Below the pieces are notes generated by a model. It saw nothing but the letters and a program-made list of their open reading frames with translations. It did not search any database and was not told the origin of the DNA. Both the position numbers and the translations under genes were made by a program. Of a DNA stretch of 64,000 nucleotides, positions 1 through 64,000 are shown piece by piece. The stretch covers positions 1,550,001 to 1,614,000 of the forward strand of contig NZ_CP092431.1 of the NCBI RefSeq assembly GCF_022385335.1, read 5' to 3'. The first letter of the stretch is position 1. Every line of letters begins with the position of its first letter. The stretch is from Streptomyces deccanensis (GTDB taxonomy: Bacteria > Actinomycetota > Actinomycetes > Streptomycetales > Streptomycetaceae).

Positions 1-438
1 CAGGAGCAGGCCGGCATCATCCGGCGCGGCGCCAAACTGCTGTACGCGTACGCCGAGGCGACCGTCCCCAAGGTGACGGTGGTGGTGCGCAAGGCGTACG
101 GCGGCGGGTACGCGGTGATGGGGTCCAAGCACCTGGGCGCAGACATCAACCTCGCGTGGCCCACCGCCCGGATCGCCGTCATGGGCGCCGAGGGCGCGGT
201 GGGCGTGCTGCACCGCCGCGAACTCGCCGCCGCCGCCGACCCCGAGGCGCTGCGGGCCCGCCTGGTCACCGCGTACGAGAGCACGTACGGGACCCCGTAC
301 CTCGCCGCCGAGCGCGGCTACGTCGACGCCGTCATCGCCCCGCGCGACACCCGTGCCCACATCTGCCGCGCCCTGCGCGCCCTGCGCGGCAAGCGGGCCC
401 CGATGCCGGAACGGCGCCACGGCAACATCCCGCTCTGA
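1..438 (+). CDS. Acyl-CoA carboxylase, carboxyltransferase (beta) subunit, C-terminal part
   Basis: The reading frame is open from base 1 and ends at 438, so only the last 145 codons are present. The visible part includes the conserved run [17 protein letters not shown], then [16 protein letters not shown] and a tail with [21 protein letters not shown], all typical of the AccD/PccB carboxyltransferase C-terminal half that binds the acyl-CoA to be carboxylated. The family transfers CO2 from biotin to the alpha carbon of an acyl-CoA. Its position 229 bases before a fatty-acyl-AMP ligase and a Pks13-like synthase suggests it makes the 2-carboxyacyl-CoA used by that synthase, as AccD4 does in mycobacteria. 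Substrate chain length cannot be read from this fragment. Confidence 0.9.
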
Positions 439-667
439 GCACGCCCACGTGCGAGCGCGCACTCGCGTGAGCCGCGCCCACGCGAGTGCGGCCCACGGGG
501 CGCGCGCCGGGCACGCCGGGCACGCCGAGTCCGCCGGATCCCGCCACCCCGTCCCCCTTCACCACTGTCCGCCGTCCCCACGACCCCCACCCGCCCTCCC
601 CCGTAACCGCCGTCCCCCATCACCGCTGTGACCGCAAGCCGTCCCGCGACGTGAGGAGCCATGCCCG
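439..667. other. Intergenic gap between accD-like and FAAL genes
   Basis: No convincing gene is seen here. The stretch is very GC-rich and C-biased on the + strand. A GAGGAG ribosome-binding site at about 651-656 serves the ligase start at 668. No clear terminator hairpin follows the carboxylase gene, so the genes may be co-transcribed. Confidence 0.5.
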
Positions 668-2419
668 ATGGACAGCCGCCGCCCCCCGCTCGCGCCCGCC
701 TTCCGCAGTCTGCCGGAGTATGTGCGGCACTGGGCCGAGACCACCCCCGACCGCCGGGCGTTCACCTTCGTCGACCATCCCGCGCCGCAGTCGCGCGGCG
801 TCCACCGCACCCTGACCTGGCGCCGGCTCGATCTGCGGATGCGGGCCGTGGCCGCCCGGCTCGCCGCGGAGGCCGAGCCCGGGGAACGGGTCGCCGTACT
901 GTGCCCGCAGGGGACGGAGTACGTCACCGCCTTCCTCGGGGCGCTCGCCGCCGGACTGGTCGCCGTACCGCTGTATCCGCCCGGTCTGCCCGGGCAGGGC
1001 GACCGGCTGTCGGCGGTGCTGGCCGACGCGTCCCCGGCGGTCGTCGTCACGACGGCCCAAGTCCTGGACGCCGTAAGGGAGTTGTGCGAGGGCCGGGCGG
1101 TTCGGGTCGTCGCCGTGGACCGGATCCCGGACTCGGCCGCCGATGACGGAGAGCCGTCCTCCACGCCCGACGCCACCGCCGTCGCCTATCTCCAATACAC
1201 CTCCGGTTCGACCCGCACCCCGGCCGGGGTCGAGATCACCCATGCCAATGTCGTCGCCAACGCCCGCCAGGCGCTGTCCGCCTATGGTGCCGACGCGCAC
1301 CCGGCGACCTGTGTGGGCTGGCTGCCGCTCTACCACGACATGGGGCTGGTACTCAGTGTCGCGGCGCCGGTGGTGCGGGGGCTGCTGTCGGTGCTCATGG
1401 ACCCGGTGGCGTTCCTGCACGAGCCCGTGCGCTGGCTGCGGCTGCTGGCCGCCCATCCGCGCGCGTTGAGCGCGGCGCCCAACTTCGCCTACGACTACTG
1501 CGCTTCGGCGGTCACCGAGGCACAGAAGGCAGGGCTGCGCCTGGACGGGGTCATGGCGCTGATCAACGGCAGCGAGCCGGTCCGTCCCGGCACGGCCGAC
1601 CGTTTCCACGCCGCGTTCGCCGCCCAGGGCCTCGCCCCGCGGACGCACTGTCCGTCGTACGGCCTGGCCGAGGCGACCGTCTTCGTCAGCGCGGCCCGGC
1701 CCGGCGAGGCGCTGCGCGGATTCGCGCTCGACCGGGACGCCCTGGCCGCCGGCAAGGCCCTGCCCGCGCGCCCCGAGGACCCGAGGGCGGTGCTGCTGGC
1801 CGGCTGCGGCGCGCCGGCGGGCCAGCGGGTGCGGATCGCCGACCCGGTGTCCCGGGTCGCGCTGGCCGAGGGCGAGGTCGGCGAGATCTGGGTACAGGGC
1901 CCCAACGTCGGCCGGGGCTACCGGAACCAGGACCGGCAGACCCGGCGGGTCTTCGGTGCCCGGCTCGCCGATACCGCGTCCGGTCCGGGCGGATGGCTGC
2001 GGACCGGCGACCTGGGGACCGTCCTGGACGGGCAGTTGATCGTCACCGGGCGGCTGAAGGACCTCATCGTCGTCGACGGGCGCAACCACTACCCGCAGGA
2101 CGTGGAGGCCACGGCCCAGGAGGCGCATCAGGCCGTACGGCGCGACCGGCTCGCCGCGTTCGGCGTGCCGGGCGGCACCGGGGAACGGGTGGTCGTCGTC
2201 GCGGAGCACGCGCGGGCCGTGCCGCTCGCCGACATCGACGTGCCCGACCTCGTACGCACCGTCCGCGCCGCCGTCTCCGCCCGGCACGGGCTGCGGCTCG
2301 CCGACGTCGTCCTCGTACCGCCGGGGACGGTGCCCCGGACGTCCAGCGGAAAGGTCGCACGGGCGTCGACCCGTGAGCGCTATCTGGCGGGTGCCTACGC
2401 GGTGGGGGTCGGGGGATGA
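668..2419 (+). CDS. Fatty-acyl-AMP ligase (FAAL, FadD32-like)
   Basis: This 583-residue adenylate-forming enzyme probably activates a long-chain fatty acid as acyl-AMP and loads it onto an acyl carrier protein. The P-loop-like signature reads YLQYTSGSTRTPAGVEITHANV, the FAAL form in which TPAGV replaces the common TGKPKGV. SYGLAEATVFVS, also typical of FAALs, follows, with WLRTGDLG and the C-terminal SSGKVAR lysine. An ATG at 661 lies in another frame; the ATG at 668 has GAGGAG upstream. The stop overlaps the next start as ATGA, indicating translational coupling to the synthase. FadD32 plays this role for Pks13 in mycobacteria; chain length here is unknown. Confidence 0.92.
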   Translation: MDSRRPPLAPAFRSLPEYVRHWAETTPDRRAFTFVDHPAPQSRGVHRTLTWRRLDLRMRAVAARLAAEAEPGERVAVLCPQGTEYVTAFLGALAAGLVAVPLYPPGLPGQGDRLSAVLADASPAVVVTTAQVLDAVRELCEGRAVRVVAVDRIPDSAADDGEPSSTPDATAVAYLQYTSGSTRTPAGVEITHANVVANARQALSAYGADAHPATCVGWLPLYHDMGLVLSVAAPVVRGLLSVLMDPVAFLHEPVRWLRLLAAHPRALSAAPNFAYDYCASAVTEAQKAGLRLDGVMALINGSEPVRPGTADRFHAAFAAQGLAPRTHCPSYGLAEATVFVSAARPGEALRGFALDRDALAAGKALPARPEDPRAVLLAGCGAPAGQRVRIADPVSRVALAEGEVGEIWVQGPNVGRGYRNQDRQTRRVFGARLADTASGPGGWLRTGDLGTVLDGQLIVTGRLKDLIVVDGRNHYPQDVEATAQEAHQAVRRDRLAAFGVPGGTGERVVVVAEHARAVPLADIDVPDLVRTVRAAVSARHGLRLADVVLVPPGTVPRTSSGKVARASTRERYLAGAYAVGVGG

Positions 2420-5400
2420 GCGTCGTGGGTGAGGGCGGGAGCGAGGGCGAGGCTCAGGGCCATGGCCGGGGCCAGGACGAGGGCCGGGGCAGCAGCAAGG
2501 CCGGCAGCCCGGACGCACACAGAAGCGGGAGCGGAAGGGGGAGCGGAAGCGGGCTCGCGAGCCGGAGCGGGGAGGCCGGCGCGGGCGGTCCGCGACCGGT
2601 CTTCGCCGGCGGCCGGGATGGCCTGGTGCGGCGGCTGATCGCGGCGCAGGTAGCCGCCTGGCACGGCGGGGCCGCCGAGGACGTGCCGATGGACCGGCCG
2701 CTCGCGGATCTCGGGATGTCCTCGCGGGACGCGGTCGTACTGGCCGGCGAACTGTCCCGGGCGACGGGCCGCGAACTGCCGGCGACACTGCTGTGGGAGG
2801 CTCCCACCGGGGACGCGCTGGTGGCCCGGCTGTGCGACGGGACGGCGGACCTCGCACCGATGACGGACGGGATCCGGGCTGCGGGCCTCGCCCCGGTGAC
2901 GGACAGGATCCCGACGGCAGGCCACGCTCCGACGCTGAGCCCCACCCCGGCGCTGAGCCCCACCCCGGCGCTGAGCCTCGCTCCGAGCGCGGGCCTCGCT
3001 CCCGTGGCGGCCCCGTCACGGGAGGCCCCCGCGCCCGGTGAGCCCGTCGCGGTCGTCGGGGTCGGGTGTCGGCTGCCGGGTGGGGTGCACGGCCCGGCGG
3101 CGTACTGGCGGGCGCTCCTCGACGGTGTCGACGCGATCCGGCGCGTCCCGGAGGACCGGTGGCGGGACTTCACGCCGTACCCGCCCGCCGACGCGCTCCC
3201 GCACGGCGGCTACCTGGACGACATCGCCGGGTTCGACGCCGACTTCTTCCGTATCACCCCGCGCGAGGCCGCGGTGATGGACCCGCAGCAGCGGATCCTC
3301 CTGGAGGTCGTGCGGGAGACCCTCGACCACGCCGCCGTCCCGGCCGAATCCCTCGCGGGCAGCGCCACCGGCGTCTTCGTCGGTGTCTCCGCGCCCGAGT
3401 ACGGGCAGCTCACCGGCGCCGACCCGGCCGCCGTCGACCCCTGGGCGCCGGCCGGCGGAGCGCTCAGCGTGGCGGCGGGCCGGCTGGCGTACGTCCTGGA
3501 CACCCGGGGGCCGAGCCTGGCCGTCGACACCGCGTGTTCGTCGTCGCTGGTGGCCGTGCACCAGGCGTGCGTCAGTCTGCGCACGGGCGAGAGCGATCTC
3601 GCGATCGCCGCCGGGGTGAACCTGCTGCTCTCCCCGACCGTCACCGTCGCGTTCCTGCGGGCGGGTGCCCTCGCGCCGGACGGCCGGTGCAAACCGTTCT
3701 CCGAGGCGGCCGACGGCATCGGCCGGGGCGAAGGCTGCGCGGCGGTCCTGCTGAAACGCCTGTCCGACGCCGAACGGGACGGCGACCGGATCCTCGCCGT
3801 CGTCCGGGCCACCGCCGTCAACTCCGACGGACGCTCCAACGGCCTGCTGGCCCCCAACCCGGCCGCCCAGCAAGCCCTGTTGCGCACCGCGTACGCGCGT
3901 GCCGGGCTCTCCCCCTCGCACATCGACCACGTCGAGGCGCACGGCACCGGCACCCCGCTCGGTGACCCCATCGAGGCGGGCGCGCTCGGCGCCGTCCTCG
4001 GTGCGGGCCGCGACCCCGACCAGCCCCTGCTCCTGGGCTCGGTGAAGGGAAACCTGGGCCATCTGGAGTCCGCCGCGGGCATCGCCGGGCTGGTGAAGAC
4101 GGTGCTCGCGCTCCACCACGACCTGATCCCGCCCTCGCTGCACTGCGCCGAGGGCAGCGCTCTGGACGCCGACGCACGGCTGCGGGTCGTGACCGAGGCC
4201 GAGCCGTGGCCCCGGTACGGGGGTACGGCCACCGCCGGGGTCTCCGGGTTCGGGTTCGGCGGCACCAACGCCCACGCCGTACTGGAGGAATGGCGGCCGG
4301 GCGCCCTGCTGCCGCCCCCGGCCGAGGAACCCCGGGCCCGTCTCCATCTCCTCTCCGACCTCGACGCCGACCGGGTCCGCGACACCGCCGGCCTGCTCGC
4401 CGACTGGCTGGACACGCCCGAGGGCGGCGCCGCGCACCCCGCCGACGTGGCGCGCACGCTCGCCGGGCGAACGGGCTGGGGGCCGGTGCGGGCGGCGGTG
4501 GTCGCCGCGGACCGCGCCGAACTGGCGGACGGACTGCGGGCGTTGGCGGACGGGCGGCCCCACACGCGGGTACTGGTGGGCGACCGGGATGTCGTGGGGC
4601 GCGGGCCGGTGTGGGTGTTCTCCGGGTACGGCAGCCAGTGGGCCGGCATGGGCCGCCGGCTCCTCGTCGAGGAGCCCGCCTTCGCCGCGGCCGTGGAGAA
4701 ACTGGACGGACAACTGGCCCCCGCATGCGGGCTCTCCCTCTACGAGCACCTGGCCTCCGGCGGCGACCTCGACCGTCTTGAGGTCGCCCAACCCGTCCTC
4801 CTGGGCATGCAGTTGGCGCTCGCGGAGCTGTGGCGCGCCTACGGTGTCGAGCCGGTCGCCGTCATCGGTCACTCCCTGGGCGAGGTGGCCGCGGCGGTGT
4901 GCGCGGGCGCGCTGGAGGTGTCGGAGGCGGCCCGGGTGGTGGCCGTACGGGCCAGGCTGCTCAGCGGGCTGCGGGGCGGGGCGATGGCGGTGGTGGACCT
5001 CGATGACGCCGAACTCCCGCTGCTGGAGCGGGACTTCCCAGGTGTCCAGGTCGCCGTGCACTCCTCCCCCGGCCAGAAGGTGGTCACCGGGGAGGGCGAG
5101 TCGGTGGCCCGGCTGGTGGAGCGGCTGGAGAAGGAGGGGCGGGCCGCGCGGGCGATGCGGGTGGTCGGGGCGGGTCATTCGGCCCAGGTGGACCCGCTGC
5201 TGCCGGAGCTGACGGCGGAACTGGCCGACATTCGGGGTGAGTGCCCCCGGCTCCCGGTCTACTCGACCGTGCTGGACGATCCGCGTGGCGACTGCGTGTT
5301 CGACGCGGCGCACTGGGCGGCCAACCTGCGGCGGCCCGTGCGTCTCGACCGGGCGGTGGCCGCGGCCGCCGCCGACGGCCACACCGCGTTCGTCGAACTC

Positions 5401-6945
5401 TCGCCCCACCCGGTCCTGGTCCGGGCGATCACGGACAACGCGCCGGGCGCCCTCACCCTCGGCACGCTCCACCGGGACGCCGACACCTCGGCCGACTTCC
5501 TGAGCCGTCTGGGCACCCTGCACACCGCCGGGTCCCGGCTCCCGCTGCCTGCGGGCCGCGTCATCGACCTGCCCGCGCCGCGCTGGCGCCACGCGCGGCA
5601 CTGGTGGACGGACGGCCGGGCGGGTCGGGCAGTCGCGGAGGGCGAGGGAGGCCGCGACGACGGCGGGGTCCGGGTGACGGTGGAGAGCCATGGGGTGCCC
5701 GGTCGCCACGTCCAGAACGCGGCCCCCGGCCCGGCCGACGACCTCGGCGTCGCCAGAGCAGGGGATCCCGACCGACCCACTTCTGTCACCGCCCGCCTCT
5801 GTCACCACATCGCGGCGGTCACCGGGCACCCTGCCACCCGGATCACCCCCGCCACCGCCCTGTCCGACCTGGGCCTGGACTCCCTGATGGCCGTCCGCAT
5901 CCGCACCGCCCTCGAACGCGAGCTGGCCATCGACCTCCCCCTCCGCGACCTCCTGAACGCGGGCACGATCGAGGCCACGGCGTCCCGCATCGAGCAGGCA
6001 CTGTCGAGGGATGAGACCCCGGAAGGGGAGGTCCGGCAGCCGGTTCCGCCACCCACCGTCGCCGGCCCCCACACGCCGCCTCGGTCCGTCCGCCCGCTCC
6101 GCCCGCCCCTCCCGCCCCGGCGCACCACCACCCACCCCCTCCTCCGCCCCCTCCAGCCCTCCGGCTCCCGCCCCCCGCTCTTCCTCGTCCACGCCGCCGG
6201 AGGGACCACCGACGTCTACCGGGGTCTCGTCGAACGGCTGGGCGGGGAGCGGCCGGTGTACGGGATGGAGCGGGTCGACGAGGCGCGTACGGTCGTCGAG
6301 AAGGCCCGGCGGTACGCCGAGGCCGTGGCGGCCGTGCATCCCGACGGCCCCTGCCTGCTGGGTGGTTGGTCGTTCGGCGGCTTCGTCGCGCAGGAGGCGG
6401 CCCGGCAGCTCACTGCCGCCGGCCGGGACGTGCGGCGGGTGGTGCTCATCGATTCCGTACGGCCGCTCCCCCGCCCCGAGGAGACACCGGCCGAGCGGAT
6501 CCGCGCCCATTTCACCGGCTTCGCCCGCCACGTCGCCGACACCTACGGGGTCGAACTGGAGCTGCCGTACGACGAGTTGGCCGCGACGCGGGACGACAGC
6601 GAGCGGGTCGACACGGTGCTGCGGGTCCTGCGCGAGGCCGTCGACGTGCCGCGCGCGGCCCTCGACCACCAGCGGTCCTCCTATGTGGACCTGCGGATAG
6701 GCGAGGCCCACCGACCGGGCCGCCACGACGGGCCGGTGGTGCTGTACCGGGCGACCGAGCCCGCCCCGCACACCGTGCGCGACCCCGCGTACGAGCGCGA
6801 CGACGAGGCGCTCGGCTGGGACGAGGTGTGCCCGCGGCTGACCGTCGTCCGGGTCACGGGTCACCATCTGTCGCTGCTCGACCCCCCGCACGTCGACGAG
6901 ATCGCCGCCCATCTGCGGTGGGAGCTCGCCGACGACCACCGCTGA
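2416..6945 (+). CDS. Pks13-like polyketide synthase, ACP-KS-AT-ACP-TE
   Basis: This 1509-residue single-module synthase has a low-complexity Ala/Gly/Pro-rich start, then an N-terminal ACP (DLGMSS, phosphopantetheine Ser about 103). A ketosynthase starts near 209 (Cys374 in DTACSSS, His509 in HGTGTP, His549 in GNLGHLES). The acyltransferase (GHSLGE Ser about 820) has GAGHSAQVDP where YASH or HAFH usually occurs. A second ACP (GLDS, Ser about 1156) and a thioesterase (GWSFGG, Ser about 1319; His at 1483/1484) follow. An N-terminal ACP before KS is rare and is the hallmark of mycobacterial Pks13, which condenses two fatty acyl chains. No KR, DH or ER is seen, so a beta-keto product is expected. 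Residues about 145-205 carry short proline/leucine repeats. Confidence 0.92.
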   Translation: MSVVGEGGSEGEAQGHGRGQDEGRGSSKAGSPDAHRSGSGRGSGSGLASRSGEAGAGGPRPVFAGGRDGLVRRLIAAQVAAWHGGAAEDVPMDRPLADLGMSSRDAVVLAGELSRATGRELPATLLWEAPTGDALVARLCDGTADLAPMTDGIRAAGLAPVTDRIPTAGHAPTLSPTPALSPTPALSLAPSAGLAPVAAPSREAPAPGEPVAVVGVGCRLPGGVHGPAAYWRALLDGVDAIRRVPEDRWRDFTPYPPADALPHGGYLDDIAGFDADFFRITPREAAVMDPQQRILLEVVRETLDHAAVPAESLAGSATGVFVGVSAPEYGQLTGADPAAVDPWAPAGGALSVAAGRLAYVLDTRGPSLAVDTACSSSLVAVHQACVSLRTGESDLAIAAGVNLLLSPTVTVAFLRAGALAPDGRCKPFSEAADGIGRGEGCAAVLLKRLSDAERDGDRILAVVRATAVNSDGRSNGLLAPNPAAQQALLRTAYARAGLSPSHIDHVEAHGTGTPLGDPIEAGALGAVLGAGRDPDQPLLLGSVKGNLGHLESAAGIAGLVKTVLALHHDLIPPSLHCAEGSALDADARLRVVTEAEPWPRYGGTATAGVSGFGFGGTNAHAVLEEWRPGALLPPPAEEPRARLHLLSDLDADRVRDTAGLLADWLDTPEGGAAHPADVARTLAGRTGWGPVRAAVVAADRAELADGLRALADGRPHTRVLVGDRDVVGRGPVWVFSGYGSQWAGMGRRLLVEEPAFAAAVEKLDGQLAPACGLSLYEHLASGGDLDRLEVAQPVLLGMQLALAELWRAYGVEPVAVIGHSLGEVAAAVCAGALEVSEAARVVAVRARLLSGLRGGAMAVVDLDDAELPLLERDFPGVQVAVHSSPGQKVVTGEGESVARLVERLEKEGRAARAMRVVGAGHSAQVDPLLPELTAELADIRGECPRLPVYSTVLDDPRGDCVFDAAHWAANLRRPVRLDRAVAAAAADGHTAFVELSPHPVLVRAITDNAPGALTLGTLHRDADTSADFLSRLGTLHTAGSRLPLPAGRVIDLPAPRWRHARHWWTDGRAGRAVAEGEGGRDDGGVRVTVESHGVPGRHVQNAAPGPADDLGVARAGDPDRPTSVTARLCHHIAAVTGHPATRITPATALSDLGLDSLMAVRIRTALERELAIDLPLRDLLNAGTIEATASRIEQALSRDETPEGEVRQPVPPPTVAGPHTPPRSVRPLRPPLPPRRTTTHPLLRPLQPSGSRPPLFLVHAAGGTTDVYRGLVERLGGERPVYGMERVDEARTVVEKARRYAEAVAAVHPDGPCLLGGWSFGGFVAQEAARQLTAAGRDVRRVVLIDSVRPLPRPEETPAERIRAHFTGFARHVADTYGVELELPYDELAATRDDSERVDTVLRVLREAVDVPRAALDHQRSSYVDLRIGEAHRPGRHDGPVVLYRATEPAPHTVRDPAYERDDEALGWDEVCPRLTVVRVTGHHLSLLDPPHVDEIAAHLRWELADDHR

Positions 6946-6966
6946 ACCGAGCCGAGGAGAGCCGCC

Positions 6967-8001
6967 ATGCCCGAGCCCATCGCCCCCACCGACCCCACCG
7001 ACCGCGCCGCCGCGCCGTCCCGCCGCGCCGTCACCAGAGCGGCCGCCGTGACCGGACTGGCCGCCCTCCTCGGTGCCGCGACCACCCGCACCGCCGGGGC
7101 GACCGTGCCCCGGCCCCCCGCCCGGCGCACCGGCCGGACCGCCGCCACGACCACAACCCCCGCCCCCGTCACCCGCCTCGGCCCCCGGACCCTCGACGTC
7201 TCCCTCCCCTCGGCGGCCCTGGGCCGCAGCGCCCCGGTGCGGCTGATCCTCCCCTCCTCCTTCGACGCGCAGCCGACCCGGACGTATCCCGTGCTGTACC
7301 TCCTCCACGGCGCGCACGACGACCACACGTCCTGGACCCGGGAGACGGACATCGAGGCGTTCACGGCGGGCCGGGAGCTGATCGTGGCGATGCCGGACGC
7401 GGGACCGACCGGCATTCCCACCGCCTGGCGCAGCGGCCCGGACTACGAGACGTTCCAGGTCGAGGAGGTCCCGGCGCTGCTCGCCCGGCAGTACCGGGCG
7501 TCCGGGGTCCGGGTGGTGGCCGGTGTCTCGACGGGCGGCTACGGGGCCATGGCGCACGCGGCCCGGCACCCCGGGGCCTTCGCCGCGGCGGCCTCGTACA
7601 GCGGCATCCTCGACACGACGGCACCCGGCGTGCCGCCCCTGATGGACGCCATCGTCGCCCGCGAGAACCTCGCGCCCCTGTCACTGTGGGGCAACCCCGT
7701 CCTGAACGTGCTCACCTGGCGGGACTTCAACCCGCGTTCCCGGGCGGCAGGGCTGCGCGGCACTCCCCTGTACGTGTCGAGCGGCAGCGGAGTGGTCGGC
7801 GGTATCGGCGACTGGCTGCCCGAGGCGCTGGAGAGCCTGCTCTGGCCGTCCGCCCACGCGTTCGCGGACACCCTGGCGCTGCTGCGCATCCCGGTGACAA
7901 CCCATTTCTACGCGGGAGGGGGACACGGCTGGGCGTACTGGAAGCGGGAGTTCACGGCGTCGTGGCCGATGCTCGCCGGTGCGCTGGGGGTGCCGGCGTG
8001 A
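6967..8001 (+). CDS. Secreted esterase of the antigen 85 / esterase D family
   Basis: This is a 344-residue alpha/beta hydrolase with an N-terminal twin-arginine-like export signal (SRRAVTRAAAVTGLAALLGAA) and an Ala/Pro/Thr-rich linker. The core YPVLYLLHGAHDDHTSW forms the oxyanion-hole region, GVSTGGYGA holds the nucleophile Ser about 188, and the C-terminal HFYAGGGHGWAYW supplies the likely catalytic His. The fold family (PF00756) includes S-formylglutathione hydrolase and the mycobacterial mycolyltransferases (antigen 85). It starts 22 bases after the synthase with AGGAG upstream, so it is probably in the same operon. Location suggests it transfers or cleaves the synthase product outside the membrane; true mycolyltransferase activity is inference. 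Confidence 0.82.
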   Translation: MPEPIAPTDPTDRAAAPSRRAVTRAAAVTGLAALLGAATTRTAGATVPRPPARRTGRTAATTTTPAPVTRLGPRTLDVSLPSAALGRSAPVRLILPSSFDAQPTRTYPVLYLLHGAHDDHTSWTRETDIEAFTAGRELIVAMPDAGPTGIPTAWRSGPDYETFQVEEVPALLARQYRASGVRVVAGVSTGGYGAMAHAARHPGAFAAAASYSGILDTTAPGVPPLMDAIVARENLAPLSLWGNPVLNVLTWRDFNPRSRAAGLRGTPLYVSSGSGVVGGIGDWLPEALESLLWPSAHAFADTLALLRIPVTTHFYAGGGHGWAYWKREFTASWPMLAGALGVPA

Positions 8002-8123
8002 GGCCGGTGCCGTCGGGGCACGGAACGGAGCGCAGGGGACGTCCGTCGAACCCAGGACTTGTCCCTCGCCCCACGGGCGTCAGCCCGCGGGTGAGTCGCT
8101 TCCGGGTGAAAGGAGGGTCCGCC

Positions 8124-9338
8124 GTGGCTGCCCCCGTCCCGCCGTACGGCGTACCGAACGGTCCCGGTGCCGCCCCGGTGCCGCCCGAACTGGTCACACT
8201 GCTGCGCGAACAGTTGAAGGACGTCGCCGACCAGGTGGAGGCGGAGGTGTGCAGACAGGTCCCGGAGTACGCCTCCCGGGCGCTCGACGGAGCGAGCCGC
8301 GCACTGCTCAGATCGGGGGTCGTGCAGGCGCTCACCCTGTTCGTCGACCACATCGCCGATCCGCGCGGCCGGGGAGACTCGATCGCCGCGATCTATCACG
8401 AGCTGGGGCGGGGCGAGGCGCTGGAGGGCCACAGCCTCGAAACACTGCAGTCCGCGCTGCGGGTCGGCGGGCTGCACGCCTGGCGGCTGCTGGGCCGCAC
8501 GACGGAGGAACTCGGGTTGGACTCCTCGGTCATGGCGAGGCTGGGTGAACTGGCGTTCCGGACGGTGCACGAGGTGGCCGAGGCCGCGGCGGCGGGGTAC
8601 GCGGAGGGGCAGCTGCGCGGCACGGACGAGCTGGAACGGCGCCGAGGGCGGCTGCTCGCCCTGTTGCTGGGCGAGAGGCCGGTGTCGCCGGAGGCGGTGC
8701 GCGACCTGGCGCACGGCGCCCGGTGGTCCGTGCCGACGCACGTCGCGGTCGTCGTCCTCGCGGCCTCGCCCGACCGGCGGGAGGAGCGGCCGTTGGCCGC
8801 CGCCGGGGCGCTGGTGGACATGGAGTCCCGGCCACCACGGATGCTCGTGCCCGACCCGGACGGCTCGGGCGGCTTCGGCGGCAGGGCGTTCACGCTCGCG
8901 CTGCGGGGGCTGCCGGCCGCGATCGGGCCGTCGGTTCCGCTCACGGAGGCCGCCCGGTCGCTGCACTGGGCGGTCCGGGCGCTCGGGCTGATGGGGCGCG
9001 GCATTCTGCCCCGGCAGGGTGTGGTGCGCTGCGCCGACCATCTGTCGACGCTGCTGCTGCACAGCGACGAAGCGCTGCTCGCGCGGCTCCAGGCACGCGC
9101 GCTGGCCCCGCTGGAGGCGGTGGCGGAAGGGCCGCGGGGCCGGCTGGCCGAGACGCTCCTCGCGTGGCTGCTCAGCGGCAGCAACGTGCCCGATGTCGCC
9201 GCTCGTCTCCATGTCCATCCGCAGACGGTCCGCTACCGCCTGCGTCAGTTGGAGAAACTCTTCGGAGACGCCCTGCACGATCCCGGCACCCGTCTGGACC
9301 TGATTCTCGCGCTCACCTCCGCGCAAAAAGAAAACTGA
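8124..9338 (+). CDS. PucR-type helix-turn-helix regulator
   Basis: The GTG at 8124 is chosen because AGGAGG lies seven bases upstream (8111-8116); it gives 404 residues, and the frame stays open far upstream without a better signal. The N-terminal two thirds resemble the sensory half of PucR/CdaR-like actinobacterial regulators. The end is the characteristic PucR C-terminal HTH: LAETLLAWLLSGSNVPDVAA followed by HVHPQTVRYRLRQLEKLFG. Such proteins are usually transcriptional activators. It lies between the secreted esterase and the cutinase, on the same strand, so it is a good candidate regulator of this lipid locus. Ligand and operator are not evident. Confidence 0.85.
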   Translation: MAAPVPPYGVPNGPGAAPVPPELVTLLREQLKDVADQVEAEVCRQVPEYASRALDGASRALLRSGVVQALTLFVDHIADPRGRGDSIAAIYHELGRGEALEGHSLETLQSALRVGGLHAWRLLGRTTEELGLDSSVMARLGELAFRTVHEVAEAAAAGYAEGQLRGTDELERRRGRLLALLLGERPVSPEAVRDLAHGARWSVPTHVAVVVLAASPDRREERPLAAAGALVDMESRPPRMLVPDPDGSGGFGGRAFTLALRGLPAAIGPSVPLTEAARSLHWAVRALGLMGRGILPRQGVVRCADHLSTLLLHSDEALLARLQARALAPLEAVAEGPRGRLAETLLAWLLSGSNVPDVAARLHVHPQTVRYRLRQLEKLFGDALHDPGTRLDLILALTSAQKEN

Positions 9339-9438
9339 TTCCTGAATTTCCATCCATAACACTCGGCACGACCCAGCGAATAGCTTCGGGACGTCCTTTC
9401 CGCAGGCGCTCCTCGCGCCCCACCCTCAAAGGATCCCC

Positions 9439-10077
9439 ATGCGTATTCGCTTGTGTCTCGCCGCGCTCTCGCTGGTCGGCGGGGCCGGACTGGCCACCGT
9501 CTCGGCGCCCGCCGCCACGGCCGCGGCCTGCACGGACATCGACGTCGTCGCCGCTCGCGGCACCTTCGAGCCGGGCACGCTCGGCTTCATCGTCGGTGAC
9601 CCCGTGTATTCCGCGCTGCAGAAGAAAATCACCGGCAAATCACTGTCCAGCTACAAGGTGAACTACCCCGCGGACCTTTCTCTCACGTCGGCCGCGCAGG
9701 GCAACACGGATCTGGTGAACCACGTCAGGAGTCAGGCGGCGTCCTGCCCGAACCAGCGTTTCATCCTGGTCGGCTATTCGCAGGGCGCGAACGTCGTCGA
9801 CAACTCCATCGGCATCAGCAGCGCGGGCGCGGTGGTCGGCAGTCCCATCGTGGCGACCATCCCCGCCGCGCTCGAACCGAGGGTCTCCGCGGTGCTGCTG
9901 TTCGGCAACCCGATCCGGGCCATCGGCAAGAGCGTCACCGGCACCTACCAGAGCCGCACCATCGACTTCTGCGCGACCGGCGACCCCGTGTGCGAGAACG
10001 GCGGCGACGTGGGAGCCCACCTCGGCTACACCGCGAACGCCGACGCGGCGGCGACCTTCGCCGCGACGAAGGTCTGA
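9439..10077 (+). CDS. Secreted cutinase family hydrolase
   Basis: This is a 212-residue serine esterase with a Sec signal peptide ending near ATAAACTD. The mature protein opens with DIDVVAARGTFEPG, the typical actinobacterial cutinase start. The nucleophile Ser114 lies in GYSQGAN, and the remaining triad is Asp182 (CATGDPVC, between disulfide cysteines) and His194 (GAHLGY). Cutinases hydrolyse cutin and other esters. Mycobacterial relatives (Culp proteins, notably Rv3802c) are encoded beside pks13 and act on envelope lipids. It could serve either plant cutin degradation or the adjacent lipid system. A strong terminator follows. Confidence 0.93.
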   Translation: MRIRLCLAALSLVGGAGLATVSAPAATAAACTDIDVVAARGTFEPGTLGFIVGDPVYSALQKKITGKSLSSYKVNYPADLSLTSAAQGNTDLVNHVRSQAASCPNQRFILVGYSQGANVVDNSIGISSAGAVVGSPIVATIPAALEPRVSAVLLFGNPIRAIGKSVTGTYQSRTIDFCATGDPVCENGGDVGAHLGYTANADAAATFAATKV

Positions 10078-10106
10078 GGCGCCGCCCCCGGCGGTCGGAC
10101 GCAGGT

Positions 10107-10145
10107 GAAGGGCCCGGGAGGAGAGATCCTCCCGGGCCCTTCTTT
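10107..10145. terminator. Bidirectional intrinsic terminator
   Basis: A perfect 16-bp stem (10107-10122 with 10127-10142) closes on a GAGA tetraloop and is followed by TCTTTCC. It lies between the convergent cutinase and lipase-like genes and should stop transcription from both sides. Confidence 0.9.
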
Positions 10146-10174
10146 CCATGGGGTGAACCGCTGGGCGGTGAGCG

Positions 10175-11905
10175 CTAGTTGGGGTTCCGCGCGAACTCGG
10201 TCAGGCTCGTCGAGACGGGCTCGGGGCGGCCGTTGTTCTGGGTGGGTGCGGCGGTCAGTACGTCCAGGTGCTGGTAGCCGTCGGCGACCACCGGGTCCAG
10301 GTCGGCCGGGACTCGGCCCGCCAGGAGTCCGTCGCCCGCGAGCACGGTGAGCGTCGGGTTGGCGGTGAGGCCGTCCGGGTGGACGACGAGCCGCTTCACC
10401 TGGGGCGAGGTGGCGAGTTGGAGATCGGTGACGAGCTTGGTCGGGAAGTACTGCTCGGTGAAGTCCAGCGGTTGCTGGGCCATGCTGCGGGCCAGTTCCT
10501 GGATGTCGGTGACCTCCTTGGACGCGTCGGTGAACGGGGTGCCGTCGGCCGACCGGTACCCGGGGTCGTCGGGGTCGCCGACCCGGTCGTAGTTGCGCCA
10601 GGTGTAGAGGGGGCCGCCCGGCCGGTCGGGGATGGCCTTGTACTCGCTGCCGAACAGCGCCGGTTGCGCGGAACTCCCGTTGGCGACGGGGAAGTTCTTG
10701 TCGGCGATCGGCCCGCCGTCGAAGAAGCCCACGCTGCTCTGGAGGAACGCCAGCGGTACGGAGTGGTCGTCCATCAGCGCGCCGAGGACCGCCTCGTTGG
10801 TGAGCCGGAAGTCCTTCACCGCCGGTGAGCCGGAGAGGAAGGTGGCGGTGTCCTCGGAGAACAGGAAGCGGTTGGTGACCTCGATGTTGGTGTTCAGCGG
10901 CAGATAGTTCGGCAGGGTGGCCTCCCCGTCCGGGTCCTGCAGCGCGCCGAGGCCGGCAATTGCCAGCAGGGTCATCATCTCGGGGTTGAGGAGCACCGGC
11001 GCGGAGAGCGTGCGGGAGAGGAGCCCGCTGTCGAGCCCGGCCTGCACGGCACCGTAACCGAGGCCGATGTCGGGCAGGTTGGTGTCGTCCGGGATGCTGC
11101 CGCTGAGGTCGGCGAGGGAGGTGGAGACGGTGGTGTCGAGGGCGAACCAGCCGCCGCACTGGCGGTGTCCGGCGTCGGCCGTGGTGGTCCGGTCGCCGTC
11201 GAAGTCGGCGGTCGCGAAGTAGCCGGTGATCACCCCGCCCAGCGAGTGCCCCCCGCACAGCAGTTTCCCCTTGCGCACCCGCGGGTCGGGGAGTTCGGCG
11301 GTGAGCAGGTCGTACTGGTCGCGGACGGTCCGTTCGATCCCGAGCTTCGCCATCCAGCCCAGGTCGGCGTTGGCGACGTAGCCGTCGAAGGTGCGGCCGT
11401 CGACCCGCTTGTCGCGGTAGTAGTAGTCGACGGCCGTGTGCTGGTCGCCGGAGGCGACGCCGGTGCGGTCCTCCAGGCAGTTGGAGCGCCGGTCCAGCGC
11501 CCAGAACTCGATGTGCCGTCCTTGTCCGGCGGCGCGGGCGACGGTGTTGCGGGCGACGCTGTCGAAGGCTCCGGCGCCTTCCAGGATGCCCGGCTGGGCG
11601 ACGAGGATCCGGTCGGCGTCGGCCGAGGCGGCGGGCCCGTCGGCGGATCGGTAGCGCAGGTACGACAGCCAGTCGCACGCCGCCGGTCGCGCCCCGAAGG
11701 ACGCCGGCAGGGGCGCCCTCACCCGGACCAGCGTCTCGGTCACCCCGTCGACGGGGCTCGTCGACGCGACGGCCGTCTCGGTGCGTGCGCTCTCGCCCCG
11801 GGCGTCCGGGGCGGCACCGGTGACCGCTCCGACGGTCAGCAGCACCGCCAGCGCGGCACCGCGCAGCGCCCTCAGGTTCCTTCCCTTGCTGCGACTCGTG
11901 TTCAT
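10175..11905 (-). CDS. Secreted lipase-like alpha/beta hydrolase
   Basis: This is a 576-residue exported protein starting at ATG 11905 (MNTSRSKGRNLRALRGAAL), which gives a proper positively charged signal peptide; a GTG at 11938 would add 11 residues without a ribosome-binding site. The nucleophile elbow GGHSLGG (Ser about 221) and following GVITGYFATADFDGD indicate a lipase or esterase fold. The first half has a cysteine pair (ACDWL, NCLED). I cannot assign a substrate. It is transcribed towards the cutinase and shares its terminator. It is much longer than simple lipases, with a C-terminal region (about 350-576) of unknown role. Confidence 0.7.
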   Translation of the reverse strand: MNTSRSKGRNLRALRGAALAVLLTVGAVTGAAPDARGESARTETAVASTSPVDGVTETLVRVRAPLPASFGARPAACDWLSYLRYRSADGPAASADADRILVAQPGILEGAGAFDSVARNTVARAAGQGRHIEFWALDRRSNCLEDRTGVASGDQHTAVDYYYRDKRVDGRTFDGYVANADLGWMAKLGIERTVRDQYDLLTAELPDPRVRKGKLLCGGHSLGGVITGYFATADFDGDRTTTADAGHRQCGGWFALDTTVSTSLADLSGSIPDDTNLPDIGLGYGAVQAGLDSGLLSRTLSAPVLLNPEMMTLLAIAGLGALQDPDGEATLPNYLPLNTNIEVTNRFLFSEDTATFLSGSPAVKDFRLTNEAVLGALMDDHSVPLAFLQSSVGFFDGGPIADKNFPVANGSSAQPALFGSEYKAIPDRPGGPLYTWRNYDRVGDPDDPGYRSADGTPFTDASKEVTDIQELARSMAQQPLDFTEQYFPTKLVTDLQLATSPQVKRLVVHPDGLTANPTLTVLAGDGLLAGRVPADLDPVVADGYQHLDVLTAAPTQNNGRPEPVSTSLTEFARNPN

Positions 11906-12015
11906 GCTGGGACGGTAGGACCGCGCGAGCGACCCCACCGCCCCATGCTCACAACAACGCAGCCACCGTCGGCCCCTTTGTCACCAGGCACCAACCGCCG
12001 CTGCCCGCAGCCGAC

Positions 12016-12618
12016 TCACAGTCCGTCGCTCACCATCGCGGACACGATCCGGACGTGCCGGTCGGCCGCCGTGCCGGAGAACTCGTTGTCGTAGTTCAGC
12101 CCGTACGGCCAGAAGTGGCCGCCGCCGGTGGAGATCTTCGCGCTCGCCCCGTCGTACTGCCGGACCAGCGCGGTGGCCCGCGAGCCGGTCCAGGTGCCGC
12201 TGCCGCCCAGCCGCGACCAGCCCGCGCTGGTGCCGACGCCTATGGTGTGCGCGATCTCGTGCAGCGCGGTCCGCTCGTTCATGTAGCTGCGGTTGGAGCC
12301 GAAGCGGATGGTTCCGTTGATGTTGCCGTCGGCGGTGGGGACGCCCGGCTCGTAGCGGACGGTGATGTTCTTGCCGAGGTCGCTGAGGTTGTTGTACCGG
12401 GCGACGGCCGCGTTCATGGCGGCCGTGATGGTGGCGTACGCCGACTGCTGGTCCTGGGTCGGGTTGCTCGCCCGTACGAGGGTCCAGGTGATGGTGGCGG
12501 CCGCCGCCCGCTCGCCGGGCACGGGCCCGGCCTGCGGGGCCGCCTGCGCGACACCGGGTCCGGCGAGCAGCACGGCCGCCAGGGCGGCCATGACCACCTT
12601 CCTGCGCGGTGAGTTCAT
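12016..12618 (-). CDS. Small secreted zinc metalloprotease-like protein
   Basis: This 200-residue protein has a Sec signal peptide (MNSPRRKVVMAALAAVLLAGPGVAQA) and a strong ribosome-binding site (GAAGGAGAG) before ATG 12618. The mature part has a zinc-binding HEIAH (His120-His124) followed by TIGVG, as in secreted metalloproteases, and conserved ITWTLVRASNPT and GHFWPYGLNYDNEFS segments. The third zinc ligand is not obvious, so proteolytic activity is inferred. The tnpB element lies immediately upstream, starting about 50 bases from the start codon and possibly between this gene and its original promoter. Confidence 0.7.
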   Translation of the reverse strand: MNSPRRKVVMAALAAVLLAGPGVAQAAPQAGPVPGERAAAATITWTLVRASNPTQDQQSAYATITAAMNAAVARYNNLSDLGKNITVRYEPGVPTADGNINGTIRFGSNRSYMNERTALHEIAHTIGVGTSAGWSRLGGSGTWTGSRATALVRQYDGASAKISTGGGHFWPYGLNYDNEFSGTAADRHVRIVSAMVSDGL

Positions 12619-12674
12619 GGGGCTCTCCTTCTTTCCGTGGGGGGTGGGGAGTTCAGCATGATCTTGCGAGGGAC

Positions 12675-12694
12675 CCCAGGGCTTCAGTCCTGGG
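12675..12694 (+). repeat. Left-end hairpin of the tnpB element
   Basis: The inverted repeat CCCAGG / CCTGGG has an 8-base loop, GCTTCAGT. Subterminal hairpins like this are recognised by the TnpA transposase in IS605-family elements. Confidence 0.65.
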
Positions 12695-12909
12695 AGGAAT
12701 CGCGTCCTGTGGCTGCGTCGCGGGGCGTCGCGGGGCGTCCTCTTCGGAGGCGGAGCGCCATACGGCTGCGGGCCCGAAGAAGCTGAAGGGCGATGAACCG
12801 GCAGTGCGATCGGACATCTGACGAGAATGGCTGTTCGAGTCGTCAGTGGATCGGGTGCTCGATGGCCGAACATCCCTCGGGTGGGCGCGAGGCGGGTAGC
12901 TTCGGGGGC

Positions 12910-14067
12910 ATGAAGCTGGTGGTGCGGGTGAAGCTGATGCCGGAGGCCGAGCAGGCCGCCGCGCTTCTCGCGACGCTGCGCACGGTCAACGAGGCCGCGA
13001 ACTGGGTGTCGGCGGTGGCGTTCGCGCAGGGTGTGCCGCGTGAGTACGAGCTGCGTAAGCACACCTACGCGCAGTTGAGGTCGCAGGGTCTGGGGGCGCA
13101 GGCTGCCCAGCACACCATCAAGAAGGTCCGTGACGCCTACACGACGCTCAAGGCCAACATCAAGGCCGGGAACCTGGGCAGACCGGGCTCGAAGCGGCGC
13201 GGGAAGGCCGAGTCCAAGCCTGTCGCCTTTCGGCCCGAGGCGGCCCAGCCGTATGACGACCGGTGCTTGTCCTGGCAGTTGGACGCGCAGACGGTGTCGA
13301 TCTGGACCACAGCCGGACGTATCCGGCAGGTGCGGTTCGTCTGCTCCGCCGACGGTCTGAAGATGCTGCGCGAGCACCGGCAGGGCGAATCGGATCTGAT
13401 CGAACGCGACGGCGTGTTCTACCTGATCGCTACCTGCGAGGTCCCCGAGGAAGACCAGTACGAGCCCGACGGGTTCATCGGCGTCGACCTCGGCATCGTC
13501 AACATCGCCACTACGTCCACCGGCTACCGGGCCGCCGGCCGCGGCCTGAACCGCCGCCGTACACGCGAACGTGACCTGCGCGCCAAGCTCCAGAAGAAGA
13601 ACACCAAGTCCGCAAAGAGGCGGCTCAAGGCACGTGCCCGCAAAGAGCAGCGGCATGTGAAGAACACCAACCATGTGATCGCGAAGCGCATCGTGACCGA
13701 GGCTGAACGCACCTCGGTCGGCATCGCCCTGGAGGACCTGGGCGGCATCCGGCAGAGGGTACGGCTCCGCAAGCCCCAACGGGTCATGGTGCACTCCTGG
13801 GCCTTTGCTCAGCTCGGAGAGTTCATCGCGTACAAGGCACGCCGTGCGGGCGTGCCCGTGGTTCACGTCGATCCGGCCCACACCTCGCAGACGTGCTGCG
13901 AGTGCGGGCACGTCGACAGGAAGAACCGGGTCGACCAGGCCCTCTTCGTCTGCCGGAACTGCGGGGTCGTTGCCCACGCGGACCGGAACGCTTCCCACAA
14001 CATCGCCCGACGTGGCGCCGAGGTGTGGAATGCGGGGCGTGAGTCACGCGTCCCTGCCACCCCATAA
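12910..14067 (+). CDS. tnpB: TnpB RNA-guided nuclease (IS605 OrfB family)
   Basis: This 385-residue protein carries a full RuvC triad: Asp193 (GVDLGIVN), Glu275 (ALEDLGG) and Asp358 (HADRNAS). The zinc ribbon CCECGHVD ... FVCRNCG is intact. The N-terminal basic domain and MKLVVRVKL start are normal for the family. An in-frame ATG at 12862 would add 16 residues; 12910 fits family length better. TnpB proteins use an RNA from the element's 3' end to cut DNA next to a short motif, which helps keep the element at its site. All catalytic residues are present, so it is probably active. Confidence 0.92.
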   Translation: MKLVVRVKLMPEAEQAAALLATLRTVNEAANWVSAVAFAQGVPREYELRKHTYAQLRSQGLGAQAAQHTIKKVRDAYTTLKANIKAGNLGRPGSKRRGKAESKPVAFRPEAAQPYDDRCLSWQLDAQTVSIWTTAGRIRQVRFVCSADGLKMLREHRQGESDLIERDGVFYLIATCEVPEEDQYEPDGFIGVDLGIVNIATTSTGYRAAGRGLNRRRTRERDLRAKLQKKNTKSAKRRLKARARKEQRHVKNTNHVIAKRIVTEAERTSVGIALEDLGGIRQRVRLRKPQRVMVHSWAFAQLGEFIAYKARRAGVPVVHVDPAHTSQTCCECGHVDRKNRVDQALFVCRNCGVVAHADRNASHNIARRGAEVWNAGRESRVPATP

Positions 14068-14147
14068 CGGGGTGTCTGGACGGAGGAGTCCACCCCGGCA
14101 CCCAGCTGGGCACTACCTCCAGGCCCGGCACTCCAGAGCCGGGTCAA
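14020..14147 (+). ncRNA. Predicted omega RNA (reRNA) of TnpB
   Basis: By family precedent, the guide-scaffold RNA overlaps the 3' end of tnpB and the right end of the element. Here the sequence after the stop codon contains nested hairpins (GGGTGTCTGGACGGAGGAGT and CCGGC/GCCGG at 14125-14142). The guide would begin just past 14147, reading into the 3' end of the pectate lyase gene. The 5' end is a guess. Confidence 0.5.
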
Positions 14148-15169
14148 GTTGACGCGCCGAGCTTTCCGGTGCCTGCCCCGGCCCGTACGAGGGCCGGGAC
14201 GTCTGCGGCGGGGTCCAGCGTGTAGGCGTAGTACGTGCGGGGTTCGCCGACCGTGCCGTTGGTCTCGCACGCGCCGGAGCCGTTGAAGACGTTGTTGCGC
14301 TGGATCAGTCGGCCCGGCCCCGAGGCGTCGTAGCCACTCGCGGAGTAGCAGGGGTGGGGGACGCCCTCGAAGTGGTTGCCCTCGACGACGACGCCCGCGT
14401 TCATCGTCGAGGCGACGCCGTAGATGGCGTTGCCCTTGTAATAGTTGTTGTAGACGTGCACCGGCTCGCCGAACCGGACCCGGGGGTGCCGCTGCCGTGA
14501 GCCGTCGAAGAAGTTGTGGTGGACGGAGACCTTCAACTTCCCCGTGTCCTGGCTGCCGTTGCCGTCGGAGTGCCCGAGCAGCATGCTCTTGTCGGTCTTG
14601 TTGAACCAGTTCCAGGAGACGGTGACGTACTCGGCGGCGCGGACCACGTCGACCGCGCCGTCGAGCGGGGCGACGAACTCGTTGTGGTCGATCCAGATGT
14701 GGTGGGACTCCCGGCCCACGCTGATGGCGTCGTCCTCGGCGTTGGTGAACTTGATGTTCCGCACGATGACGTTGAAGGAGCGGTAGAACTCCAGGCCGCC
14801 GCCGTCGATGACGGCCGAGGAACCGACCCCGATGATGGTCTTGTTCGGGCGGACGCCCTGTTTGCTGGTGATGTCGATCGTGCCCTGGACCCGGATGACG
14901 AGCGGGCCCGTGGTGTCGATGTACTCCAGGAACTGCTCGGTGGTGGTGGCGGTGACGGTGGGTCCGCCGGCCCCGCCGGTGGTGCCGTTCTGTCCGAGCG
15001 CGTTGACGGCGGCGAAGCCGGTGGGGGACGTCTCCGCGAGCGGGGCCGACCGCGCGGCGGCGGCTCCGGCCTCGGGCACCGCCTCGACGGGCGCGGCCTC
15101 GACCGGCGCCGCCGCTGCGAGCAGCAAGGCGAGCGTGAGTGCGGAAAGCGTGCGTGACGACGACCTCAT
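14144..15169 (-). CDS. Secreted pectate lyase, polysaccharide lyase family 1
   Basis: This is a 341-residue parallel beta-helix enzyme cleaving polygalacturonate by beta-elimination. Start ATG 15169 (MRSSSRTLSALTLALLLAAAAP) has GGGAGGAACCGT upstream and a clear signal peptide. PL1 landmarks are GFAAVNALGQNGTTGG, HHIWIDHNEF (Ca-binding Asp region), VTVSWNWFNKTDKSMLLGH and QRHPRVRFG with the catalytic arginine region. It diverges from the GH30 gene, with a LacI-like operator between them. The last residues (LGAST) and the TGA stop at 14146-14144 fall in the TCAA right end of the tnpB element, so the native C-terminus may have been a few residues different. Confidence 0.92.
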   Translation of the reverse strand: MRSSSRTLSALTLALLLAAAAPVEAAPVEAVPEAGAAAARSAPLAETSPTGFAAVNALGQNGTTGGAGGPTVTATTTEQFLEYIDTTGPLVIRVQGTIDITSKQGVRPNKTIIGVGSSAVIDGGGLEFYRSFNVIVRNIKFTNAEDDAISVGRESHHIWIDHNEFVAPLDGAVDVVRAAEYVTVSWNWFNKTDKSMLLGHSDGNGSQDTGKLKVSVHHNFFDGSRQRHPRVRFGEPVHVYNNYYKGNAIYGVASTMNAGVVVEGNHFEGVPHPCYSASGYDASGPGRLIQRNNVFNGSGACETNGTVGEPRTYYAYTLDPAADVPALVRAGAGTGKLGAST

Positions 15170-15256
15170 ACGGTTCCTCCCGGGACGAGTGGGGGACGTT
15201 CCTGGGGATGTTCCTGGGGCCTGCGAATTCGCGGGAATCCGTGCACACAAGGACTA

Positions 15257-15268
15257 GAAAGCGCTTTC
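15257..15268. promoter_or_regulatory. LacI-family operator-like palindrome
   Basis: The perfect 12-bp palindrome GAAAGCGCTTTC sits between the divergent pectate lyase and GH30 genes, with a central CG as in LacI/GalR operators. It could control both genes. Confidence 0.65.
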
Positions 15269-15345
15269 AGTTTCCTGAATGCTAAGCACGTGTTTTGGGC
15301 ATGTCAACGAGATCGCGTTCGCCTCTGTGTTGTGGAAGGAGTGTC

Positions 15346-18300
15346 GTGACCCCACGACATCGCATCGCCCGGGCTCTGGCAGCCACGGCCCCCCTGGTAC
15401 TCGGCGCGGGCCTCGTGACCGCGCCCGCGGCGAGCGCGGACGCGTCGGCCCCGGCGGCGCAGGCGGCGCCGGGCGCGGTCACCTTGCGGATCGACCCGTC
15501 GTACCGGCAGCAGGAGTTCGAGGGCTGGGGCACCAGCCTCGTCTGGTTCGCCAACGCCACGGGGAACTACCCCGAGCCCATCCGAAGACGGCTCGTCGAC
15601 ATGCTGTTCGGCGAGGACGGCCTCGGCCTCACCATCGCCCGCTACAACATCGGCGGCGGCAACGCCCCCGACGTGCGCAAGGACTACATGAAGGCCGGCG
15701 CCACGATGGACGGCTTCTGGAAGGCTCCCGAGGGCACCACCCGGCAGGACATGGAGTGGTGGGACCCGAACGACCCCGACCACTGGAACTGGGACGCCGA
15801 CCAGGGCCAGCGCTGGTGGGTGGACCAGATCAAGGACAAGGTCGACACCTGGGAGGCGTTCAGCAACTCGCCGCCCTGGTTCCAGACCGTCAGCGGCTAT
15901 GTCTCCGGCGGCTTCGACGCGAACACGGACCAGATCCGCGCCGACCGCGTCGACGAGTTCGCCACGTATCTGGTGCGCGTCACCGAGGAGTTGGAGAAGC
16001 GGCACGGCATCGACTTCGACACCATCGCCCCGCTGAACGAGCCGAACACCAACTACTGGGGCACCCAGATCGGCGCGAACGGCCAGCCCACCGGAGGCCG
16101 TCAGGAGGGTGCGCACGCGGGCCCCGCGCTCCAGCAGAAGGTCGTCCTCGCGCTCGACAAGGCGCTGGAGGGAGCGGCGACCGACGCCGAGATCTCCGCG
16201 ATGGACGAGACCAACCCCACGATCTTCACCCAGAATTGGAACGCCTACGACGCCTCCGCGCGGGCGGCGCTCCCCCAGCTGAACGTGCACACCTACGGCA
16301 CCGGGATGCGCACCAGCGCCCGTGACATCGCCAAGGGCGCCGACAAGAAGCTCTGGATGAGCGAGGTCGAGGGCACCTGGGGCACCGGCACCGACTTCAC
16401 CGGCATGGAGCCCGGCCTCGGCATCGCCACCCGCATGGTCGACGACATGCGGGAACTGGAGCCCTCCGCCTGGGTGTTCTGGCAGCCGATCGAGGACTCG
16501 ATCCCGCAGGCCGCCGCCGGCAAGAACTGGGGCAGCATCCACGTGCCGTTCAACTGCACGGCCACGGACACCCTGGAGACCTGCCCGGTCCGGGCCAACT
16601 CCAAGTTCCACACCATCCGCAACTTCACCCACCACATCCGTCCGGGCGACCACTTCGTGAAGGTCGACGACCCGTCCAGCGTCGCCGCCGTCAGGAAGTC
16701 CGGCCGTGCGGCCAGCGTGGTCCACGTCAACAGCGGCACCACCGGGCGTTCCGTCACCCTCGACCTCTCGCGCTTCGGCAAGGTCTCCTCCCGCGCCACC
16801 GTCACCCCCGTCGTGACCAGCGCCGACGGGGCCCTCGTCGAGGGAACGCCGGTCCGGGTGAAGGACCGTGCCGCCACCCTCGACGTGCCGGCCAAGTCCG
16901 TCACCACGTTCCTGGTCGACGGCGTCAGCGGGGTGGCGAAGGACGCCGCGCTCGTCCAGCCCGGCCATGTGTACCGGCTCCAGGGCGCCCAGAGCGGCAA
17001 GTCGCTGACCCCGTCGGAGGACGGCACCGGCGTCGTCATCCGCACGACCGGCGCCGCCGACGCCCGGCAGCTCTGGTCCGTCGAGCAGCTGACCCCCGGC
17101 CACGACAACCGCGAGCGCTACACCCTCGCCGACGCCCGCACCGGCAGGCGACTCGCCGTCCGCGACAACCAGGCCGTCCTGGAGGAGCCTGCCGACGGCG
17201 AGGTCCCCGCGACCGCCCAGTGGATCATCTCGACCACGGGCGACGGCAGTTGGACCTTCGTGAACACCGCCACCGGCCGCCTCCTCGACGTCACCGGGAA
17301 CTCCTCGGCGGACGGCGCCAAGGTGTCGACGTACACCCCGACCTCGGCCGCGAACCAGCGCTGGACGGTGGCCGACGAGACCGTGCTGCGCACCGAGCAG
17401 GCCGAGGCGTTCACCGTCCCCGGGCTGCGCCCGAAGCTGCCGGAGACGGTGACCCCGGTCTTCCGGGACGGCGCACGCGGCAACCTGCCCGTCGAGTGGG
17501 AGCTGCCGTCGGACCGGAAGTGGCGCAAGCCCGGGACGGTGCGCGTGACGGGTGAGGCGACCGACGCCCTCGGCCGAAAGCACCCCGCGAAGGTCCTCGT
17601 CACGGTCGACACGATCGCCTCGACGCTGCCCGCCCGCGCCAAGACGTACGTGGGCGGCGCGCCGGAGCTGCCGGCGACGGTGGTCGGCGTCGGCCGGCAC
17701 GGCGGCCGGACCACCCTCCCGGTGAGCTGGGACGCGGCGCCCGAGGGGGCGTTCGACAAGGCGGGGGTCGTGACCCTGCGGGGCCGCGCGGAGGTCGTCG
17801 ACGGCAGCACGGCCGAGGCGACCGTGCGGGTCCAGGTCACCGAGGCGACCCGGAGCAACATCGCGACGGACCCGGCCGTCTCCGTGGGCGCCACCTACAC
17901 CGAGAGCGGCTACTCCGCCGAGCGGCTGCGCAACGGCACCACCGCCGAGAAGGCCTGGTCCAACTGGCGGTCGGGCACCAAGAACCCCTCCGACACCATC
18001 ACCTTCGGTCTGCCGAAGGCCCGTGACCTCACCCGGATCGTCGCCCACTTCCACCGCGACGGGACCAACGTGTCCTTCCCGGAGAGCCTGAAGGTGCAGG
18101 TCCGCGCCACCGAGCACGGTCCGTGGACCGACGCGGGCGACCCCGTCGCGGTCGGCACCGAGGGCACCCCGGTGATCGACGTCCCGCTCGACGCGGGCCC
18201 GGTGACCGGTGTGCGCGTGGTGATGACCGCGCGTCAGGGCGGCTACATCACCCTGGGCGAGATCGAGGTGTACGCCAAGAGCGCCGGTGTCTCCTCGGAC

Positions 18301-18537
18301 GCGGCCGCCGGCGGGATCGAGGTCGCCGGCCGGCCGATCGGGTCCTTCGACCCCGACACCACCGCCTACCGGGTGGCGACCGACGACCCGGGCCGGGCGA
18401 AGGTCACCGCGACGGCGCGCGATCCCTACGCGGCCGTCACCGTGGAACGCGACGGCCGGACGTCCGCCGTCGTCACCGTGACGAGCGAGGACGGCTCACG
18501 GACCCGGGCGTACCGGATCACGCTCGTACGACGCTGA
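15346..18537 (+). CDS. Multimodular secreted GH30 glycosidase (probable endo-beta-1,6-galactanase)
   Basis: GTG 15346 is chosen because GGAAGGAG ends five bases before it and it gives a clean signal peptide; the product has 1063 residues. The GH30 barrel (about 40-440) opens with FEGWGTSLVWFANATGNYPE and carries acid/base Glu232 (LNEPN) and nucleophile Glu340 (MSEVEG). A GH30 beta-sandwich follows, then a ricin-B-like lectin module (about 530-690), two Ig-like bacterial repeats (about 690-830), an F5/8-type discoidin/CBM32-like module (about 845-980) and a cadherin-like C-terminal domain. The N-terminal sequence resembles the beta-1,6-galactanase subfamily, implying attack on arabinogalactan side chains. 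A strong terminator follows. Confidence 0.88.
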   Translation: MTPRHRIARALAATAPLVLGAGLVTAPAASADASAPAAQAAPGAVTLRIDPSYRQQEFEGWGTSLVWFANATGNYPEPIRRRLVDMLFGEDGLGLTIARYNIGGGNAPDVRKDYMKAGATMDGFWKAPEGTTRQDMEWWDPNDPDHWNWDADQGQRWWVDQIKDKVDTWEAFSNSPPWFQTVSGYVSGGFDANTDQIRADRVDEFATYLVRVTEELEKRHGIDFDTIAPLNEPNTNYWGTQIGANGQPTGGRQEGAHAGPALQQKVVLALDKALEGAATDAEISAMDETNPTIFTQNWNAYDASARAALPQLNVHTYGTGMRTSARDIAKGADKKLWMSEVEGTWGTGTDFTGMEPGLGIATRMVDDMRELEPSAWVFWQPIEDSIPQAAAGKNWGSIHVPFNCTATDTLETCPVRANSKFHTIRNFTHHIRPGDHFVKVDDPSSVAAVRKSGRAASVVHVNSGTTGRSVTLDLSRFGKVSSRATVTPVVTSADGALVEGTPVRVKDRAATLDVPAKSVTTFLVDGVSGVAKDAALVQPGHVYRLQGAQSGKSLTPSEDGTGVVIRTTGAADARQLWSVEQLTPGHDNRERYTLADARTGRRLAVRDNQAVLEEPADGEVPATAQWIISTTGDGSWTFVNTATGRLLDVTGNSSADGAKVSTYTPTSAANQRWTVADETVLRTEQAEAFTVPGLRPKLPETVTPVFRDGARGNLPVEWELPSDRKWRKPGTVRVTGEATDALGRKHPAKVLVTVDTIASTLPARAKTYVGGAPELPATVVGVGRHGGRTTLPVSWDAAPEGAFDKAGVVTLRGRAEVVDGSTAEATVRVQVTEATRSNIATDPAVSVGATYTESGYSAERLRNGTTAEKAWSNWRSGTKNPSDTITFGLPKARDLTRIVAHFHRDGTNVSFPESLKVQVRATEHGPWTDAGDPVAVGTEGTPVIDVPLDAGPVTGVRVVMTARQGGYITLGEIEVYAKSAGVSSDAAAGGIEVAGRPIGSFDPDTTAYRVATDDPGRAKVTATARDPYAAVTVERDGRTSAVVTVTSEDGSRTRAYRITLVRR

Positions 18538-18538
18538 T

Positions 18539-18577
18539 GTGACCGGCGGGGGCCGCGAGCAGGCCCCCGCCGGTCAC
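18539..18577. terminator. Intrinsic terminator between GH30 and mannanase genes
   Basis: A perfect 16-bp inverted repeat (18539-18554 with 18562-18577) has a 7-base loop. It begins just after the GH30 stop codon and lies between convergent genes. No T-run follows, as is common in Streptomyces. Confidence 0.85.
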
Positions 18578-18643
18578 CTCGCGGGTCAGGGTCACCTGGC
18601 ACGACCCGACGGCCCGCGAGAACCGGTCACCTCACCGGGGCGG

Positions 18644-20293
18644 TCAACTGCTCGCGCAGGCCGCCCCGTTGAGCGTGAAGGCCGTGGGCGCGGTGTTGCT
18701 GGCGCCCTTGCTCCCGATGAACCCGACCGTCACGGACCCCGCGGCCGGGATGGTGGAGGTGTACGAGGCGGGCTTCACGCTCACCGAACCCCCGCTCTGT
18801 GTCGCGGTCCCGCCCCACATGTTGGTGACGGTCTGGCCGTTGGCGAAGGTGAAGGCGAGGGTCCAGCCGCTGACGGCCGTGGTGCCCGTGTTGCGGATGA
18901 CGATCTCGCCCTGGAAGCCGCCCTGCCACTCGTTGGTGGCGCGGTAGGCGACGGAGCAGGTACCGGAGGGCGTGCCGCCGGTGGTGACGTTCACCGCGGC
19001 CGAGCGGGCCGACCGGTTCCCGGCGGCGTCACGGGCGTAGACGGCGAGGGTGTACGCCGTGTCGGCGGTGAGGCCGGTCAGGGTGACGGAGTTGGTGGTG
19101 GATGCGGCGAGCTTGGTCTCGGTGGCGCCGCTGACCCGGACGATGTCGTAGCCGGTGACACCGACGTTGTCGGTGGCGGCGGTCCAGGAGAGCGTGGCGG
19201 AGGTCGCCGCCACCGCCGAGGCGGCCGGGGTTCCGGGGGTGCTCGGTGCCTGGGTGTCGCCCGGGGTGCCGCCGCCGAAGACGGTGGCCTCCTCGGCCGT
19301 CTGGGCGATGCCGTTGACGCCGTTGAAGATGCGCTGGCCCCAGGCGCTGAGTCGCGTCGGGTCGAAGCCGATCGACAGGTCGAGGATCGGATCGGTGTTG
19401 CCGCTCCAGGACCACGCCAGATAGCCGAGGTCCAGCCGCTCGGCGGCGGCCATCATGGTGTCCTCGTCGGGGTCGCCCCACTGGTCGGCGGGCCCGCCGA
19501 ACTCGCCAATGAGAATGGGCAGTTGGGCGTTCACGAAGGCGCCGAGGTAGTCGTTGATCTCGGCGGCCGTGTCGAAGACGCTGTACATGTGGATCGAGAA
19601 GATCAGGTTGCCGGTGGTGTCGGCCTCGTACACGGACTGCGCGTTGGCGCGCATGACGCCCTGCCAGTCCTGGCCCCAGTTGGGCGCGTCCACCATGATC
19701 GTGTGCTGGAAGCCGGCAGTCCGCAGCTTCTGCACGGCGGCCTTGGTGGGGGCGGTCCAGCCCTCGGGGTTGGTGTTGCCCCAGGGCTCGTTGCCGATGT
19801 TGACGATGACGTAGTCCTCCTCGCCGGCGAGGACGTCCTTGAGGCTGATCCAGTAGTCGGCGGCGTGGTCGAGCGTGCCGGCGGCGGCTTCCTCGCCGTA
19901 CCCGGTGGTGTCGTGCACCTCCAGGACGCAGATGAGCCGGTTGGCCTTGCACTGGGCGACGACGTTCGCCACGTCGGCGGGGCTGTTCTTCGCCCAGCGG
20001 TGCCCGTCGGAGAGGACGACGCGGACGGTGTTGGCGCCGAGCGCCTTGATGTCGGCCAGCGACTGCGTCTCGCCGGGGTACCAGGTGTGGGCGTGGTTGA
20101 CGCCGCGCATCACGAAGTCGTTGCCGTTGGCCTCCAGCAGCCGGCCGTCGCTGATGTGCAGGCCGATGGCCCGGACGTCGGGGGCCGACTGGGCGAGGGC
20201 GACGGCGGGGGCGAGGACGCCGAGCAGGGTGAGCGCGATCATGCCCGCGAGGCCGGCCAGGAGCGTGCTCAGGGGATTTCTTCCAGTTCTCAC
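18644..20293 (-). CDS. Secreted GH5 endo-beta-1,4-mannanase with Fn3 and CBM2
   Basis: This 549-residue enzyme has a Sec signal ending near VALAQSAPDV. The GH5 barrel (about 37-335) contains GLHISDGRLLEANGNDFVMR and GVNHAHTWYP, typical of bacterial GH5_8 mannanases. The acid/base Glu169 lies in NIGNEPWG and the nucleophile Glu264 in LIGEFGG. A fibronectin type III linker (about 350-435) and a CBM2 cellulose-binding module (CSVAYRATNEWQGGF, with bounding cysteines) follow. Mannanase degrades galactomannan or glucomannan in plant walls, and CBM2 tethers it to cellulose. A perfect CebR-like operator lies 75 bases upstream, suggesting induction by cello-oligosaccharides or related sugars. Confidence 0.92.
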   Translation of the reverse strand: MRTGRNPLSTLLAGLAGMIALTLLGVLAPAVALAQSAPDVRAIGLHISDGRLLEANGNDFVMRGVNHAHTWYPGETQSLADIKALGANTVRVVLSDGHRWAKNSPADVANVVAQCKANRLICVLEVHDTTGYGEEAAAGTLDHAADYWISLKDVLAGEEDYVIVNIGNEPWGNTNPEGWTAPTKAAVQKLRTAGFQHTIMVDAPNWGQDWQGVMRANAQSVYEADTTGNLIFSIHMYSVFDTAAEINDYLGAFVNAQLPILIGEFGGPADQWGDPDEDTMMAAAERLDLGYLAWSWSGNTDPILDLSIGFDPTRLSAWGQRIFNGVNGIAQTAEEATVFGGGTPGDTQAPSTPGTPAASAVAATSATLSWTAATDNVGVTGYDIVRVSGATETKLAASTTNSVTLTGLTADTAYTLAVYARDAAGNRSARSAAVNVTTGGTPSGTCSVAYRATNEWQGGFQGEIVIRNTGTTAVSGWTLAFTFANGQTVTNMWGGTATQSGGSVSVKPASYTSTIPAAGSVTVGFIGSKGASNTAPTAFTLNGAACASS

Positions 20294-20367
20294 TGCGACT
20301 CCAGGTGGGGGTGGGCGCCGAGAAGGTCAGGCATCAAGGGGTGGGGGGTGCCGATGAGGATGAAGCT

Positions 20368-20383
20368 ATGGGAGCGCTCCCAT
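20368..20383. promoter_or_regulatory. CebR-type operator upstream of mannanase
   Basis: The perfect 16-bp palindrome ATGGGAGCGCTCCCAT contains TGGGAGCGCTCCCA, the sequence bound by the cellobiose regulator CebR in Streptomyces. It lies 75 bases upstream of the mannanase start, next to the promoter region. Confidence 0.9.
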
Positions 20384-20424
20384 GAACCCATCTCGCCCCG
20401 TACACGTCAACCCTTCGCGCGCGG

Positions 20425-21271
20425 TCAGCGCCGAAGACCGGCCCGGACGGCCGCGGCGACGACCGCGTCCCGCTCGGCGCCGGTGAACCGTCCCTCGGCC
20501 ACCCAGCCGTCGGCGAGGGCACGCACCGCCCGACGAACGCCTCGGACGTCGCGAAGGGCGCCCGGGCCCAGAGGACGTCGAGGAAGGTCAGCCCGTCCCC
20601 ACGGCTCCGGTTCGGGACCCCGGAGCCGGCCGTACCGAACACGACCACGGGCTCGGAGCGCCGGAAGTAGGCGTGGTAGCGAAGGTCGTTCCCGGCGAAG
20701 AACGGCGCGAGGGTGAGCCCGTGCGTGGTGAAGTGCAGGGGCCTGCCCTCGGGGCGGACGGCGTCGGCGAGATCGCCGCGCAGGGTGAAGTCCTCGTAGA
20801 AGGAGAAGCCGCGGAACCCGGCCTCCGCGCTCTGCGCGACCAGCAGCAGCGGGCCGAAGAACACCGACTGGACCATGGGGTCGTCCGGGGTCCGCTCCAC
20901 CCGCAGCCGGTACGGCGCGGAGATCCCGACCCGGTCACCGCGCCGCCACTCCCGGCTCAGCGACAGATACGACCCGGGCACGGCCTCGACCGGCTGCCGC
21001 ACCCCGTTGACCGTCACGGTGAACCCGGCCGTGGCCCAGGACGGCACCCGCAGTCGCAGATCGAGCCTGCCCCCGCCCTCGCGGAAGACCAGGGTGCGCA
21101 CGCCCTCCGCCGGATAGGTGCTCGTCTGTTCGACGACGAGCCCGCGTTCCGGCCACCGCAGGGTCGAGGCGAGGTAGAGGTTGACGTACAGCGCGCCGCC
21201 GTCGGTCGGCCGACGGCGGCCGCGCCGGTGGCCAGGCTCAACAGCCGTCGCCGGGTGGGGGGTTGGGACAT
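20425..21271 (-). pseudogene. Degenerate GH127-like (DUF1680) secreted glycosidase
   Basis: The remnant starts at ATG 21271 with a Tat-like leader (MSQPPTRRRLLSLATGAAA). Near 21205-21215 the frame changes, and a neighbouring frame continues as DGGALYVNLYLASTLRWPER, then RLDLRLRVPSWATAGFTV, a typical C-terminal third of the GH127/DUF1680 family. The catalytic barrel is missing, so a large internal deletion occurred. Near 20527 a further single-base loss breaks the end: SEAFVG should continue as AVRALADGWVAEGRFTG to a stop at 20425-20427. Two independent lesions indicate a dead gene beside the intact GH127 gene. Confidence 0.85.
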
Positions 21272-21537
21272 GCTCTCGACTCCGGTGTTCTCTCGTTCGG
21301 TGCGTGGGGGCAGTGGTGATCGGTGCCGTGCCCGGCTCCGCGGTCGGCGTCGTACTGGGCGCGCATCGGGCGGCGGACCGTGAAGCCGGCCGACAACTCC
21401 GGTACGAGCTCGGCGGATCCGGAGTAGACCGGGTGCCCGATGGCCGAGTTGTCCGCCTCGGCCGGAACGGCGAGCAGCCCGGCGGCCAGCACCCCAGCCA
21501 GCGTCCTGGCGCGACGCCGTCTTCGAGATCCGGGCAC
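21238..21537 (-). pseudogene. Truncated secreted protein remnant
   Basis: A GTG at 21537 with GGGAGG seven bases upstream starts a signal peptide (PGSRRRRRARTLAGVLAAGLL) followed by about 60 residues (DNSAIGHPVYSGSAELVPEL...). The frame then runs into the leader of the downstream pseudogene and stops at 21238, overlapping it by 34 bases. The signal peptide and initiation site look genuine, but the mature part matches no complete domain I recognise. The likeliest reading is the 5' stub of a secreted enzyme whose body was deleted in the same rearrangement. It follows the GH127 stop by two bases. Confidence 0.6.
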
Positions 21538-21539
21538 GG

Positions 21540-23546
21540 CTACCTCCCTGAGGCGGGGTCGGGGGCGGGGGCGGATCCGGTGTCGTCGTCCGGGCCCCGG
21601 GGCGGCCGCTCCTCGGTCGTCGGCAGCCACACCCGCATCGTCGAGGGGCCCCGGTTGGCCCAGGAGTGGTAGGGCACCAGGACGATCCCGGTGCGCTCGG
21701 CGGGCGGCTCCTGCGGGGCGTGCCCGACCGGCTCGTACGGCCACGGCCGCGCGCTCGGCCCCGCGCCCCCGGCGACCTCCCCCGCGACGACGACGGTGCC
21801 GGCGGTGTCGGCCGTACCGCCGGGCCCGTCCTCGGGGGCGACGGAGGTGTCCACCCGTACAGCGTCGACATCGTTGCCTTCGGGGAGGTCGACCGACTCG
21901 GCGCAGTACACCAGCGGCCCGCGCTGCACGGCGACCGTGCCGCGTACGGCGTCGACGCGGGGGTCGGCGCGGATCCAGCGCGGGGCGACGGGGAGTTCGA
22001 GGCGTACCTCGTCGCCGGGCCGGAAGGCCCGGGTGAGGGCCGCCGTGCCCGGGGCGACCGGGCGGCGCACACCGTCCGGGTCGACCAGCGAGGCGGTGGC
22101 GCCCGTCGCCCACCCGGGCACCCGCAGGGAGAGGGTCCAGGGCCGGTCCGGGGAGCGGCCGATCCGGACGGTCACGGTCCCGCCGGACGGGTAGTCGGTA
22201 CGGACCCGCAGGGCGACGTCCCGCCCGCCGGTGAGGGAGGTGGCGATGTCGGCGTCGGCGTACTGGTGCAGTTGCACGCCCTCGTCGTCCGCCGTCGCCA
22301 GATAGGCCGGCAGCTGCGCCAGGGTGCGTGCCACATTGGTCGGGCAGCACGACACGGCGAACCAGGGGGCGCGCAGCCCCGAGTCGGCGCGCGGGCTGTC
22401 GGTGTCCGGCGACGGTGCGACGCCCCGGTGCCGCCGGTGCAGGGTGTTGGCGTAGAAGAAGGACCGGCCGTCCTCGGCCGGGGAGGTCGCGACGACGTTG
22501 AACAGGGTCCGTTCGACGAGGTCGGCGAAGCGCGGCTCGCCGGTGGCCAGCAGCAGCCGCCAGCCGAGCATCACGGAGGCGACGCCGGCGCAGGTCTCGG
22601 AGTAGGCGCGGTCCGGGGGCAGGACGAAGTCGTCGCCGAATGACTCGTCACGGTGGTGCGAGCCCATGCCGCCGGTGAGGTAGGTGCGGCGGGCGACCGC
22701 GTGCTCCCACTGGCGTACGACGGCGGCGAGCAGCTCGTCGTCGCCGGTCTCCACGGCCACGTCGACGGCCCCGGCGGCGAGGTAGAGGGCGCGGACGGCG
22801 TGGCCGCGCAGCGTCGTGGCGCGGCGTACGGGAAGGTCGTCCTGGAAGTAGGCGCGGCCGAACTCGCCCTCGGCGAGGGTGCCGTGGCCGCGTCGGTCGA
22901 CGAACAGCGCGGCCTGGTCGAGGTAGCGCTGCCGGCCGGTGAGGCGGGCCAGCTCCACGAGGCCCGACTCGATCTGGGGGTGGCCGCAGACGCCCTCGAT
23001 GCCGCCCGGCCAGAAGGTGGCACACACGTGGTCGGCGGCGCGCTGGGCGATCTTGGTGAGTTCGCCCTCGCCCCGGGCGCGGGCCTGGGCGACGCCGGCC
23101 TGGATCAGGTGCCCCTGGCAGTAGAGCTCGTGGCCCTCCTCCAGGTCGCTGTAGCGGGCGGGTTGTCCTGGCCGCCCGAACGCGGTGCTGAGGTAGCCGT
23201 CCGGGTCCTGCGCGGGGGCGACGAGGTCGGTGAGGGCGGTGATCTCGGCGTCCAGCGGGGCACCGTCGCCGTTCGCGGCTTCCCAGGCCATGGCTTCGAG
23301 GAGTTTGTAGACCTCGGAGTCGGCGAACTCCCGGCCGCGGCGGTCCCGTTCGATCCTGCCCTCGACGGCGGCCCGGAAGTTGCCGGTCCAGCCGACGCGG
23401 TCCATCCAGGCGCGGCAGTGGTCGAGCGTGGCGGTCGTGTTGGTGTGCCGTCGCCGGGCCCAGAAGCCCCCGGTGATCCTGACCTCGTCGAGTCCGAGCG
23501 GCCTGAGGCGGCCACGGGTCGGCGCCACGGGCAGGACGGACGACAT
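21540..23546 (-). CDS. GH127 beta-L-arabinofuranosidase
   Basis: This 668-residue enzyme starts at ATG 23546 (MSSVLPVAPTRGRLRPL), with GGGAG upstream. It has no signal peptide, so it acts inside the cell. The zinc-cysteine catalytic centre of HypBA1-type enzymes is complete: Glu317 and Cys319 in SETCAG, then Cys400 and Cys401 in SCCPTN. The alpha-helical barrel precedes a C-terminal beta-sandwich from about 470. Family members release L-arabinose from beta-linked arabino-oligosaccharides of hydroxyproline-rich proteins. It is downstream of and codirectional with an ABC importer, fitting breakdown of imported oligosaccharides. Confidence 0.93.
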   Translation of the reverse strand: MSSVLPVAPTRGRLRPLGLDEVRITGGFWARRRHTNTTATLDHCRAWMDRVGWTGNFRAAVEGRIERDRRGREFADSEVYKLLEAMAWEAANGDGAPLDAEITALTDLVAPAQDPDGYLSTAFGRPGQPARYSDLEEGHELYCQGHLIQAGVAQARARGEGELTKIAQRAADHVCATFWPGGIEGVCGHPQIESGLVELARLTGRQRYLDQAALFVDRRGHGTLAEGEFGRAYFQDDLPVRRATTLRGHAVRALYLAAGAVDVAVETGDDELLAAVVRQWEHAVARRTYLTGGMGSHHRDESFGDDFVLPPDRAYSETCAGVASVMLGWRLLLATGEPRFADLVERTLFNVVATSPAEDGRSFFYANTLHRRHRGVAPSPDTDSPRADSGLRAPWFAVSCCPTNVARTLAQLPAYLATADDEGVQLHQYADADIATSLTGGRDVALRVRTDYPSGGTVTVRIGRSPDRPWTLSLRVPGWATGATASLVDPDGVRRPVAPGTAALTRAFRPGDEVRLELPVAPRWIRADPRVDAVRGTVAVQRGPLVYCAESVDLPEGNDVDAVRVDTSVAPEDGPGGTADTAGTVVVAGEVAGGAGPSARPWPYEPVGHAPQEPPAERTGIVLVPYHSWANRGPSTMRVWLPTTEERPPRGPDDDTGSAPAPDPASGR

Positions 23547-23682
23547 CACCGCGTTCTCCCTCACCTGTTCATGCCTCCGGTTCGTCCCTTCGGTCGTCGG
23601 GGGGCCGTGCGGGTAGGTGGGCCGTGCGGGTAGGTGGGCCATGCGTGTAAGTGGGCCGGCGGTTCGCGCGGTGGCGCGCGGG

Positions 23683-24522
23683 TCAGCCCTTGAGCGCGCC
23701 CGACATGAAGCCCCTGATGTAGTGCCGTTGCAGGAGCAGGAAGAGGAGCAGGCAGGGCACGGCGAGCACCACCACGCCCGCCTCGGTCGCGCCGTAGTCG
23801 ACGGCGCCCATGCTCTGCTGCCGCAGATTGGCGACGGCCAGCGGCAGGGGCGCCTTCTCGCTGTCGGAGATGAGGATCAGGGGTGCGATGAAGTCGTTCC
23901 AGGCGGAGAGGAACGCGAAGAGGCCCACGGTGATCAGCCCCGGCCGTACCGCCGGGAGGAGCACCCGGCGCAGCGCGCCCGCCGTGCCGCAGCCGTCGAC
24001 GAGCGCCGACTCCTCCAGTTCACGCGGGACCGCCTCGAAGGAGATCCGCATCATGAAGGTGGCGAACGGCAGTTGGAACATGGCGAGGACGAGACTCAGC
24101 CCGATCAGCGAATTCTGCAGGTGCAGCCTGCCGAGCAGCACGTAGAGCGGGATGAGCAGGGTGGCGTACGGGACCATGAGGATGGCGAGGGTCAGCAGGA
24201 ACAGCAGGTTCTTGCCGGGGAAGTCGAAGCGGGCGAAGGCGTAGCCGCCGAGCAGGGAGACGCCGAGGGTGAGGCCGACGGTCAGCGCGGAGACGACGGT
24301 GCTGTTCAGCAGGTACTGCCACAGTCCCGCGTCGTACTCCAGCAGGGTCCGGTAGTTGCCGAGGCCGTGGCCGGATTCCTGTGCGGTGCCGGGCTGGGGG
24401 CTGACGGACGCCCAGGTGTTCCACAGCAGCGGAAAGAGGAAGATGACGGCGAGGCCGCCGGCGACGACGTAGTGCGGTGTCCGGCCGAGAGCGCGGGCGA
24501 GCACGGCTTTGTCCCCTCTCAT
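23683..24522 (-). CDS. Sugar ABC transporter permease (MalG/AraQ type)
   Basis: This 279-residue inner-membrane protein has about six hydrophobic segments. The permease EAA loop is recognisable as EAVPRELEESALVDGCGTAGALRRVLLPAVRPGL, where it contacts the ATPase. The start ATG 24522 overlaps the preceding permease stop as ATGA. No ATP-binding gene is present; Streptomyces CUT1 importers often share the general ATPase MsiK. Together with the other permease and the binding protein it should import an oligosaccharide, probably arabinose-containing given the adjacent GH127. Confidence 0.93.
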   Translation of the reverse strand: MRGDKAVLARALGRTPHYVVAGGLAVIFLFPLLWNTWASVSPQPGTAQESGHGLGNYRTLLEYDAGLWQYLLNSTVVSALTVGLTLGVSLLGGYAFARFDFPGKNLLFLLTLAILMVPYATLLIPLYVLLGRLHLQNSLIGLSLVLAMFQLPFATFMMRISFEAVPRELEESALVDGCGTAGALRRVLLPAVRPGLITVGLFAFLSAWNDFIAPLILISDSEKAPLPLAVANLRQQSMGAVDYGATEAGVVVLAVPCLLLFLLLQRHYIRGFMSGALKG

Positions 24523-25481
24523 GACTCGTCGGCGCGGCGCAGGCCGCGGAACTGGAGGACGTTGAGCAGCAGCAGCGCGGCCAGGACGAGGATCGAGAGG
24601 GCCGCGGCCGTCCCGAGGTTCATCCGCTGGAAGGCCTCGCGGTAGATCAACTGCACGACGGTGACGGTGCTGTTGTCCGGTCCGCCCTTGGTGAGGACGA
24701 AGAACTGGTCGAACGCGAGCAGCGATCCGGTCACGCAGAGCAGGAGCGACAGGGCGAGCGACGGCCGCAGCAGCGGCAGGGTGACGGCGCGGAAGATCTG
24801 GGCGCGGCTCGCGCCGTCCATCCGGGCCGCCTCGTACACCTCGTGGGGGATGCGCTGGAGGCCCACGAGCAGGATCAGCATGTAGAAGCCGGCGAACTTC
24901 CAGACCACGAGGAACACCGTCGACAGCAGTGCGGAGGTCGGTGACCCGAGGAACGACACGGGCTCGTCGGCGAGTCCGAGCGTCTCGGGGATGCCGCCGA
25001 GCGGGCCGGTGGTCGGGCTGTAGAGGCCCCAGAAGAGCAGCGAGGCGGAGGCCAGGCCCAGGGCGCCGGGCAGGAAGTAGACGGTGCGGAAGAAACCGGC
25101 GCCGGGGCGGGACTCCTGCACCAGCAGGGCGAGCAGGAGAGCGAGGCCCAGCAGGATCACCGTGACGATCACCGTGTAGAGCAGGGTGAAGCGGACGGCG
25201 GGCCAGAACAGGGCGGTGTCGGTGACGTCGGTGTAGTTCCCGGGGGCGTTGACGCCTCGGTCCCCGGCGAGCAGGGGCCAGTCGCTGAGCGACATCTGTC
25301 CGACGAGCAGGAGCGGCAGGACGAAGAAGACCGCGACGAACACGGCCGTGGGAGCCGCGTAGGCGAGCCCCTTGGCCCGGCGTGACCGCCACCGCGGCAC
25401 CGGCGCCCGAACCGTTCGCCCCTGCTCCTCCGGCCGGGACCGGTACCCGGCGGACACGGACTCGGCCACCTTCACGGGCAC
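24519..25481 (-). CDS. Sugar ABC transporter permease (MalF/UgpA type)
   Basis: This 320-residue inner-membrane protein starts at GTG 25481 with GAGGAGG five bases upstream. The EAA loop is IPHEVYEAARMDGASRAQIFRAVTLPLLRPSL. A basic N-terminal tail precedes the first membrane segment (AAPTAVFVAVFFVLPLLLVG). It pairs with the downstream permease by a four-base overlap. Its own start region is one unit of a six-copy tandem repeat running upstream, which carries extra ribosome-binding sites and start codons. Confidence 0.93.
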   Translation of the reverse strand: MPVKVAESVSAGYRSRPEEQGRTVRAPVPRWRSRRAKGLAYAAPTAVFVAVFFVLPLLLVGQMSLSDWPLLAGDRGVNAPGNYTDVTDTALFWPAVRFTLLYTVIVTVILLGLALLLALLVQESRPGAGFFRTVYFLPGALGLASASLLFWGLYSPTTGPLGGIPETLGLADEPVSFLGSPTSALLSTVFLVVWKFAGFYMLILLVGLQRIPHEVYEAARMDGASRAQIFRAVTLPLLRPSLALSLLLCVTGSLLAFDQFFVLTKGGPDNSTVTVVQLIYREAFQRMNLGTAAALSILVLAALLLLNVLQFRGLRRADES

Positions 25482-25650
25482 ACCCCTCCTCGGTCCGCCA
25501 CGGTCACGGGCACACCCCTCCTCGGTCCGCCACGCTCACGGGCACACCCCTCCTCTGTCCCACGCTCACGGGAATGCCCCTCATCGGTCGGCCACCTTCA
25601 CGGACGCGCCCTCCTCGATCCGCCGCCTTCACGGGCACGGCCCCCGCTGT
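25473..25650 (-). repeat. Six degenerate 30-32-bp tandem repeats at the permease start
   Basis: Units begin at 25473, 25505, 25537, 25567, 25599 and 25630; the first three are nearly identical. On the minus strand the better copies read GAGGAGGGGTGTGCCCGTGA, i.e. a Shine-Dalgarno sequence and a GTG start. There are no unique spacers, so this is not CRISPR. The array occupies most of the gap between the binding-protein and permease genes. Confidence 0.85.
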
Positions 25651-25679
25651 GCGAGCCGCGCCCACCGGATCGATCGTCC

Positions 25680-26999
25680 TCAGTCGGCCAGCGAAGCGTT
25701 GACGGCCTCGTTGTCCTTGTGCACGGACGTGCCGTCGCCGAAGACGGCGCCGCGCATCAGCGTCAGCCAGGGCCCGTTGGGGTCGTTGAAGGTCTGGCCG
25801 AACTTCAGCGCGTACGGGGTGTGGCCGTCGGCGACGAGTTCGTTGATGGTGACGAGCCGGGGGTCGGCGGCGGAGTGCTTGTTGGACGCCAGGTCGCTGC
25901 GGGCCACGACGTCCTTGTGGGCGGCGACCACGTCGACCTGCGCCTTGTCGCCGAGGGTCCAGGCGAGGAAGTTCCAGGCCTGGTCGGCCTTCTCGCTGGT
26001 CGCGGAGACCCCGATGGCGTCGCCGCCGACGAAGGTGGCCTTGCCGCCGTCGGGACCGGGGATGGGGGCGACCCCGACGTCGAGGTCCTTGGGCATCAGC
26101 CCGAGCGTGGTCGACGGCATGGGCATGACTCCCACCTTGCCCTTGGGGAAGATCCCGGTCCAGGTCGTGCCGGTCTCGTCCTTCGCGCCGGGCGCCACGA
26201 TGTCGTCGTCGACCCAGCCCCGGTAGGTGTCGTAGACCTTCTTGGCGGTGGCGGAGGCGAGGAGCGCCTCGGTGCCGTCCTCGCTCAGGACCTCCTCACC
26301 GGCCGCCCAGATGGACGGCCACCAGGTGAAGACACCGCAGCCGCCGCAGTTGCCGCCGAAGAAGGTGCCGTTGACGTCTCCGCCGAGCTTGTCCACGGCG
26401 CGCGCCTGCTCGTCCCACTCGGTCAGCGTGGCCGGCGGCTTCTCCGGGTCGAGTTTCGCCTTGCGGTAGAGGTCCTTGTTGTAGAAGAGCACCGACAGGT
26501 CGAGGGTGTGCGGCACCACGTACTTCTTGTCCTCGTACGTGCCCGCCTTGATGTGCGACTGCGCCAGGTGCTCGGCGAAGGGCAGGGCGTCGATGCGTTC
26601 GGTGAGGTCGGCGAAGAGGCCGCTGGAGGTGTAGTTGGGGACGAAGACCACGTCGGAGGCGAACAGGTCGGGCAGGTCGCGGGAGCCGGCGGCGGCGCCG
26701 ACCTTCGCCTGGTAGTCGTCGGTGGGGACGACGGTCAGCTCGACCTTGTTCTTGTGGCTGGCGTTGTAGGCCTTCACCAGGGCCTCGCTCTGCGGGCGGG
26801 TCGCGGCGCGCGTCCACATCGTGAGGGTGGCGCCGTCGTCGACGCCGGTGGCGTCGGCTGCCCCGCCGCCTCCACCGCCTCCACCTGAGTCGCCGTCGCC
26901 CGACCCGCAGGCGGTGACCAGGCTCGCGGCGGCGAGCAGTGCGACGGCCCCGGTGGCGAGACGCCCCGCGCGGCCACGCGGTCCGACGGTGCTCCCCAT
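25680..26999 (-). CDS. Extracellular sugar-binding lipoprotein of the ABC importer
   Basis: This is a 439-residue solute-binding protein with a lipoprotein signal: basic start, hydrophobic stretch and lipobox LVTAC with lipidated Cys31, followed by a Gly/Ser/Asp-rich tether. The mature part (TLTMWTRAATRPQSEALVKAYN, DLFASDVVFVPNYTSSGLFADL, GDAIGVSATSEKADQAWNFL) fits the CUT1 maltose-type family. It should capture an oligosaccharide at the outer membrane face and feed the two permeases. The gene is the first of the importer operon and diverges from the LacI gene at 27269. Confidence 0.93.
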   Translation of the reverse strand: MGSTVGPRGRAGRLATGAVALLAAASLVTACGSGDGDSGGGGGGGGAADATGVDDGATLTMWTRAATRPQSEALVKAYNASHKNKVELTVVPTDDYQAKVGAAAGSRDLPDLFASDVVFVPNYTSSGLFADLTERIDALPFAEHLAQSHIKAGTYEDKKYVVPHTLDLSVLFYNKDLYRKAKLDPEKPPATLTEWDEQARAVDKLGGDVNGTFFGGNCGGCGVFTWWPSIWAAGEEVLSEDGTEALLASATAKKVYDTYRGWVDDDIVAPGAKDETGTTWTGIFPKGKVGVMPMPSTTLGLMPKDLDVGVAPIPGPDGGKATFVGGDAIGVSATSEKADQAWNFLAWTLGDKAQVDVVAAHKDVVARSDLASNKHSAADPRLVTINELVADGHTPYALKFGQTFNDPNGPWLTLMRGAVFGDGTSVHKDNEAVNASLAD

Positions 27000-27188
27000 G
27001 TTCGATCCCCCTTGTCACAAAGTGGTGTCACACAGTGGTGTCACAGTGCGGTGGCGCTGAACCGGGTGACGGCGACGAAAGAAACCGAAAAGGCTTTCTG
27101 AGACGCTAGGCGGCACCTGATGACCCGTCAATCCCCTTGCAGAGAGCGGTTGTCGACGGCGCACGAAAGCCATGCGGGCATCCGGACC

Positions 27189-27198
27189 GAAACGTTTC
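27189..27198. promoter_or_regulatory. LacI-family operator between importer and regulator
   Basis: GAAACGTTTC, flanked as CCGAAACGTTTCCCG, is a perfect LacI-type palindrome 71 bases before the regulator start. A weaker site with GAAA ... TTTC half-sites lies at about 27077-27100, nearer the importer operon. Confidence 0.65.
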
Positions 27199-27268
27199 CC
27201 GTAAGGTTCCGGGTGGGGCGTGTCATCCTCGGCGAGGTCGACACGCGTGGCGAGACAGGAGATCACCC

Positions 27269-28297
27269 ATGGCACAGGCCACCGGCCCCTCGCGTTCGCA
27301 GCCCGCCACGCTGGGCGACGTCGCCCGGCTGGCGGGCGTCTCGATCGCCACGGCGTCCAAGGCGCTCAACGGCCGCAGCCAGGTCCGCGCGGAGACCAGG
27401 CAACGGGTCGTCGAGGCCGCCGAGCGGCTGTCGTTCCGCCCCAACCAGGTGGCGCGCGGTCTGCTCGCCGGGCGCACCGGCACCGTGGGGCTGCTGACCA
27501 GCGACCTGGAGGGCAGATTCGGCATACCGATCCTGATGGGTGCCGAGGACGCCTTCGGCGCGGGCGAGGTCGCGGTCTTCCTGTGCGACGCGCGGGGCGA
27601 CGCGATCCGCGAACAGCACCATCTGCGGGCGCTGTTGGGCCGCCGCGTGGACGGCCTCATCGTGGTCGGCAGCCGCACCGACCCCCGTCCCTCGCTGGGC
27701 CGCGAGGTTCCCGTCCCCGTCGTCCACGCCTACGCCCCCTCCGAGGACCCGACGGACTTCTCCGTCGTCCCGGACAACGTCGGCGCCGGCCGTATCGCCG
27801 TGGAGCACCTCCTCGCCTGCGGCCGCACCCGGATCGCCCACATCACCGGCGACCCGGGCTACCTCGCCGCGCGGGACCGGGCCGAGGGGGCACGGGCCGC
27901 GCTCGCCGACGCCGGGCTCTCCCTCATCGGTGAACCACGGTTCGGCGCGTGGTCGGAGGGCTGGGGCCGGGCCGCCACCGCGATGCTCCTGGACCGGCAC
28001 CCCGACATCGACGCCGTCCTCTGCGGCAGCGACCAGATCGCCCGCGGCGTCATGGACGTCCTGCGCGAACGCGGCCACCGGGTCCCCGAGGACATCGCGG
28101 TCATGGGCTTCGACAACTGGCAGATCATGACCGCCGGTTCACGACCGCCGCTGACCAGCGTCGACATGAACCTCGAACAGGTCGGCCGCGTAGCCGCCCA
28201 CGCCCTCTTCGCCGCGATCGCCGGCACACCCCGCATCGGGGTGGAGACCCTCCCCTGCAAGGTGGTGATCCGAGGCTCGACGGCACCGCTGTCATGA
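27269..28297 (+). CDS. LacI-family regulator of the arabino-oligosaccharide locus
   Basis: This 342-residue protein starts at ATG 27269 with AGGAG upstream. The N-terminal HTH reads TLGDVARLAGVSIATASKALNG, followed by a hinge helix (RPNQVARGLLAGRTGTVGLL) and a periplasmic-binding-protein-like sensor domain (CGSDQIARGVMDVLRERGHRVPEDIAVMGFDNW). It diverges from the importer operon with a LacI operator between them, so it likely represses importer and GH127 genes until sugar is present. The ligand is unknown; arabinose or an arabino-oligosaccharide is the natural guess. Confidence 0.9.
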   Translation: MAQATGPSRSQPATLGDVARLAGVSIATASKALNGRSQVRAETRQRVVEAAERLSFRPNQVARGLLAGRTGTVGLLTSDLEGRFGIPILMGAEDAFGAGEVAVFLCDARGDAIREQHHLRALLGRRVDGLIVVGSRTDPRPSLGREVPVPVVHAYAPSEDPTDFSVVPDNVGAGRIAVEHLLACGRTRIAHITGDPGYLAARDRAEGARAALADAGLSLIGEPRFGAWSEGWGRAATAMLLDRHPDIDAVLCGSDQIARGVMDVLRERGHRVPEDIAVMGFDNWQIMTAGSRPPLTSVDMNLEQVGRVAAHALFAAIAGTPRIGVETLPCKVVIRGSTAPLS

Positions 28298-28309
28298 GGG
28301 GAGGTCCGC

Positions 28310-28328
28310 CCGGTCGGAGCTCGACCGG
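28310..28328. terminator. Possible terminator between convergent genes
   Basis: The 7-bp stem CCGGTCG / CGACCGG has a 5-base loop and lies between the convergent LacI and hydrolase genes. It is short, so confidence is limited. Confidence 0.4.
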
Positions 28329-28330
28329 TC

Positions 28331-29143
28331 TCAGGAGTGACGGTCGCTTCGAACGAGCGAACGGAGGAATGCGTCGATCGCGGGACTGACGGCGCGGGCG
28401 AGATCCTCGGCGGTGTGGAGATCGCTCCCGATGTGCACCTTGGCCAATCGACCGTCGGGAAGGATGTCGGCGGCCTCTTCGGCGAGAGCCGTGGGATGAC
28501 GAGGGTCGGTGCCGGGGAAGACGAGGGTCGGCACGGTGATCGCGGCGAGTTCGTCGACGCTCCGGAACGAGCGGTCGTGGCCGATTGCGGCCGCGGCCAC
28601 GATGCTGGCGGGGTCGGACCGGGGTATGGCGTCGCGCACCATGGCCCCGACGACCGGCGGGAAATCGACGAGGATGGGCTCCCAGCCGGCCTCGATGCCG
28701 TCGGCCGCGACCCGGGCGGCGAACGCGTCGAGGAAGCGGATCTCGGCTTCCTTCGACTCGTCGTCCTCGATGTCCTCGACGCCGATCAGCACGGCGGCTC
28801 GTACCCGGTCCGGGTAGGCGGCCGCCGCCCGGAGCGCGATCGTGGAACCCAGGCCCGCACCGGCGAGTACGGCGTCGGGGAGGCCCAAGTGGTCGAGGAA
28901 CCGGATCACGTCCTCGGTGTACTGGGCCCAGGTGTGGCGGGCCGGGTCCCTGCAGACCGAACGGCCGTAGCCCCGCAGGTCGGGCAGGACGACCATGCAG
29001 CGGTCGGCGAGGCGCTCGGCCAGGGGAAGCATGCTTCTGTGGTCGGGGCCGCCGGCATGCATGAGGACGACGGCCTGGCCTTCTCCGACGACGGTGGCGT
29101 GCAGGGCGCAGCCGTCGTCCGCCCGGTAGCTGATCTCTGCCAT
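28331..29143 (-). CDS. Alpha/beta hydrolase-like protein with altered nucleophile elbow
   Basis: This is a 270-residue cytoplasmic protein of the alpha/beta hydrolase fold. The oxyanion region VVLMHAGGPDHRSM and PDLRGYGRSV are standard, as is the late LVFPGTDPRHPTALAEEAADILP acid-loop region and a C-terminal His (SDLHTAED). The nucleophile elbow, however, reads VLAGAGLGSTIAL, placing Gly97 where the catalytic Ser of G-x-S-x-G normally stands. It may be non-hydrolytic (lyase-, sensor- or haloperoxidase-like variants exist) or use another residue. It stands alone, facing the LacI gene. Confidence 0.75.
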   Translation of the reverse strand: MAEISYRADDGCALHATVVGEGQAVVLMHAGGPDHRSMLPLAERLADRCMVVLPDLRGYGRSVCRDPARHTWAQYTEDVIRFLDHLGLPDAVLAGAGLGSTIALRAAAAYPDRVRAAVLIGVEDIEDDESKEAEIRFLDAFAARVAADGIEAGWEPILVDFPPVVGAMVRDAIPRSDPASIVAAAAIGHDRSFRSVDELAAITVPTLVFPGTDPRHPTALAEEAADILPDGRLAKVHIGSDLHTAEDLARAVSPAIDAFLRSLVRSDRHS

Positions 29144-29411
29144 GGGCCGAGCCTAGAGCGGGTGCGCCGGCGCCGGGTGCGCATTGATCCGCCGACCGGT
29201 GGGCGGCCGGGGCCCGGACCCACCTGTCCGCTGATGCGGCTGTGCGGACACGCAGCGTGCGCTCGGTTGCTCGGGCCGCCGTCGAGCGGAGAACGGCCCA
29301 CAGCCACGCCTACGCCCGCGCCCACTCCGGGCGACCGGGCACCAGCCCGCCGCAGCCGCTTTCCACGCCGAGCCGTAGACTCGCGCAGACCTAGTGGGGG
29401 GCGGGAACGAC

Positions 29412-29966
29412 ATGGCGGAACCGACGGGGACGACCGCGCTGCGGCAGCTGCTGCCTCCGCCTCCCGGTGCGGGCGAAAACATCGACTGGACGGCCGCCGA
29501 GGCAAGATGGGGGACCAGGTTCCCCCGGGACTACATGGACTTCATGGCCGTGTACGGCGTCGGCGGCATCGGCTCCGAGGAGGAGATCGGCGAGCTCGGA
29601 ATCCTCGGGCCGTTTCCCACCGGAGCCTACGAGCACTCCCCGGACGACTTCGAGGACGAGACGGGAAACGCCCGTCTGACCTGGGAGGAGGAGGGCGCCG
29701 ACCAGGAGGATCTCGACCTGGACCCGGAGCACATCCTCGCCTGGGGCAACACCTCGCACGCCGACATTCTGTGCTGGCTGACCATCGATCCGGACCCCGA
29801 CAAGTGGCCCGTCCTGCTCTTCGCGCGTCATGGCACGAAGACCTGCGAGGTCGTCCCCTGCGGCATGGTCGAGTTCCTGCACAGACTCCTCACCGACCAA
29901 CTCCCCTCGTACAGCATGGAGTTCACCCCCGAACCACGCTTCGAGCACTGGCGCGCGGGGCGATGA
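29412..29966 (+). CDS. SMI1/KNR4 (SUKH) family protein
   Basis: This is a 184-residue acidic protein. ATG 29412 is preferred over GTG 29394 because the intervening purine-rich stretch can serve as ribosome-binding site. The motif IDWTAAEARWGTRFPRDYMDFMAVYGVGGI is the conserved SUKH core, and later strands include DILCWLTIDPDPDKWPVLLFAR. Many bacterial SUKH proteins are immunity proteins against nuclease or other polymorphic toxins, but no toxin gene is adjacent. It could be a solitary immunity gene or a housekeeping member. Confidence 0.8.
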   Translation: MAEPTGTTALRQLLPPPPGAGENIDWTAAEARWGTRFPRDYMDFMAVYGVGGIGSEEEIGELGILGPFPTGAYEHSPDDFEDETGNARLTWEEEGADQEDLDLDPEHILAWGNTSHADILCWLTIDPDPDKWPVLLFARHGTKTCEVVPCGMVEFLHRLLTDQLPSYSMEFTPEPRFEHWRAGR

Positions 29967-29998
29967 TCCGCTGACGCGGGACTCATGACGTCGTCCGA

Positions 29999-30328
29999 TC
30001 AATGATCGGGGTGGTCCCGGCGGGGATCGCGCGCGGGATCCGGGACGAACAGGCTCAACCGGTAGGTGGTCGGCTGCATCAGCCGCCCGCAGAGCGTGTC
30101 GATCCTGGTCCTCGCCCAGTCGACCCTCTCCTCCCCCGCGCGCAGGTCACGGAGGTGAGCACGCCATTCCGCCTCGTCCTGCGTCTCGAAAAGCACTTGC
30201 CAGCTCCCCGTATCCGGAGCAGTGCGAGCAGCAGCCTGCCGCCTCGCGTCCTGCTGCCGACGTCTCCTCTTCCCCTGCCCTGGCACCGGCTCAGCATCGC
30301 TGGCCGCGCGGCGGCACAGCAAGGCCAT
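29999..30328 (-). CDS. Hypothetical protein
   Basis: This 109-residue reading frame has a basic Arg/Gln/Ala-rich N-terminal third and a more conserved-looking C-terminal part (GSWQVLFETQDEAEWRAHLRDL ... RLMQPTTYRLSLFV). Third codon positions are GC-rich as expected for a real gene. I do not recognise a domain. Starts further downstream are possible, because the basic N-terminus may not be translated. It is convergent with the SUKH gene, with 32 bases between stops. Confidence 0.45.
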   Translation of the reverse strand: MALLCRRAASDAEPVPGQGKRRRRQQDARRQAAARTAPDTGSWQVLFETQDEAEWRAHLRDLRAGEERVDWARTRIDTLCGRLMQPTTYRLSLFVPDPARDPRRDHPDH

Positions 30329-30340
30329 TACTCAGCCACA

Positions 30341-30422
30341 CGAAGCGGAACGAAGCGGAACGAAGCGGAACGGCCGGGACCGACCCGACCCGACCGGACC
30401 GGATCGGACCGGATCGGACCGG
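30341..30422 (+). repeat. Short tandem repeats upstream of the hypothetical gene
   Basis: Three exact copies of CGAAGCGGAA (30341-30370) are followed by a GACC/GGACC-rich run including two copies of GGATCGGACC (about 30401-30420). The stretch separates two minus-strand genes. It looks like slippage-prone sequence and codes for nothing evident. Confidence 0.7.
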
Positions 30423-30427
30423 GGAAG

Positions 30428-30889
30428 TCATCTGGACTCGTCCAGATACCGCCGCGCCAGTTCGCCCGCGCTCGTGAACCAGTCGACGAGCAGGGCCAGT
30501 TCGTCGGGCGAGTAGCGGGCGAAGAGTTCGGCGAGACGGGTGTAGAACGGGCCGAAGATCGCCATCACCCGCTCCGCCGCGTCGGGGACCGCGACCACCC
30601 GGACCCGGCGCCGGTCGGCCGGGTCGGGCTGCCGGGTCACGAAGCCGCCACGCTCCAGCCGGTTGAGGACACCCGTCACCGCTCCGGTGGTGACATGGGC
30701 GCGCGTGGCCAGATCACCGGCGGTGACCGGCGCGTCCCCGGCCTCCAGGACGTACGCGAAGCAGACGAGATCGGTGACGCTCAGCCCGAGATCCCGGGCG
30801 AACCCCTGTTGGCCGACGATCATCGTCGCGATCAGGCCGTCCATGGCACTGATCGCCTCAGGGACGGTGGGGCGGCGCTCGGCCTCCAT
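30428..30889 (-). CDS. MarR-family transcriptional regulator
   Basis: This 153-residue winged-helix protein has the MarR pattern: DLVCFAYVLEAGDAPVTAGDLATRAHVTTGAVTGVLNRLERGGFV (recognition helix) followed by the wing RQPDPADRRRVRVVAV with the conserved D-x-R-x-x-x-V motif. Start ATG 30889 lies beside an A/T-rich segment with CTTA/TAAG repeats, a likely autoregulatory operator shared with the divergent small membrane protein gene. Ligand unknown. Confidence 0.88.
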   Translation of the reverse strand: MEAERRPTVPEAISAMDGLIATMIVGQQGFARDLGLSVTDLVCFAYVLEAGDAPVTAGDLATRAHVTTGAVTGVLNRLERGGFVTRQPDPADRRRVRVVAVPDAAERVMAIFGPFYTRLAELFARYSPDELALLVDWFTSAGELARRYLDESR

Positions 30890-30918
30890 TGAAATTGCCT
30901 CCGGGGCAGGCTAAATTC

Positions 30919-30931
30919 CTTACTTGCTAAG
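30919..30931. promoter_or_regulatory. Candidate MarR operator
   Basis: The inverted repeat CTTA-N5-TAAG sits in an unusually AT-rich patch between the divergent MarR and membrane-protein genes; CTTAC recurs 17 bases on. Assignment rests on position and symmetry only. Confidence 0.4.
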
Positions 30932-31001
30932 ACATCTTACGACGCCGTGGGCGTGGCCGCGGCATGCCGTGACGCGCCCCGGCGCGAGGGGAGCGGACAC
31001 C

Positions 31002-31400
31002 ATGAGTCTCTACGACGAAGGACACACCGTCGCCGGCTGGACCGGCACCGCCATCGGCACCCTGGGCTCGACGGCCCTCGGCCTGGGCGTCTGCGGCTGG
31101 ACCCCGGGGTTCGCCCTCGGCGCCGTCGTCTCGGTCGCGGCACTCGTCGTCACCTGGGTCCTGCACCTCGCCGGCTGGGGCAAGCCGCCCGGCCCCCGCC
31201 CCCGCGACCAGTGGAGCCTCCGGGTCCGCGACCGCTCCGCGCGCGGCGGCCACGTCGACTGCCTCGGCTGCCGCCTCGCCGGCCGCCGCCGCACCCCGGC
31301 CCCGCTCCCCGCCGTCCCCGGCCCCGCCACCGGCCTCACCACGGCCGACCTCACCGGCGCCACACCCGCCACAGTCCCGGCCGGCGACGCGCAGCCCTGA
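31002..31400 (+). CDS. Small membrane protein (HGxxPAAW-like)
   Basis: This 132-residue protein starts at ATG 31002 with GAGGGGAG upstream. It opens MSLYDEGHTVAGWTG, close to the start of small Streptomyces membrane proteins with a conserved HTVAGWTG motif. Two hydrophobic helices (about 15-30 and 37-60) precede a basic cytoplasmic tail containing a CLGC pair and a Pro/Ala/Thr-rich end. Function is unknown. It diverges from the MarR gene and may be its target. Confidence 0.7.
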   Translation: MSLYDEGHTVAGWTGTAIGTLGSTALGLGVCGWTPGFALGAVVSVAALVVTWVLHLAGWGKPPGPRPRDQWSLRVRDRSARGGHVDCLGCRLAGRRRTPAPLPAVPGPATGLTTADLTGATPATVPAGDAQP

Positions 31401-31479
31401 CTCTCACCACCGCACCACCGCACCACCGCACCACCGCACCGATCAGAGTTCCCGACCAAGAAGCTCCCGGCCGAGGAGA

Positions 31480-31491
31480 GTAAACGCTTAC
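31480..31491. promoter_or_regulatory. LacI-like operator upstream of second LacI gene
   Basis: GTAAACGCTTAC is a near-palindrome (one mismatched pair) with a central CG, 68 bases before the LacI gene at 31559. It probably mediates autoregulation. Confidence 0.5.
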
Positions 31492-31558
31492 CCTCCCCCA
31501 CCACCCCAGTTCCGCAACCACCCGCCGTCATCAACCCCCAATGCAGTAACGTCGAACC

Positions 31559-32674
31559 GTGACGGTCAACGAAAACGGTCGCCGAAGCAGCACCGAACCC
31601 GGTGGTGGCAGGCGTCGACGGAGCAGCGCCTCGGGCGGCGAGCGGCCCAGCACGATTCGGGACGTCGCCGCGCGGGCCGGGGTCTCCGTAGCAACCGTTT
31701 CCCGCACGCTCGCCGGGAACTACCCGGTGTCCACCGAGACCCGGGCCCGGGTCATGGCCGCGGTCGAGTCACTGCACTACGTGGTGAACGTGCACGCCAA
31801 GGCCCTCTCCGGCCGCGTCGCCGGGCCGGTGGCCCTGGTCATCAAGGACATCACCGGCCCCTCCCTCGCCCATGTCGCGGCCGGGGTGGAGCAGGCGGCC
31901 GCCGACCGGGGCCGGCTGAGCCTGGTGTGCGCCACGCACGACGACTCGGCCCGCGAGGACGACCTGGTGCAGCTGATGCGCGAGCAGCACGCGGCGGCGG
32001 TCGTCCTCGTCGGCGGCGCCCGGCAGGACGAGGCGTACCGGCGGCGGATGGCCGAGTACGCGACGGCGCTGGACGCGGCGGGCTCCCGCCTGGTGCTGGT
32101 GGGCCGCCCCCCGCTGCCCGGCACCCTGCCGGTCACGGTGGTGCAGTACGACAACCGGGGCGGCGCCTTCCAGGCCACCGACCATCTGCTGACCGCCGGG
32201 CACCGGCGCGTCCTCTTCCTGGGCGGCGACCCCGGGCTCAGCACCGCCGACCAGCGCAGGGACGGCTTCCTGCACGCCCTGCGCGCCCACGGCGTCGAGC
32301 ACGCCGAGGAGTTGGAGCTGCCGGGCCCGTACACCCGGGTCTCGGGGTACCAGCGCACCCGGGAGGCGCTGGCGGCCGGCCTCGACTTCACGGCGGTCTT
32401 CGCGGGCACCGACATGGTGGCCACGGGCGCGCTCGCCGCGCTGCGCGAGGCCGGGCTCGACGTGCCGGGCGACGTCTCCCTGATCGGCTTCGACGACGTC
32501 CCGTTCGCCGCCGACCTCTCCCCCGCGCTGACCACGGTGCGGGTGCCGTACGAGGATCTGGGGCGCACGGCGGTCCGGTTGGCGCTGGAGCGCGAGGAGC
32601 GCCTGGGCGGCGACGACCACGTGGTGCTGAGCACACAGCTGGTGATCCGTCAGTCGGTGCGCACACTTTCGTAG
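31559..32674 (+). CDS. LacI-family transcriptional regulator
   Basis: This is a 371-residue repressor with an N-terminal basic extension of about 30 residues. Its HTH is TIRDVAARAGVSVATVSRTLAGNY and its hinge NVHAKALSGRVAGPVALV. The sugar-sensing domain ends with SLIGFDDVPFAADLSPALTTVRVPYEDLGRTAVRLALE. The GTG start has no clear Shine-Dalgarno sequence and could be leaderless. The secreted amidohydrolase 300 bases downstream is its nearest codirectional neighbour. Target sugar unknown. Confidence 0.85.
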   Translation: MTVNENGRRSSTEPGGGRRRRSSASGGERPSTIRDVAARAGVSVATVSRTLAGNYPVSTETRARVMAAVESLHYVVNVHAKALSGRVAGPVALVIKDITGPSLAHVAAGVEQAAADRGRLSLVCATHDDSAREDDLVQLMREQHAAAVVLVGGARQDEAYRRRMAEYATALDAAGSRLVLVGRPPLPGTLPVTVVQYDNRGGAFQATDHLLTAGHRRVLFLGGDPGLSTADQRRDGFLHALRAHGVEHAEELELPGPYTRVSGYQRTREALAAGLDFTAVFAGTDMVATGALAALREAGLDVPGDVSLIGFDDVPFAADLSPALTTVRVPYEDLGRTAVRLALEREERLGGDDHVVLSTQLVIRQSVRTLS

Positions 32675-32972
32675 TCCGGGAGCAGGCACGCGCCTTCGTA
32701 CACCGCCGACCGACGCGGCCGACCGACTCCGCCGACCGAGGCCCCCGACCCACGCCCCCCACCGGCAGTTTGACGAAGCGTCACTCCGTCGTGGGGTCGA
32801 AGGCGCCATCAGGTCAACCGTCCCGGACTATTGACTCGGGTCACCCCAGTAGCGATTCTCGTCACATCGCTTGTGCCAGCCATGACAATCGGGCTATGGC
32901 GTCGTGGGTGTTCAACGCGTCCCCCAACGGTCTGGCCGATCGACCGCGCACCCCCCGACCGAGGACGTGAGT
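32675..32972. other. Intergenic region upstream of secreted amidohydrolase
   Basis: About 300 bases show no gene. The part around 32825-32900 is less GC-rich than its surroundings and probably holds the promoter of the amidohydrolase gene. No strong palindrome was found. Confidence 0.4.
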
Positions 32973-35033
32973 ATGACCAGGACTCCACGCGCCCACCGCA
33001 GACGCAGACCTCTCATGGTGCTGGCGCTGTTCCTGACCACGATGGGCATGCTGCTCAGCCCGTCGTCGAGTTCGGCCGCCACCGGCGAATGGTGGCTGCC
33101 CACCTCACGGCCGTCGCCCGACTCCCAGATCAACGTGACGGGCGAGCCGTTCAAGGGGACCGACTCGGCGGGTGACGTGCGCGGGTTCGTCGACGCGCAC
33201 AACCACCTGTTCTCCAACGAGGCGTTCGGCGGCCGGCTCATCTGCGGCAAGGTGTTCTCGACGTCCGGTGTCGCGGACGCGCTGAAGGACTGTCCCGAGC
33301 ACTACCCGGACGGCTCTCTCGCGATCTTCGACTACATCACCCACGGCGGCGACGGCAAGCACGACCCGGTCGGCTGGCCGACCTTCAAGGACTGGCCGGC
33401 GTACGACTCGATGACCCACCAGGCCAACTACTACGCCTGGATCGAGCGCGCCTGGCGCGGTGGTCAGCGGGTGCTCGTCAACGACCTGGTCACCAACGGG
33501 ATGATCTGCTCGATCTACCCGTTCAAGGACCGCAGCTGCGACGAGATGACCTCGATCCGGCTCCAGGCGAAGCTGACGTACGACCTCCAGGCGTACATCG
33601 ACGCGCAGTACGGCGGCACCGGCAAGGGCTGGTTCCGGATCGTCACCGACAGCGCGCAGGCCCGTGAGGTCATCAAGCAGGGCAAGCTCGCCGTCGTCCT
33701 GGGCGTGGAGACGTCCGAGCCGTTCGGCTGCAAGCAGATCCTCGACATCGCGCAGTGCAGCAAGGAGGACATCGACAAGGGTCTCGACGAGCTGTACGAC
33801 CTGGGTGTGCGCAGCATGTTCCTGTGCCACAAGTTCGACAACGCGCTGTGCGGCGTCCGCTTCGACGAGCACGGTCTCGGCACGGCCATCAACGTCGGGC
33901 AGTTCCTGTCGACCGGCACGTTCTGGCAGACGGAGAAGTGCAAGGGCCCGCAGAAGGACAACCCGATCGGCGGGGCGTCGACGGAGGCCGAGCAGGACCT
34001 GCCGGCGGGCACCGAGGTGCCGGAGTACGACGCGGACGCGCAGTGCAACGTGCGGGGGCTGACCGATCTCGGTGAGTACGCCGTGCAGGGCATGATGAAG
34101 CGCAAGATGATGCTCGAGATCGACCACATGAGCGTCAAGGCCACCGGCCAGGTGCTGGACATGTTCGAGGCCGCGTCCTACCCGGGCGTGCTGTCCTCGC
34201 ACAGCTGGATGGACCTCAACTGGACGGAGCGCGTCTACTCCCTCGGCGGTTTCGTCGCCCAGTACATGCACGGCTCCGAGGAGTTCAGCGCGGAGGCGAA
34301 GCGTACGGACGCGCTGCGGACCAAGTACGACGTGGGCTACGGCTTCGGCACCGACTTCAACGGCATCGGCGATCACCCCGCCCCGCGCGGCGCGAACACC
34401 TCGAACCCGGTGAAGTACCCCTTCAAGAGCGCCGACGGCGGCTCGACGATCGACAAGCAGACCACGGGCCAGCGCACCTTCGACTACAACACCGACGGTG
34501 CCGCCCATGTGGGCATGGTCCCGGACTGGATCGAGGACATCCGGCTCGTCGGCGGACAGGGCGTGGTGGACGACCTCTTCAAGGGCGCCGAGTCGTACCT
34601 CGGGACCTGGGGTGCCTCCGAGGCCCACCAGGCGGGCGTGAACCTCGCCAAGGGCGCGACGGCGACGGCCAGTTCGTCCGAGTCGAACCCCGTCACCAGC
34701 TACCAGCCCGGTCGGGCGGTGGACGGCGACGGCGGCACCCGCTGGGCGAGCGACTGGAGCGACAGCCAGTGGCTGAAGCTGGACCTCGGTTCCTCGCGCG
34801 TCATCAAGAAGGTCACCCTCGACTGGGAGCGGGCCTACGGCAAGGCGTACCAGGTCGACGTCTCCACGGACGGCTCGACCTGGAAGACCGTGTGGTCCAC
34901 GACCTCCGGTGACGGCGGCCTGGACACGGCCTCGTTCTCCGCGGTGTCGGCCAGATATGTTCGCATGCTGGGGACCGACCGCGGCACGGACTGGGGTTAC
35001 TCCCTCTACGAGGTCGGCGTCTACAGCGGCTGA
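32973..35033 (+). CDS. Secreted amidohydrolase / dipeptidase-like protein with discoidin domain
   Basis: This 686-residue exported protein starts at ATG 32973, with a basic start (MTRTPRAHRRRRPLMVLALF) and cleavage near SSSAATG. The catalytic part (about 65-560) has VDAHNHLF near residue 72, a metal-binding H-x-H start as in amidohydrolase/membrane dipeptidase barrels, plus LEIDHMSVK, SSHSWMDLN and FGTDFNGIGDH, which supply likely further metal ligands. A C-terminal F5/8 type C (discoidin/CBM32-like) module, about 570-686, should bind glycan. Substrate is unknown; a peptide or amide in soil polymers is plausible. Confidence 0.75.
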   Translation: MTRTPRAHRRRRPLMVLALFLTTMGMLLSPSSSSAATGEWWLPTSRPSPDSQINVTGEPFKGTDSAGDVRGFVDAHNHLFSNEAFGGRLICGKVFSTSGVADALKDCPEHYPDGSLAIFDYITHGGDGKHDPVGWPTFKDWPAYDSMTHQANYYAWIERAWRGGQRVLVNDLVTNGMICSIYPFKDRSCDEMTSIRLQAKLTYDLQAYIDAQYGGTGKGWFRIVTDSAQAREVIKQGKLAVVLGVETSEPFGCKQILDIAQCSKEDIDKGLDELYDLGVRSMFLCHKFDNALCGVRFDEHGLGTAINVGQFLSTGTFWQTEKCKGPQKDNPIGGASTEAEQDLPAGTEVPEYDADAQCNVRGLTDLGEYAVQGMMKRKMMLEIDHMSVKATGQVLDMFEAASYPGVLSSHSWMDLNWTERVYSLGGFVAQYMHGSEEFSAEAKRTDALRTKYDVGYGFGTDFNGIGDHPAPRGANTSNPVKYPFKSADGGSTIDKQTTGQRTFDYNTDGAAHVGMVPDWIEDIRLVGGQGVVDDLFKGAESYLGTWGASEAHQAGVNLAKGATATASSSESNPVTSYQPGRAVDGDGGTRWASDWSDSQWLKLDLGSSRVIKKVTLDWERAYGKAYQVDVSTDGSTWKTVWSTTSGDGGLDTASFSAVSARYVRMLGTDRGTDWGYSLYEVGVYSG

Positions 35034-35063
35034 CCGCACTTCACGGGGGAAAGAGGGGCTCAT

Positions 35064-35669
35064 ATGGCACGCCTGCCGTCGGCCGAGCGGCGCAGACAGC
35101 TCACCGAGGCCGCGATCCGCGCGATGACCCGGGACGGCGTCCCCAGGACGACGACCCGGTCCATCGCGGCCGAGGCGGGCGTGTCACTGAGCGTCTTCCA
35201 CTACTGCTTCGAGTCGAAGCAGGAACTGATCGAGTCCGTCATCACCACCATCACCGGGCACTACGTCACGCTGGTCCGGGAGGCGATCCGGCCCCGGGAC
35301 ACGCTCAGGGAGACCGTGCGGGCCGGGTTCCAGGCCTACTGGGACCATGTCGCCGCCCACCCGGGCGAACACATGCTGACCTACGAGCTCACCCAGTACG
35401 CCCTGCGCGAGCCGGGCTTCGAGCATCTGGCGCGCCGGCAGTACGAGATGTACCAGGACACCTACGCCGAGCTGATCGAACAGCTGAGGCTGTCCATGCG
35501 ATTCGAACTGTCCGTCCCCGTCCCGGTCCTGGCCCGCTACCTCGCCGCCATGACCGACGGCCTCACCCTGAACTTCCTGGTCCTGGGCGACGACGCGGCC
35601 TGGACGAACACCCTCGACACGATCACGGACCACGTGGCGGGCCTGGTACGCGAGGAGGTCCGTCCGTAG
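35064..35669 (+). CDS. TetR-family regulator
   Basis: This 201-residue protein has the HTH DGVPRTTTRSIAAEAGVSLSVFHYCFESKQELIESVI in its first 60 residues, typical of TetR/AcrR regulators, then an all-helical ligand domain. ATG 35064 follows an AAAGAGGGG ribosome-binding site. It sits 30 bases after the amidohydrolase gene on the same strand and may be co-transcribed. It faces the conservon, with only three bases between stops. Confidence 0.88.
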   Translation: MARLPSAERRRQLTEAAIRAMTRDGVPRTTTRSIAAEAGVSLSVFHYCFESKQELIESVITTITGHYVTLVREAIRPRDTLRETVRAGFQAYWDHVAAHPGEHMLTYELTQYALREPGFEHLARRQYEMYQDTYAELIEQLRLSMRFELSVPVPVLARYLAAMTDGLTLNFLVLGDDAAWTNTLDTITDHVAGLVREEVRP

Positions 35670-35672
35670 CCG

Positions 35673-36254
35673 TCAGTGCGCCGACGCCGCGATCAGTTGG
35701 TCCAGGAGGGCGATCAGGACGTCGCGGGACGAGGTGCGTTCGCGGGCGTCGAAGAGGATCACGGGGGTGTTCTCGGGGAGGGCCAGGGAGTCGCGGATGT
35801 CGTCGGGCTCGTAGGGGTGTTCGCCGTGGAAGCCGTTGACGCCGATGACGAAGGGGATCTTGCGGCGTTCGAAGAAGTCGATGGCGGCGAAGCTGGACTC
35901 GGGGCGGCGTACGTCGACGAGCACGACCGCGCCGAGGGCGCCGATCGCGAGGTCGTTCCACATGAACCAGAACCGCTGCTGCCCGGGCGTGCCGAACAGA
36001 TAGAGCACGAGGTCCTGGCCGATGCTGATGCGGCCGAAGTCGAGGGCCACCGTGGTGGCGTTCTTCTCGGGGATGCCGTCGAGGTCGTCGACCCCCAGCC
36101 CGGCGGTGGTGAGGGGTTCCTCCGTGCGCAGCGGGACGATCTCACTGACCGACCCGACCATGGTCGTCTTCCCGACGCCGAATCCGCCGGCGATGAGGAT
36201 CTTCACCGTGTCGGGTGCCGGAGTGCCCTGTGCGGTGTGGTCAGAGCCGGCCAA
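35673..36254 (-). CDS. cvnD: Conservon GTPase-like protein CvnD
   Basis: This is a 193-residue P-loop protein with the Walker A motif GGFGVGKTT, a switch-II-like FGTPGQQRFWF and VLVDVRR, as in the Ras-like CvnD/MglA-related family. It starts at TTG 36254 and overlaps the cvnC end by 14 bases. In Streptomyces conservons, CvnA-D associate at the membrane in an arrangement likened to eukaryotic G-protein-coupled receptor complexes, and several conservons influence development or secondary metabolism. No P450 (cvnE) gene follows here. Confidence 0.93.
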   Translation of the reverse strand: MAGSDHTAQGTPAPDTVKILIAGGFGVGKTTMVGSVSEIVPLRTEEPLTTAGLGVDDLDGIPEKNATTVALDFGRISIGQDLVLYLFGTPGQQRFWFMWNDLAIGALGAVVLVDVRRPESSFAAIDFFERRKIPFVIGVNGFHGEHPYEPDDIRDSLALPENTPVILFDARERTSSRDVLIALLDQLIAASAH

Positions 36255-36597
36255 GGCCGTCCCTCACTTTCTTCAGCAGGTCCAGGTCGGGGGCGCGGGC
36301 GATCAGGCGTGGCTGGCGGACGCTGATCCTGCCCGCTTCCAGCAGGTCGCAGAGCATGATGGCGACCACGCTGACCGGGAGGTCGAGCTTGCTGGCCAGC
36401 TCCGCCACCACGATCGGCTTCGCGCACAGCCTGACGATCCGCGCGTGCTCCGGCTGCGGCCGGGTGCCCCCGGCCGGCTGCGGGTCCACGGCCGTCACCA
36501 TGGTGATGAGGGTGAAGTCGCCACGGGCGGGCCGGGTGCGGCCGCCCGTCAGGGTGAACGGGCGAACCAGCCTGCCCGCCGCGTCGCCTCCGTTCAC
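36241..36597 (-). CDS. cvnC: Conservon protein CvnC (DUF742)
   Basis: This 118-residue protein has the family start RLVRPFTLTGGRTRP and a winged-helix-like segment KPIVVAELASKLDLPVSVVAIMLCDLLEAGRISV. GTG 36597 lies one base after the cvnB stop; an earlier GTG at 36627 would overlap cvnB. It belongs to the cvnABCD operon and is thought to link the sensor kinase and the small GTPase. Confidence 0.9.
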   Translation of the reverse strand: MNGGDAAGRLVRPFTLTGGRTRPARGDFTLITMVTAVDPQPAGGTRPQPEHARIVRLCAKPIVVAELASKLDLPVSVVAIMLCDLLEAGRISVRQPRLIARAPDLDLLKKVRDGLGRL

Positions 36598-36598
36598 C

Positions 36599-37027
36599 TC
36601 ACTCGCCGCTGTCGGCCGCGACGACACCGGCGCGTGGGGCCGCGCTGAGGTGCTCGCCGATCTTCTTCACCAGCATGTTCATCTGGTACGCGACGACGCC
36701 GACGTCGGCGCCCTGCCGGGTCAGCACGGCGAGGTTGGCGCCGGGTCCGGCGTTGGTGAGGATCAGGAAGGCGTTGCCCATCTCGATGAGCAGCTGGCGG
36801 ACGGGCCCGCCGCGGAAGTCCATGCTGACGCCCTTGCTGAGGCTCATCAGGCCGGACGCGGTCGCCGCCAGCCGCTCGGCGTCGTCGCGCAGGAACGCGG
36901 TGGACTTGCTGACGACCAGTCCGTCCTCGGAGAGAACGACGGCGTGGTCGACCTCGGCGACCCGGTCCACCAGTCCGGTGAGCAGCTGGTCGAGCTGGCT
37001 GTGGGTGGCGGGGATGGGGCGTGTCAT
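36599..37027 (-). CDS. cvnB: Conservon roadblock/LC7 protein CvnB
   Basis: This is a 142-residue roadblock/LC7-domain protein (LDQLLTGLVDRVAEVDHAVVLSEDGLVVSKS ... MGNAFLILTNAGPGANLAVL). ATG 37027 is chosen (MTRPIPATHSQLDQ), with AAGGA upstream; the frame extends further without family similarity. Roadblock proteins act as regulators of small GTPases, here presumably of CvnD. Confidence 0.92.
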   Translation of the reverse strand: MTRPIPATHSQLDQLLTGLVDRVAEVDHAVVLSEDGLVVSKSTAFLRDDAERLAATASGLMSLSKGVSMDFRGGPVRQLLIEMGNAFLILTNAGPGANLAVLTRQGADVGVVAYQMNMLVKKIGEHLSAAPRAGVVAADSGE

Positions 37028-37076
37028 CTGTGTGTCCTTCAATGAGCGGTCTGCGGGGGAGGGAGTCGTGGGGGCG

Positions 37077-39566
37077 TCAGGTGCCGGAGGCGGGGACTCT
37101 GTCTCCTGGGTCTTCGGATGCGGTGTCCTCCCCTGGTGCGAGATCGGGTTCCGCGTCGTCACGTGCCTGGAGCGTTCCGCGCTGGAACCCGGCGAGCGAG
37201 GAGGCGGCCCGCTCGGCGGTGAAGTCGTCGGCGTCGCCGTCCGGGCAGGGCTCCGCCTCCTCCTTCAGCTCCGCCGCCAGACTGGTCTGCGGGATCCGGC
37301 GGGGCAACGGCATCGGGCCGCCGCCCTTCTTCCCGGCCCGCGACTTCCCGCCTCGGGTCTCCCCCGCTCGGGGCTCCCCCGCTCGGGGCTCCTCGACGGG
37401 TGCGGGCCGTGCCCCGTTCGCGTCCTCGACGGTGTCGGCCGCACGCGCGTGCCCGGCGGACCGTTCCTCCGCCGCGCCGTCCTGGACCGCGCCGTCCTGG
37501 GCCGCGCCGTCCACGTCCTGCCGTACGGCATCGGTCTGCGGCTCCGCCGTGGCGGCGGCGACCCGAGCGGCCACCAGCGAGGTACGGGACGGCGGCTCGA
37601 CCGGATCGGTGCCCTCGTCCTCGTCGGGAACGGGAGCCTCGCGCACCACGATCTCGTCCGGAATCAGCACGATCGCGGTCGTCCCGCCGTACGGCGAGGC
37701 GCGCAGCGTGACGGTGATGCCGTGCCGGGTGGCGAGCCGGGCGATGACGAACATGCCGAGCCGGAGGTCGTCGGCGAGCGCGACCACGTCGAACTGCGGA
37801 GGCACCGCCAGCTGGGCGTTGAACGCGGCGTAGTCCTCCTCGGACATGCCGAGCCCGCGGTCCTCCACTTCGAGGGCGAGTCCCTTGGCGACGATCGCGG
37901 CGCGGACGCTCACCGGGCTGGGCGCGGGCGAGTACGAGGTGGCGTTGTCGATGAGTTCGGCGAGGAGGTGGATGACGTCGGCCACGGCAGGCGGGGCGAT
38001 CCACACCTCGTCGTCGGCGTGCACCTCCACCCGCTGGTACTGGGCGACCTCGCCGACGGCGCTGCGCAGGATGTCGATCAGGGCGACCGGTTCGGTCCAG
38101 CTGCGGCCTGGGCGCTCGCCGCTGATGATGACCAGGTTCTCCTCGTAGCGGCGCAACTGGCTGGCGGTGGAGTCCAGTTCGTACAGGCCCTTGAGGATCT
38201 CCGGGTCCTGGTGCTGGCGCTCCAGCTGGTCGAGCTTGGTGAGCTGGAGGTTGACCAGGTTCTGGCTCTGCCGCGCGATGCCGAGGATGACACGCTGGAA
38301 TCCGCGCCGGGTGTCGGCGAGTTCCACGGCGGTGTGCACGGCGGTGCGCTGGGCGGCGTTGAACGCCTTGGCGACCTGGCCGAGTTCGTCGGTGCCGTAG
38401 TCGAGCGGTGCCGCGGCCTCGTCCACGTCGACCTTCTCGCCCCGGTCGAGGCGGGCGACGACGTCGGGCAGCCGGTGCTCGGCGAGGCCGAGGGTGGCCG
38501 TGCGCAGGCCGGTGAGGCGCCGGGACAGGGAGCGGGTGATGCGCCAGGACATCACGACGCACACCAGCAGCGCGGCGAGACCGCCGGCGCTCAGCGAACC
38601 GGCCGTGATCAGCAGCCCGCGTGCCTCCTGGCCGCTGCGGTCCAGCAGGGCCTTGGTCTGCGCGCGGATCAGCTGCTCGTACTCGACGGACAGCTTCGCC
38701 ATCGAGGCGTCCCAGCGGGCCTGGGCGTCCGGCAGTTGGGTCTTCCGCGCGTCCCCGGTGCCCGTGGTGCGGGCCGCGAGGACCTGATCCTCCACGGCCT
38801 GGAGCCGCTGCCAGTCCGCGCCCTGGACGATCCGCTCGACGTGGATCTTCACCTCGCCGTCCAGCGAGGGAACGAGCTGGTTGTCGACGAGCCAGCGGCG
38901 GGCGCTGAGCACCTGGGCGAAGCGCTCCCGGGTCGGCTCGTCGAACCGGCCCGAGGGCCAGTTGAGGGTGAGGATCGCGTCTTCCTGGGACACCAGTTCC
39001 GCGGCCTGCGCGAGGGTGACGAGCGGACCGGCCTGCGAGGTGAGGTCGCCGTCGTCGACCTGGGAGAGCGCCTGGAACGCGTGGATCTGGCCGTCGATGA
39101 TCGAGCTGTAGTGGTCCAGGATCTGCTCGGGCGTGATGTCGGTGGGGTTGTCCACCTGGTCGCGGTAGTACTCCAGGCTGTTCGACGCGCCCATGACCGC
39201 GTACAGCTGATCACCGATGCGGGCGGGGGCGTCCTCGATCTCGTCCGCGCGACGGTCGAGTTTGGCGACCGCCCGGTCGGTCTCCCGGCGCTGCTGTTCC
39301 AAGGCGGCCCTGGAGCTGCCCGGGGCCCCCATGTAGGCGGCTGACAGGGCGCGCTCACGCTGCAGGGCGAGGGCCGCGTCGGTGCCCATCGCGCCGGTGG
39401 ACTTGCTCAGTCCGGTCTGCGTCCGCAGCCGCAGGCCCTCCGAGAACATCTGGGTCGTCGTCACACCCCAGCTCGCGGCCAGCGTGACGCTGGGGATCAG
39501 AGCCAGGAGGATCAGCGAGAGACGTATGGAGCCGAGACGGCGCCGGGCGCCGGTCCGTGAGGGCAT
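37077..39566 (-). CDS. cvnA: Conservon sensor kinase-like protein CvnA
   Basis: This 829-residue membrane protein starts at ATG 39566 (MPSRTGARRRLG). Its first membrane helix is about 14-32, followed by a large extracellular sensing domain of nitrate-sensor type (about 35-315), a second helix at about 316-341, a HAMP-like linker, a coiled dimerisation region, and an ATPase domain with the N-box ELIDNATSYSP near 538 and a G-box EDRGLGMS. The last 190 residues are charged, Pro/Ala/Glu-rich and probably disordered. A phospho-accepting histidine of the usual H-box type is not obvious, as in other CvnA proteins. The signal it senses is unknown. Confidence 0.92.
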   Translation of the reverse strand: MPSRTGARRRLGSIRLSLILLALIPSVTLAASWGVTTTQMFSEGLRLRTQTGLSKSTGAMGTDAALALQRERALSAAYMGAPGSSRAALEQQRRETDRAVAKLDRRADEIEDAPARIGDQLYAVMGASNSLEYYRDQVDNPTDITPEQILDHYSSIIDGQIHAFQALSQVDDGDLTSQAGPLVTLAQAAELVSQEDAILTLNWPSGRFDEPTRERFAQVLSARRWLVDNQLVPSLDGEVKIHVERIVQGADWQRLQAVEDQVLAARTTGTGDARKTQLPDAQARWDASMAKLSVEYEQLIRAQTKALLDRSGQEARGLLITAGSLSAGGLAALLVCVVMSWRITRSLSRRLTGLRTATLGLAEHRLPDVVARLDRGEKVDVDEAAAPLDYGTDELGQVAKAFNAAQRTAVHTAVELADTRRGFQRVILGIARQSQNLVNLQLTKLDQLERQHQDPEILKGLYELDSTASQLRRYEENLVIISGERPGRSWTEPVALIDILRSAVGEVAQYQRVEVHADDEVWIAPPAVADVIHLLAELIDNATSYSPAPSPVSVRAAIVAKGLALEVEDRGLGMSEEDYAAFNAQLAVPPQFDVVALADDLRLGMFVIARLATRHGITVTLRASPYGGTTAIVLIPDEIVVREAPVPDEDEGTDPVEPPSRTSLVAARVAAATAEPQTDAVRQDVDGAAQDGAVQDGAAEERSAGHARAADTVEDANGARPAPVEEPRAGEPRAGETRGGKSRAGKKGGGPMPLPRRIPQTSLAAELKEEAEPCPDGDADDFTAERAASSLAGFQRGTLQARDDAEPDLAPGEDTASEDPGDRVPASGT

Positions 39567-39782
39567 CGTCGTCCTTGGGCGGTTGGCGGGGAGCGGAAGG
39601 GAGCGGGAGCGGGGGCGACAGGGTCCGGGGATGGTGGGTGGACACCTGTCAGTACGGCGCACAGGGGATGCGCAGGATGTTATCCGCACAAGTGAACGCA
39701 CGTCGCAGGGGTGGCCGGAAGTTTGGGGTCGCCGTTACACGACCGTTCCGGATGCTTGGGTTCGGGTGCGCGGTCATGTCCG

Positions 39783-39798
39783 AACGGAAGGTTCCGTT
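39783..39798. promoter_or_regulatory. Inverted repeat upstream of the conservon
   Basis: AACGGAA-GG-TTCCGTT is a perfect 7-bp inverted repeat, nine bases past the binding-protein stop and about 217 bases before cvnA. A related sequence occurs at 41098-41110 upstream of the pectinase fusion. The two-base spacer makes it a better protein-binding site than a hairpin. Confidence 0.45.
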
Positions 39799-39806
39799 TG
39801 CCGGTG

Positions 39807-40814
39807 TCAACGGGTCCCGTCCGCCGCGAACTCGGCGATTCCGGCGATGTTCTTCTTGGTGACGAACGCGGGGCCGGTGAGCACCGGCTCGACACCGCCG
39901 CCGCTGATGTTGCCGTTGGTCTCGTAGAGCCAGAGCCCGTCGACCGCGAGATAGCCCTGGAGGTAGGGCTGCTGATCGACGGCGAACTGGACGTCGCCGT
40001 CCTTCACCGCCTCGACCAGGTCCTTGTTGAGGTCGAAGGTGGCGACCTGGGCCTTGCTGTTCACGTCGTCCACCGAGTCCACGGCGGCGAGCGCGAACTG
40101 GGCGCCGAGGGTGACGACCTCGTCGATGGTGGGGTCCTGACGGAGCCTCGCGGCGATGGCGTCGGTCACCGAGTCGATGTCGGTGCCGTCGACGTAGAGG
40201 TTCTCGGTCTGCCCGGTGAAGCTCTTGCGCACACCCGCGCAGCGGGCCTCCATGGCGACGTTGCCGCGCTCGTGGATGACGCACAGGGCGTGCTTGGCGG
40301 CGCGGCCGTCGAGTTCGTCGCCGAGGGCGCGGCCGGCGACGCTCTCGTCCTGGCCGTAGAAGGCCAGCAGGCCCTGCGCCTGCCAGGCGTCGATACCGGA
40401 GTTGAGGCCCACGACGGGTATCCCGGCGGCGCGGGCCTGGGTGACCGCGCCGCGCATCGCCTGCGGCTTGGCGAGGGTCACCGCGATGCCGTCGACCTTG
40501 TCGGCGATCGCGTCACGCACCAGCTTCGCCTGCCCGGCGGGGTCGGGGTCGCTGACGAAGGTCAGCTCGACACCGTCCTTGGCCGCGGCGACCTCCGCGC
40601 CCTTGCGGACCAGGTCCCAGAAGGCGTCCCCCTCGGCGCTGTGGGTGATCACCGCGATCTTCATTCCGCCCGGGGATCCCGAGGCGCCCTTGTCCGAATC
40701 GGCGTCCGATCCACCGAACGCCGAGCAGCCGGCGACGGTCAGACAGAGCGCCGCGGCGAGTGCCGCGGCACGGAACACCGCGGAGATCCTGTGGGACGCG
40801 GGGGGTGGGTTCAT
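39807..40814 (-). CDS. Orphan sugar-binding lipoprotein (RbsB-like)
   Basis: This is a 335-residue periplasmic-binding-type protein with lipobox TVAGC (lipidated Cys30). The mature part (MKIAVITHSAEGDAFWDLVRKGAEVAA, DKVDGIAVTLAKPQAM, AAGIPVVGLNSGID) belongs to the ribose/galactose-binding family. No permease or ATPase gene is nearby. It is directly upstream of, and codirectional with, the conservon, so it might present a sugar signal to CvnA rather than serve transport. That link is inference from position. Confidence 0.85.
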   Translation of the reverse strand: MNPPPASHRISAVFRAAALAAALCLTVAGCSAFGGSDADSDKGASGSPGGMKIAVITHSAEGDAFWDLVRKGAEVAAAKDGVELTFVSDPDPAGQAKLVRDAIADKVDGIAVTLAKPQAMRGAVTQARAAGIPVVGLNSGIDAWQAQGLLAFYGQDESVAGRALGDELDGRAAKHALCVIHERGNVAMEARCAGVRKSFTGQTENLYVDGTDIDSVTDAIAARLRQDPTIDEVVTLGAQFALAAVDSVDDVNSKAQVATFDLNKDLVEAVKDGDVQFAVDQQPYLQGYLAVDGLWLYETNGNISGGGVEPVLTGPAFVTKKNIAGIAEFAADGTR

Positions 40815-41208
40815 GGGAGCGCGGCACCTCGCTGTGCGACCGGGGTGGAACGTCAGGGGAGAGTGGGATCGCCGCCATCACCGCGATGACGTGCGGCGAC
40901 TGGCTGACTTTCGCTGGGCGGAGCCAATCGCGTGTGACGCCCGGTAGTCAAGTGAACAACGAAATCGATGTACTGATGTGACAGCCCCGATCTGACCTGC
41001 GCACACGTGTCAACGACCGCCGCCGGCCCACACCGAGCGGACTGGACCGTTCCATCCCCAAAGCGAGGGGTCGTTATCGGCCATAGTGCCTTCCGGTCGG
41101 AAGTTCCGTTCAGCTGACCGAAATTGGCACCGCACGACGGCAACCTCTCTCCGTCCGGCGGCGACTGCTCGGCTGACGACCCTCCCCCGGACGGAACGGA
41201 AGCGACGC
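40815..41208. other. Divergent promoter region
   Basis: 394 bases separate the binding-lipoprotein gene and the pectinase fusion. No gene is seen. Contents are an ACACGTGT palindrome (41003-41010) and the inverted repeat CTTCCG-GT-CGGAAG (41090-41103), followed by TTCCGTT. Both are candidate operators. Confidence 0.5.
41090..41103. promoter_or_regulatory. Inverted repeat upstream of pectinase fusion
   Basis: CTTCCG-GT-CGGAAG is a perfect 6-bp inverted repeat, 106 bases before the pectinase GTG. With the following TTCCGTT it forms CGGAAGTTCCGTT, near-identical to part of the repeat at 39785-39798. Confidence 0.45.
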
Positions 41209-43266
41209 GTGAGCGACAACCACGGCAAGGCCCGCCACCGCAGAAGGAAGACGGCGCTCGTGGCCGGTGTCCCCCTGGCCCTGGCCGCCGCCGGGACCAT
41301 GGCCTACGGCACCGTCTTCGGTGTCTTCGGCGAGGCCGCGCAGCCCCGCGCGGCGGCGGCCACCACCGCCTGGGCCGCCGAGACCGCCGACGGCTTCGCC
41401 TCGGTGAACGCGCTGGGCCAGAACGGGACCTACGGCGGCCGGGACGGGAAGACGGTCACCGTGCGGACCCTGGCCGACCTGGAGAAGTACGCGACCGCCG
41501 CCGAGCCCTACGTCATCGTCGTGGCCGGGACCATCGACATGAACCCGGTGGGCAAGGAGATCAAGGTCGCCTCCGACAAGACGATCGTCGGCTCCGGCAC
41601 CTCGGGCCACATCGTGGGCGGCGGCTTCTTCCTCGGCTCCGGCGTGCACAACGTCATCATCCGCAATCTGACGATCCGGGACTCCTACCAGGGCACCTGG
41701 AACGACAAGGACCACGACTTCGACGCGATCCAGATGGACGGCGCCCACCACGTCTGGATCGACCACAACGATCTGCGGCACATGGCCGACGGCCTGATCG
41801 ACAGCCGCAAGGACACCACATACGTCACGGTGTCCTGGAACAAGCTGAGCCAGAACAACAAGACCTTCGGCATCGGCTGGACCACCAACACCACCGCCGA
41901 CCTGACGATCCACCACAACTGGTTCCGCGAGACCGAGCAGCGCAACCCGTCCACCGACAACGTGGCGCACGCGCACCTGTACAACAACTTCCTGGAGGAC
42001 GTCTCGGGGACGGACATCACCTCCTCGTACGGCAACTACGCGCGCGGCAACACCAAGATGGTCCTGGAGAACAGCTACTTCCAGGGCATGCGGAACCCCG
42101 TCACCAAGGACGCCACGGCCGCCCTGGTGCAGCGCGGCAACGTCTTCTCCGGCACCTCGGGCCGCAACGAGAGCGGCGGCACGGCCTTCGACCCGAAGAC
42201 GTACTACGGCTACACCCTGGACAAGGCCGCCGACGTGCCCGCCCTCCTGAAGTCCGGTGCGGGCCCCCGGAGTTCCATCGGCACGACGGCGACGACCAAG
42301 GCCGCCGCGGCCACCACGCTCACCGTCGCCAAGGACGGCAGCGGCCAGTTCAGCAGTGTGCAGAAGGCCGTCGACGCCGTTCCCGCGAACAACGCCTCGC
42401 GGGTGGTGATCTCGGTCGCGCCGGGCACGTACCGCGAGGTCGTCAAGGTCCCGTCCAACAAGCCGCACGTCACCATCCAGGGCTCGGGCGGCAGCCGCAA
42501 GGACACCACGATCGTGTACGGCAACGCCGCAGGGATGCAGAAGCCGGACGGCTCCGGCACCTACGGCACCCCCGGCAGCGCCACCGTGTCCATCCAGTCC
42601 GACGACTCCCAGGTCCGCAACCTGACCGTCACCAACGACTTCGACGAGGCCGCGAACCAGTCCCTCAACGGGCACCAGGCCGTCGCGCTCCTCACCCAGG
42701 CCGACCGGATCGTCCTCGACGGCGTCATCGTCAACGGCGACCAGGACACCCTGGAGATGGAGACCGCCGCCAAGGACAAGCTCGGCCGGGTCTACGTCAC
42801 CAACTCCTACATCACGGGCAACGTCGACTTCGTCTTCGGCCGGGCCACCGTGGTCGTCGACAAGTCGGTCATCACCCTGAAAAAGCGCTGGAACGGCACC
42901 TCCGCCGGGTACATCACCGCCCCCAGCACGCCCGCGAACCGCAAGGGCATCCTGATCAACCGCTCGACCGTCAACGGTGACGTGTCCGCCGCGAGCTTCT
43001 TCCTCGGCCGCAACTGGCACCCCGGCGGCGACACCACCGTCGACCCGCAGACCACGGTCCGCAACTCCACCCTGAGCGCCGCGATCAAGTCCACGCCCTG
43101 GTCCGACATGGGCGGCTTCTCCTGGAAGGACGACCGCTTCGCCGAGTACAAGAACACCGGCGCGGGCTCCGGCAGCGCGAGCGGTGACCGTCCGCAGCTG
43201 ACGGACGCCCAGGCCGCCGACCAGGAGGTCGCGGACTGGCTCGGCGGGTGGACCCCGGGCGCCTGA
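41209..43266 (+). CDS. Bifunctional pectate lyase (PL1)-pectin methylesterase (CE8)
   Basis: This 685-residue secreted fusion starts at GTG 41209 (VSDNHGKARHRRRKTALVAG), preceded by GGAACGGAAG. Residues about 50-345 are a PL1 pectate lyase (GFASVNALGQNGTYGG, HHVWIDHNDL, VSWNKLSQNNKTFGIGW, EQRNPSTDNVAHAHLYNN). A short Ala/Thr linker leads to a CE8 pectin methylesterase (about 368-685) with both catalytic aspartates, Asp513 in GDQDTL and Asp540 in NVDFVFG, and Arg601 in LGRNWHP. The esterase removes methyl groups and the lyase cuts the demethylated chain, so one polypeptide can process methylated pectin. Confidence 0.95.
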   Translation: MSDNHGKARHRRRKTALVAGVPLALAAAGTMAYGTVFGVFGEAAQPRAAAATTAWAAETADGFASVNALGQNGTYGGRDGKTVTVRTLADLEKYATAAEPYVIVVAGTIDMNPVGKEIKVASDKTIVGSGTSGHIVGGGFFLGSGVHNVIIRNLTIRDSYQGTWNDKDHDFDAIQMDGAHHVWIDHNDLRHMADGLIDSRKDTTYVTVSWNKLSQNNKTFGIGWTTNTTADLTIHHNWFRETEQRNPSTDNVAHAHLYNNFLEDVSGTDITSSYGNYARGNTKMVLENSYFQGMRNPVTKDATAALVQRGNVFSGTSGRNESGGTAFDPKTYYGYTLDKAADVPALLKSGAGPRSSIGTTATTKAAAATTLTVAKDGSGQFSSVQKAVDAVPANNASRVVISVAPGTYREVVKVPSNKPHVTIQGSGGSRKDTTIVYGNAAGMQKPDGSGTYGTPGSATVSIQSDDSQVRNLTVTNDFDEAANQSLNGHQAVALLTQADRIVLDGVIVNGDQDTLEMETAAKDKLGRVYVTNSYITGNVDFVFGRATVVVDKSVITLKKRWNGTSAGYITAPSTPANRKGILINRSTVNGDVSAASFFLGRNWHPGGDTTVDPQTTVRNSTLSAAIKSTPWSDMGGFSWKDDRFAEYKNTGAGSGSASGDRPQLTDAQAADQEVADWLGGWTPGA

Positions 43267-43281
43267 CCCCGAGTACGGCGA

Positions 43282-43330
43282 GAGACGCACCGCCCCGGTT
43301 TCTGTTATCCGCCCGGGGCCGGTGCGTCTC
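43282..43330. terminator. Intrinsic terminator after pectinase fusion
   Basis: A long imperfect hairpin has outer stem GAGACGCACC / GGTGCGTCTC and inner stem CCCCGG / CCGGGG, with a T-containing loop. It lies 15 bases after the stop codon. Confidence 0.75.
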
Positions 43331-43402
43331 CTGTGCGTGGCCGCCCGCGCGGGCCGACGCGGGCACAGCCGCGACCTGTACCCGAGACCCGAGGACCCCC
43401 AC

Positions 43403-44920
43403 GTGACTGCACAGATCAGCCGCCGGAGCACGCTGAAGATCGCCGGTATCGCCGCGGGCGCGGCGGGCCTGGGAGTCGGCACGGGCCTGGCGGCGACGCC
43501 CGCCTCGGCGGCGGGCGGCGCCTTCGCGCACCCCGGTCTGCTCCACACCACAGCGGACCTGGCCCGGATGGCGGCCAAGGTGAAGGCGGGTGCCCGGCCG
43601 TACACGGCGGGCTTCGCGAGGCTGACCGCCAACCCGCACTCCCAGAGCTCCTGGACCCCCCGCCCGGCCGCGACGGTCTACCGGGGCGGCGGGTCCCCGC
43701 AGAACTACGCCCAGCTCTACAAGGACATCCACGCCGCCTACCAGAACGCCCTGCGCCATCGCATCACCGGCGAGACCGCGCACGCCGACACCGCCGTGCG
43801 GATCCTCAACGCCTGGTCGGCGACGCTGACCAGCGTGCAGGGCAGCGCCGACCGCTTCCTCGCGGCGGGCCTTTACGGCTACCAGTTCGCCAACGCCGCC
43901 GAACTCGTCCGCGACCACGGCGACTTCGAGCTGGACCGCTTCAAGACGATGCTGAGCGAGGTCTTCGCCCCGCTCAGCGACGACTTCCTGGTCCGCCACA
44001 ACGGCGCCGTGATCACCAACTACTGGCCCAACTGGGACCTCGCCAACATGGCCTGCGTCCTGGCCACCGGCATCTTCTGCGACGACAGGGCCCAAGTGGC
44101 GCGCGCCGTCGACTACTTCAAGAACGGCGAGGGCCTCGGCGCGGTCAGGAAGGCCATCCCCGTCGTCCACGACGACGGTCTCGGCGAGTGGCTGGAGGCA
44201 GGCCGCGATCAGGGCCACGCGCTGCTGGGCGTCGGCCTGATGGGCACCTTCTGCGAGATGGCCTGGAACCAGGGCATCGACCTGTACGGCTACGACGACA
44301 ACCGCTTCCTCAAGGGCGCCCAGTACGTCGCCAAGTGGGCCATGGGTGGCGAGGTCGCCTACACGGCCAACACCCGCGCGAAGGGCGCGGTGAACGGCTG
44401 GTCGGGCAGGGAGACGGCGTCGGACGCGGCCGGTGTCGACCCGAACATGACGCGCCCCATCTGGGCCATGATCGCCAACCACTACACCAGGCGTCGGAAC
44501 CTCGACGCCTCCTACCTCACCCGCATCGCGGCCAAGGCGGCCCCCGAGGGCGGTGGCGGCGACTACGGTCCCAACAGCGGCGGCTACGACCAACTGGGCT
44601 TCGGCACCCTGGCGTTCACCCGGGACCGGGCCACGGCCGCCGAGGCGAGCGCGCCCCCATCGACGTCCACGGACGCGGACTCCGCCACCGGCTCCCGCGC
44701 CGGCTCCGGCTCCGGCTCCGGCTCCGGCACGAAGAAGAGCGCGTCGTCCGCCTCCCCCTCCGCGAGCGCCCAGGGCGGCCGCGGCGAGGACCTGGCCGCG
44801 ACCGGCACCTCCGACTTCCCGGCCTGGACGGCCGCGGGCGGCCTCGCGGCCCTCACCGGCGGCCTCCTCCTGCTGCGCCGCCGCACCCGCACCGGCTCCG
44901 GCGGCGGGCGGCAGAGCTGA
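43403..44920 (+). CDS. Alginate-lyase-family secreted protein with LAxTG cell-wall anchor
   Basis: This 505-residue protein starts at GTG 43403. A Tat signal (ISRRSTLKIAGIAAGAAG) precedes an all-alpha toroid catalytic domain (about 45-405) of the alginate lyase family (PF05426-like), with NYWPNWDLANMACVLATG, EAGRDQGHALLGVGLMG and GGDYGPNSGGYDQLGFGTL. A Ser/Gly/Thr linker leads to LAATG (464-468), a hydrophobic helix and RRRTR. This matches the LAxTG sorting signal used by class E sortases in Streptomyces, so the enzyme is probably displayed covalently on the cell wall. The polyuronide substrate is uncertain; the pectinolytic context suggests plant uronates. Confidence 0.87.
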   Translation: MTAQISRRSTLKIAGIAAGAAGLGVGTGLAATPASAAGGAFAHPGLLHTTADLARMAAKVKAGARPYTAGFARLTANPHSQSSWTPRPAATVYRGGGSPQNYAQLYKDIHAAYQNALRHRITGETAHADTAVRILNAWSATLTSVQGSADRFLAAGLYGYQFANAAELVRDHGDFELDRFKTMLSEVFAPLSDDFLVRHNGAVITNYWPNWDLANMACVLATGIFCDDRAQVARAVDYFKNGEGLGAVRKAIPVVHDDGLGEWLEAGRDQGHALLGVGLMGTFCEMAWNQGIDLYGYDDNRFLKGAQYVAKWAMGGEVAYTANTRAKGAVNGWSGRETASDAAGVDPNMTRPIWAMIANHYTRRRNLDASYLTRIAAKAAPEGGGGDYGPNSGGYDQLGFGTLAFTRDRATAAEASAPPSTSTDADSATGSRAGSGSGSGSGTKKSASSASPSASAQGGRGEDLAATGTSDFPAWTAAGGLAALTGGLLLLRRRTRTGSGGGRQS

Positions 44921-44966
44921 GGGACGCGCAACGTCCTCGCAACCTGGCGAGGCGTTCACTGCGCCC

Positions 44967-45341
44967 ATGGATGTCGTCCCGCGCGTGCAACTGACCCCCG
45001 CGGCCGCCGATCTCGTCCGGCGGCTGCGGGCGGCCCACGGCCCGTTGATGTTCCACCAGTCGGGCGGCTGCTGCGACGGCAGCGCCCCCATGTGCTACCC
45101 CGACGGCGAGTTCCGTACGGGGAACTCGGACGTCCTCCTCGCCGAGCTGACCGTCGACGGGGTCGACGAGGCGGTCGGGTTCTGGATGTCCCGCAGCCAG
45201 TACGAGGCGTGGCGCCACACCCGGCTCATCGTGGACGTCGTGCCGGGCCGGGGCAGCGGCTTCTCCCTGGAAGCACCCGAAGGGGTGCGTTTTCTGCTCC
45301 GTTCACGCGTCGTCGAGGCGGAGCCCCCGCCCGGCCTGTAG
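44967..45341 (+). CDS. DUF779 family protein
   Basis: This 124-residue protein has the conserved family core HGPLMFHQSGGCCDGSAPMCYP with a cysteine cluster, and FWMSRSQYEAWRHTRLIVDVVPGRGSGFSLEAPEGVRFL. DUF779 genes are often next to aldehyde dehydrogenases, but none is adjacent here. Function is unknown; a metal- or thiol-related role is suggested only by the cysteines. It stands 46 bases after the anchored lyase. Confidence 0.85.
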   Translation: MDVVPRVQLTPAAADLVRRLRAAHGPLMFHQSGGCCDGSAPMCYPDGEFRTGNSDVLLAELTVDGVDEAVGFWMSRSQYEAWRHTRLIVDVVPGRGSGFSLEAPEGVRFLLRSRVVEAEPPPGL

Positions 45342-45398
45342 TCGTCTGGTGCACTTCCCCTGAGTCCTGGGACATTTGACGAGACATCAGGGGGCACC

Positions 45399-46625
45399 GT
45401 GACACGGCGTGCTCGACGGTTCAGAACGGTACTGACGGTCCTCTCGGCGTGGAGCGTGCTGGCCGGCGCGGCCCTCGTGGGCGCGGCCCCGGCCAGTGGG
45501 GCGCCCAGGGCCGTCGCCGTCGCTCCGGGCGTGGAGTACAGCCAGTTCGACATCCGGGCCGCCAAGGGCCTGACGCACGCCCATGTGCTGAGCGTCGACC
45601 TGAGCCATCCCCAGGTGGGCGTCGGGCTGCTGTACCCGGGGAAGGTGGCCTCGCGCGCGACCGTGTCCCGGCTGGCCGACGCGGCGGGCGCAGTGGCCGG
45701 GGTCAACGGCGACTTCTTCAACATCACCGAGACCCAGCACCCCGGCGTCGCGGCCACCGGAGCGCCGGTCGGCCCGGCGATCGCCGCCGGGCACGCGCTC
45801 AAGGCCGCCGTGCCGAAGGGCCAGCGCTTCGGTCCTGCCCTGCCGCCGGGTACCGCCACCACGGACGTGCTGGGCGTCACCACCGACGGTACGGCCCGCC
45901 TCGACAGCATCGCCCTCGACGGTTCCGTCACCACCGCCGAGGGCGACCTCCCGCTCCGCGGCCTCAACCAGTACGCCCTGCCGGTCGGTTCGGTGGGGGC
46001 GTTCACCTCGGACTGGGGCAGCGTCTCCCGACTGCGCGCCGTCTGCGGCACGGACACCGACCGGGCCGCGCCGTGCAGCACCGACACGCACGAGGTGCTG
46101 GTCGAGGACGGCCGCGTGGTCGGTACGGCGGGCACCCCCGGCAGCGGTGCGATCGCGGCCGGCGCGACCGTGCTGGTCGGCCGCGAGGCGGGCGCCCAGC
46201 AGCTGCGCAAGCTCGCCCCCGGTGACACGGTCGAGGTACGGCACCTCCTCGTCTCCTCGACGGGCACGCCGTACGCGTTCGCGCTCGGCGGCTACCCGGT
46301 CCTGCGGGGCGGCCAACCGCTGCCCGGCCTCGACGGCACGACCTCGGCGGTCCGCACGGCCGCGGGTGTCGCCGACGGTGGCCGCCGCCTGCTGCTGCTC
46401 GCCCTGGACGGTGCCGCGGCCTACCGCACGGGGCTGACCATCGCCGAAGTCGCCGCCACGATGCGGGGCTTGGGCGCGGTCGACGCGTTCAGCCTGGACG
46501 GCGGCGGCTCCTCCACACTCGTGGCCCGCGCCCCGGGGTCGACCACGGTCACAGTCCGCAACCACCCGACCGACGGCACGGAACGAGCCGTCCCGAACGG
46601 CATCGGAGTCTTCACCAAGGCGTGA
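45399..46625 (+). CDS. Secreted phosphodiester glycosidase family protein (NAGPA domain)
   Basis: This is a 408-residue exported protein; GTG 45399 follows AGGGGG and encodes a signal peptide (TRRARRFRTVLTVLSAWSVLAGAALVGAAPASG). The NAGPA/PF09992 landmarks are AGVNGDFFNI near residue 105, then ADGGRRLLLLALDG and FSLDGGGSSTLVARAPG near the end, which form the active site of N-acetylglucosamine-1-phosphodiester alpha-N-acetylglucosaminidase-like enzymes. Bacterial members likely cleave sugar-phosphate diesters of cell-wall polymers. The first dispersed 3'-flanking repeat lies 49 bases downstream. Confidence 0.85.
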   Translation: MTRRARRFRTVLTVLSAWSVLAGAALVGAAPASGAPRAVAVAPGVEYSQFDIRAAKGLTHAHVLSVDLSHPQVGVGLLYPGKVASRATVSRLADAAGAVAGVNGDFFNITETQHPGVAATGAPVGPAIAAGHALKAAVPKGQRFGPALPPGTATTDVLGVTTDGTARLDSIALDGSVTTAEGDLPLRGLNQYALPVGSVGAFTSDWGSVSRLRAVCGTDTDRAAPCSTDTHEVLVEDGRVVGTAGTPGSGAIAAGATVLVGREAGAQQLRKLAPGDTVEVRHLLVSSTGTPYAFALGGYPVLRGGQPLPGLDGTTSAVRTAAGVADGGRRLLLLALDGAAAYRTGLTIAEVAATMRGLGAVDAFSLDGGGSSTLVARAPGSTTVTVRNHPTDGTERAVPNGIGVFTKA

Positions 46626-46673
46626 TGGTTGCCCGCGCCCCGTGGCTTTTCAGGCCCGCAGGGCCTGGGCTTT

Positions 46674-46708
46674 CAGGGGCGCGGGGAACTGCGCGAGAAG
46701 CCCCACCG
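46674..46708 (+). repeat. Dispersed 3'-flanking repeat, copy 1
   Basis: This contains GCGCGGGGAACTGCGCGA, followed by GAAGCCCCACC. It lies 49 bases after a stop codon and in its direction. Copies 2-4 are at 53261, 57150 (reverse) and 59982. Confidence 0.85.
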
Positions 46709-46766
46709 GAGCCGCACCCGCCGACGCACCCGCACCCCCCACCCCCTCAGGCGCCCCGGCCTCACC

Positions 46767-46961
46767 TCACGGCTTCACACTGCTCACGATGTCCGCCGTG
46801 GCCGTCAGCCCGTTGTGCACCGTCGGCGCCAGACTCGTGCCGGCCATCGAGAACCCCAGCAGCACACAGACCGCGGCGTGCGTGAACTTCAGCGCGCCGC
46901 TCCGCAGGAAGACCACCGTCAGGATCATCAGCAACACCACCACAGAGATGGAAACGGCCAT
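46767..46961 (-). CDS. Small conserved membrane protein
   Basis: This 64-residue protein starts at ATG 46961 with an excellent GGAGGAGG ribosome-binding site. It has two hydrophobic helices (AVSISVVVLLMILTVVF and FTHAAVCVLLGFSMAG) and a conserved C-terminal stretch HNGLTATADIVSSV. I recall similar small proteins as common in Streptomyces, with unknown function. It is codirectional with no near neighbour and faces the NAGPA gene. Confidence 0.75.
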   Translation of the reverse strand: MAVSISVVVLLMILTVVFLRSGALKFTHAAVCVLLGFSMAGTSLAPTVHNGLTATADIVSSVKP

Positions 46962-47081
46962 CGTCAACCTCCTCCGCCACGCCCACTTCGCGGCATTCGG
47001 CCGCAAGTGTGGCGTAGCGGAGGGTTCGTCCGTGCGGCGGACGTGTCCGCCGAACGAGTGGTGTGGCCGGCCTGACCGCGG

Positions 47082-47951
47082 CTACGCCACCGCGCGGCCG
47101 TCCAGGAACGCTTCGAGCCCCGCGAGGTCGTCCGTGTTGAGGTGGTCGACCCCGGCCGCGAGAAGTTCGCCCCACAGCGCGTCCCGGCCCGGCCCCGCCT
47201 GGTCGGGCGTCGCCCAGAACCGCACCCTCTGCCCGCGCCCGTGCACCGTCGAGACGATCTTCCGGAGCTTGGCGCGCTCGGCGTCCGGGAACGGGCCGAC
47301 GCCCTGCCAGGTGAAGTTCAGCAGCCAGTTGTCGGAGATCAGCGGGATGAAGGAGGCGGGCGCGGGCGTCGTGGACACGAGGTCGGCGAGCCTCCCGTCG
47401 TAGAAGGCGCGCCGCACGGTCTGCGCCTCCATGGGCACCCGGGCGGCCCGGTCCCCGGAGATCACGGCCGTGACCGCGCCCGGGTGGACCCGGCCGTGCG
47501 CGTACGTGGTGAACAGGTGGCGGTAGCGCCGCAGATGGCGGTCGAGTTCGCGGTAGGTGGAGGCGCCCTCGGTCTTGATGTCGATGAGCAACTGCAGCGG
47601 TCTGCGGTGTCCCCGGTACACCGAGCCGTGGTGGGCCCGGACGCGGGCGGCGAGCGGGTCCAGGTAGAGGGCTTCGAGGGTGCGGGCGGGGTCGAGGTCG
47701 GCCGGGTCGTGGGCGACGAGGAGCTGGTCGCCGACGAGGAAGATGTCGGCCTCGACGCTGCCGAAGCGGTGGTCGAGGGCGTCGAGGAGGGGCCGCGGGT
47801 GCTCGTAGTCGTTGTGCGCGTGGGCCCGCCACAACGGGCGCGGCCGGTGCTTGCGTTCGTCGGCCGACGCGCGCGTGGCGGGCAGGGCGACGGCGCCCGT
47901 GAGGGCGGCGCCGAGGGTGGTGAGGGCTCTGCGACGGGTGGTGAGGGCCAT
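47082..47951 (-). CDS. Exported glycerophosphodiester phosphodiesterase-like protein
   Basis: This 289-residue protein has a Tat-like leader (TTRRRALTTLGAALTGAVAL). The TIM-barrel start LWRAHAHNDYEHPRPLLDAL supplies the catalytic HxxND-like segment, followed by VEADIFLVGDQLLVAHD with metal-binding Glu and Asp and LLIDIKTEG. This is the arrangement of GDPD and phosphatidylinositol-phospholipase-C-like phosphodiesterases. C-terminal GVDHLNTDDLAGLEAFL fits the barrel end. It probably degrades lipid head-group or teichoic-acid diesters outside the cell. Confidence 0.85.
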   Translation of the reverse strand: MALTTRRRALTTLGAALTGAVALPATRASADERKHRPRPLWRAHAHNDYEHPRPLLDALDHRFGSVEADIFLVGDQLLVAHDPADLDPARTLEALYLDPLAARVRAHHGSVYRGHRRPLQLLIDIKTEGASTYRELDRHLRRYRHLFTTYAHGRVHPGAVTAVISGDRAARVPMEAQTVRRAFYDGRLADLVSTTPAPASFIPLISDNWLLNFTWQGVGPFPDAERAKLRKIVSTVHGRGQRVRFWATPDQAGPGRDALWGELLAAGVDHLNTDDLAGLEAFLDGRAVA

Positions 47952-48093
47952 GCTCTGCCTCCCGGGTGGGCCGGTTGCGGACCCAGCGAGTATGCGAGCC
48001 GGAAGGGGCCGATGAGCAGGTCCGTGCGGGGAGTTGGCCGGACCGCCGTCGTGCGTTCACCCGTGTTCACCGGGGCCGCCGGGCGCACACGGA

Positions 48094-48121
48094 AAAGCCC
48101 GCCCCAGGTGGGGCGGGCTTT
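48094..48121. terminator. Intrinsic terminator after acyl-CoA dehydrogenase operon
   Basis: A perfect 12-bp stem, AAAGCCCGCCCC / GGGGCGGGCTTT, has an AGGT loop. It is 24 bases past the end of the minus-strand operon starting with the quinone oxidoreductase. Confidence 0.85.
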
Positions 48122-48144
48122 CCTCGCGCTTCTCCCGGTGTACG

Positions 48145-49248
48145 TCAGGGGGCCTGGAGGTCCACCAGTTCGGCCAGGGCGGCCCGGTGGGCGCCCGCCG
48201 TGCCGTACGCGATCGAGTCGGCCTTCGCCCGCTTCAGATACAGGTGGACCGGGTGTTCCCAGGTCATGCCGATCCCGCCGTGCAGTTGCAGCGCCTCCTC
48301 GGCCGCGTGGACGGCCACGGGCGCCGCGAAGGCCTGGGCGACGGCCACCGCGAGGTCGGCGTCGTCGCCGCCGGTGGCGAGCTGGTCGGCCGCGTTCCGG
48401 GCGGCGGCCCGCAGGTTGACGACCTCCAGCCACAGCTGCGCGAGGCGGTGCTTGAGCGCCTGGAAGCCGCCGACCGGCCGGTTGAACTGCTTGCGCTCCT
48501 TGAGGTAGCGGACCGTCTCGGTCAACGTCCATTCGGCGAGACCGAGTTGCTCGGAGGCCAGCAGGCCCGCCCCGGCCCGCAGGGCGCGGCGTACGGCGGG
48601 CTCGGCGTCCCCGAGGAGCCGGCCCGGCGCGCCGTCGAGCGTGACCTTCGCCAGCGGCCGGGTCAGGTCCAGGGACACCTGCGGGGTGACGGTCACGGCG
48701 GAGGCGTCGACGGCGTAGAGGCCGCCGTCGTCGGCGGGCACCAGCAGCACATCGGCGACGGCCGCGTCCGCGATGCCGGTCAGCTCCCCGTGCAGGGCGC
48801 CGTCCTCGAACCGTACGACCTTGTAGGCGGTCCCCGCGGAGACGTTCAGGGCGACGGCCAGGGCCCCGATCCTGCGCCCCGACGCCAGGTCGGCGAGCAG
48901 CTCGCCGTCGTCGGCGGCCAGCAGCGCCTCCGTGGCGACGACGGCGCTGGTGAGGTACGGAACGGGGGCGACGAACCGCCCCAACTCCTCCAGGACGACG
49001 GCGGCTTCGCGGGGCGTGGCGCCCTGGCCGCCCAGCTCCTCGGGGACGAGCAGCCCGGCGAGGCCCATGCCGTCGGCGAGCAGCTTCCACAGTTCACGGT
49101 CGTGCGGGGCGTCCGACTCGACGCGGGCGATGACGCCGGCCGCGTCGCAGTGGTCGGTCAGCAGGTCGCGGACGGCGGCGCGGAGGGCTTCCTCGTCCTC
49201 CGAGTACAGCAGGTCGGGCTCGGCGCGCCGGTTCGGCTGGGTGCTCAT
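48145..49248 (-). CDS. Acyl-CoA dehydrogenase, subunit of a FadE pair
   Basis: This is a 367-residue acyl-CoA dehydrogenase. Start ATG 49248 overlaps the upstream FadE stop (ATGA); the frame extends six residues further upstream. It has LLVPEELGGQG early and ALQLHGGIGMTWEHPVHLYLKRAK near the end, the FAD/NADH-binding C-terminal motif. The short middle domain and pairing with a second dehydrogenase resemble heterotetrameric FadE pairs of actinobacteria that oxidise bulky CoA esters such as steroid side chains. It is third in the operon oxidoreductase-FadE-FadE. Confidence 0.9.
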   Translation of the reverse strand: MSTQPNRRAEPDLLYSEDEEALRAAVRDLLTDHCDAAGVIARVESDAPHDRELWKLLADGMGLAGLLVPEELGGQGATPREAAVVLEELGRFVAPVPYLTSAVVATEALLAADDGELLADLASGRRIGALAVALNVSAGTAYKVVRFEDGALHGELTGIADAAVADVLLVPADDGGLYAVDASAVTVTPQVSLDLTRPLAKVTLDGAPGRLLGDAEPAVRRALRAGAGLLASEQLGLAEWTLTETVRYLKERKQFNRPVGGFQALKHRLAQLWLEVVNLRAAARNAADQLATGGDDADLAVAVAQAFAAPVAVHAAEEALQLHGGIGMTWEHPVHLYLKRAKADSIAYGTAGAHRAALAELVDLQAP

Positions 49249-50429
49249 CGGGCGAGGTCCTTCCACGCGACGTCCTTGTCGGTCCGCGGCTCGCCGGGCA
49301 GGCCCAGGACGCGCTCGGCGACGATGTTCAGCAGGACCTCGGTGGTCCCGCCCTCGATGCTGTTGCCCTTGGAGCGGAGGTAGCGGTAACCGGCGTCGCG
49401 GCCGACGAAGTCGACCAGTTCGGGGCGGCGCATGGTCCAGTCGTCGTACAACAGGCCTTCCTCGCCCCGGAGTTCGACCTCCAGGCCGCTGATCTCCTGG
49501 TTGAGGCGAGCGAAGGCGAGCTTCATGCCGGCGCCCTCGGGGCCGGGCTGTCCGGCGACGAGCTGCTGGCGCAGCCGTTCGGCGGTGAGCCGGGCGGCCT
49601 CGGCCTCGACCCAGAGCTTCAGCAGCCGCTGGTGGAGGTCGTGGGTGCGCAGCTCCGGGCGCTCGCGCCAGGTCCTGGCGACCGGGCCGATCATGCCGCC
49701 CTCGCGGGGCAGCCGCATGCCGCCGATGGCGACGCGTTCGTTGTTGAGGGTGGTCTGCGCGACCTTCCAGCCGTCGCCGACGTCACCGAGACGACGGGCG
49801 TCCGGGATGCGGACGTCGGTGATGAACACCTCATTGAACTCGGCCTCGCCGGTGACCTGCCGCAGCGGCCTGACCTCGACTCCGGGGTCGGTCATGTCGC
49901 AGATGAAGTAGGTGATGCCCCGGTGCTTGGGCACGTCCGGGTCGGTGCGGGCGATGAGGATGGCCCAGCGGGCGACGTGGGCGCTGGACGTCCACACCTT
50001 CTGCCCGTTGACCACCCAGTCGCCGTCGCCCTCGCGGACGGCCCGGGTGCCGAGGGCGGCGAGGTCCGAACCGGCGCCGGGCTCGCTGAAGAGCTGGCAC
50101 CAGACCTCCTCACCGGTCCACAGCGGGCGCAGGAACCGCCGCTTCTGCTCCTCGGTGCCGTAGGCGAGGATCGTCGGCGCGGCCATGCCGAGGCCGATGC
50201 CGATCCGACGCGGGTCGTTGTCGGGGGCGCCCTCCGCCTCCAGGTCGGCGTCCACCACGGCCTGGAGGGAGCGCGGGGCGCCGAGGCCGCCGAGGCCCTC
50301 GGGATAGTGCACCCAGGCGAGCCCGGCGTCGAAGCGGGCCCTCAGGAAGTCCAGCTTGTCGGTGGTGGCGGGCGGGTGTGCGGCCAGCAACTCGGCCGTG
50401 CGGCGCCTGAGGTCGGCTGCGTCGGTCAT
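49245..50429 (-). CDS. Acyl-CoA dehydrogenase, partner subunit
   Basis: This 394-residue FAD enzyme shows WCQLFSEPGAGSDLAALGTRA and VNGQKVWTSSAHVARWAILIARTD, the standard flavin-binding middle domain, and SIEGGTTEVLLNIVAERVLGLP at the C-terminus where the catalytic base is usually found. It overlaps both neighbours by four bases, so the three genes form one tightly coupled operon. The acyl-CoA substrate is unknown. Confidence 0.93.
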   Translation of the reverse strand: MTDAADLRRRTAELLAAHPPATTDKLDFLRARFDAGLAWVHYPEGLGGLGAPRSLQAVVDADLEAEGAPDNDPRRIGIGLGMAAPTILAYGTEEQKRRFLRPLWTGEEVWCQLFSEPGAGSDLAALGTRAVREGDGDWVVNGQKVWTSSAHVARWAILIARTDPDVPKHRGITYFICDMTDPGVEVRPLRQVTGEAEFNEVFITDVRIPDARRLGDVGDGWKVAQTTLNNERVAIGGMRLPREGGMIGPVARTWRERPELRTHDLHQRLLKLWVEAEAARLTAERLRQQLVAGQPGPEGAGMKLAFARLNQEISGLEVELRGEEGLLYDDWTMRRPELVDFVGRDAGYRYLRSKGNSIEGGTTEVLLNIVAERVLGLPGEPRTDKDVAWKDLAR

Positions 50430-51403
50430 GCGGCGGCTCCGTTCTCCAGCGAGGGCACCACGACGACCCGGCCCGTGGTCACGCCGTCGGCGACGCGCTG
50501 CACGGCGGCGGCCGCCCCGTCGAGCGGCGCGCGCTCGCTCACCAGCGGCTTGACGACGCCCCGGGCCGCCAGCTCGGTGAGCTGCTCGTGGCAGTGCTGG
50601 ACCAGCTTCGGGTTCTTGGTGTTGTACAGACCCCAGTGCAGGCCGAGGATCGAGTAGTTCTTGACGAGGGCGTGGTTGAGGCCGGGGCTGGGGATCGTCC
50701 CGCTGGCGAAGCCGACGACCACGATGCGCCCTTCGAAGGCGACGACCTTGGTCGACTGCGTGTAGGCATCGCCGCCCACGGGGTCGTAGATCACATCCGC
50801 GCCCCGGCCCCCGGTGGCTTCCTTCACGGCGGAGACGACGTCCTCGCTCCGCCGGTCGATCACCACGTCACAGCCCAGTTCGCGGGCCACGGCGGCCTTG
50901 TCGGCGCCGCCGACGACACCGATGACCGTCGCTCCGGCCGCCTTGCCGAGCTGCACCGCCGCGCTGCCGACCCCTCCGGCGGCAGCGTGGACGAGCAGGG
51001 TCTCCCCCGCTTCGAGGCGGGCCCGGCGGTGGAGGCCGAACCAGCCCGTCTGGTAGCCGATGTGCAGGGCCGAGGCCTCGGCGTCGTCCAGCGACTCCGG
51101 CGCGGGCAGCAGGGCGGCGGCGTCGGCGACCGCGTACTCGGCGAGACCGCCGTACGGCAGCGCCGGGGTGGCGAGGACCCGGCGGCCGTCCTCCGTCTCC
51201 CCGCAGATCTCCACGCCCGGGGTGAACGGCAGCGGCGGCCGCACCTGGTAGTGCCCCCGGCACATCAGCACATCGGGGAAGTTGATGTTCGCGGCGCGCA
51301 CCTTCAGCAGGACCTGGCCGTCGCCGGGCGTGGGCCGCTCCACGTCCTGGAGCCGCATCACCTCGCTCGGCTCGCCGTTCTCGTGCACTTGCCATGCCTG
51401 CAT
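50426..51403 (-). CDS. Zinc-independent quinone oxidoreductase (MDR family)
   Basis: This is a 325-residue NADPH-dependent enzyme starting at ATG 51403 (MQAWQVHENGEPSEVMRL) with GGAGG upstream. The GroES-like domain lacks the structural zinc cysteines, and the Rossmann fold shows LVHAAAGGVGSAAVQLGKAAGATVIGVVG. Members reduce quinones or enoyl groups. It is the first gene of the FadE operon, so an enoyl-CoA- or enoyl-reductase-like role is possible. The start lies close to the operon promoter. Confidence 0.92.
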   Translation of the reverse strand: MQAWQVHENGEPSEVMRLQDVERPTPGDGQVLLKVRAANINFPDVLMCRGHYQVRPPLPFTPGVEICGETEDGRRVLATPALPYGGLAEYAVADAAALLPAPESLDDAEASALHIGYQTGWFGLHRRARLEAGETLLVHAAAGGVGSAAVQLGKAAGATVIGVVGGADKAAVARELGCDVVIDRRSEDVVSAVKEATGGRGADVIYDPVGGDAYTQSTKVVAFEGRIVVVGFASGTIPSPGLNHALVKNYSILGLHWGLYNTKNPKLVQHCHEQLTELAARGVVKPLVSERAPLDGAAAAVQRVADGVTTGRVVVVPSLENGAAA

Positions 51404-51562
51404 GCGGTGCCTCCACGGACTGCTTCGGACTGTTTCGTCGGACCCGGGCCCGACCGCCGCATGCATACTAAGCGGTCGCTTGCCATCCGGGGAACAGCCG
51501 GGAACGAGTAGCGTGCGTCACGACCGCGCGCCTCGCTGCCGCGTACGCGATGACCGCGTGCG

Positions 51563-52159
51563 TCACGACCGGGCCGGCCGGGCCCGCACATGCATCCGCT
51601 CCCCCTGCGGCCCGAACAGACTGAGGAACTCCACCGGCCCCTCCCCCGTCGACCCGAACCAGTGCGGCACCCGGGTGTCGAACTCGGCGGCCTCCCCGGC
51701 CACCATCACCACATCATGTTCGCCGAGCACGACGCGGAGTTTCCCGGACATCACGTAAAGCCATTCGTAGCCCTCATGGCTGCGCGGCTCCGGCTCCTGC
51801 TTCGACTGCGGGATGAGCACCTTGAAGGCCTGGAGCCCGCCCGGCTGCCGGGTGAGCGGCCAGTACGTCCGCCCGTGCCGCTGGATCGGCTTCGACCGCA
51901 CCCGGGGATCACCCACCGGCGGCTCCCCGATCAACTCGTCCAGCGGCACCTGGTGGGCCCGCGCGATCGGCAGCAGCAGCTCCAGGCTGGGCTTGCGCAG
52001 CCCCGACTCCAGCCGCGACAGCGTGCTCACCGAGATCCCGGTCGCCTGGGACAGCCCGGCGAGCGTCGCCTCCCGCTCCTTGCGGATCCGCCGCAGCCGC
52101 GGCCCGACCCCGGCGAGCACCTCGTCCGTGCCGCCCGCCACCTCACCCGTGTCACTCAT
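51563..52159 (-). CDS. XRE-family regulator with cupin sensor
   Basis: This 198-residue protein has an N-terminal HTH (RRIRKEREATLAGLSQATGISVSTLSRLESGLRKPSLELLL) and a C-terminal cupin barrel (SHEGYEWLYVMSGKLRVVLGEHDVVMVAGEAAEFDTRVPHWFG) that binds a small ligand. It diverges from the thioredoxin-reductase-like gene 79 bases away and is the likely regulator of it. Its start is weakly supported by a ribosome-binding site, but ATG 52159 fits family length. Confidence 0.9.
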   Translation of the reverse strand: MSDTGEVAGGTDEVLAGVGPRLRRIRKEREATLAGLSQATGISVSTLSRLESGLRKPSLELLLPIARAHQVPLDELIGEPPVGDPRVRSKPIQRHGRTYWPLTRQPGGLQAFKVLIPQSKQEPEPRSHEGYEWLYVMSGKLRVVLGEHDVVMVAGEAAEFDTRVPHWFGSTGEGPVEFLSLFGPQGERMHVRARPARS

Positions 52160-52237
52160 CCCGCCATTGCAGTTTCGGCAAAGACATTTGTCAATACGGC
52201 AGCGCCCGCGCGACCGTCGGTCGTGGAGGTGGTCACC

Positions 52238-52291
52238 ATGACCGAGCACGACGAAATGACCGAGCAGGACGAAGTGACCGAACAGTACGAA
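52238..52291 (+). repeat. Three 18-bp tandem repeats at the 5' end of the oxidoreductase
   Basis: Copies at 52238, 52256 and 52274 each start with ATG or GTG and read ATGACCGAGCACGACGAA with small changes. Each copy could act as an alternative start codon. Confidence 0.85.
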
Positions 52292-53212
52292 GTGATCGTC
52301 ATCGGCGGCGGCGCGGCGGGGCTCTCCGCCGCCCTGGTCCTGGGCCGGGCCCGGCGCCGCACCCTGGTCGTCGACGCGGGCGAGCCCCGCAACGCGCCCG
52401 CCGCGCACATGCAGGGCTTCCTGTCGCGGGACGGAATGTCCCCGGCGGAGTTTCTGGCGATCGGCCGTGCGGAGATCGCCCGCTACGGCGTGGAACTGGT
52501 CCGGGGCCGGGCGGTCGATGTGACCCGGGAGGACGACGGCCGGAGCCTCACCGTCGCCCTCGCCGACGGCCGGACCGTGCGCGCCCGTCGCCTGGTCGTC
52601 GCCACGGGCCTGAAGGACGAACTCCCGGCCGTCCCCGGCGTCGCCGAACGCTTCGGCCGGGACGTCCTGCACTGCCCCTACTGCCACGGCTGGGAGGTCC
52701 GCGGCCAGCCCTTCGGCGTGCTCGCGACGTCCCCGATGAGCGTCCACCAGGCCCTGATGGTCTCCCAGTGGTCCAAGGACGTGACCCTGTTCCTGCACGA
52801 GGTCCCCGAGAGCGACCTCTCCGATGAGGACCTGCGCCGCCTCGCGGCAGCCGGGGTCTCGGTGGTCCCCGGCGAGGTCGCGGGCCTGACGGTGGAGGAC
52901 GACCGCCTCACCGGCGTCAGGCTCGCCGACGGCACGACCCACGCCCGCTCGGTGCTCTTCACCGCGCCCCGACCCCTCCCGCAGACCGGCCTGCTGGAGA
53001 AACTGGGCGCCGACCTGAACGAGACCCCCTTCGGCGCCTACCCCGTCGTCGACCCGACCGGCCGGACCACGGTCCCCGAGGTCTGGGCCGCAGGCAACGC
53101 GATGGGCTTCTCCGAACAAGTGATCAACGCAGCCTCCTCGGGCTACCGAGCAGGCGCGACCATCAACGGAGACCTCCTGATGACGGACCTGGACGCGGCG
53201 ACGCGGGCGTAG
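52238..53212 (+). CDS. Thioredoxin-reductase-like FAD/NAD(P) oxidoreductase
   Basis: This 324-residue flavoprotein starts at ATG 52238 with GGAGGTGG upstream. The FAD motif YEVIVIGGGAAGLSAALVLGRARR and the redox-active CPYC (Cys146/Cys149 in LHCPYCHGWE) are clear, and the C-terminal VWAAGNAMGFSEQVINAASSG binds FAD. It lacks the usual GxGxxA NADPH motif in standard form, like HcpB/YumC-type relatives. Its first 18 residues are three near-copies of MTEHDE coded by an 18-bp tandem repeat. The divergent XRE-cupin gene probably controls it. Confidence 0.9.
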   Translation: MTEHDEMTEQDEVTEQYEVIVIGGGAAGLSAALVLGRARRRTLVVDAGEPRNAPAAHMQGFLSRDGMSPAEFLAIGRAEIARYGVELVRGRAVDVTREDDGRSLTVALADGRTVRARRLVVATGLKDELPAVPGVAERFGRDVLHCPYCHGWEVRGQPFGVLATSPMSVHQALMVSQWSKDVTLFLHEVPESDLSDEDLRRLAAAGVSVVPGEVAGLTVEDDRLTGVRLADGTTHARSVLFTAPRPLPQTGLLEKLGADLNETPFGAYPVVDPTGRTTVPEVWAAGNAMGFSEQVINAASSGYRAGATINGDLLMTDLDAATRA

Positions 53213-53260
53213 AGCCTTCGGCAGAACCGGGCGGACGCGGGATCGGCCCGAAGGGCCACC

Positions 53261-53300
53261 CAGGGGCGCGGGGAACTGCGCGACAAGCCACGACCCACCC
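53261..53300 (+). repeat. Dispersed 3'-flanking repeat, copy 2
   Basis: It shares GCGCGGGGAACTGCGCGA, followed by a CAAGCCACGAC variant and a CCCGCACCCGCC tail. It begins 49 bases after the oxidoreductase stop, in the same direction. Confidence 0.85.
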
Positions 53301-53369
53301 GCACCCGCCCACGAACCCGCACCCCCACCCCAATAGGCGCCCGGCCAAACTCCGTAGGACCATGGCTCC

Positions 53370-54908
53370 ATGCTCTTCGCCCGGCTGGCCCGCGTGTCGC
53401 AAGAGATCGCCGCCACCTCGGCCCGGTCCCGCAAGACCACCCTGCTCGCCGACCTCTTCCGCGACGCCGACGCGGCGGACGTCCCGATCGTCATCCCGTA
53501 CCTCGCGGGCCGACTGCCCCAGGGCAGACTCGGTATCGGCTGGAAGGTCCTGGACCAGCACATCCCGCCGGCCGGCACCCCCACCCTCACGGTCCGCGAG
53601 GTCGACGCCCGGCTGACGGTGATCGGCGCGGTCACCGGAACCGGTTCGCAGGCCGAACGAAGGCGCCTGGTCGGCGAGTTGCTGGCCGCGGCCACCGAGG
53701 ACGAGCAGCGCTACCTGTTCGGCCTGCTCACCGGGGAGGTCCGCCAGGGCGCCCTGGACGCCCTCGCCGTGGAGGGGCTGGCCGGCGCCACCGGCGCCCC
53801 CGCCACCGACGTACGGCGGGCGGTGATGCTGGCCGGCTCGCTCCAGACCGTGGCCCAGGCCCTGCTGGCGGAGGGCGCGTCGGCGCTCGACGCGTTCCGG
53901 CTCACCGTGGGGCGGCCCGTCCAGCCGATGCTGGCGCACAGCGCGTCCTCCGTCGCGGAGGCCGTGGCCAAGCTGGGCGTGTGCGCGGTCGAGGAGAAGC
54001 TCGACGGCATCCGCGTCCAGGTCCACCGCGCCGGCGACCACGTACGCCTCTACACCCGCACCCTGGACGACATCACCGACCGGCTGCCCGAACTCACCGC
54101 CGCCGCAATGGAGTTGCGGGGCGAACGGTTCATCCTCGACGGAGAGGTGATCGCGTTCGACGAGACCGGCCGCCCCCGCTCCTTCCAGGAGACCGCCGGA
54201 CGGGTCGGCTCCCGACTGGACGTGGCGACGGCCGCCGCGCAGATCCCCGTCTCGCCGGTCTTCTTCGACGCCCTGTCCGTGGACGGGCAGGACCTCCTCG
54301 ACCTGCCCTTCACCGACCGCCACACCGAACTGGCCCGCCTCGTCCCCGAACCGATGCGCGTCCGCCGCACCCTGGTGAACGGCCCCGGCGACCTCGCCGA
54401 GGCGGAGGACTTCCTCGCCGCCACCCTGGAACGCGGCCACGAGGGAGTCGTGCTCAAAGCCCTCGACGCCCCCTACAGCGCGGGCCGGCGCGGGGCGTCC
54501 TGGCTGAAGGTCAAGCCCGTGCACACCCTCGATCTGGTGGTCCTGGCCGCCGAGTGGGGCCACGGCCGCCGCACGGGCAGGCTCTCCAACCTCCATCTCG
54601 GCGCCCGCACCGCCGACAGTTCCTTCGCCATGCTCGGCAAGACCTTCAAGGGCATGACCGACGCCCTGCTGGCCTGGCAGACGGAGCGGCTGACGGAGCT
54701 GGCCGTGGAGGAGCACCGGTGGGGCGTGACCGTACGCCCCGAACTCGTCGTCGAGATCGCCTACGACGGCCTGCAGCGCTCCACCCGCTACCCGGCCGGC
54801 GTCACCCTCCGCTTCGCCCGCGTGATCCGCTATCGCGAGGACAAGACCCCCGCGGAAGCCGATACGGTCGAGGCCCTGCTCGCCGCACACCCCGAGGTGA
54901 CCCGTTGA
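53370..54908 (+). CDS. ATP-dependent DNA ligase
   Basis: This is a 512-residue ligase with a helical DNA-binding domain (1-180), a nucleotidyl-transferase domain with AMP-accepting Lys210 in EEKLDGIRVQ, and the motifs FILDGEVIAFD, VFFDAL, GHEGVVLKAL and SWLKVKPVHTLDLVVL. The last domain is an OB-fold. Actinobacteria carry several such ligases besides the NAD-dependent LigA; they act in DNA repair. The stop overlaps the following Nudix TTG start, so the two are translationally coupled. Confidence 0.95.
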   Translation: MLFARLARVSQEIAATSARSRKTTLLADLFRDADAADVPIVIPYLAGRLPQGRLGIGWKVLDQHIPPAGTPTLTVREVDARLTVIGAVTGTGSQAERRRLVGELLAAATEDEQRYLFGLLTGEVRQGALDALAVEGLAGATGAPATDVRRAVMLAGSLQTVAQALLAEGASALDAFRLTVGRPVQPMLAHSASSVAEAVAKLGVCAVEEKLDGIRVQVHRAGDHVRLYTRTLDDITDRLPELTAAAMELRGERFILDGEVIAFDETGRPRSFQETAGRVGSRLDVATAAAQIPVSPVFFDALSVDGQDLLDLPFTDRHTELARLVPEPMRVRRTLVNGPGDLAEAEDFLAATLERGHEGVVLKALDAPYSAGRRGASWLKVKPVHTLDLVVLAAEWGHGRRTGRLSNLHLGARTADSSFAMLGKTFKGMTDALLAWQTERLTELAVEEHRWGVTVRPELVVEIAYDGLQRSTRYPAGVTLRFARVIRYREDKTPAEADTVEALLAAHPEVTR

Positions 54909-55372
54909 CCACACCCAAGCGCAGTGCCGGCCTGCTGCTCCACCGCCGCACCGAGCACGGCGTCGAGGTGCTGCTCGGCCATATGGGCGGCCCGTTCTTC
55001 GCGCACAAGGACGCGGGCGCGTGGAGCGTGCCCAAGGGCGAGTACGAGCCGGACGAGCCCGCCTGGGACGCGGCCCGCCGGGAGTTCCAGGAGGAGCTGG
55101 GGCTGACGCCGCCCGACGGGGAGGCGGTACCGCTGGGCGAGGTGCGGCAGAAGAACGGCAAGATCGTCACGGCCTGGGCGATCGAGGCGGACCTCGACCC
55201 GGCGACCGTCGTCCCGGGCACCTTCCGTATGGAGTGGCCGCCCAGGTCCGGGCAGCTCCAGGAGTTCCCGGAGCTGGACCGGGTGGAGTGGCTCACCGTC
55301 GAGCGGGCGCGGGCCGTGATCGTCCCGGCGCAGGCGGAGTTTCTCGACCGTCTCCTGGAGCACTCGGACTGA
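54905..55372 (+). CDS. Nudix hydrolase
   Basis: This is a 155-residue enzyme starting at TTG 54905, overlapping the ligase stop by four bases. The Nudix box is complete: GEYEPDEPAWDAARREFQEE followed by LGL. Family members hydrolyse nucleoside diphosphates linked to another group. Coupling to DNA ligase hints at clearing oxidised nucleotides or nucleotide tails, but the substrate is not visible. Confidence 0.93.
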   Translation: MTTPKRSAGLLLHRRTEHGVEVLLGHMGGPFFAHKDAGAWSVPKGEYEPDEPAWDAARREFQEELGLTPPDGEAVPLGEVRQKNGKIVTAWAIEADLDPATVVPGTFRMEWPPRSGQLQEFPELDRVEWLTVERARAVIVPAQAEFLDRLLEHSD

Positions 55373-55436
55373 GTCCGCGTTGCGGCGTGCGCCGTCGCGC
55401 GGGAAGGTCGAAGGACAGCCCACGCAGGAGGCCAGC

Positions 55437-56822
55437 ATGCCCATCGCCACGGTCAACCCGGCGAACGGCGAGACCCTGAAGACGTACGACGCCCTGGGCG
55501 AGGAGGAGATCGAGCACCGCCTCGCCACCGCCGACGCCACGTTCCGCGCCTACCGGACCACCTCCTTCGCGGAACGCGCCCGGCTGCTGCGCCGGGCCGC
55601 CGACCTCCTCGACGAGGACACCGAGGACGTCGCACGGACGATGACCACGGAGATGGGCAAGCCCGTCAAGCAGGCCCGCGCCGAGGCGGCCAAGTGCGCG
55701 AAGGCCATGCGCTGGTACGCCGACCACGCCGAGGTGCTGCTCACCGACGTGGAGCCGTCCGACGCGGACGTGAAGGACTCGGGCGCCTCCCGGGTCCTGG
55801 TCCGCTACCGGCCGCTCGGCCCGGTCCTCGCCGTGATGCCGTGGAACTTCCCGCTCTGGCAGGTGATCCGCTTCGCCGCGCCCGCCCTGATGGCCGGCAA
55901 CGTGGGCCTGCTGAAGCACGCCTCCAACGTGCCGCAGACCGCGCTCTACCTGGAGGACCTCTTCCGCCGGGCGGGCTTCCCCGAGGGCTGCTTCCAGACG
56001 CTGCTCGTCGGCTCCGGCGCCGTCGAGGACATCCTGCGCGATCCCCGGGTGAAGGCCGCCACCCTCACCGGCAGCGAGCCCGCGGGCCGGGCCGTCGCCT
56101 CGGTCGCCGGGGACGAGGTCAAGAAGACCGTCCTGGAACTGGGCGGCAGCGACCCGTACGTGGTGATGCCGTCCGCCGACATCGAGAAGGCGGCGCAGAC
56201 CGCCGTGACGGCCCGGGTGCAGAACACCGGCCAGTCGTGCATCGCCGCCAAGCGGTTCATCGTCCACGCCGACGTGTACGACGCCTTCGCCGAGCGATTC
56301 GTCGAGGCGATGCGGGCGTTGAAGGTCGGCGATCCCCTGGACGAGGACACCGATGTCGGCCCGCTCTCCAGCGAGCGGGGCCGCGAGGACCTGGAGGAGC
56401 TGGTCGACGAGGCCGTGGAGAGCGGCGCCACCGTCCTGTGCGGCGCCGAACGGCCCGACGGGCCCGGCTGGTTCTACCCGCCGACCGTCCTCGCCGACAT
56501 CACCCCCGAGATGCGGGTCCACCAGGAGGAGACCTTCGGCCCGGTGGCCACGCTGTACCGGGTCGCCGACCTCGACGAAGCGATCGCGATCGCCAACGAC
56601 ACGCCCTTCGGGCTCAGCTCCAACGTGTGGACCCGGGACACCGCCGAGGTCGACCGCTTCGTCCGGGACCTCGACGCCGGCGCGGTCTACGTCAACGGGA
56701 TGACCGCCTCCCACCCGGCGTTCCCGTTCGGCGGGGTCAAGCGGTCCGGATACGGGCGTGAGCTGTCCGGACACGGAATCCGGGAGTTCTGCAACATCAC
56801 CACGGTATGGCACGGGGCGTGA
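55437..56822 (+). CDS. Aldehyde dehydrogenase (succinic-semialdehyde type, GabD-like)
   Basis: This 461-residue NAD(P)-dependent enzyme starts at ATG 55437 with GGAGG upstream. The catalytic Cys268 is in GQSCIAAKRF and the general base Glu234 in LELGGSDP. The cofactor region MPWNFPLWQVIRFAAPALMAGN and the C-terminal FPFGGVKRSGYGRELSGHGI are typical. The sequence resembles the GabD1 branch, which oxidises succinic semialdehyde to succinate. No GABA transaminase is adjacent. Confidence 0.92.
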   Translation: MPIATVNPANGETLKTYDALGEEEIEHRLATADATFRAYRTTSFAERARLLRRAADLLDEDTEDVARTMTTEMGKPVKQARAEAAKCAKAMRWYADHAEVLLTDVEPSDADVKDSGASRVLVRYRPLGPVLAVMPWNFPLWQVIRFAAPALMAGNVGLLKHASNVPQTALYLEDLFRRAGFPEGCFQTLLVGSGAVEDILRDPRVKAATLTGSEPAGRAVASVAGDEVKKTVLELGGSDPYVVMPSADIEKAAQTAVTARVQNTGQSCIAAKRFIVHADVYDAFAERFVEAMRALKVGDPLDEDTDVGPLSSERGREDLEELVDEAVESGATVLCGAERPDGPGWFYPPTVLADITPEMRVHQEETFGPVATLYRVADLDEAIAIANDTPFGLSSNVWTRDTAEVDRFVRDLDAGAVYVNGMTASHPAFPFGGVKRSGYGRELSGHGIREFCNITTVWHGA

Positions 56823-56847
56823 GCGTTCCGCGGCTACCATCCCCGTT

Positions 56848-57084
56848 GTGAACCGCGAAGTGACTCTGCCTCTGATCGTCGACGACCGCGGGACCCTCCA
56901 GGTGTCTGCGGCCGATGTGAGCAAGCTGCTGCGGACGGTGGGCGGGCGCTGGCTGCACCTGGTGGAGGCGGGTGAGGAGCTCGACGAGGACACGGTGGCG
57001 GCCCTGACGATCGAACTGGCGAAGCTGGCGGACCGGATCGACGTGGCGTGCATCGCGCACAGCAGCGGCGGCGCCTCCGGCTGA
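56848..57084 (+). CDS. Small conserved Streptomyces protein (DUF6213-like)
   Basis: This 78-residue acidic protein starts at GTG 56848 (VNREVTLPLIVDDRG). It is rich in conserved-looking short segments (VSAADVSKLLRTVGGRWLHLVEAGEELDEDTVAALTIELAKLADRIDVACIAH). I associate it with the DUF6213 family of Streptomyces; function unknown. It is 26 bases after the aldehyde dehydrogenase and may be co-transcribed. Confidence 0.75.
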   Translation: MNREVTLPLIVDDRGTLQVSAADVSKLLRTVGGRWLHLVEAGEELDEDTVAALTIELAKLADRIDVACIAHSSGGASG

Positions 57085-57149
57085 GGGCCGGTTCGCCCAC
57101 GCCCCGTAGCCCCCACGTCGGTACGCGCCTGCGGGCGCGTCGTGGCTTG

Positions 57150-57182
57150 TCGCGCAGTTCCCCGCGCCCCTTTCAGGGGCGC
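57150..57182 (-). repeat. Dispersed 3'-flanking repeat, copy 3 (reverse), with terminator hairpin
   Basis: The minus strand carries GCGCGGGGAACTGCGCGA. A GCGCCCC-TTTCA-GGGGCGC hairpin (57164-57182) overlaps the stop codon of the minus-strand TenA-like gene. Confidence 0.8.
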
Positions 57183-57835
57183 GCCGGCGTCGTCCAGAAC
57201 ATCGACTCGTAGCTCTGGAGCAGTCGGCCGTAGCCGTGGGCCGCCTCCTCGTCGATGCGACCGGCGTCCAGCCCGGCCTGTACCGCCTCCCTGGCCCTCT
57301 CCTCCAGTTCCGGGGCCGGCTCGGCGAAGAAGTCGAAGAAGCCGCAGGCCTCGTCGGTGAAGGTGTAGTGCTCGCGGAGGGCTTTCGCGATCTTCGCGCA
57401 ATAGCCGCCCCAGGAAGCGAAGTTGGCGCTCAGGGCGAGCACCACGTCGGCCGGGGCCGCGCCCAGCGCGAGCCGGGCGACGTACGACGGATAGGCCTGG
57501 CAGCCGGGCAGCGGCTCATACGCCGCCGCACTCTCCTGGTCCACCCCGCACGCCGCGACGAACGCCCCGAGCCGCTGAGCCGCCACCGCCTCCCCTTCCG
57601 CGAGCATCTCGAAGAACGGCGCACAGGCCGGCTCCTCGGCGGCCGACCGCTCGGCCAGGTGGCGGAAGGAGCGCAGGTCCGCGGCGATGACGAGCCGCTG
57701 CTCCAGCCCGAGCACGGCCAGCGTGCCGACCTCGGCGGCACCGGAGTCGATCAGGGGCAGCAGGGGGTTGGCGCTCGGATCGGGCGCGAGCCTCGCGGTG
57801 ATCGCTTCCAGCACTTCTCCGGCCGTACGCGTCAT
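57173..57835 (-). CDS. TenA/PqqC-like helical protein
   Basis: This is a 220-residue all-alpha protein of the TENA/THI-4/haem-oxygenase-like fold (ATG 57835). Recognisable parts are LVIAADLRSFRHLAERSAAEEP, YVARLALGAAPADVVLALSANFASWGGYCAKIAKALREHY and a C-terminal FDFFAEPAPELEERAREAVQAG. TenA members are thiaminases involved in thiamine salvage, but several lack the catalytic cysteine. No thiamine gene or riboswitch is nearby, so the true role is open. Confidence 0.75.
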   Translation of the reverse strand: MTRTAGEVLEAITARLAPDPSANPLLPLIDSGAAEVGTLAVLGLEQRLVIAADLRSFRHLAERSAAEEPACAPFFEMLAEGEAVAAQRLGAFVAACGVDQESAAAYEPLPGCQAYPSYVARLALGAAPADVVLALSANFASWGGYCAKIAKALREHYTFTDEACGFFDFFAEPAPELEERAREAVQAGLDAGRIDEEAAHGYGRLLQSYESMFWTTPARP

Positions 57836-57916
57836 CAAGCACTCCCGTCGGGTTCACCTGTCGTCACCGCTGATCAGCAGCCCGCAGCCCGACCGACACC
57901 GTCACACCCCACGGCG

Positions 57917-59143
57917 CTACCGGATCGGCATCCCCGACACCGTCCGGGCGATCACCAGCCGCTGCACCTCACTCGTACCCTCGAAGATGGTGTAAATAGC
58001 AGCGTCCCGGTGCATCCGCTCGACCGGGTACTCCCGCGTGTACCCGTTGCCGCCCAGGATCTGAATAGCCTGCGCCGTCACCTTCTTCGCCGTCTCGCTG
58101 GCGAAGAGCTTCGACTGGGACCCCTCGGCCGCCGTGAACTGCTTGCCGTTGATCGCCATCCAGGACGCCCGCCACACCAGCAGCCGCGCCGCGTCGACGG
58201 AGGTCCGCATGTCCGCGAGCTGGAACGCGACGCCCTGGTTGTCGATGATGGGCCGGCCGAACTGCTCGCGGGTCTTGGCGTAGTCGAGGGCGACCTCGTA
58301 CGCGGCCCGCGCGGTGCCCACCGCCATGGCGCCGACGGCCGGGCGGGAGGCCTCGAACGTGGCCATCGCCGCGTTCTTCACACGCTCACCGCCGGCCTTG
58401 GCCCGCTCCCGGGCCCGCGCCAGGCGCTCGTCGAGCTTCTCCTTGCCGCCGAGGAGGCAGGAGCCGGGGATCCGTACGTCCTCCAGGACTACCTCGGCGG
58501 TGTGGGAGGCGCGGATGCCGTGCTTCTTGAACTTCTGCCCCTGGGACAGGCCGGGCGTGTTCGGCGGGACGATGAAGGACGCGTGGCCCTTGGAGCCGAG
58601 CTCGGGGTCGACGACGGCGACCACGACGTGGACGTTGGCGATGCCGCCGTTGGTGGCCCAGGTCTTGGTGCCGTTGAGGACCCACTCGTCCTTGGCCTCG
58701 TCGTACACCGCGCGGGTGCGCATGGAGGCGACGTCGGAACCGGCGTCGGGCTCGGAGGAGCAGAACGCGGCGACCTTGACATCGCCCGCGTCACCGTACA
58801 TCTGGGGGATCCAGGTGCCGATCTGCTCCTCGGTGCCGTTGGCGAGGACGCCCACGGCGGCGAGGCCGGTGCCGACGATGGACAGGGCGATGCCCGCGTC
58901 CCCCCAGAACAGCTCCTCCATGGCCATGGGGATGCCGAGGCCGGTGGGGTCGAAGTACTGCTGGGCGTAGAAGTCGAGGGAGTAGATGCCGACCTTGGCG
59001 GCCTCCTGGATCACCGGCCAGGGGGTCTCCTCGCGCTCGTCCCACTCGGCGGCCGCGGGGCGGATCACATCGGCGGCGAATCCGTGGAGCCAGTCGCGGA
59101 CCTCTCGCTGTTCCTCGTTGAGTTCCATGGTGAACTCGGCCAT
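57917..59143 (-). CDS. Acyl-CoA dehydrogenase
   Basis: This is a 408-residue FAD enzyme; ATG 59143 follows GGAGG. Landmarks are [43 protein letters not shown] and [41 protein letters not shown], where Glu in FEGT is the expected catalytic base. It oxidises acyl-CoA to trans-2-enoyl-CoA in beta-oxidation. A divergent TetR gene lies 172 bases away, with two operator-like repeats in between, one of them 28 bases before this start. Confidence 0.95.
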
Positions 59144-59170
59144 GACGCGCCTCCAGCACTGCACTAAGAT

Positions 59171-59208
59171 GTTACCTGCGGTAACTGGAGTCTGTTACCG
59201 GTCGGTAG
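59171..59208. promoter_or_regulatory. Tandem operator-like repeats between acyl-CoA dehydrogenase and TetR genes
   Basis: GTTACC-TGC-GGTAAC (59171-59185) is a perfect inverted repeat, and TACCG-GT-CGGTA (59196-59207) a related one. They sit in the divergent promoter region and are the probable binding sites of the adjacent TetR protein. Confidence 0.75.
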
Positions 59209-59315
59209 GAAAAGTCAACTCCCGGGGCGAGCTCGGTAGCCCGTTCGATCCGGTCGTGCCAATCAGTGTTAGTTTGCGCAGGGCGTCACGTCATCAGTAT
59301 TTGGGGGAGAGACTC

Positions 59316-59960
59316 ATGGACACCACGCAGCGGACCGACCAGGAGCGGTCCGCCGACCGCCGTCGGCGCGAGCTGCTGGAGGCCGCGGACCGAGTCGTGC
59401 TCCGCGACGGCCCCGGAGCGTCGATGAACGCCATCGCCGCCGAGGCCGGCATCACCAAGCCGATCCTGTATCGCCACTTCGGCGACAAGGGCGGACTCTA
59501 CGCCGCCCTCGCCCAGCGTCACACCGACGCCCTCCTCGACTCCCTGCGGGCCGCGCTGGACGCCCCGGCGGAGCGCCGCGAACGCGTCGAGGCGACCCTC
59601 GACACCTACCTGGCGGCCATCGAGGCCCGCCCCCAGGTGTACCGCTTCCTCATGCACCCCGCCGAGGGCGGCCAGCCCGGCGACCAGGGCTTCGACGTCG
59701 GCAAGCACTCGGCCCCCCTCCTGCGCCGCATGGGCGAAGAACTCGGCACCGTCATAGAGGACCGACTCGACCTCGGCCCCGACAGCCGCCAACTGGCACG
59801 TGTCTGGGGCCACGGCATCGTCGGCATGATGCACGCGGCGGGCGACTGGTGGCTCGGCGAACAACCCCTCACCCGCGCCGAGTTGGTCCGCAGCCTCGCA
59901 GACCTCCTCTGGGGCCGCCTGGCAGCAGCGGGCGACAAGGTCGGCGGCCCGGGCTTCTAG
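59316..59960 (+). CDS. TetR-family regulator of fatty acid oxidation
   Basis: This 214-residue protein starts at ATG 59316 with GGGGGAGAG upstream. The HTH is VLRDGPGASMNAIAAEAGITKPILYRHFGDKGGLYAAL. The C-terminal helical domain (IEARPQVYRFLMHPAEGG ... VWGHGIVGMMHAAGDWWLGEQPLTRAELVRSLADLLWGRL) resembles actinobacterial TetR proteins that sense acyl-CoA. Its divergent partner is an acyl-CoA dehydrogenase with operator-like repeats between, so it is a likely repressor of that gene and itself. Confidence 0.9.
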   Translation: MDTTQRTDQERSADRRRRELLEAADRVVLRDGPGASMNAIAAEAGITKPILYRHFGDKGGLYAALAQRHTDALLDSLRAALDAPAERRERVEATLDTYLAAIEARPQVYRFLMHPAEGGQPGDQGFDVGKHSAPLLRRMGEELGTVIEDRLDLGPDSRQLARVWGHGIVGMMHAAGDWWLGEQPLTRAELVRSLADLLWGRLAAAGDKVGGPGF

Positions 59961-59981
59961 AGGGTTCCGTTCGCGCCCCGT

Positions 59982-60045
59982 CAGGGGCGCGGGGAACTGC
60001 GCGAGAAGCCCCACCGACCCGCACCCGCCGACGAACTCAAGCCCC
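59982..60045 (+). repeat. Dispersed 3'-flanking repeat, copy 4
   Basis: It carries GCGCGGGGAACTGCGCGA, then GAAGCCCCACCGACCCGCAC and GCCGACGAAC. It begins 22 bases after the TetR stop codon in the same direction and reaches into the end of the deformylase gene. Confidence 0.85.
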
Positions 60046-60576
60046 CCACGACGCCCGGGCGGCCTTCCGTAGCACCCGCCGCCGACGCCACCCCGACAGC
60101 CGGTCCACATAAACCCGGCCCTCAAGATGGTCGCACTCGTGCTGCAGGCACCGCGCGAAGAACCCGCTCCCCGACACCCGCACCCGATCCCCGTCCACCG
60201 TGAACCCCTCCACCACGGCCTCGTCGTACCGCTCCACCCCGGCCTCCAAGCCGGGCAGCGACAGACAACCCTCGGGCCCCCGCAGTACGATTCCCCCGGT
60301 CGAGACGAGCCGGGGATTCACCACATGACCGAGATGACGTACGTCCTCGTCGTCCGGACAGTCGTACACGAACACCCGGAGCCCCCGGCCCACCTGGTTC
60401 GCGGCGAGCCCCACCCCCCGCGCGTCGTACATCGTCGCGAACATGTCCTCCACAAGCCGCGCCAGTTCGGGCCCGAACTCCGTCACCTCTTCACAAGGGG
60501 CCTGCAATACGGGGTCCCCGAGCAGTGTCATGGGGAGAACGCGCCCTCGGGCGCCGGGAATCGAGCCGCTTCGCAT
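60037..60576 (-). CDS. def: Peptide deformylase
   Basis: This 179-residue metalloenzyme removes the formyl group from nascent proteins. ATG 60576 (MRSGSIPGARGRVLP) is preferred over an ATG at 60531. Its three motifs are complete: GVGLAANQ, EGCLSLPG with the metal-binding Cys, and HECDH (His146, Glu147, His150). Bacteria often carry several deformylases; this one diverges from murT. It is a housekeeping gene and part of a block often seen together in Streptomyces. Confidence 0.95.
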   Translation of the reverse strand: MRSGSIPGARGRVLPMTLLGDPVLQAPCEEVTEFGPELARLVEDMFATMYDARGVGLAANQVGRGLRVFVYDCPDDEDVRHLGHVVNPRLVSTGGIVLRGPEGCLSLPGLEAGVERYDEAVVEGFTVDGDRVRVSGSGFFARCLQHECDHLEGRVYVDRLSGWRRRRVLRKAARASWGA

Positions 60577-60728
60577 GGCCGCAAGAGTACGTTCGGACCC
60601 GATATCGCCGGTCCGGCCGGTGATACGGCCCCGTCGGGATTCGGGCGCGTGAGTGGATCTCGATAGGCTTTGGTCCACACGTTGCCGGGACTGGGCGCGG
60701 CGCTGTACGCAAGGAGGATCGAGAACTG

Positions 60729-61967
60729 ATGGCAGGCAACTCGGACCCGCTCACGCCGCGGGCCAAGCTGGCCGTGACGGCGGGCAAGGCGGTCGCGGCG
60801 GCATCGCGTGCCGCGGGACGCGGTAGCGGATCTGTGATCGGCGGCCGGGTGGCACTGAAACTCGACCCCGACCTCCTCGCCCGGCTCGCACAGAGCCTGG
60901 ACGTCGTCCTGGTCTCCGCCACCAACGGCAAGACCACCACGACCCGACTGATCGCCGAGGCGCTGCGGGCCGCGGGCCCCGTCGTCTCGAACGCGCTCGG
61001 CGCCAACATGCCCGCGGGCATCACCTCGGCCCTCGCCGGGAACTCGGACGCCAAGTTCGCGGTGATCGAGGTCGACGAGAAGTACCTCGCCGGTGTCGCG
61101 CGGGACACCGACCCCAAGTGCATCGCGCTGCTCAACCTCTCCCGCGACCAGCTCGACCGCGCCGCCGAGACCCGCATGATGGCGGAGGCGTGGCGGGAGG
61201 GCCTGGCCGGCACCAAGGCCGTCGTCGTGGCCAACTGCGACGACCCGCTGATCGTGTGGGCGGCCTCGTCGTCCCCGAACGTGATCTGGGTCGCGGTCGG
61301 CCAGATGTGGAAGGACGACGCCTGGTCCTGCCCGTCCTGCGGCGGTGTGATGCAGCGCCCCGGCGACGACTGGTTCTGCGGCGAGTGCGGTTTCCGCCGC
61401 CCCACCCCGAGCTGGGCGCTCTCCGGCGACCACGTCCTGGACCCGCACGGTTCGGCCTGGCCGATCCATCTGCAGCTGCCGGGCCGCGCCAACAAGGCCA
61501 ACGCCGCCTCCTCGGCCGCCACCGCAGCCGTCTTCGGTGTGCCGCCGCAGGTCGCCCTGGAACGCATGTACCAGGTACAGGCGGTCGCCGGACGGTACGA
61601 CGTGGTCCAGTTCATGCAGCGCGATCTGCGGCTGCTGCTCGCCAAGAACCCGGCGGGCTGGCTGGAGACGTTCTCGCTGATCGACCCGCCGCCGTCGCCG
61701 GTGATCCTCTCGGTGAACGCGCGCGGCGCCGACGGCACCGACACCTCCTGGCTGTGGGACGTGGACTACACCCGGCTCACCGGCCACCCGATCTTCGTGC
61801 TCGGCGACCGCAAGCTGGACCTCGCGGTGCGTCTGGAAGTCGCCAATCAGCACTTCCAGGTCTGCGACACCCTCGACCAGGCGGTGCAGATGTGCCCGCC
61901 GGGCCGGATCGAGGTCATCGCGAACTACACCGCGTTCCAGGACCTGCGCCGCCGCGTGGGCAACTGA
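60729..61967 (+). CDS. murT: Lipid II isoglutaminyl synthase subunit MurT
   Basis: This 412-residue Mur-ligase-like enzyme starts at ATG 60729 with AAGGAGG upstream. The P-loop is VSATNGKTTTTRL, the central Mur domain has a zinc ribbon CPSCGG ... CGECGF inserted, and the C-terminal DUF1727 region follows. With GatD it amidates the alpha-carboxylate of D-Glu in lipid II to D-isoglutamine, using ATP and ammonia from glutamine. gatD lies 48 bases downstream, forming an operon. Confidence 0.96.
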   Translation: MAGNSDPLTPRAKLAVTAGKAVAAASRAAGRGSGSVIGGRVALKLDPDLLARLAQSLDVVLVSATNGKTTTTRLIAEALRAAGPVVSNALGANMPAGITSALAGNSDAKFAVIEVDEKYLAGVARDTDPKCIALLNLSRDQLDRAAETRMMAEAWREGLAGTKAVVVANCDDPLIVWAASSSPNVIWVAVGQMWKDDAWSCPSCGGVMQRPGDDWFCGECGFRRPTPSWALSGDHVLDPHGSAWPIHLQLPGRANKANAASSAATAAVFGVPPQVALERMYQVQAVAGRYDVVQFMQRDLRLLLAKNPAGWLETFSLIDPPPSPVILSVNARGADGTDTSWLWDVDYTRLTGHPIFVLGDRKLDLAVRLEVANQHFQVCDTLDQAVQMCPPGRIEVIANYTAFQDLRRRVGN

Positions 61968-62015
61968 GCGTCCGGCCACGAACGACCATGAACGACTCTG
62001 AGGGGCACTGACTTC

Positions 62016-62747
62016 ATGAGCGACAACAGTCTGCGGGTCGTCTGGGTCTACCCGGACCTGCTCAGCACCTACGGCGACCAGGGCAACGTCCTCGTCGTCG
62101 AGCGCCGGGCGCGTCAGCGCGGCCTGGACGTGGCCCGGCTGGACGTGCGCAGCGACCAGCCGATCCCGACCTCCGGCGACATCTATCTGATCGGCGGCGG
62201 CGAGGACCGGCCGCAGCGGCTGGCCGCCGAGCGGCTGCGCCGTGACCGGCACCTGTACCAGGCGGTGAACAACGGCGCGATCGTCTTCGCGGTCTGCGCC
62301 GGCTACCAGATCCTCGGCCACGAGTTCGTCAACGACCTCGGCCAGCGCGAGCCCGGCCTCGGCCTGCTCGACGTGACGACGACCCGGGGCGAGGGCGAGC
62401 GGTGCGTCGGCGACGTCCTCGCGGACATCGACCCGCGCCTCGGACTGCCGCAGCTGACCGGGTTCGAGAACCACCAGGGCGTCACCCACCTCGGCCCCAC
62501 CGCCCGCCCGCTGGCGCAGGTGCGGCTCGGCAAGGGCAACGGGACGGGCGACGGCACGGAGGGCGCGTACAACGACACCGTGTTCGGTACGTACATGCAC
62601 GGGCCGGTGCTGGCGCGGAACCCGCAGATCGCGGACCTGCTGCTGAAGCTGGCACTGGACGTGAACGCGCTGCCGCCGACCGACGACCGCTGGTTCGAGG
62701 CGCTGCGCGACGAGCGGATCTCGTCGGCCCAGCAGCAGCCCGCGTAA
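62016..62747 (+). CDS. gatD: Lipid II isoglutaminyl synthase glutaminase subunit GatD
   Basis: This is a 243-residue CobB/CobQ-type class I glutaminase. Nucleophile Cys94 is in VCAGYQILG, the position found in Staphylococcus GatD, and the partner His195 in YMHGP. GGGEDRPQRLAAERL forms part of the active-site frame. It supplies ammonia to MurT. ATG 62016 fits family length. Confidence 0.96.
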   Translation: MSDNSLRVVWVYPDLLSTYGDQGNVLVVERRARQRGLDVARLDVRSDQPIPTSGDIYLIGGGEDRPQRLAAERLRRDRHLYQAVNNGAIVFAVCAGYQILGHEFVNDLGQREPGLGLLDVTTTRGEGERCVGDVLADIDPRLGLPQLTGFENHQGVTHLGPTARPLAQVRLGKGNGTGDGTEGAYNDTVFGTYMHGPVLARNPQIADLLLKLALDVNALPPTDDRWFEALRDERISSAQQQPA

Positions 62748-62765
62748 CGCGTCCGGCAGGGGCCC

Positions 62766-62795
62766 GGGCACCTGAGAAACGGTTCCTCAGTGCCC
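62766..62795. terminator. Terminator-like hairpin after gatD
   Basis: GGGCAC-C-TGAG pairs with CTCA-GTGCCC (one bulged C, 9-base loop), 18 bases after the gatD stop. No T-run follows. Confidence 0.6.
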
Positions 62796-62990
62796 GTACG
62801 ACAGCCCATCCGTAGCGGCTCTCGCTCACCTGTGACAGCCCGTCTGACCAGGCCTGCGCTCACCTGTGCGGGGCCGTCCAGCAGGCGGACGCCCGCTACG
62901 GCCCCGCCCCCTGCCGCCGGTAGGGTGGCGGGGATTCCAGCCGGACAACGTGGTCCGGTCCCCGGCCCACGTCGAGAAGGTATTCGGGCT

Positions 62991-64000
62991 ATGCGCATTG
63001 GTGTCCTCACGTCCGGCGGCGACTGTCCTGGACTGAACGCCGTCATCCGGTCCGTCGTGCACCGCGCCGTCGTCGACCACGGCGACGAGGTCATCGGCTT
63101 CCGGGACGGCTGGAAAGGCCTCCTGGAGTGCGACTACCTCAAGCTCGACCTGGACTCCGTGGCCGGCATCCTGGCCCGCGGCGGCACGATCCTCGGATCC
63201 TCCCGGGTCCAGCCCTCGCATCTGCGCGACGGCGTGGAGCGGGCCAAGGGCCATGTCGAGGAGCTGGGTCTCGACGCGATCATCCCCATCGGCGGTGAGG
63301 GCACGCTCAAGGCCGCCCGGCTGATGTCGGACAGCGGGCTGCCGGTCGTCGGCGTGCCGAAGACCATCGACAACGACATCGCGGTCACGGACGTCACGTT
63401 CGGCTTCGACACGGCCGTCGGGGTCGCGACCGAGGCCCTGGACCGGCTGAAGACCACCGCCGAGTCCCACCAGCGGGTGCTGGTCGTGGAGGTCATGGGC
63501 CGCCACACCGGCTGGATCGCGCTCCACTCCGGTATGGCGGCCGGCGCGCACGCCATCGTCGTACCGGAACGGCCCTTCGACATCGACGAGTTGACCACGA
63601 AGGTCGCCGAGCGGTTCTCGGCGGGCAAGCGGTTCGCGATCGTCGTCGCGGCGGAGGGCGCCAAGCCGAAGGCCGGGTCGATGGATTTCGACGAGGGCGG
63701 CAAGGACATCTACGGGCACGAGCGGTTCGCGGGGATCGCGCGGCAGCTGTCGATCGAGCTGGAGCAGCGCCTCGGGAAGGAGGCGCGGCCGGTGATCCTC
63801 GGGCATGTGCAGCGCGGCGGTACGCCGACCGCGTACGACCGGGTGCTGGCGACCCGGTTCGGGTGGCACGCGGTGGAGGCCGTGCACCGGGGTGAGTTCG
63901 GGCACATGACCGCGCTGCGGGGGACCGACATCGTGATGGTGCCGCTCGCGGAGGCGGTGGAGACGTTGAAGACGGTGCCGTCGGAGCGGTACGCCGAGGC
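62991..64000 (+). CDS. pfkA: 6-phosphofructokinase, truncated by the window edge
   Basis: The frame begins at ATG 62991 and is open to the last base (336 codons plus two bases); family length is about 341, so only the last few residues are missing. GVLTSGGDCPGLNAVIRS, IPIGGEGTLKAARL, GVPKTIDNDIAVTD and VLGHVQRGGTPTAYDR-type motifs identify PfkA. Gly after Glu in GGEGT matches the Gly104 of ATP-dependent enzymes, while Lys in PKTIDND occurs in the mixed-substrate group; Streptomyces enzymes of this kind are ATP-dependent. It catalyses fructose-6-phosphate phosphorylation in glycolysis. Confidence 0.96.
   Translation, partial: MRIGVLTSGGDCPGLNAVIRSVVHRAVVDHGDEVIGFRDGWKGLLECDYLKLDLDSVAGILARGGTILGSSRVQPSHLRDGVERAKGHVEELGLDAIIPIGGEGTLKAARLMSDSGLPVVGVPKTIDNDIAVTDVTFGFDTAVGVATEALDRLKTTAESHQRVLVVEVMGRHTGWIALHSGMAAGAHAIVVPERPFDIDELTTKVAERFSAGKRFAIVVAAEGAKPKAGSMDFDEGGKDIYGHERFAGIARQLSIELEQRLGKEARPVILGHVQRGGTPTAYDRVLATRFGWHAVEAVHRGEFGHMTALRGTDIVMVPLAEAVETLKTVPSERYAE

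Follow-up and report, generated by a model that had tools for sequence, protein, structure and literature searches.

Gene content and conservation of the locus

Seven neighboring genes in Streptomyces deccanensis form a conserved block that can be likened to the mycolate machinery of tuberculosis-type bacteria. Within the window, the whole 64,000-nucleotide stretch of DNA analyzed, the genes of the block and the domains of its synthase are:

1..438, + strand: acyl-CoA carboxylase beta subunit (AccD), 3' end (Pfam PF01039)
668..2419, + strand: fatty acyl-AMP ligase, FAAL (NCBIfam, PDB ranking)
2416..6945, + strand: type I synthase (PKS) of 1509 amino acids, ACP-KS-AT-ACP-TE (Pfam KS, AT, two PP-binding stretches, Thioesterase)
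2623..2862, + strand: N-terminal ACP, residues about 70-149, motif LGMSSRDAV (aligned to LGLSSRDAV of Pks13 ACP1)
3040..4146, + strand: ketosynthase (KS), residues 209-577, cysteine motif DTACSSS (Pfam, trees)
4609..5538, + strand: acyltransferase (AT), residues 732-1041, motifs SGYGSQ and GAGHS (Pfam, motif comparison)
5794..5988, + strand: second ACP, residues 1127-1191, motif LGLDSL (Pfam PF00550)
6175..6918, + strand: thioesterase (TE), residues 1254 to about 1501, motif GGWSFGG (Pfam PF00975; Pks13 alignment to residue 1501)
6967..8001, + strand: secreted enzyme of the Ag85/PS1 superfamily (Esterase, PF00756)
8124..9338, + strand: PucR-type transcription regulator (HTH_30, PF13556)
9439..10077, + strand: secreted cutinase, ortholog of Sub1 from Streptomyces scabiei (PF01083)
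10175..11938, - strand: HYD587, secreted hydrolase-like protein with the nucleophile-elbow-like motif GGHSLGG (alignment)

The first six genes had been assigned in an initial annotation, and Pfam and NCBIfam confirmed all of them at the claimed place on the + strand. The location proposed for the locus, 1..10077, was correct but its ends were not, as the block starts about 1.3 kb before the window and runs to 11938. The window includes no more of AccD than its final 145 residues, the C-terminus of the Carboxyl_trans domain; the remainder was taken from the same genome (L011), where the whole gene occupies 10738-12438 with a GTG start at 10738 or 10744. The FAAL and synthase genes overlap by 4 bases, and the esterase gene follows the synthase gene after a gap of 21 bases. 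A promoter scan found no promoter-like site and a terminator scan found two terminator-like sites, versus 1.6 expected.

To assess conservation, 71 window-type loci were retrieved from 70 genomes with the synthase alone as query; all these genomes are titled Streptomyces except one, titled 'Actinobacteria bacterium'. Among the loci with room for the gene concerned, AccD was kept in 67/67, FAAL in 68/68, the esterase in 62/62, the PucR regulator in 62/62 and the cutinase in 61/61, while the seventh gene, HYD587, was kept in 57/59. Order and strand were identical in all 53 loci carrying the seven genes. Since every synthase-retrieved locus with room holds AccD, FAAL, esterase, PucR and cutinase, the co-occurrence of these genes exceeds chance, and the initial proposal withstood this check. 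No CmrA-type or other reductase is present in the conserved block.

Four neighbors were rejected as members of the block: the genes for an RlpA-like protein (kept in 3/66 loci), a TetR protein (0/64), a metalloprotease-like protein (9/59) and a pectate lyase (3/56). The pectate lyase and a GH30-type protein are encoded just downstream of the block in the window; the GH30-type gene was found in 9/9 loci, the stretches retrieved elsewhere stopping before its position. In a survey of 295 Streptomyces genomes, orthologs of the FAAL were detected in 39 (about 1 in 8), of the cutinase in 39 and of both in 37, counts that omit G505 and G614 (46-48% identity) as well as G517 and G519 (56-58%).

The synthase groups with Pks13

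The ACP-KS-AT-ACP-TE order typical of Pks13, together with the catalytic motifs, was recovered by Pfam and by alignment with Pks13, and Pfam matched no KR, DH or ER domain in the synthase. When the whole protein was ranked against the PDB, Pks13 came first with 830 bits and MAS next with 671 bits. The score against the NCBIfam Pks13 model NF040607 was 1165 bits, below the cut-off of 2100, whereas 14 Pks13 loci reached 2583-2836. The TE was 34-39% identical to its counterparts in all 14 of these loci.

KS trees united the synthase and Pks13 in a single clade that excludes ordinary PKSs (support 99/94, 33 of 61 rows, unrooted), and the reading as an ordinary PKS loading module was rejected on these grounds; here too the initial proposal survived. 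This clade is wider than Pks13, a separate clade of its non-Pks13 rows receiving an AU p of 0.228, and it leaves out the rows that we labeled Pps-like and MAS-like. The AT tree, less firm than the KS tree, also groups the family with Pks13 and its relatives, apart from Pps- and MAS-like rows (87/96, unrooted). All trees in this work are unrooted, and the labels PccB-like, AccB-like, Pps-like and MAS-like on unnamed loci, including those of the AT-motif rows, are our own. L086, L139 and L152 were left out of the KS trees from the start; the 61-row KS tree and the AT tree were also built without L002-L005, L081, L082, L126 and L149 (long branches, redundant or partial), with window-type rows thinned to seven plus the window. 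The long-branch row L003 was unresolved beside the Pks13 clade in the first KS tree and then dropped, and L127, L130, L133, L137, L141 and L150 were left out as pieces of Pks13 genes.

Two signatures of the AT are shared with Pks13. Firstly, a Gly-Ala-Gly-His motif occurs in 69/69 family rows, and the 14 Pks13 rows carry either Gly-Ala-Ser-His (10) or Gly-Ala-Gly-His (4). Secondly, an aromatic residue occupies the position of Pks13 F709, mapped by Pks13 alignment, in 66/69 family rows and 14/14 Pks13 rows, namely Tyr in the window synthase and Phe in Pks13. A further 33 PKS rows lacked both signatures, although two rows of the KS clade, L092 and L093, combine a Tyr at the aromatic position with an Ala-Ala-Gly-His motif. 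In Pks13, F709 reportedly stacks against the carboxylate of the substrate (PMC9900942).

The stretch from AT to the second ACP measures 235 residues in the window synthase versus 333-366 in 12 of the 14 Pks13 rows, as measured by motif search. An inactive DH* domain has been described in Pks13 (PMC11649247), and the shorter spacing, which is a length argument only, speaks against such a domain by leaving little room for it. A DH profile built from DH-KR synthases gave at most 18 bits for all targets listed except L092 (143 bits) and is thus uninformative on a DH remnant.

FAAL and carboxylase

The FAAL scored 572 bits against PRK05850 (fatty-acid--AMP ligase, cut-off 775) and 521 bits against the FadD32 model NF038339 (cut-off 975), below the cut-off in both cases. 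Its best solved relatives in the PDB are 'Acyl-CoA synthase' entries (442 bits), followed by FadD32 (410 bits), in agreement with its description as a FadD32-like FAAL. Its expected role is to charge the N-terminal ACP of the synthase with a fatty acid.

The carboxylase had been described as AccD-like and compared with accD4 of the mycobacterial locus, a likeness that holds for its open pocket but not for its overall sequence. The latter is PccB-like (695 bits for PccB versus 510 for the AccD4 entry in the PDB ranking), and its position outside the AccD4 branch of an unrooted tree, built without L121 and L122, whose two pocket positions hold Phe and Tyr, rules out AccD4 orthology. Phe160 and Asp422 of PccB are replaced by Val and Ala in the window AccD and in 67/67 readable family rows; at the same positions, the AccD4 proteins adjoining Pks13 harbor Gly/Ala (13/14) or Ser/Ala (1/14), whereas two PccB-like paralogs in the S. 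deccanensis genome retain Phe/Asp. Both positions have been linked to chain length in MccB (SamR0483), the stambomycin carboxylase (PMC5187497). MccB has likewise lost the Phe and the Asp, but it has Gly instead of Val at the Phe position and serves a modular macrolide PKS. Residue comparison thus indicates that the extender pockets of both AccD and AT resemble those of AccD4 and Pks13.

Secreted enzymes

Mycoloyltransferases are the closest relatives of the secreted esterase in sequence, with PS1 (MytA of Corynebacterium glutamicum) the best, and in fold, which upholds its assignment to the antigen 85 family. The best 16 rows of the fold comparison correspond to six proteins (MytA, MytC, Ag85A, B, C and MPT51), all of the Ag85 superfamily, and the Ser-Glu-His triad is conserved as S188, E289 and H320. 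The nearest branch in the esterase tree has a support of 84/19, and this unrooted tree, which lacks ordinary esterases, does not by itself establish membership in the mycoloyltransferases. Unlike PS1/MytA and Ag85, the window enzyme has changed residues near what we take to be the trehalose site: the position presumed to contact trehalose is an Asp in 24 of 28 mycolate-genome rows (25 distinct, three pairs being identical) but in only 1/10 family rows, with an Ala in the window. In three of five mycolate genomes, the best match of the esterase lies 5.4-6.4 kb from pks13; these three open frames encode 566-692 amino acids versus 344 for the window enzyme, which lacks the C-terminal extension. 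Its N-terminus, SRRAVTRA, is twin-arginine-like when read by eye.

The cutinase had been compared with Rv3802c. This equivalence is ruled out by a score of only 23.6 bits against the Culp6 model NF050160 (cut-off 570) and by orthology with Sub1 of S. scabiei: the sub1 primers (PMC7104285) match the L019 ortholog at both ends, with 91% identity and the same locus. Sub1 is a characterized suberinase; the same paper reports that suberin induces it and that it acts on cutin, suberin and PET. HYD587 matched no Pfam or NCBIfam family and had no convincing match in the PDB (best E 0.31); the mean pLDDT of its predicted fold is 36.

Known systems and related loci

Like the block, the fadD32-pks13-accD4 locus of mycolic-acid bacteria combines a FAAL, an ACP-KS-AT-ACP-TE synthase and a carboxylase, with Ag85-family genes nearby, and the synthases share a KS clade and an AT signature. 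The window proteins differ by falling under the family cut-offs and by a carboxylase from a different branch.

Related loci were found in Amycolatopsis, Saccharopolyspora, Planomonospora and Streptosporangium (L083-L085 and L087-L091). Their synthases belong to the same KS clade and all eight carry the GAGH motif. The retrieved stretches encode an Ag85-like esterase in 8/8 cases, a FAAL in 7/8, a carboxylase in 6/8, a PucR protein in 6/8 and a cutinase in 2/8 (L085 and L087), and FAAL, AccD and Ag85-like genes adjoin the related synthases of Amycolatopsis and Saccharopolyspora. Unlike the window synthase, the four that were scanned (L084, L085, L087 and L089) have extra DH and KR domains, and unlike the window block, L085, L087 and L089 contain MmpL genes.

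Proposed pathway and alternatives

Streptomyces is, to our knowledge, not known to make mycolate waxes, and the block therefore probably makes a related branched lipid that is as yet undescribed. On balance, we favor a pathway of Pks13-type condensation whose product is a lipid distinct from mycolates. The analysis established which genes are present, how well they are conserved, where they fall among known families, and which catalytic residues and pocket signatures they carry; from this we infer substrates, product, acceptor, localization and regulation as follows. The FAAL would adenylate a fatty acid and transfer it to the N-terminal ACP, and the chain would then move to the KS cysteine. 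The carboxylase, with other carboxylase subunits encoded in the genome, would supply an alkylmalonyl-CoA larger than methylmalonyl-CoA, and the AT, whose pocket Gly replaces the usual Tyr, His or Val, would put this unit on the second ACP. One decarboxylative Claisen condensation by the KS would then give an alpha-alkyl beta-ketoacyl thioester, which the TE may release or hand to a small acceptor. As the conserved block has no reductase, the product would exit as a beta-keto lipid or be reduced by an enzyme encoded elsewhere. After export, the mycoloyltransferase-fold enzyme may pass the acyl chain on to an acceptor, which is unlikely to be trehalose as it is for Ag85, or cleave it off; the Sub1-type cutinase and HYD587 could hydrolyze or remodel such esters, and the PucR protein would regulate the block. 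The beta-keto or beta-hydroxy chemistry and the attachment outside the cell, both suggested by the initial annotation, are likewise inferences. No known compound matched the predicted product, and among the papers listed by a literature search that had little reach into subscription journals, no title or opening of an abstract described this locus in Streptomyces.

A FAAL-started PKS using one methylmalonyl-CoA or other short extender would instead yield a short alpha-methyl beta-keto lipid, by a chemistry resembling that of PpsA or MAS rather than mycolate synthesis. The N-terminal ACP of PpsA is likewise fed by a FAAL, and KS-AT similarity to these mycobacterial synthases is high: the AT alone ranks PpsA, PpsC and MAS above Pks13 and shares 48% identity with the Pps-like row L128 versus 32-37% with Pks13 rows, while the KS shares 58% with L124 versus 52-56%. 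The PccB-like character of the carboxylase points the same way. However, the AT and carboxylase pockets both depart, in the same direction, from those of methylmalonyl enzymes, and the PpsA/MAS type falls outside the KS clade, is set apart in the AT tree, and has its own AT motif (VAPH, VASH or LASH) with Gln, Arg or His at the aromatic position. We consider this short-extender route rather unlikely.

Less probable again is a role of the secreted enzymes mainly in the breakdown of plant polyesters (suberin or cutin), with the synthase making a helper surfactant or signal and the Ag85-like protein acting as a hydrolase, a reading in line with the reported induction and substrates of Sub1 (PMC7104285) and with the pectate lyase and GH30-type genes downstream. 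The absence of a reductase from the block would also suit the release of a free beta-keto acid and its decarboxylation to a long-chain ketone, with no extracellular esterification and an esterase acting on unrelated esters; ketones are reported to build up in mycobacteria devoid of the mycolate reductase (PMC2568869). We give this the lowest probability of the three, as the secreted Ag85-like, cutinase and HYD587 proteins are strictly linked to the synthase and MmpL or MFS transporter genes lie near related synthases.

Implications for mycolate evolution

The other genera carrying related sets are, as far as we know, not known for mycolates. We tentatively propose, as a possibility short of an even chance, that mycolate condensation represents a single branch of a more ancient and more widespread set of actinobacterial enzymes. 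In genera of this kind, a FAAL, a Pks13-lineage synthase, a carboxylase for medium or long chains, MmpL or MFS exporters and secreted enzymes of the mycoloyltransferase-like and cutinase types would together produce acyl lipids with an alpha branch and export them. Amycolatopsis-type synthases would have retained the DH-KR domains of the ancestor, Pks13 would have reduced them to a dead DH*, and the Streptomyces branch, making an unreduced beta-keto, non-trehalose lipid ester, would have lost them altogether. A related set featuring Pks13/AccD4-type pockets and a mycoloyltransferase-fold protein occurs in 39 of the 295 sampled Streptomyces genomes and in other genera, which allows direct tests, in tractable strains, of how mycolic acids arose and whether Streptomyces makes a new class of lipid. 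Finally, the suberinase Sub1, whose neighboring genes are apparently not treated in the main text of its enzymology paper (PMC7104285), gains conserved genomic partners.

Layout and conservation of the block

The window corresponds to bases 1550001-1614000 of the 10.10 Mb, single-contig source genome, and its nearest counterpart among the fetched loci is that of Streptomyces caniscabiei (KS identity 97%). Domain and family scans recovered all six genes named in the initial annotation, encoding an acyl-CoA carboxylase beta subunit (AccD), a fatty acyl-AMP ligase (FAAL), an ACP-KS-AT-ACP-TE synthase, an Ag85-like esterase, a PucR regulator and a cutinase. The window holds just the final 145 codons of the AccD gene, the remainder of which was read on the same contig (L011). 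The FAAL and synthase genes overlap by 4 bases, 21 bases separate the synthase from the esterase, and gaps of 229, 122 and 100 bases precede the FAAL, PucR and cutinase genes, respectively. The observation of this gene set at one locus was confirmed and could be extended, notably by a seventh gene of no known family that faces the other six:

10175-11938, minus strand, HYD587, secreted hydrolase-like protein

HYD587 is highly conserved (mean column identity of 86% in an alignment of 14 sequences) and carries a GGHSLGG motif. Pfam, NCBIfam and PDB sequence searches returned no family and no significant PDB match, and HYD587 is a candidate for a new hydrolase family.

The synthase was used to scan a species-genome collection, and the best 80 of 502 relatives were taken as loci, of which 71, from 70 genomes, were of the window type. 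Among the window-type loci with room for each gene, AccD (67/67), FAAL (68/68), esterase (62/62), PucR (62/62) and cutinase (61/61) were always kept, as was HYD587 in 57 of 59, and order and strands were identical in the 53 loci holding all seven genes. Outside the block, conservation drops to 3 of 66 loci for an upstream RlpA-like gene, 0 of 64 for a TetR gene and 9 of 59 for the metalloprotease-like gene downstream. Across 295 evenly sampled Streptomyces genomes, orthologues of FAAL (at least 72% identity; one partial) and of the cutinase (at least 82%) were each found in 39, with 37 genomes in common (Fisher p 3e-42, with no correction for common ancestry or physical linkage). The genomes with FAAL but no cutinase are two assemblies of 630 and 1010 contigs, and those with the cutinase but no FAAL are two assemblies of 1020 and 120. 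The FAAL and cutinase of genome G646 are 79% and 96% identical to those of the window, a difference hinting that parts of the block have been exchanged between species.

Relationship of the synthase to Pks13

The best solved relative of the window synthase is Pks13 (830 bits, against 671 for MAS), which is also its best NCBIfam model, with a score of 1165 bits, well below the cut-off of 2100. The reference set comprised 14 Pks13 loci above this cut-off, taken from 396 genomes of the phylum, all in one family and each flanked by FAAL and AccD genes. Thirty further comparison loci came from four Pks13 genomes; six were pieces of Pks13 genes and were left out. A branch supported at 99/94 in the 61-row KS tree separated 28 other rows from Pks13, the window family and their relatives (synthases from Amycolatopsis, Saccharopolyspora, Streptosporangium, Planomonospora, S. 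longisporoflavus and two others); a 73-row version likewise placed the window synthase with Pks13. The 33 clade members of the 61-row tree also came together in the AT tree, with weaker support (87/96). The nearest row outside the KS clade, L124, taken here for a PpsA-like synthase, has a higher pairwise KS identity to the window (57.9%) than the Pks13 rows (51.8-56.0%). The best KS tree placed Pks13 among the Amycolatopsis and Saccharopolyspora rows, as if it had descended from within this group, but a grouping of all non-Pks13 rows was not rejected (p 0.228). Another synthase of the clade, L092 (from G008, coded as the same genus), combines DH-like sequence with an AAGH AT motif.

Acyl pockets of the carboxylase and the AT

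As reported in PMC5187497, MccB, which carboxylates hexanoyl-CoA, has lost an acyl-pocket Phe and Asp compared with PccB, and this Phe is universal in subunits known for substrates of C4 or shorter. At these two positions, window-family AccD has Val/Ala in all 67 readable rows, one further row being unreadable at the second. AccD4 adjoining Pks13 has Gly/Ala (13/14) or Ser/Ala (1/14), and the Amycolatopsis and Saccharopolyspora rows have Gly/Ala (5) or Ala/Ala (1). Six AccD paralogues of the source genome keep the Phe, with Asp, Ile or Tyr (two each).

In the Pks13 AT, Phe709 stacks with the substrate carboxylate and Ser905-His906 lie at the catalytic center, as reported in PMC9900942. The Phe709 position, set in the window synthase by alignment to Pks13, is Tyr in 66 of 69 window-family rows and Phe in 14/14 Pks13. 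Around the catalytic His, all 69 window-family rows read Gly-Ala-Gly-His, and Pks13 Gly-Ala-Ser-His (10) or Gly-Ala-Gly-His (4). The clade members L092 and L093 have Tyr with Ala-Ala-Gly-His. Among 33 other PKS rows checked, none had an aromatic residue at the Phe709 position and none had the Gly of the His motif.

Since two unrelated pockets in one block differ in the same direction, these residues suggest that the extender is larger than methylmalonyl-CoA. Against this stands the AT on its own, for which PpsA, PpsC and MAS score above Pks13. It is moderately probable that the block carries out one condensation, using an extender larger than methyl, together with an ester-acting step outside the cell. 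It would work like a mycolate condensation system, yet falls outside the Pks13, FadD32 and AccD4 families by the tests run. The initial interpretation as a mycolic-acid-type locus held for the kind of system but failed for the equivalence of the cutinase to Rv3802c and of the carboxylase to AccD4. The carboxylase sequence is PccB-like overall.

Related loci and possible domain losses

Partners of nine related synthases (L080, L083-L085, L087-L091) were sought within the fetched stretches. An Ag85-like esterase lies near all nine, FAAL near eight (one cut by the stretch end), PucR near seven, a carboxylase near six and a cutinase near two. Secreted LIP lipases occur in L080, L084, L085, L087 and L090, MFS transporters in L080, L087, L090 and L091, and MmpL-family transporter genes in three loci whose genera are not known for mycolates:

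L085:4730-6760, MmpL-family transporter
L087:4553-6811, MmpL-family transporter
L089:534-4412, MmpL-family transporter

A zinc-binding dehydrogenase, possibly a trans enoyl reductase, adjoins the L088 synthase (L088:14004-15683), and the L080 and L089 synthases have related frames nearby.

The four synthases scanned from L084, L085, L087 and L089 are ACP-KS-AT-DH-KR-ACP-TE, and those of L080 and L093 lack reducing domains, as in the window. In Pks13, a half-DH without catalytic activity (DH*) is reported to follow the AT (PMC11649247). Between the AT and the second ACP lie 235 residues in the window synthase and 333-366 in the 12 measured of 14 Pks13 rows. Of eight rows from Amycolatopsis, Saccharopolyspora and Streptosporangiaceae, seven have 867-949 residues there and the eighth (L088) has 346. 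An ancestor with DH-KR, followed by separate losses, would suit these domain orders and spacings.

Downstream neighbors

Three genes were noted downstream of the block:

12793-14067, plus strand, TnpB-like protein with Cas12f1-like TNB and OrfB_IS605 domains
14144-15250, minus strand, pectate lyase
15295-18537, plus strand, large GH30-type protein with lectin-like domains

The TnpB-like protein had no relative in the 58 loci with room, and the pectate lyase was kept in 3 of 56. The TnpB-like gene overlaps a long opposite-strand ORF, and the metalloprotease-like gene (HExxH identified by visual inspection) makes up the C-terminal part of that ORF.
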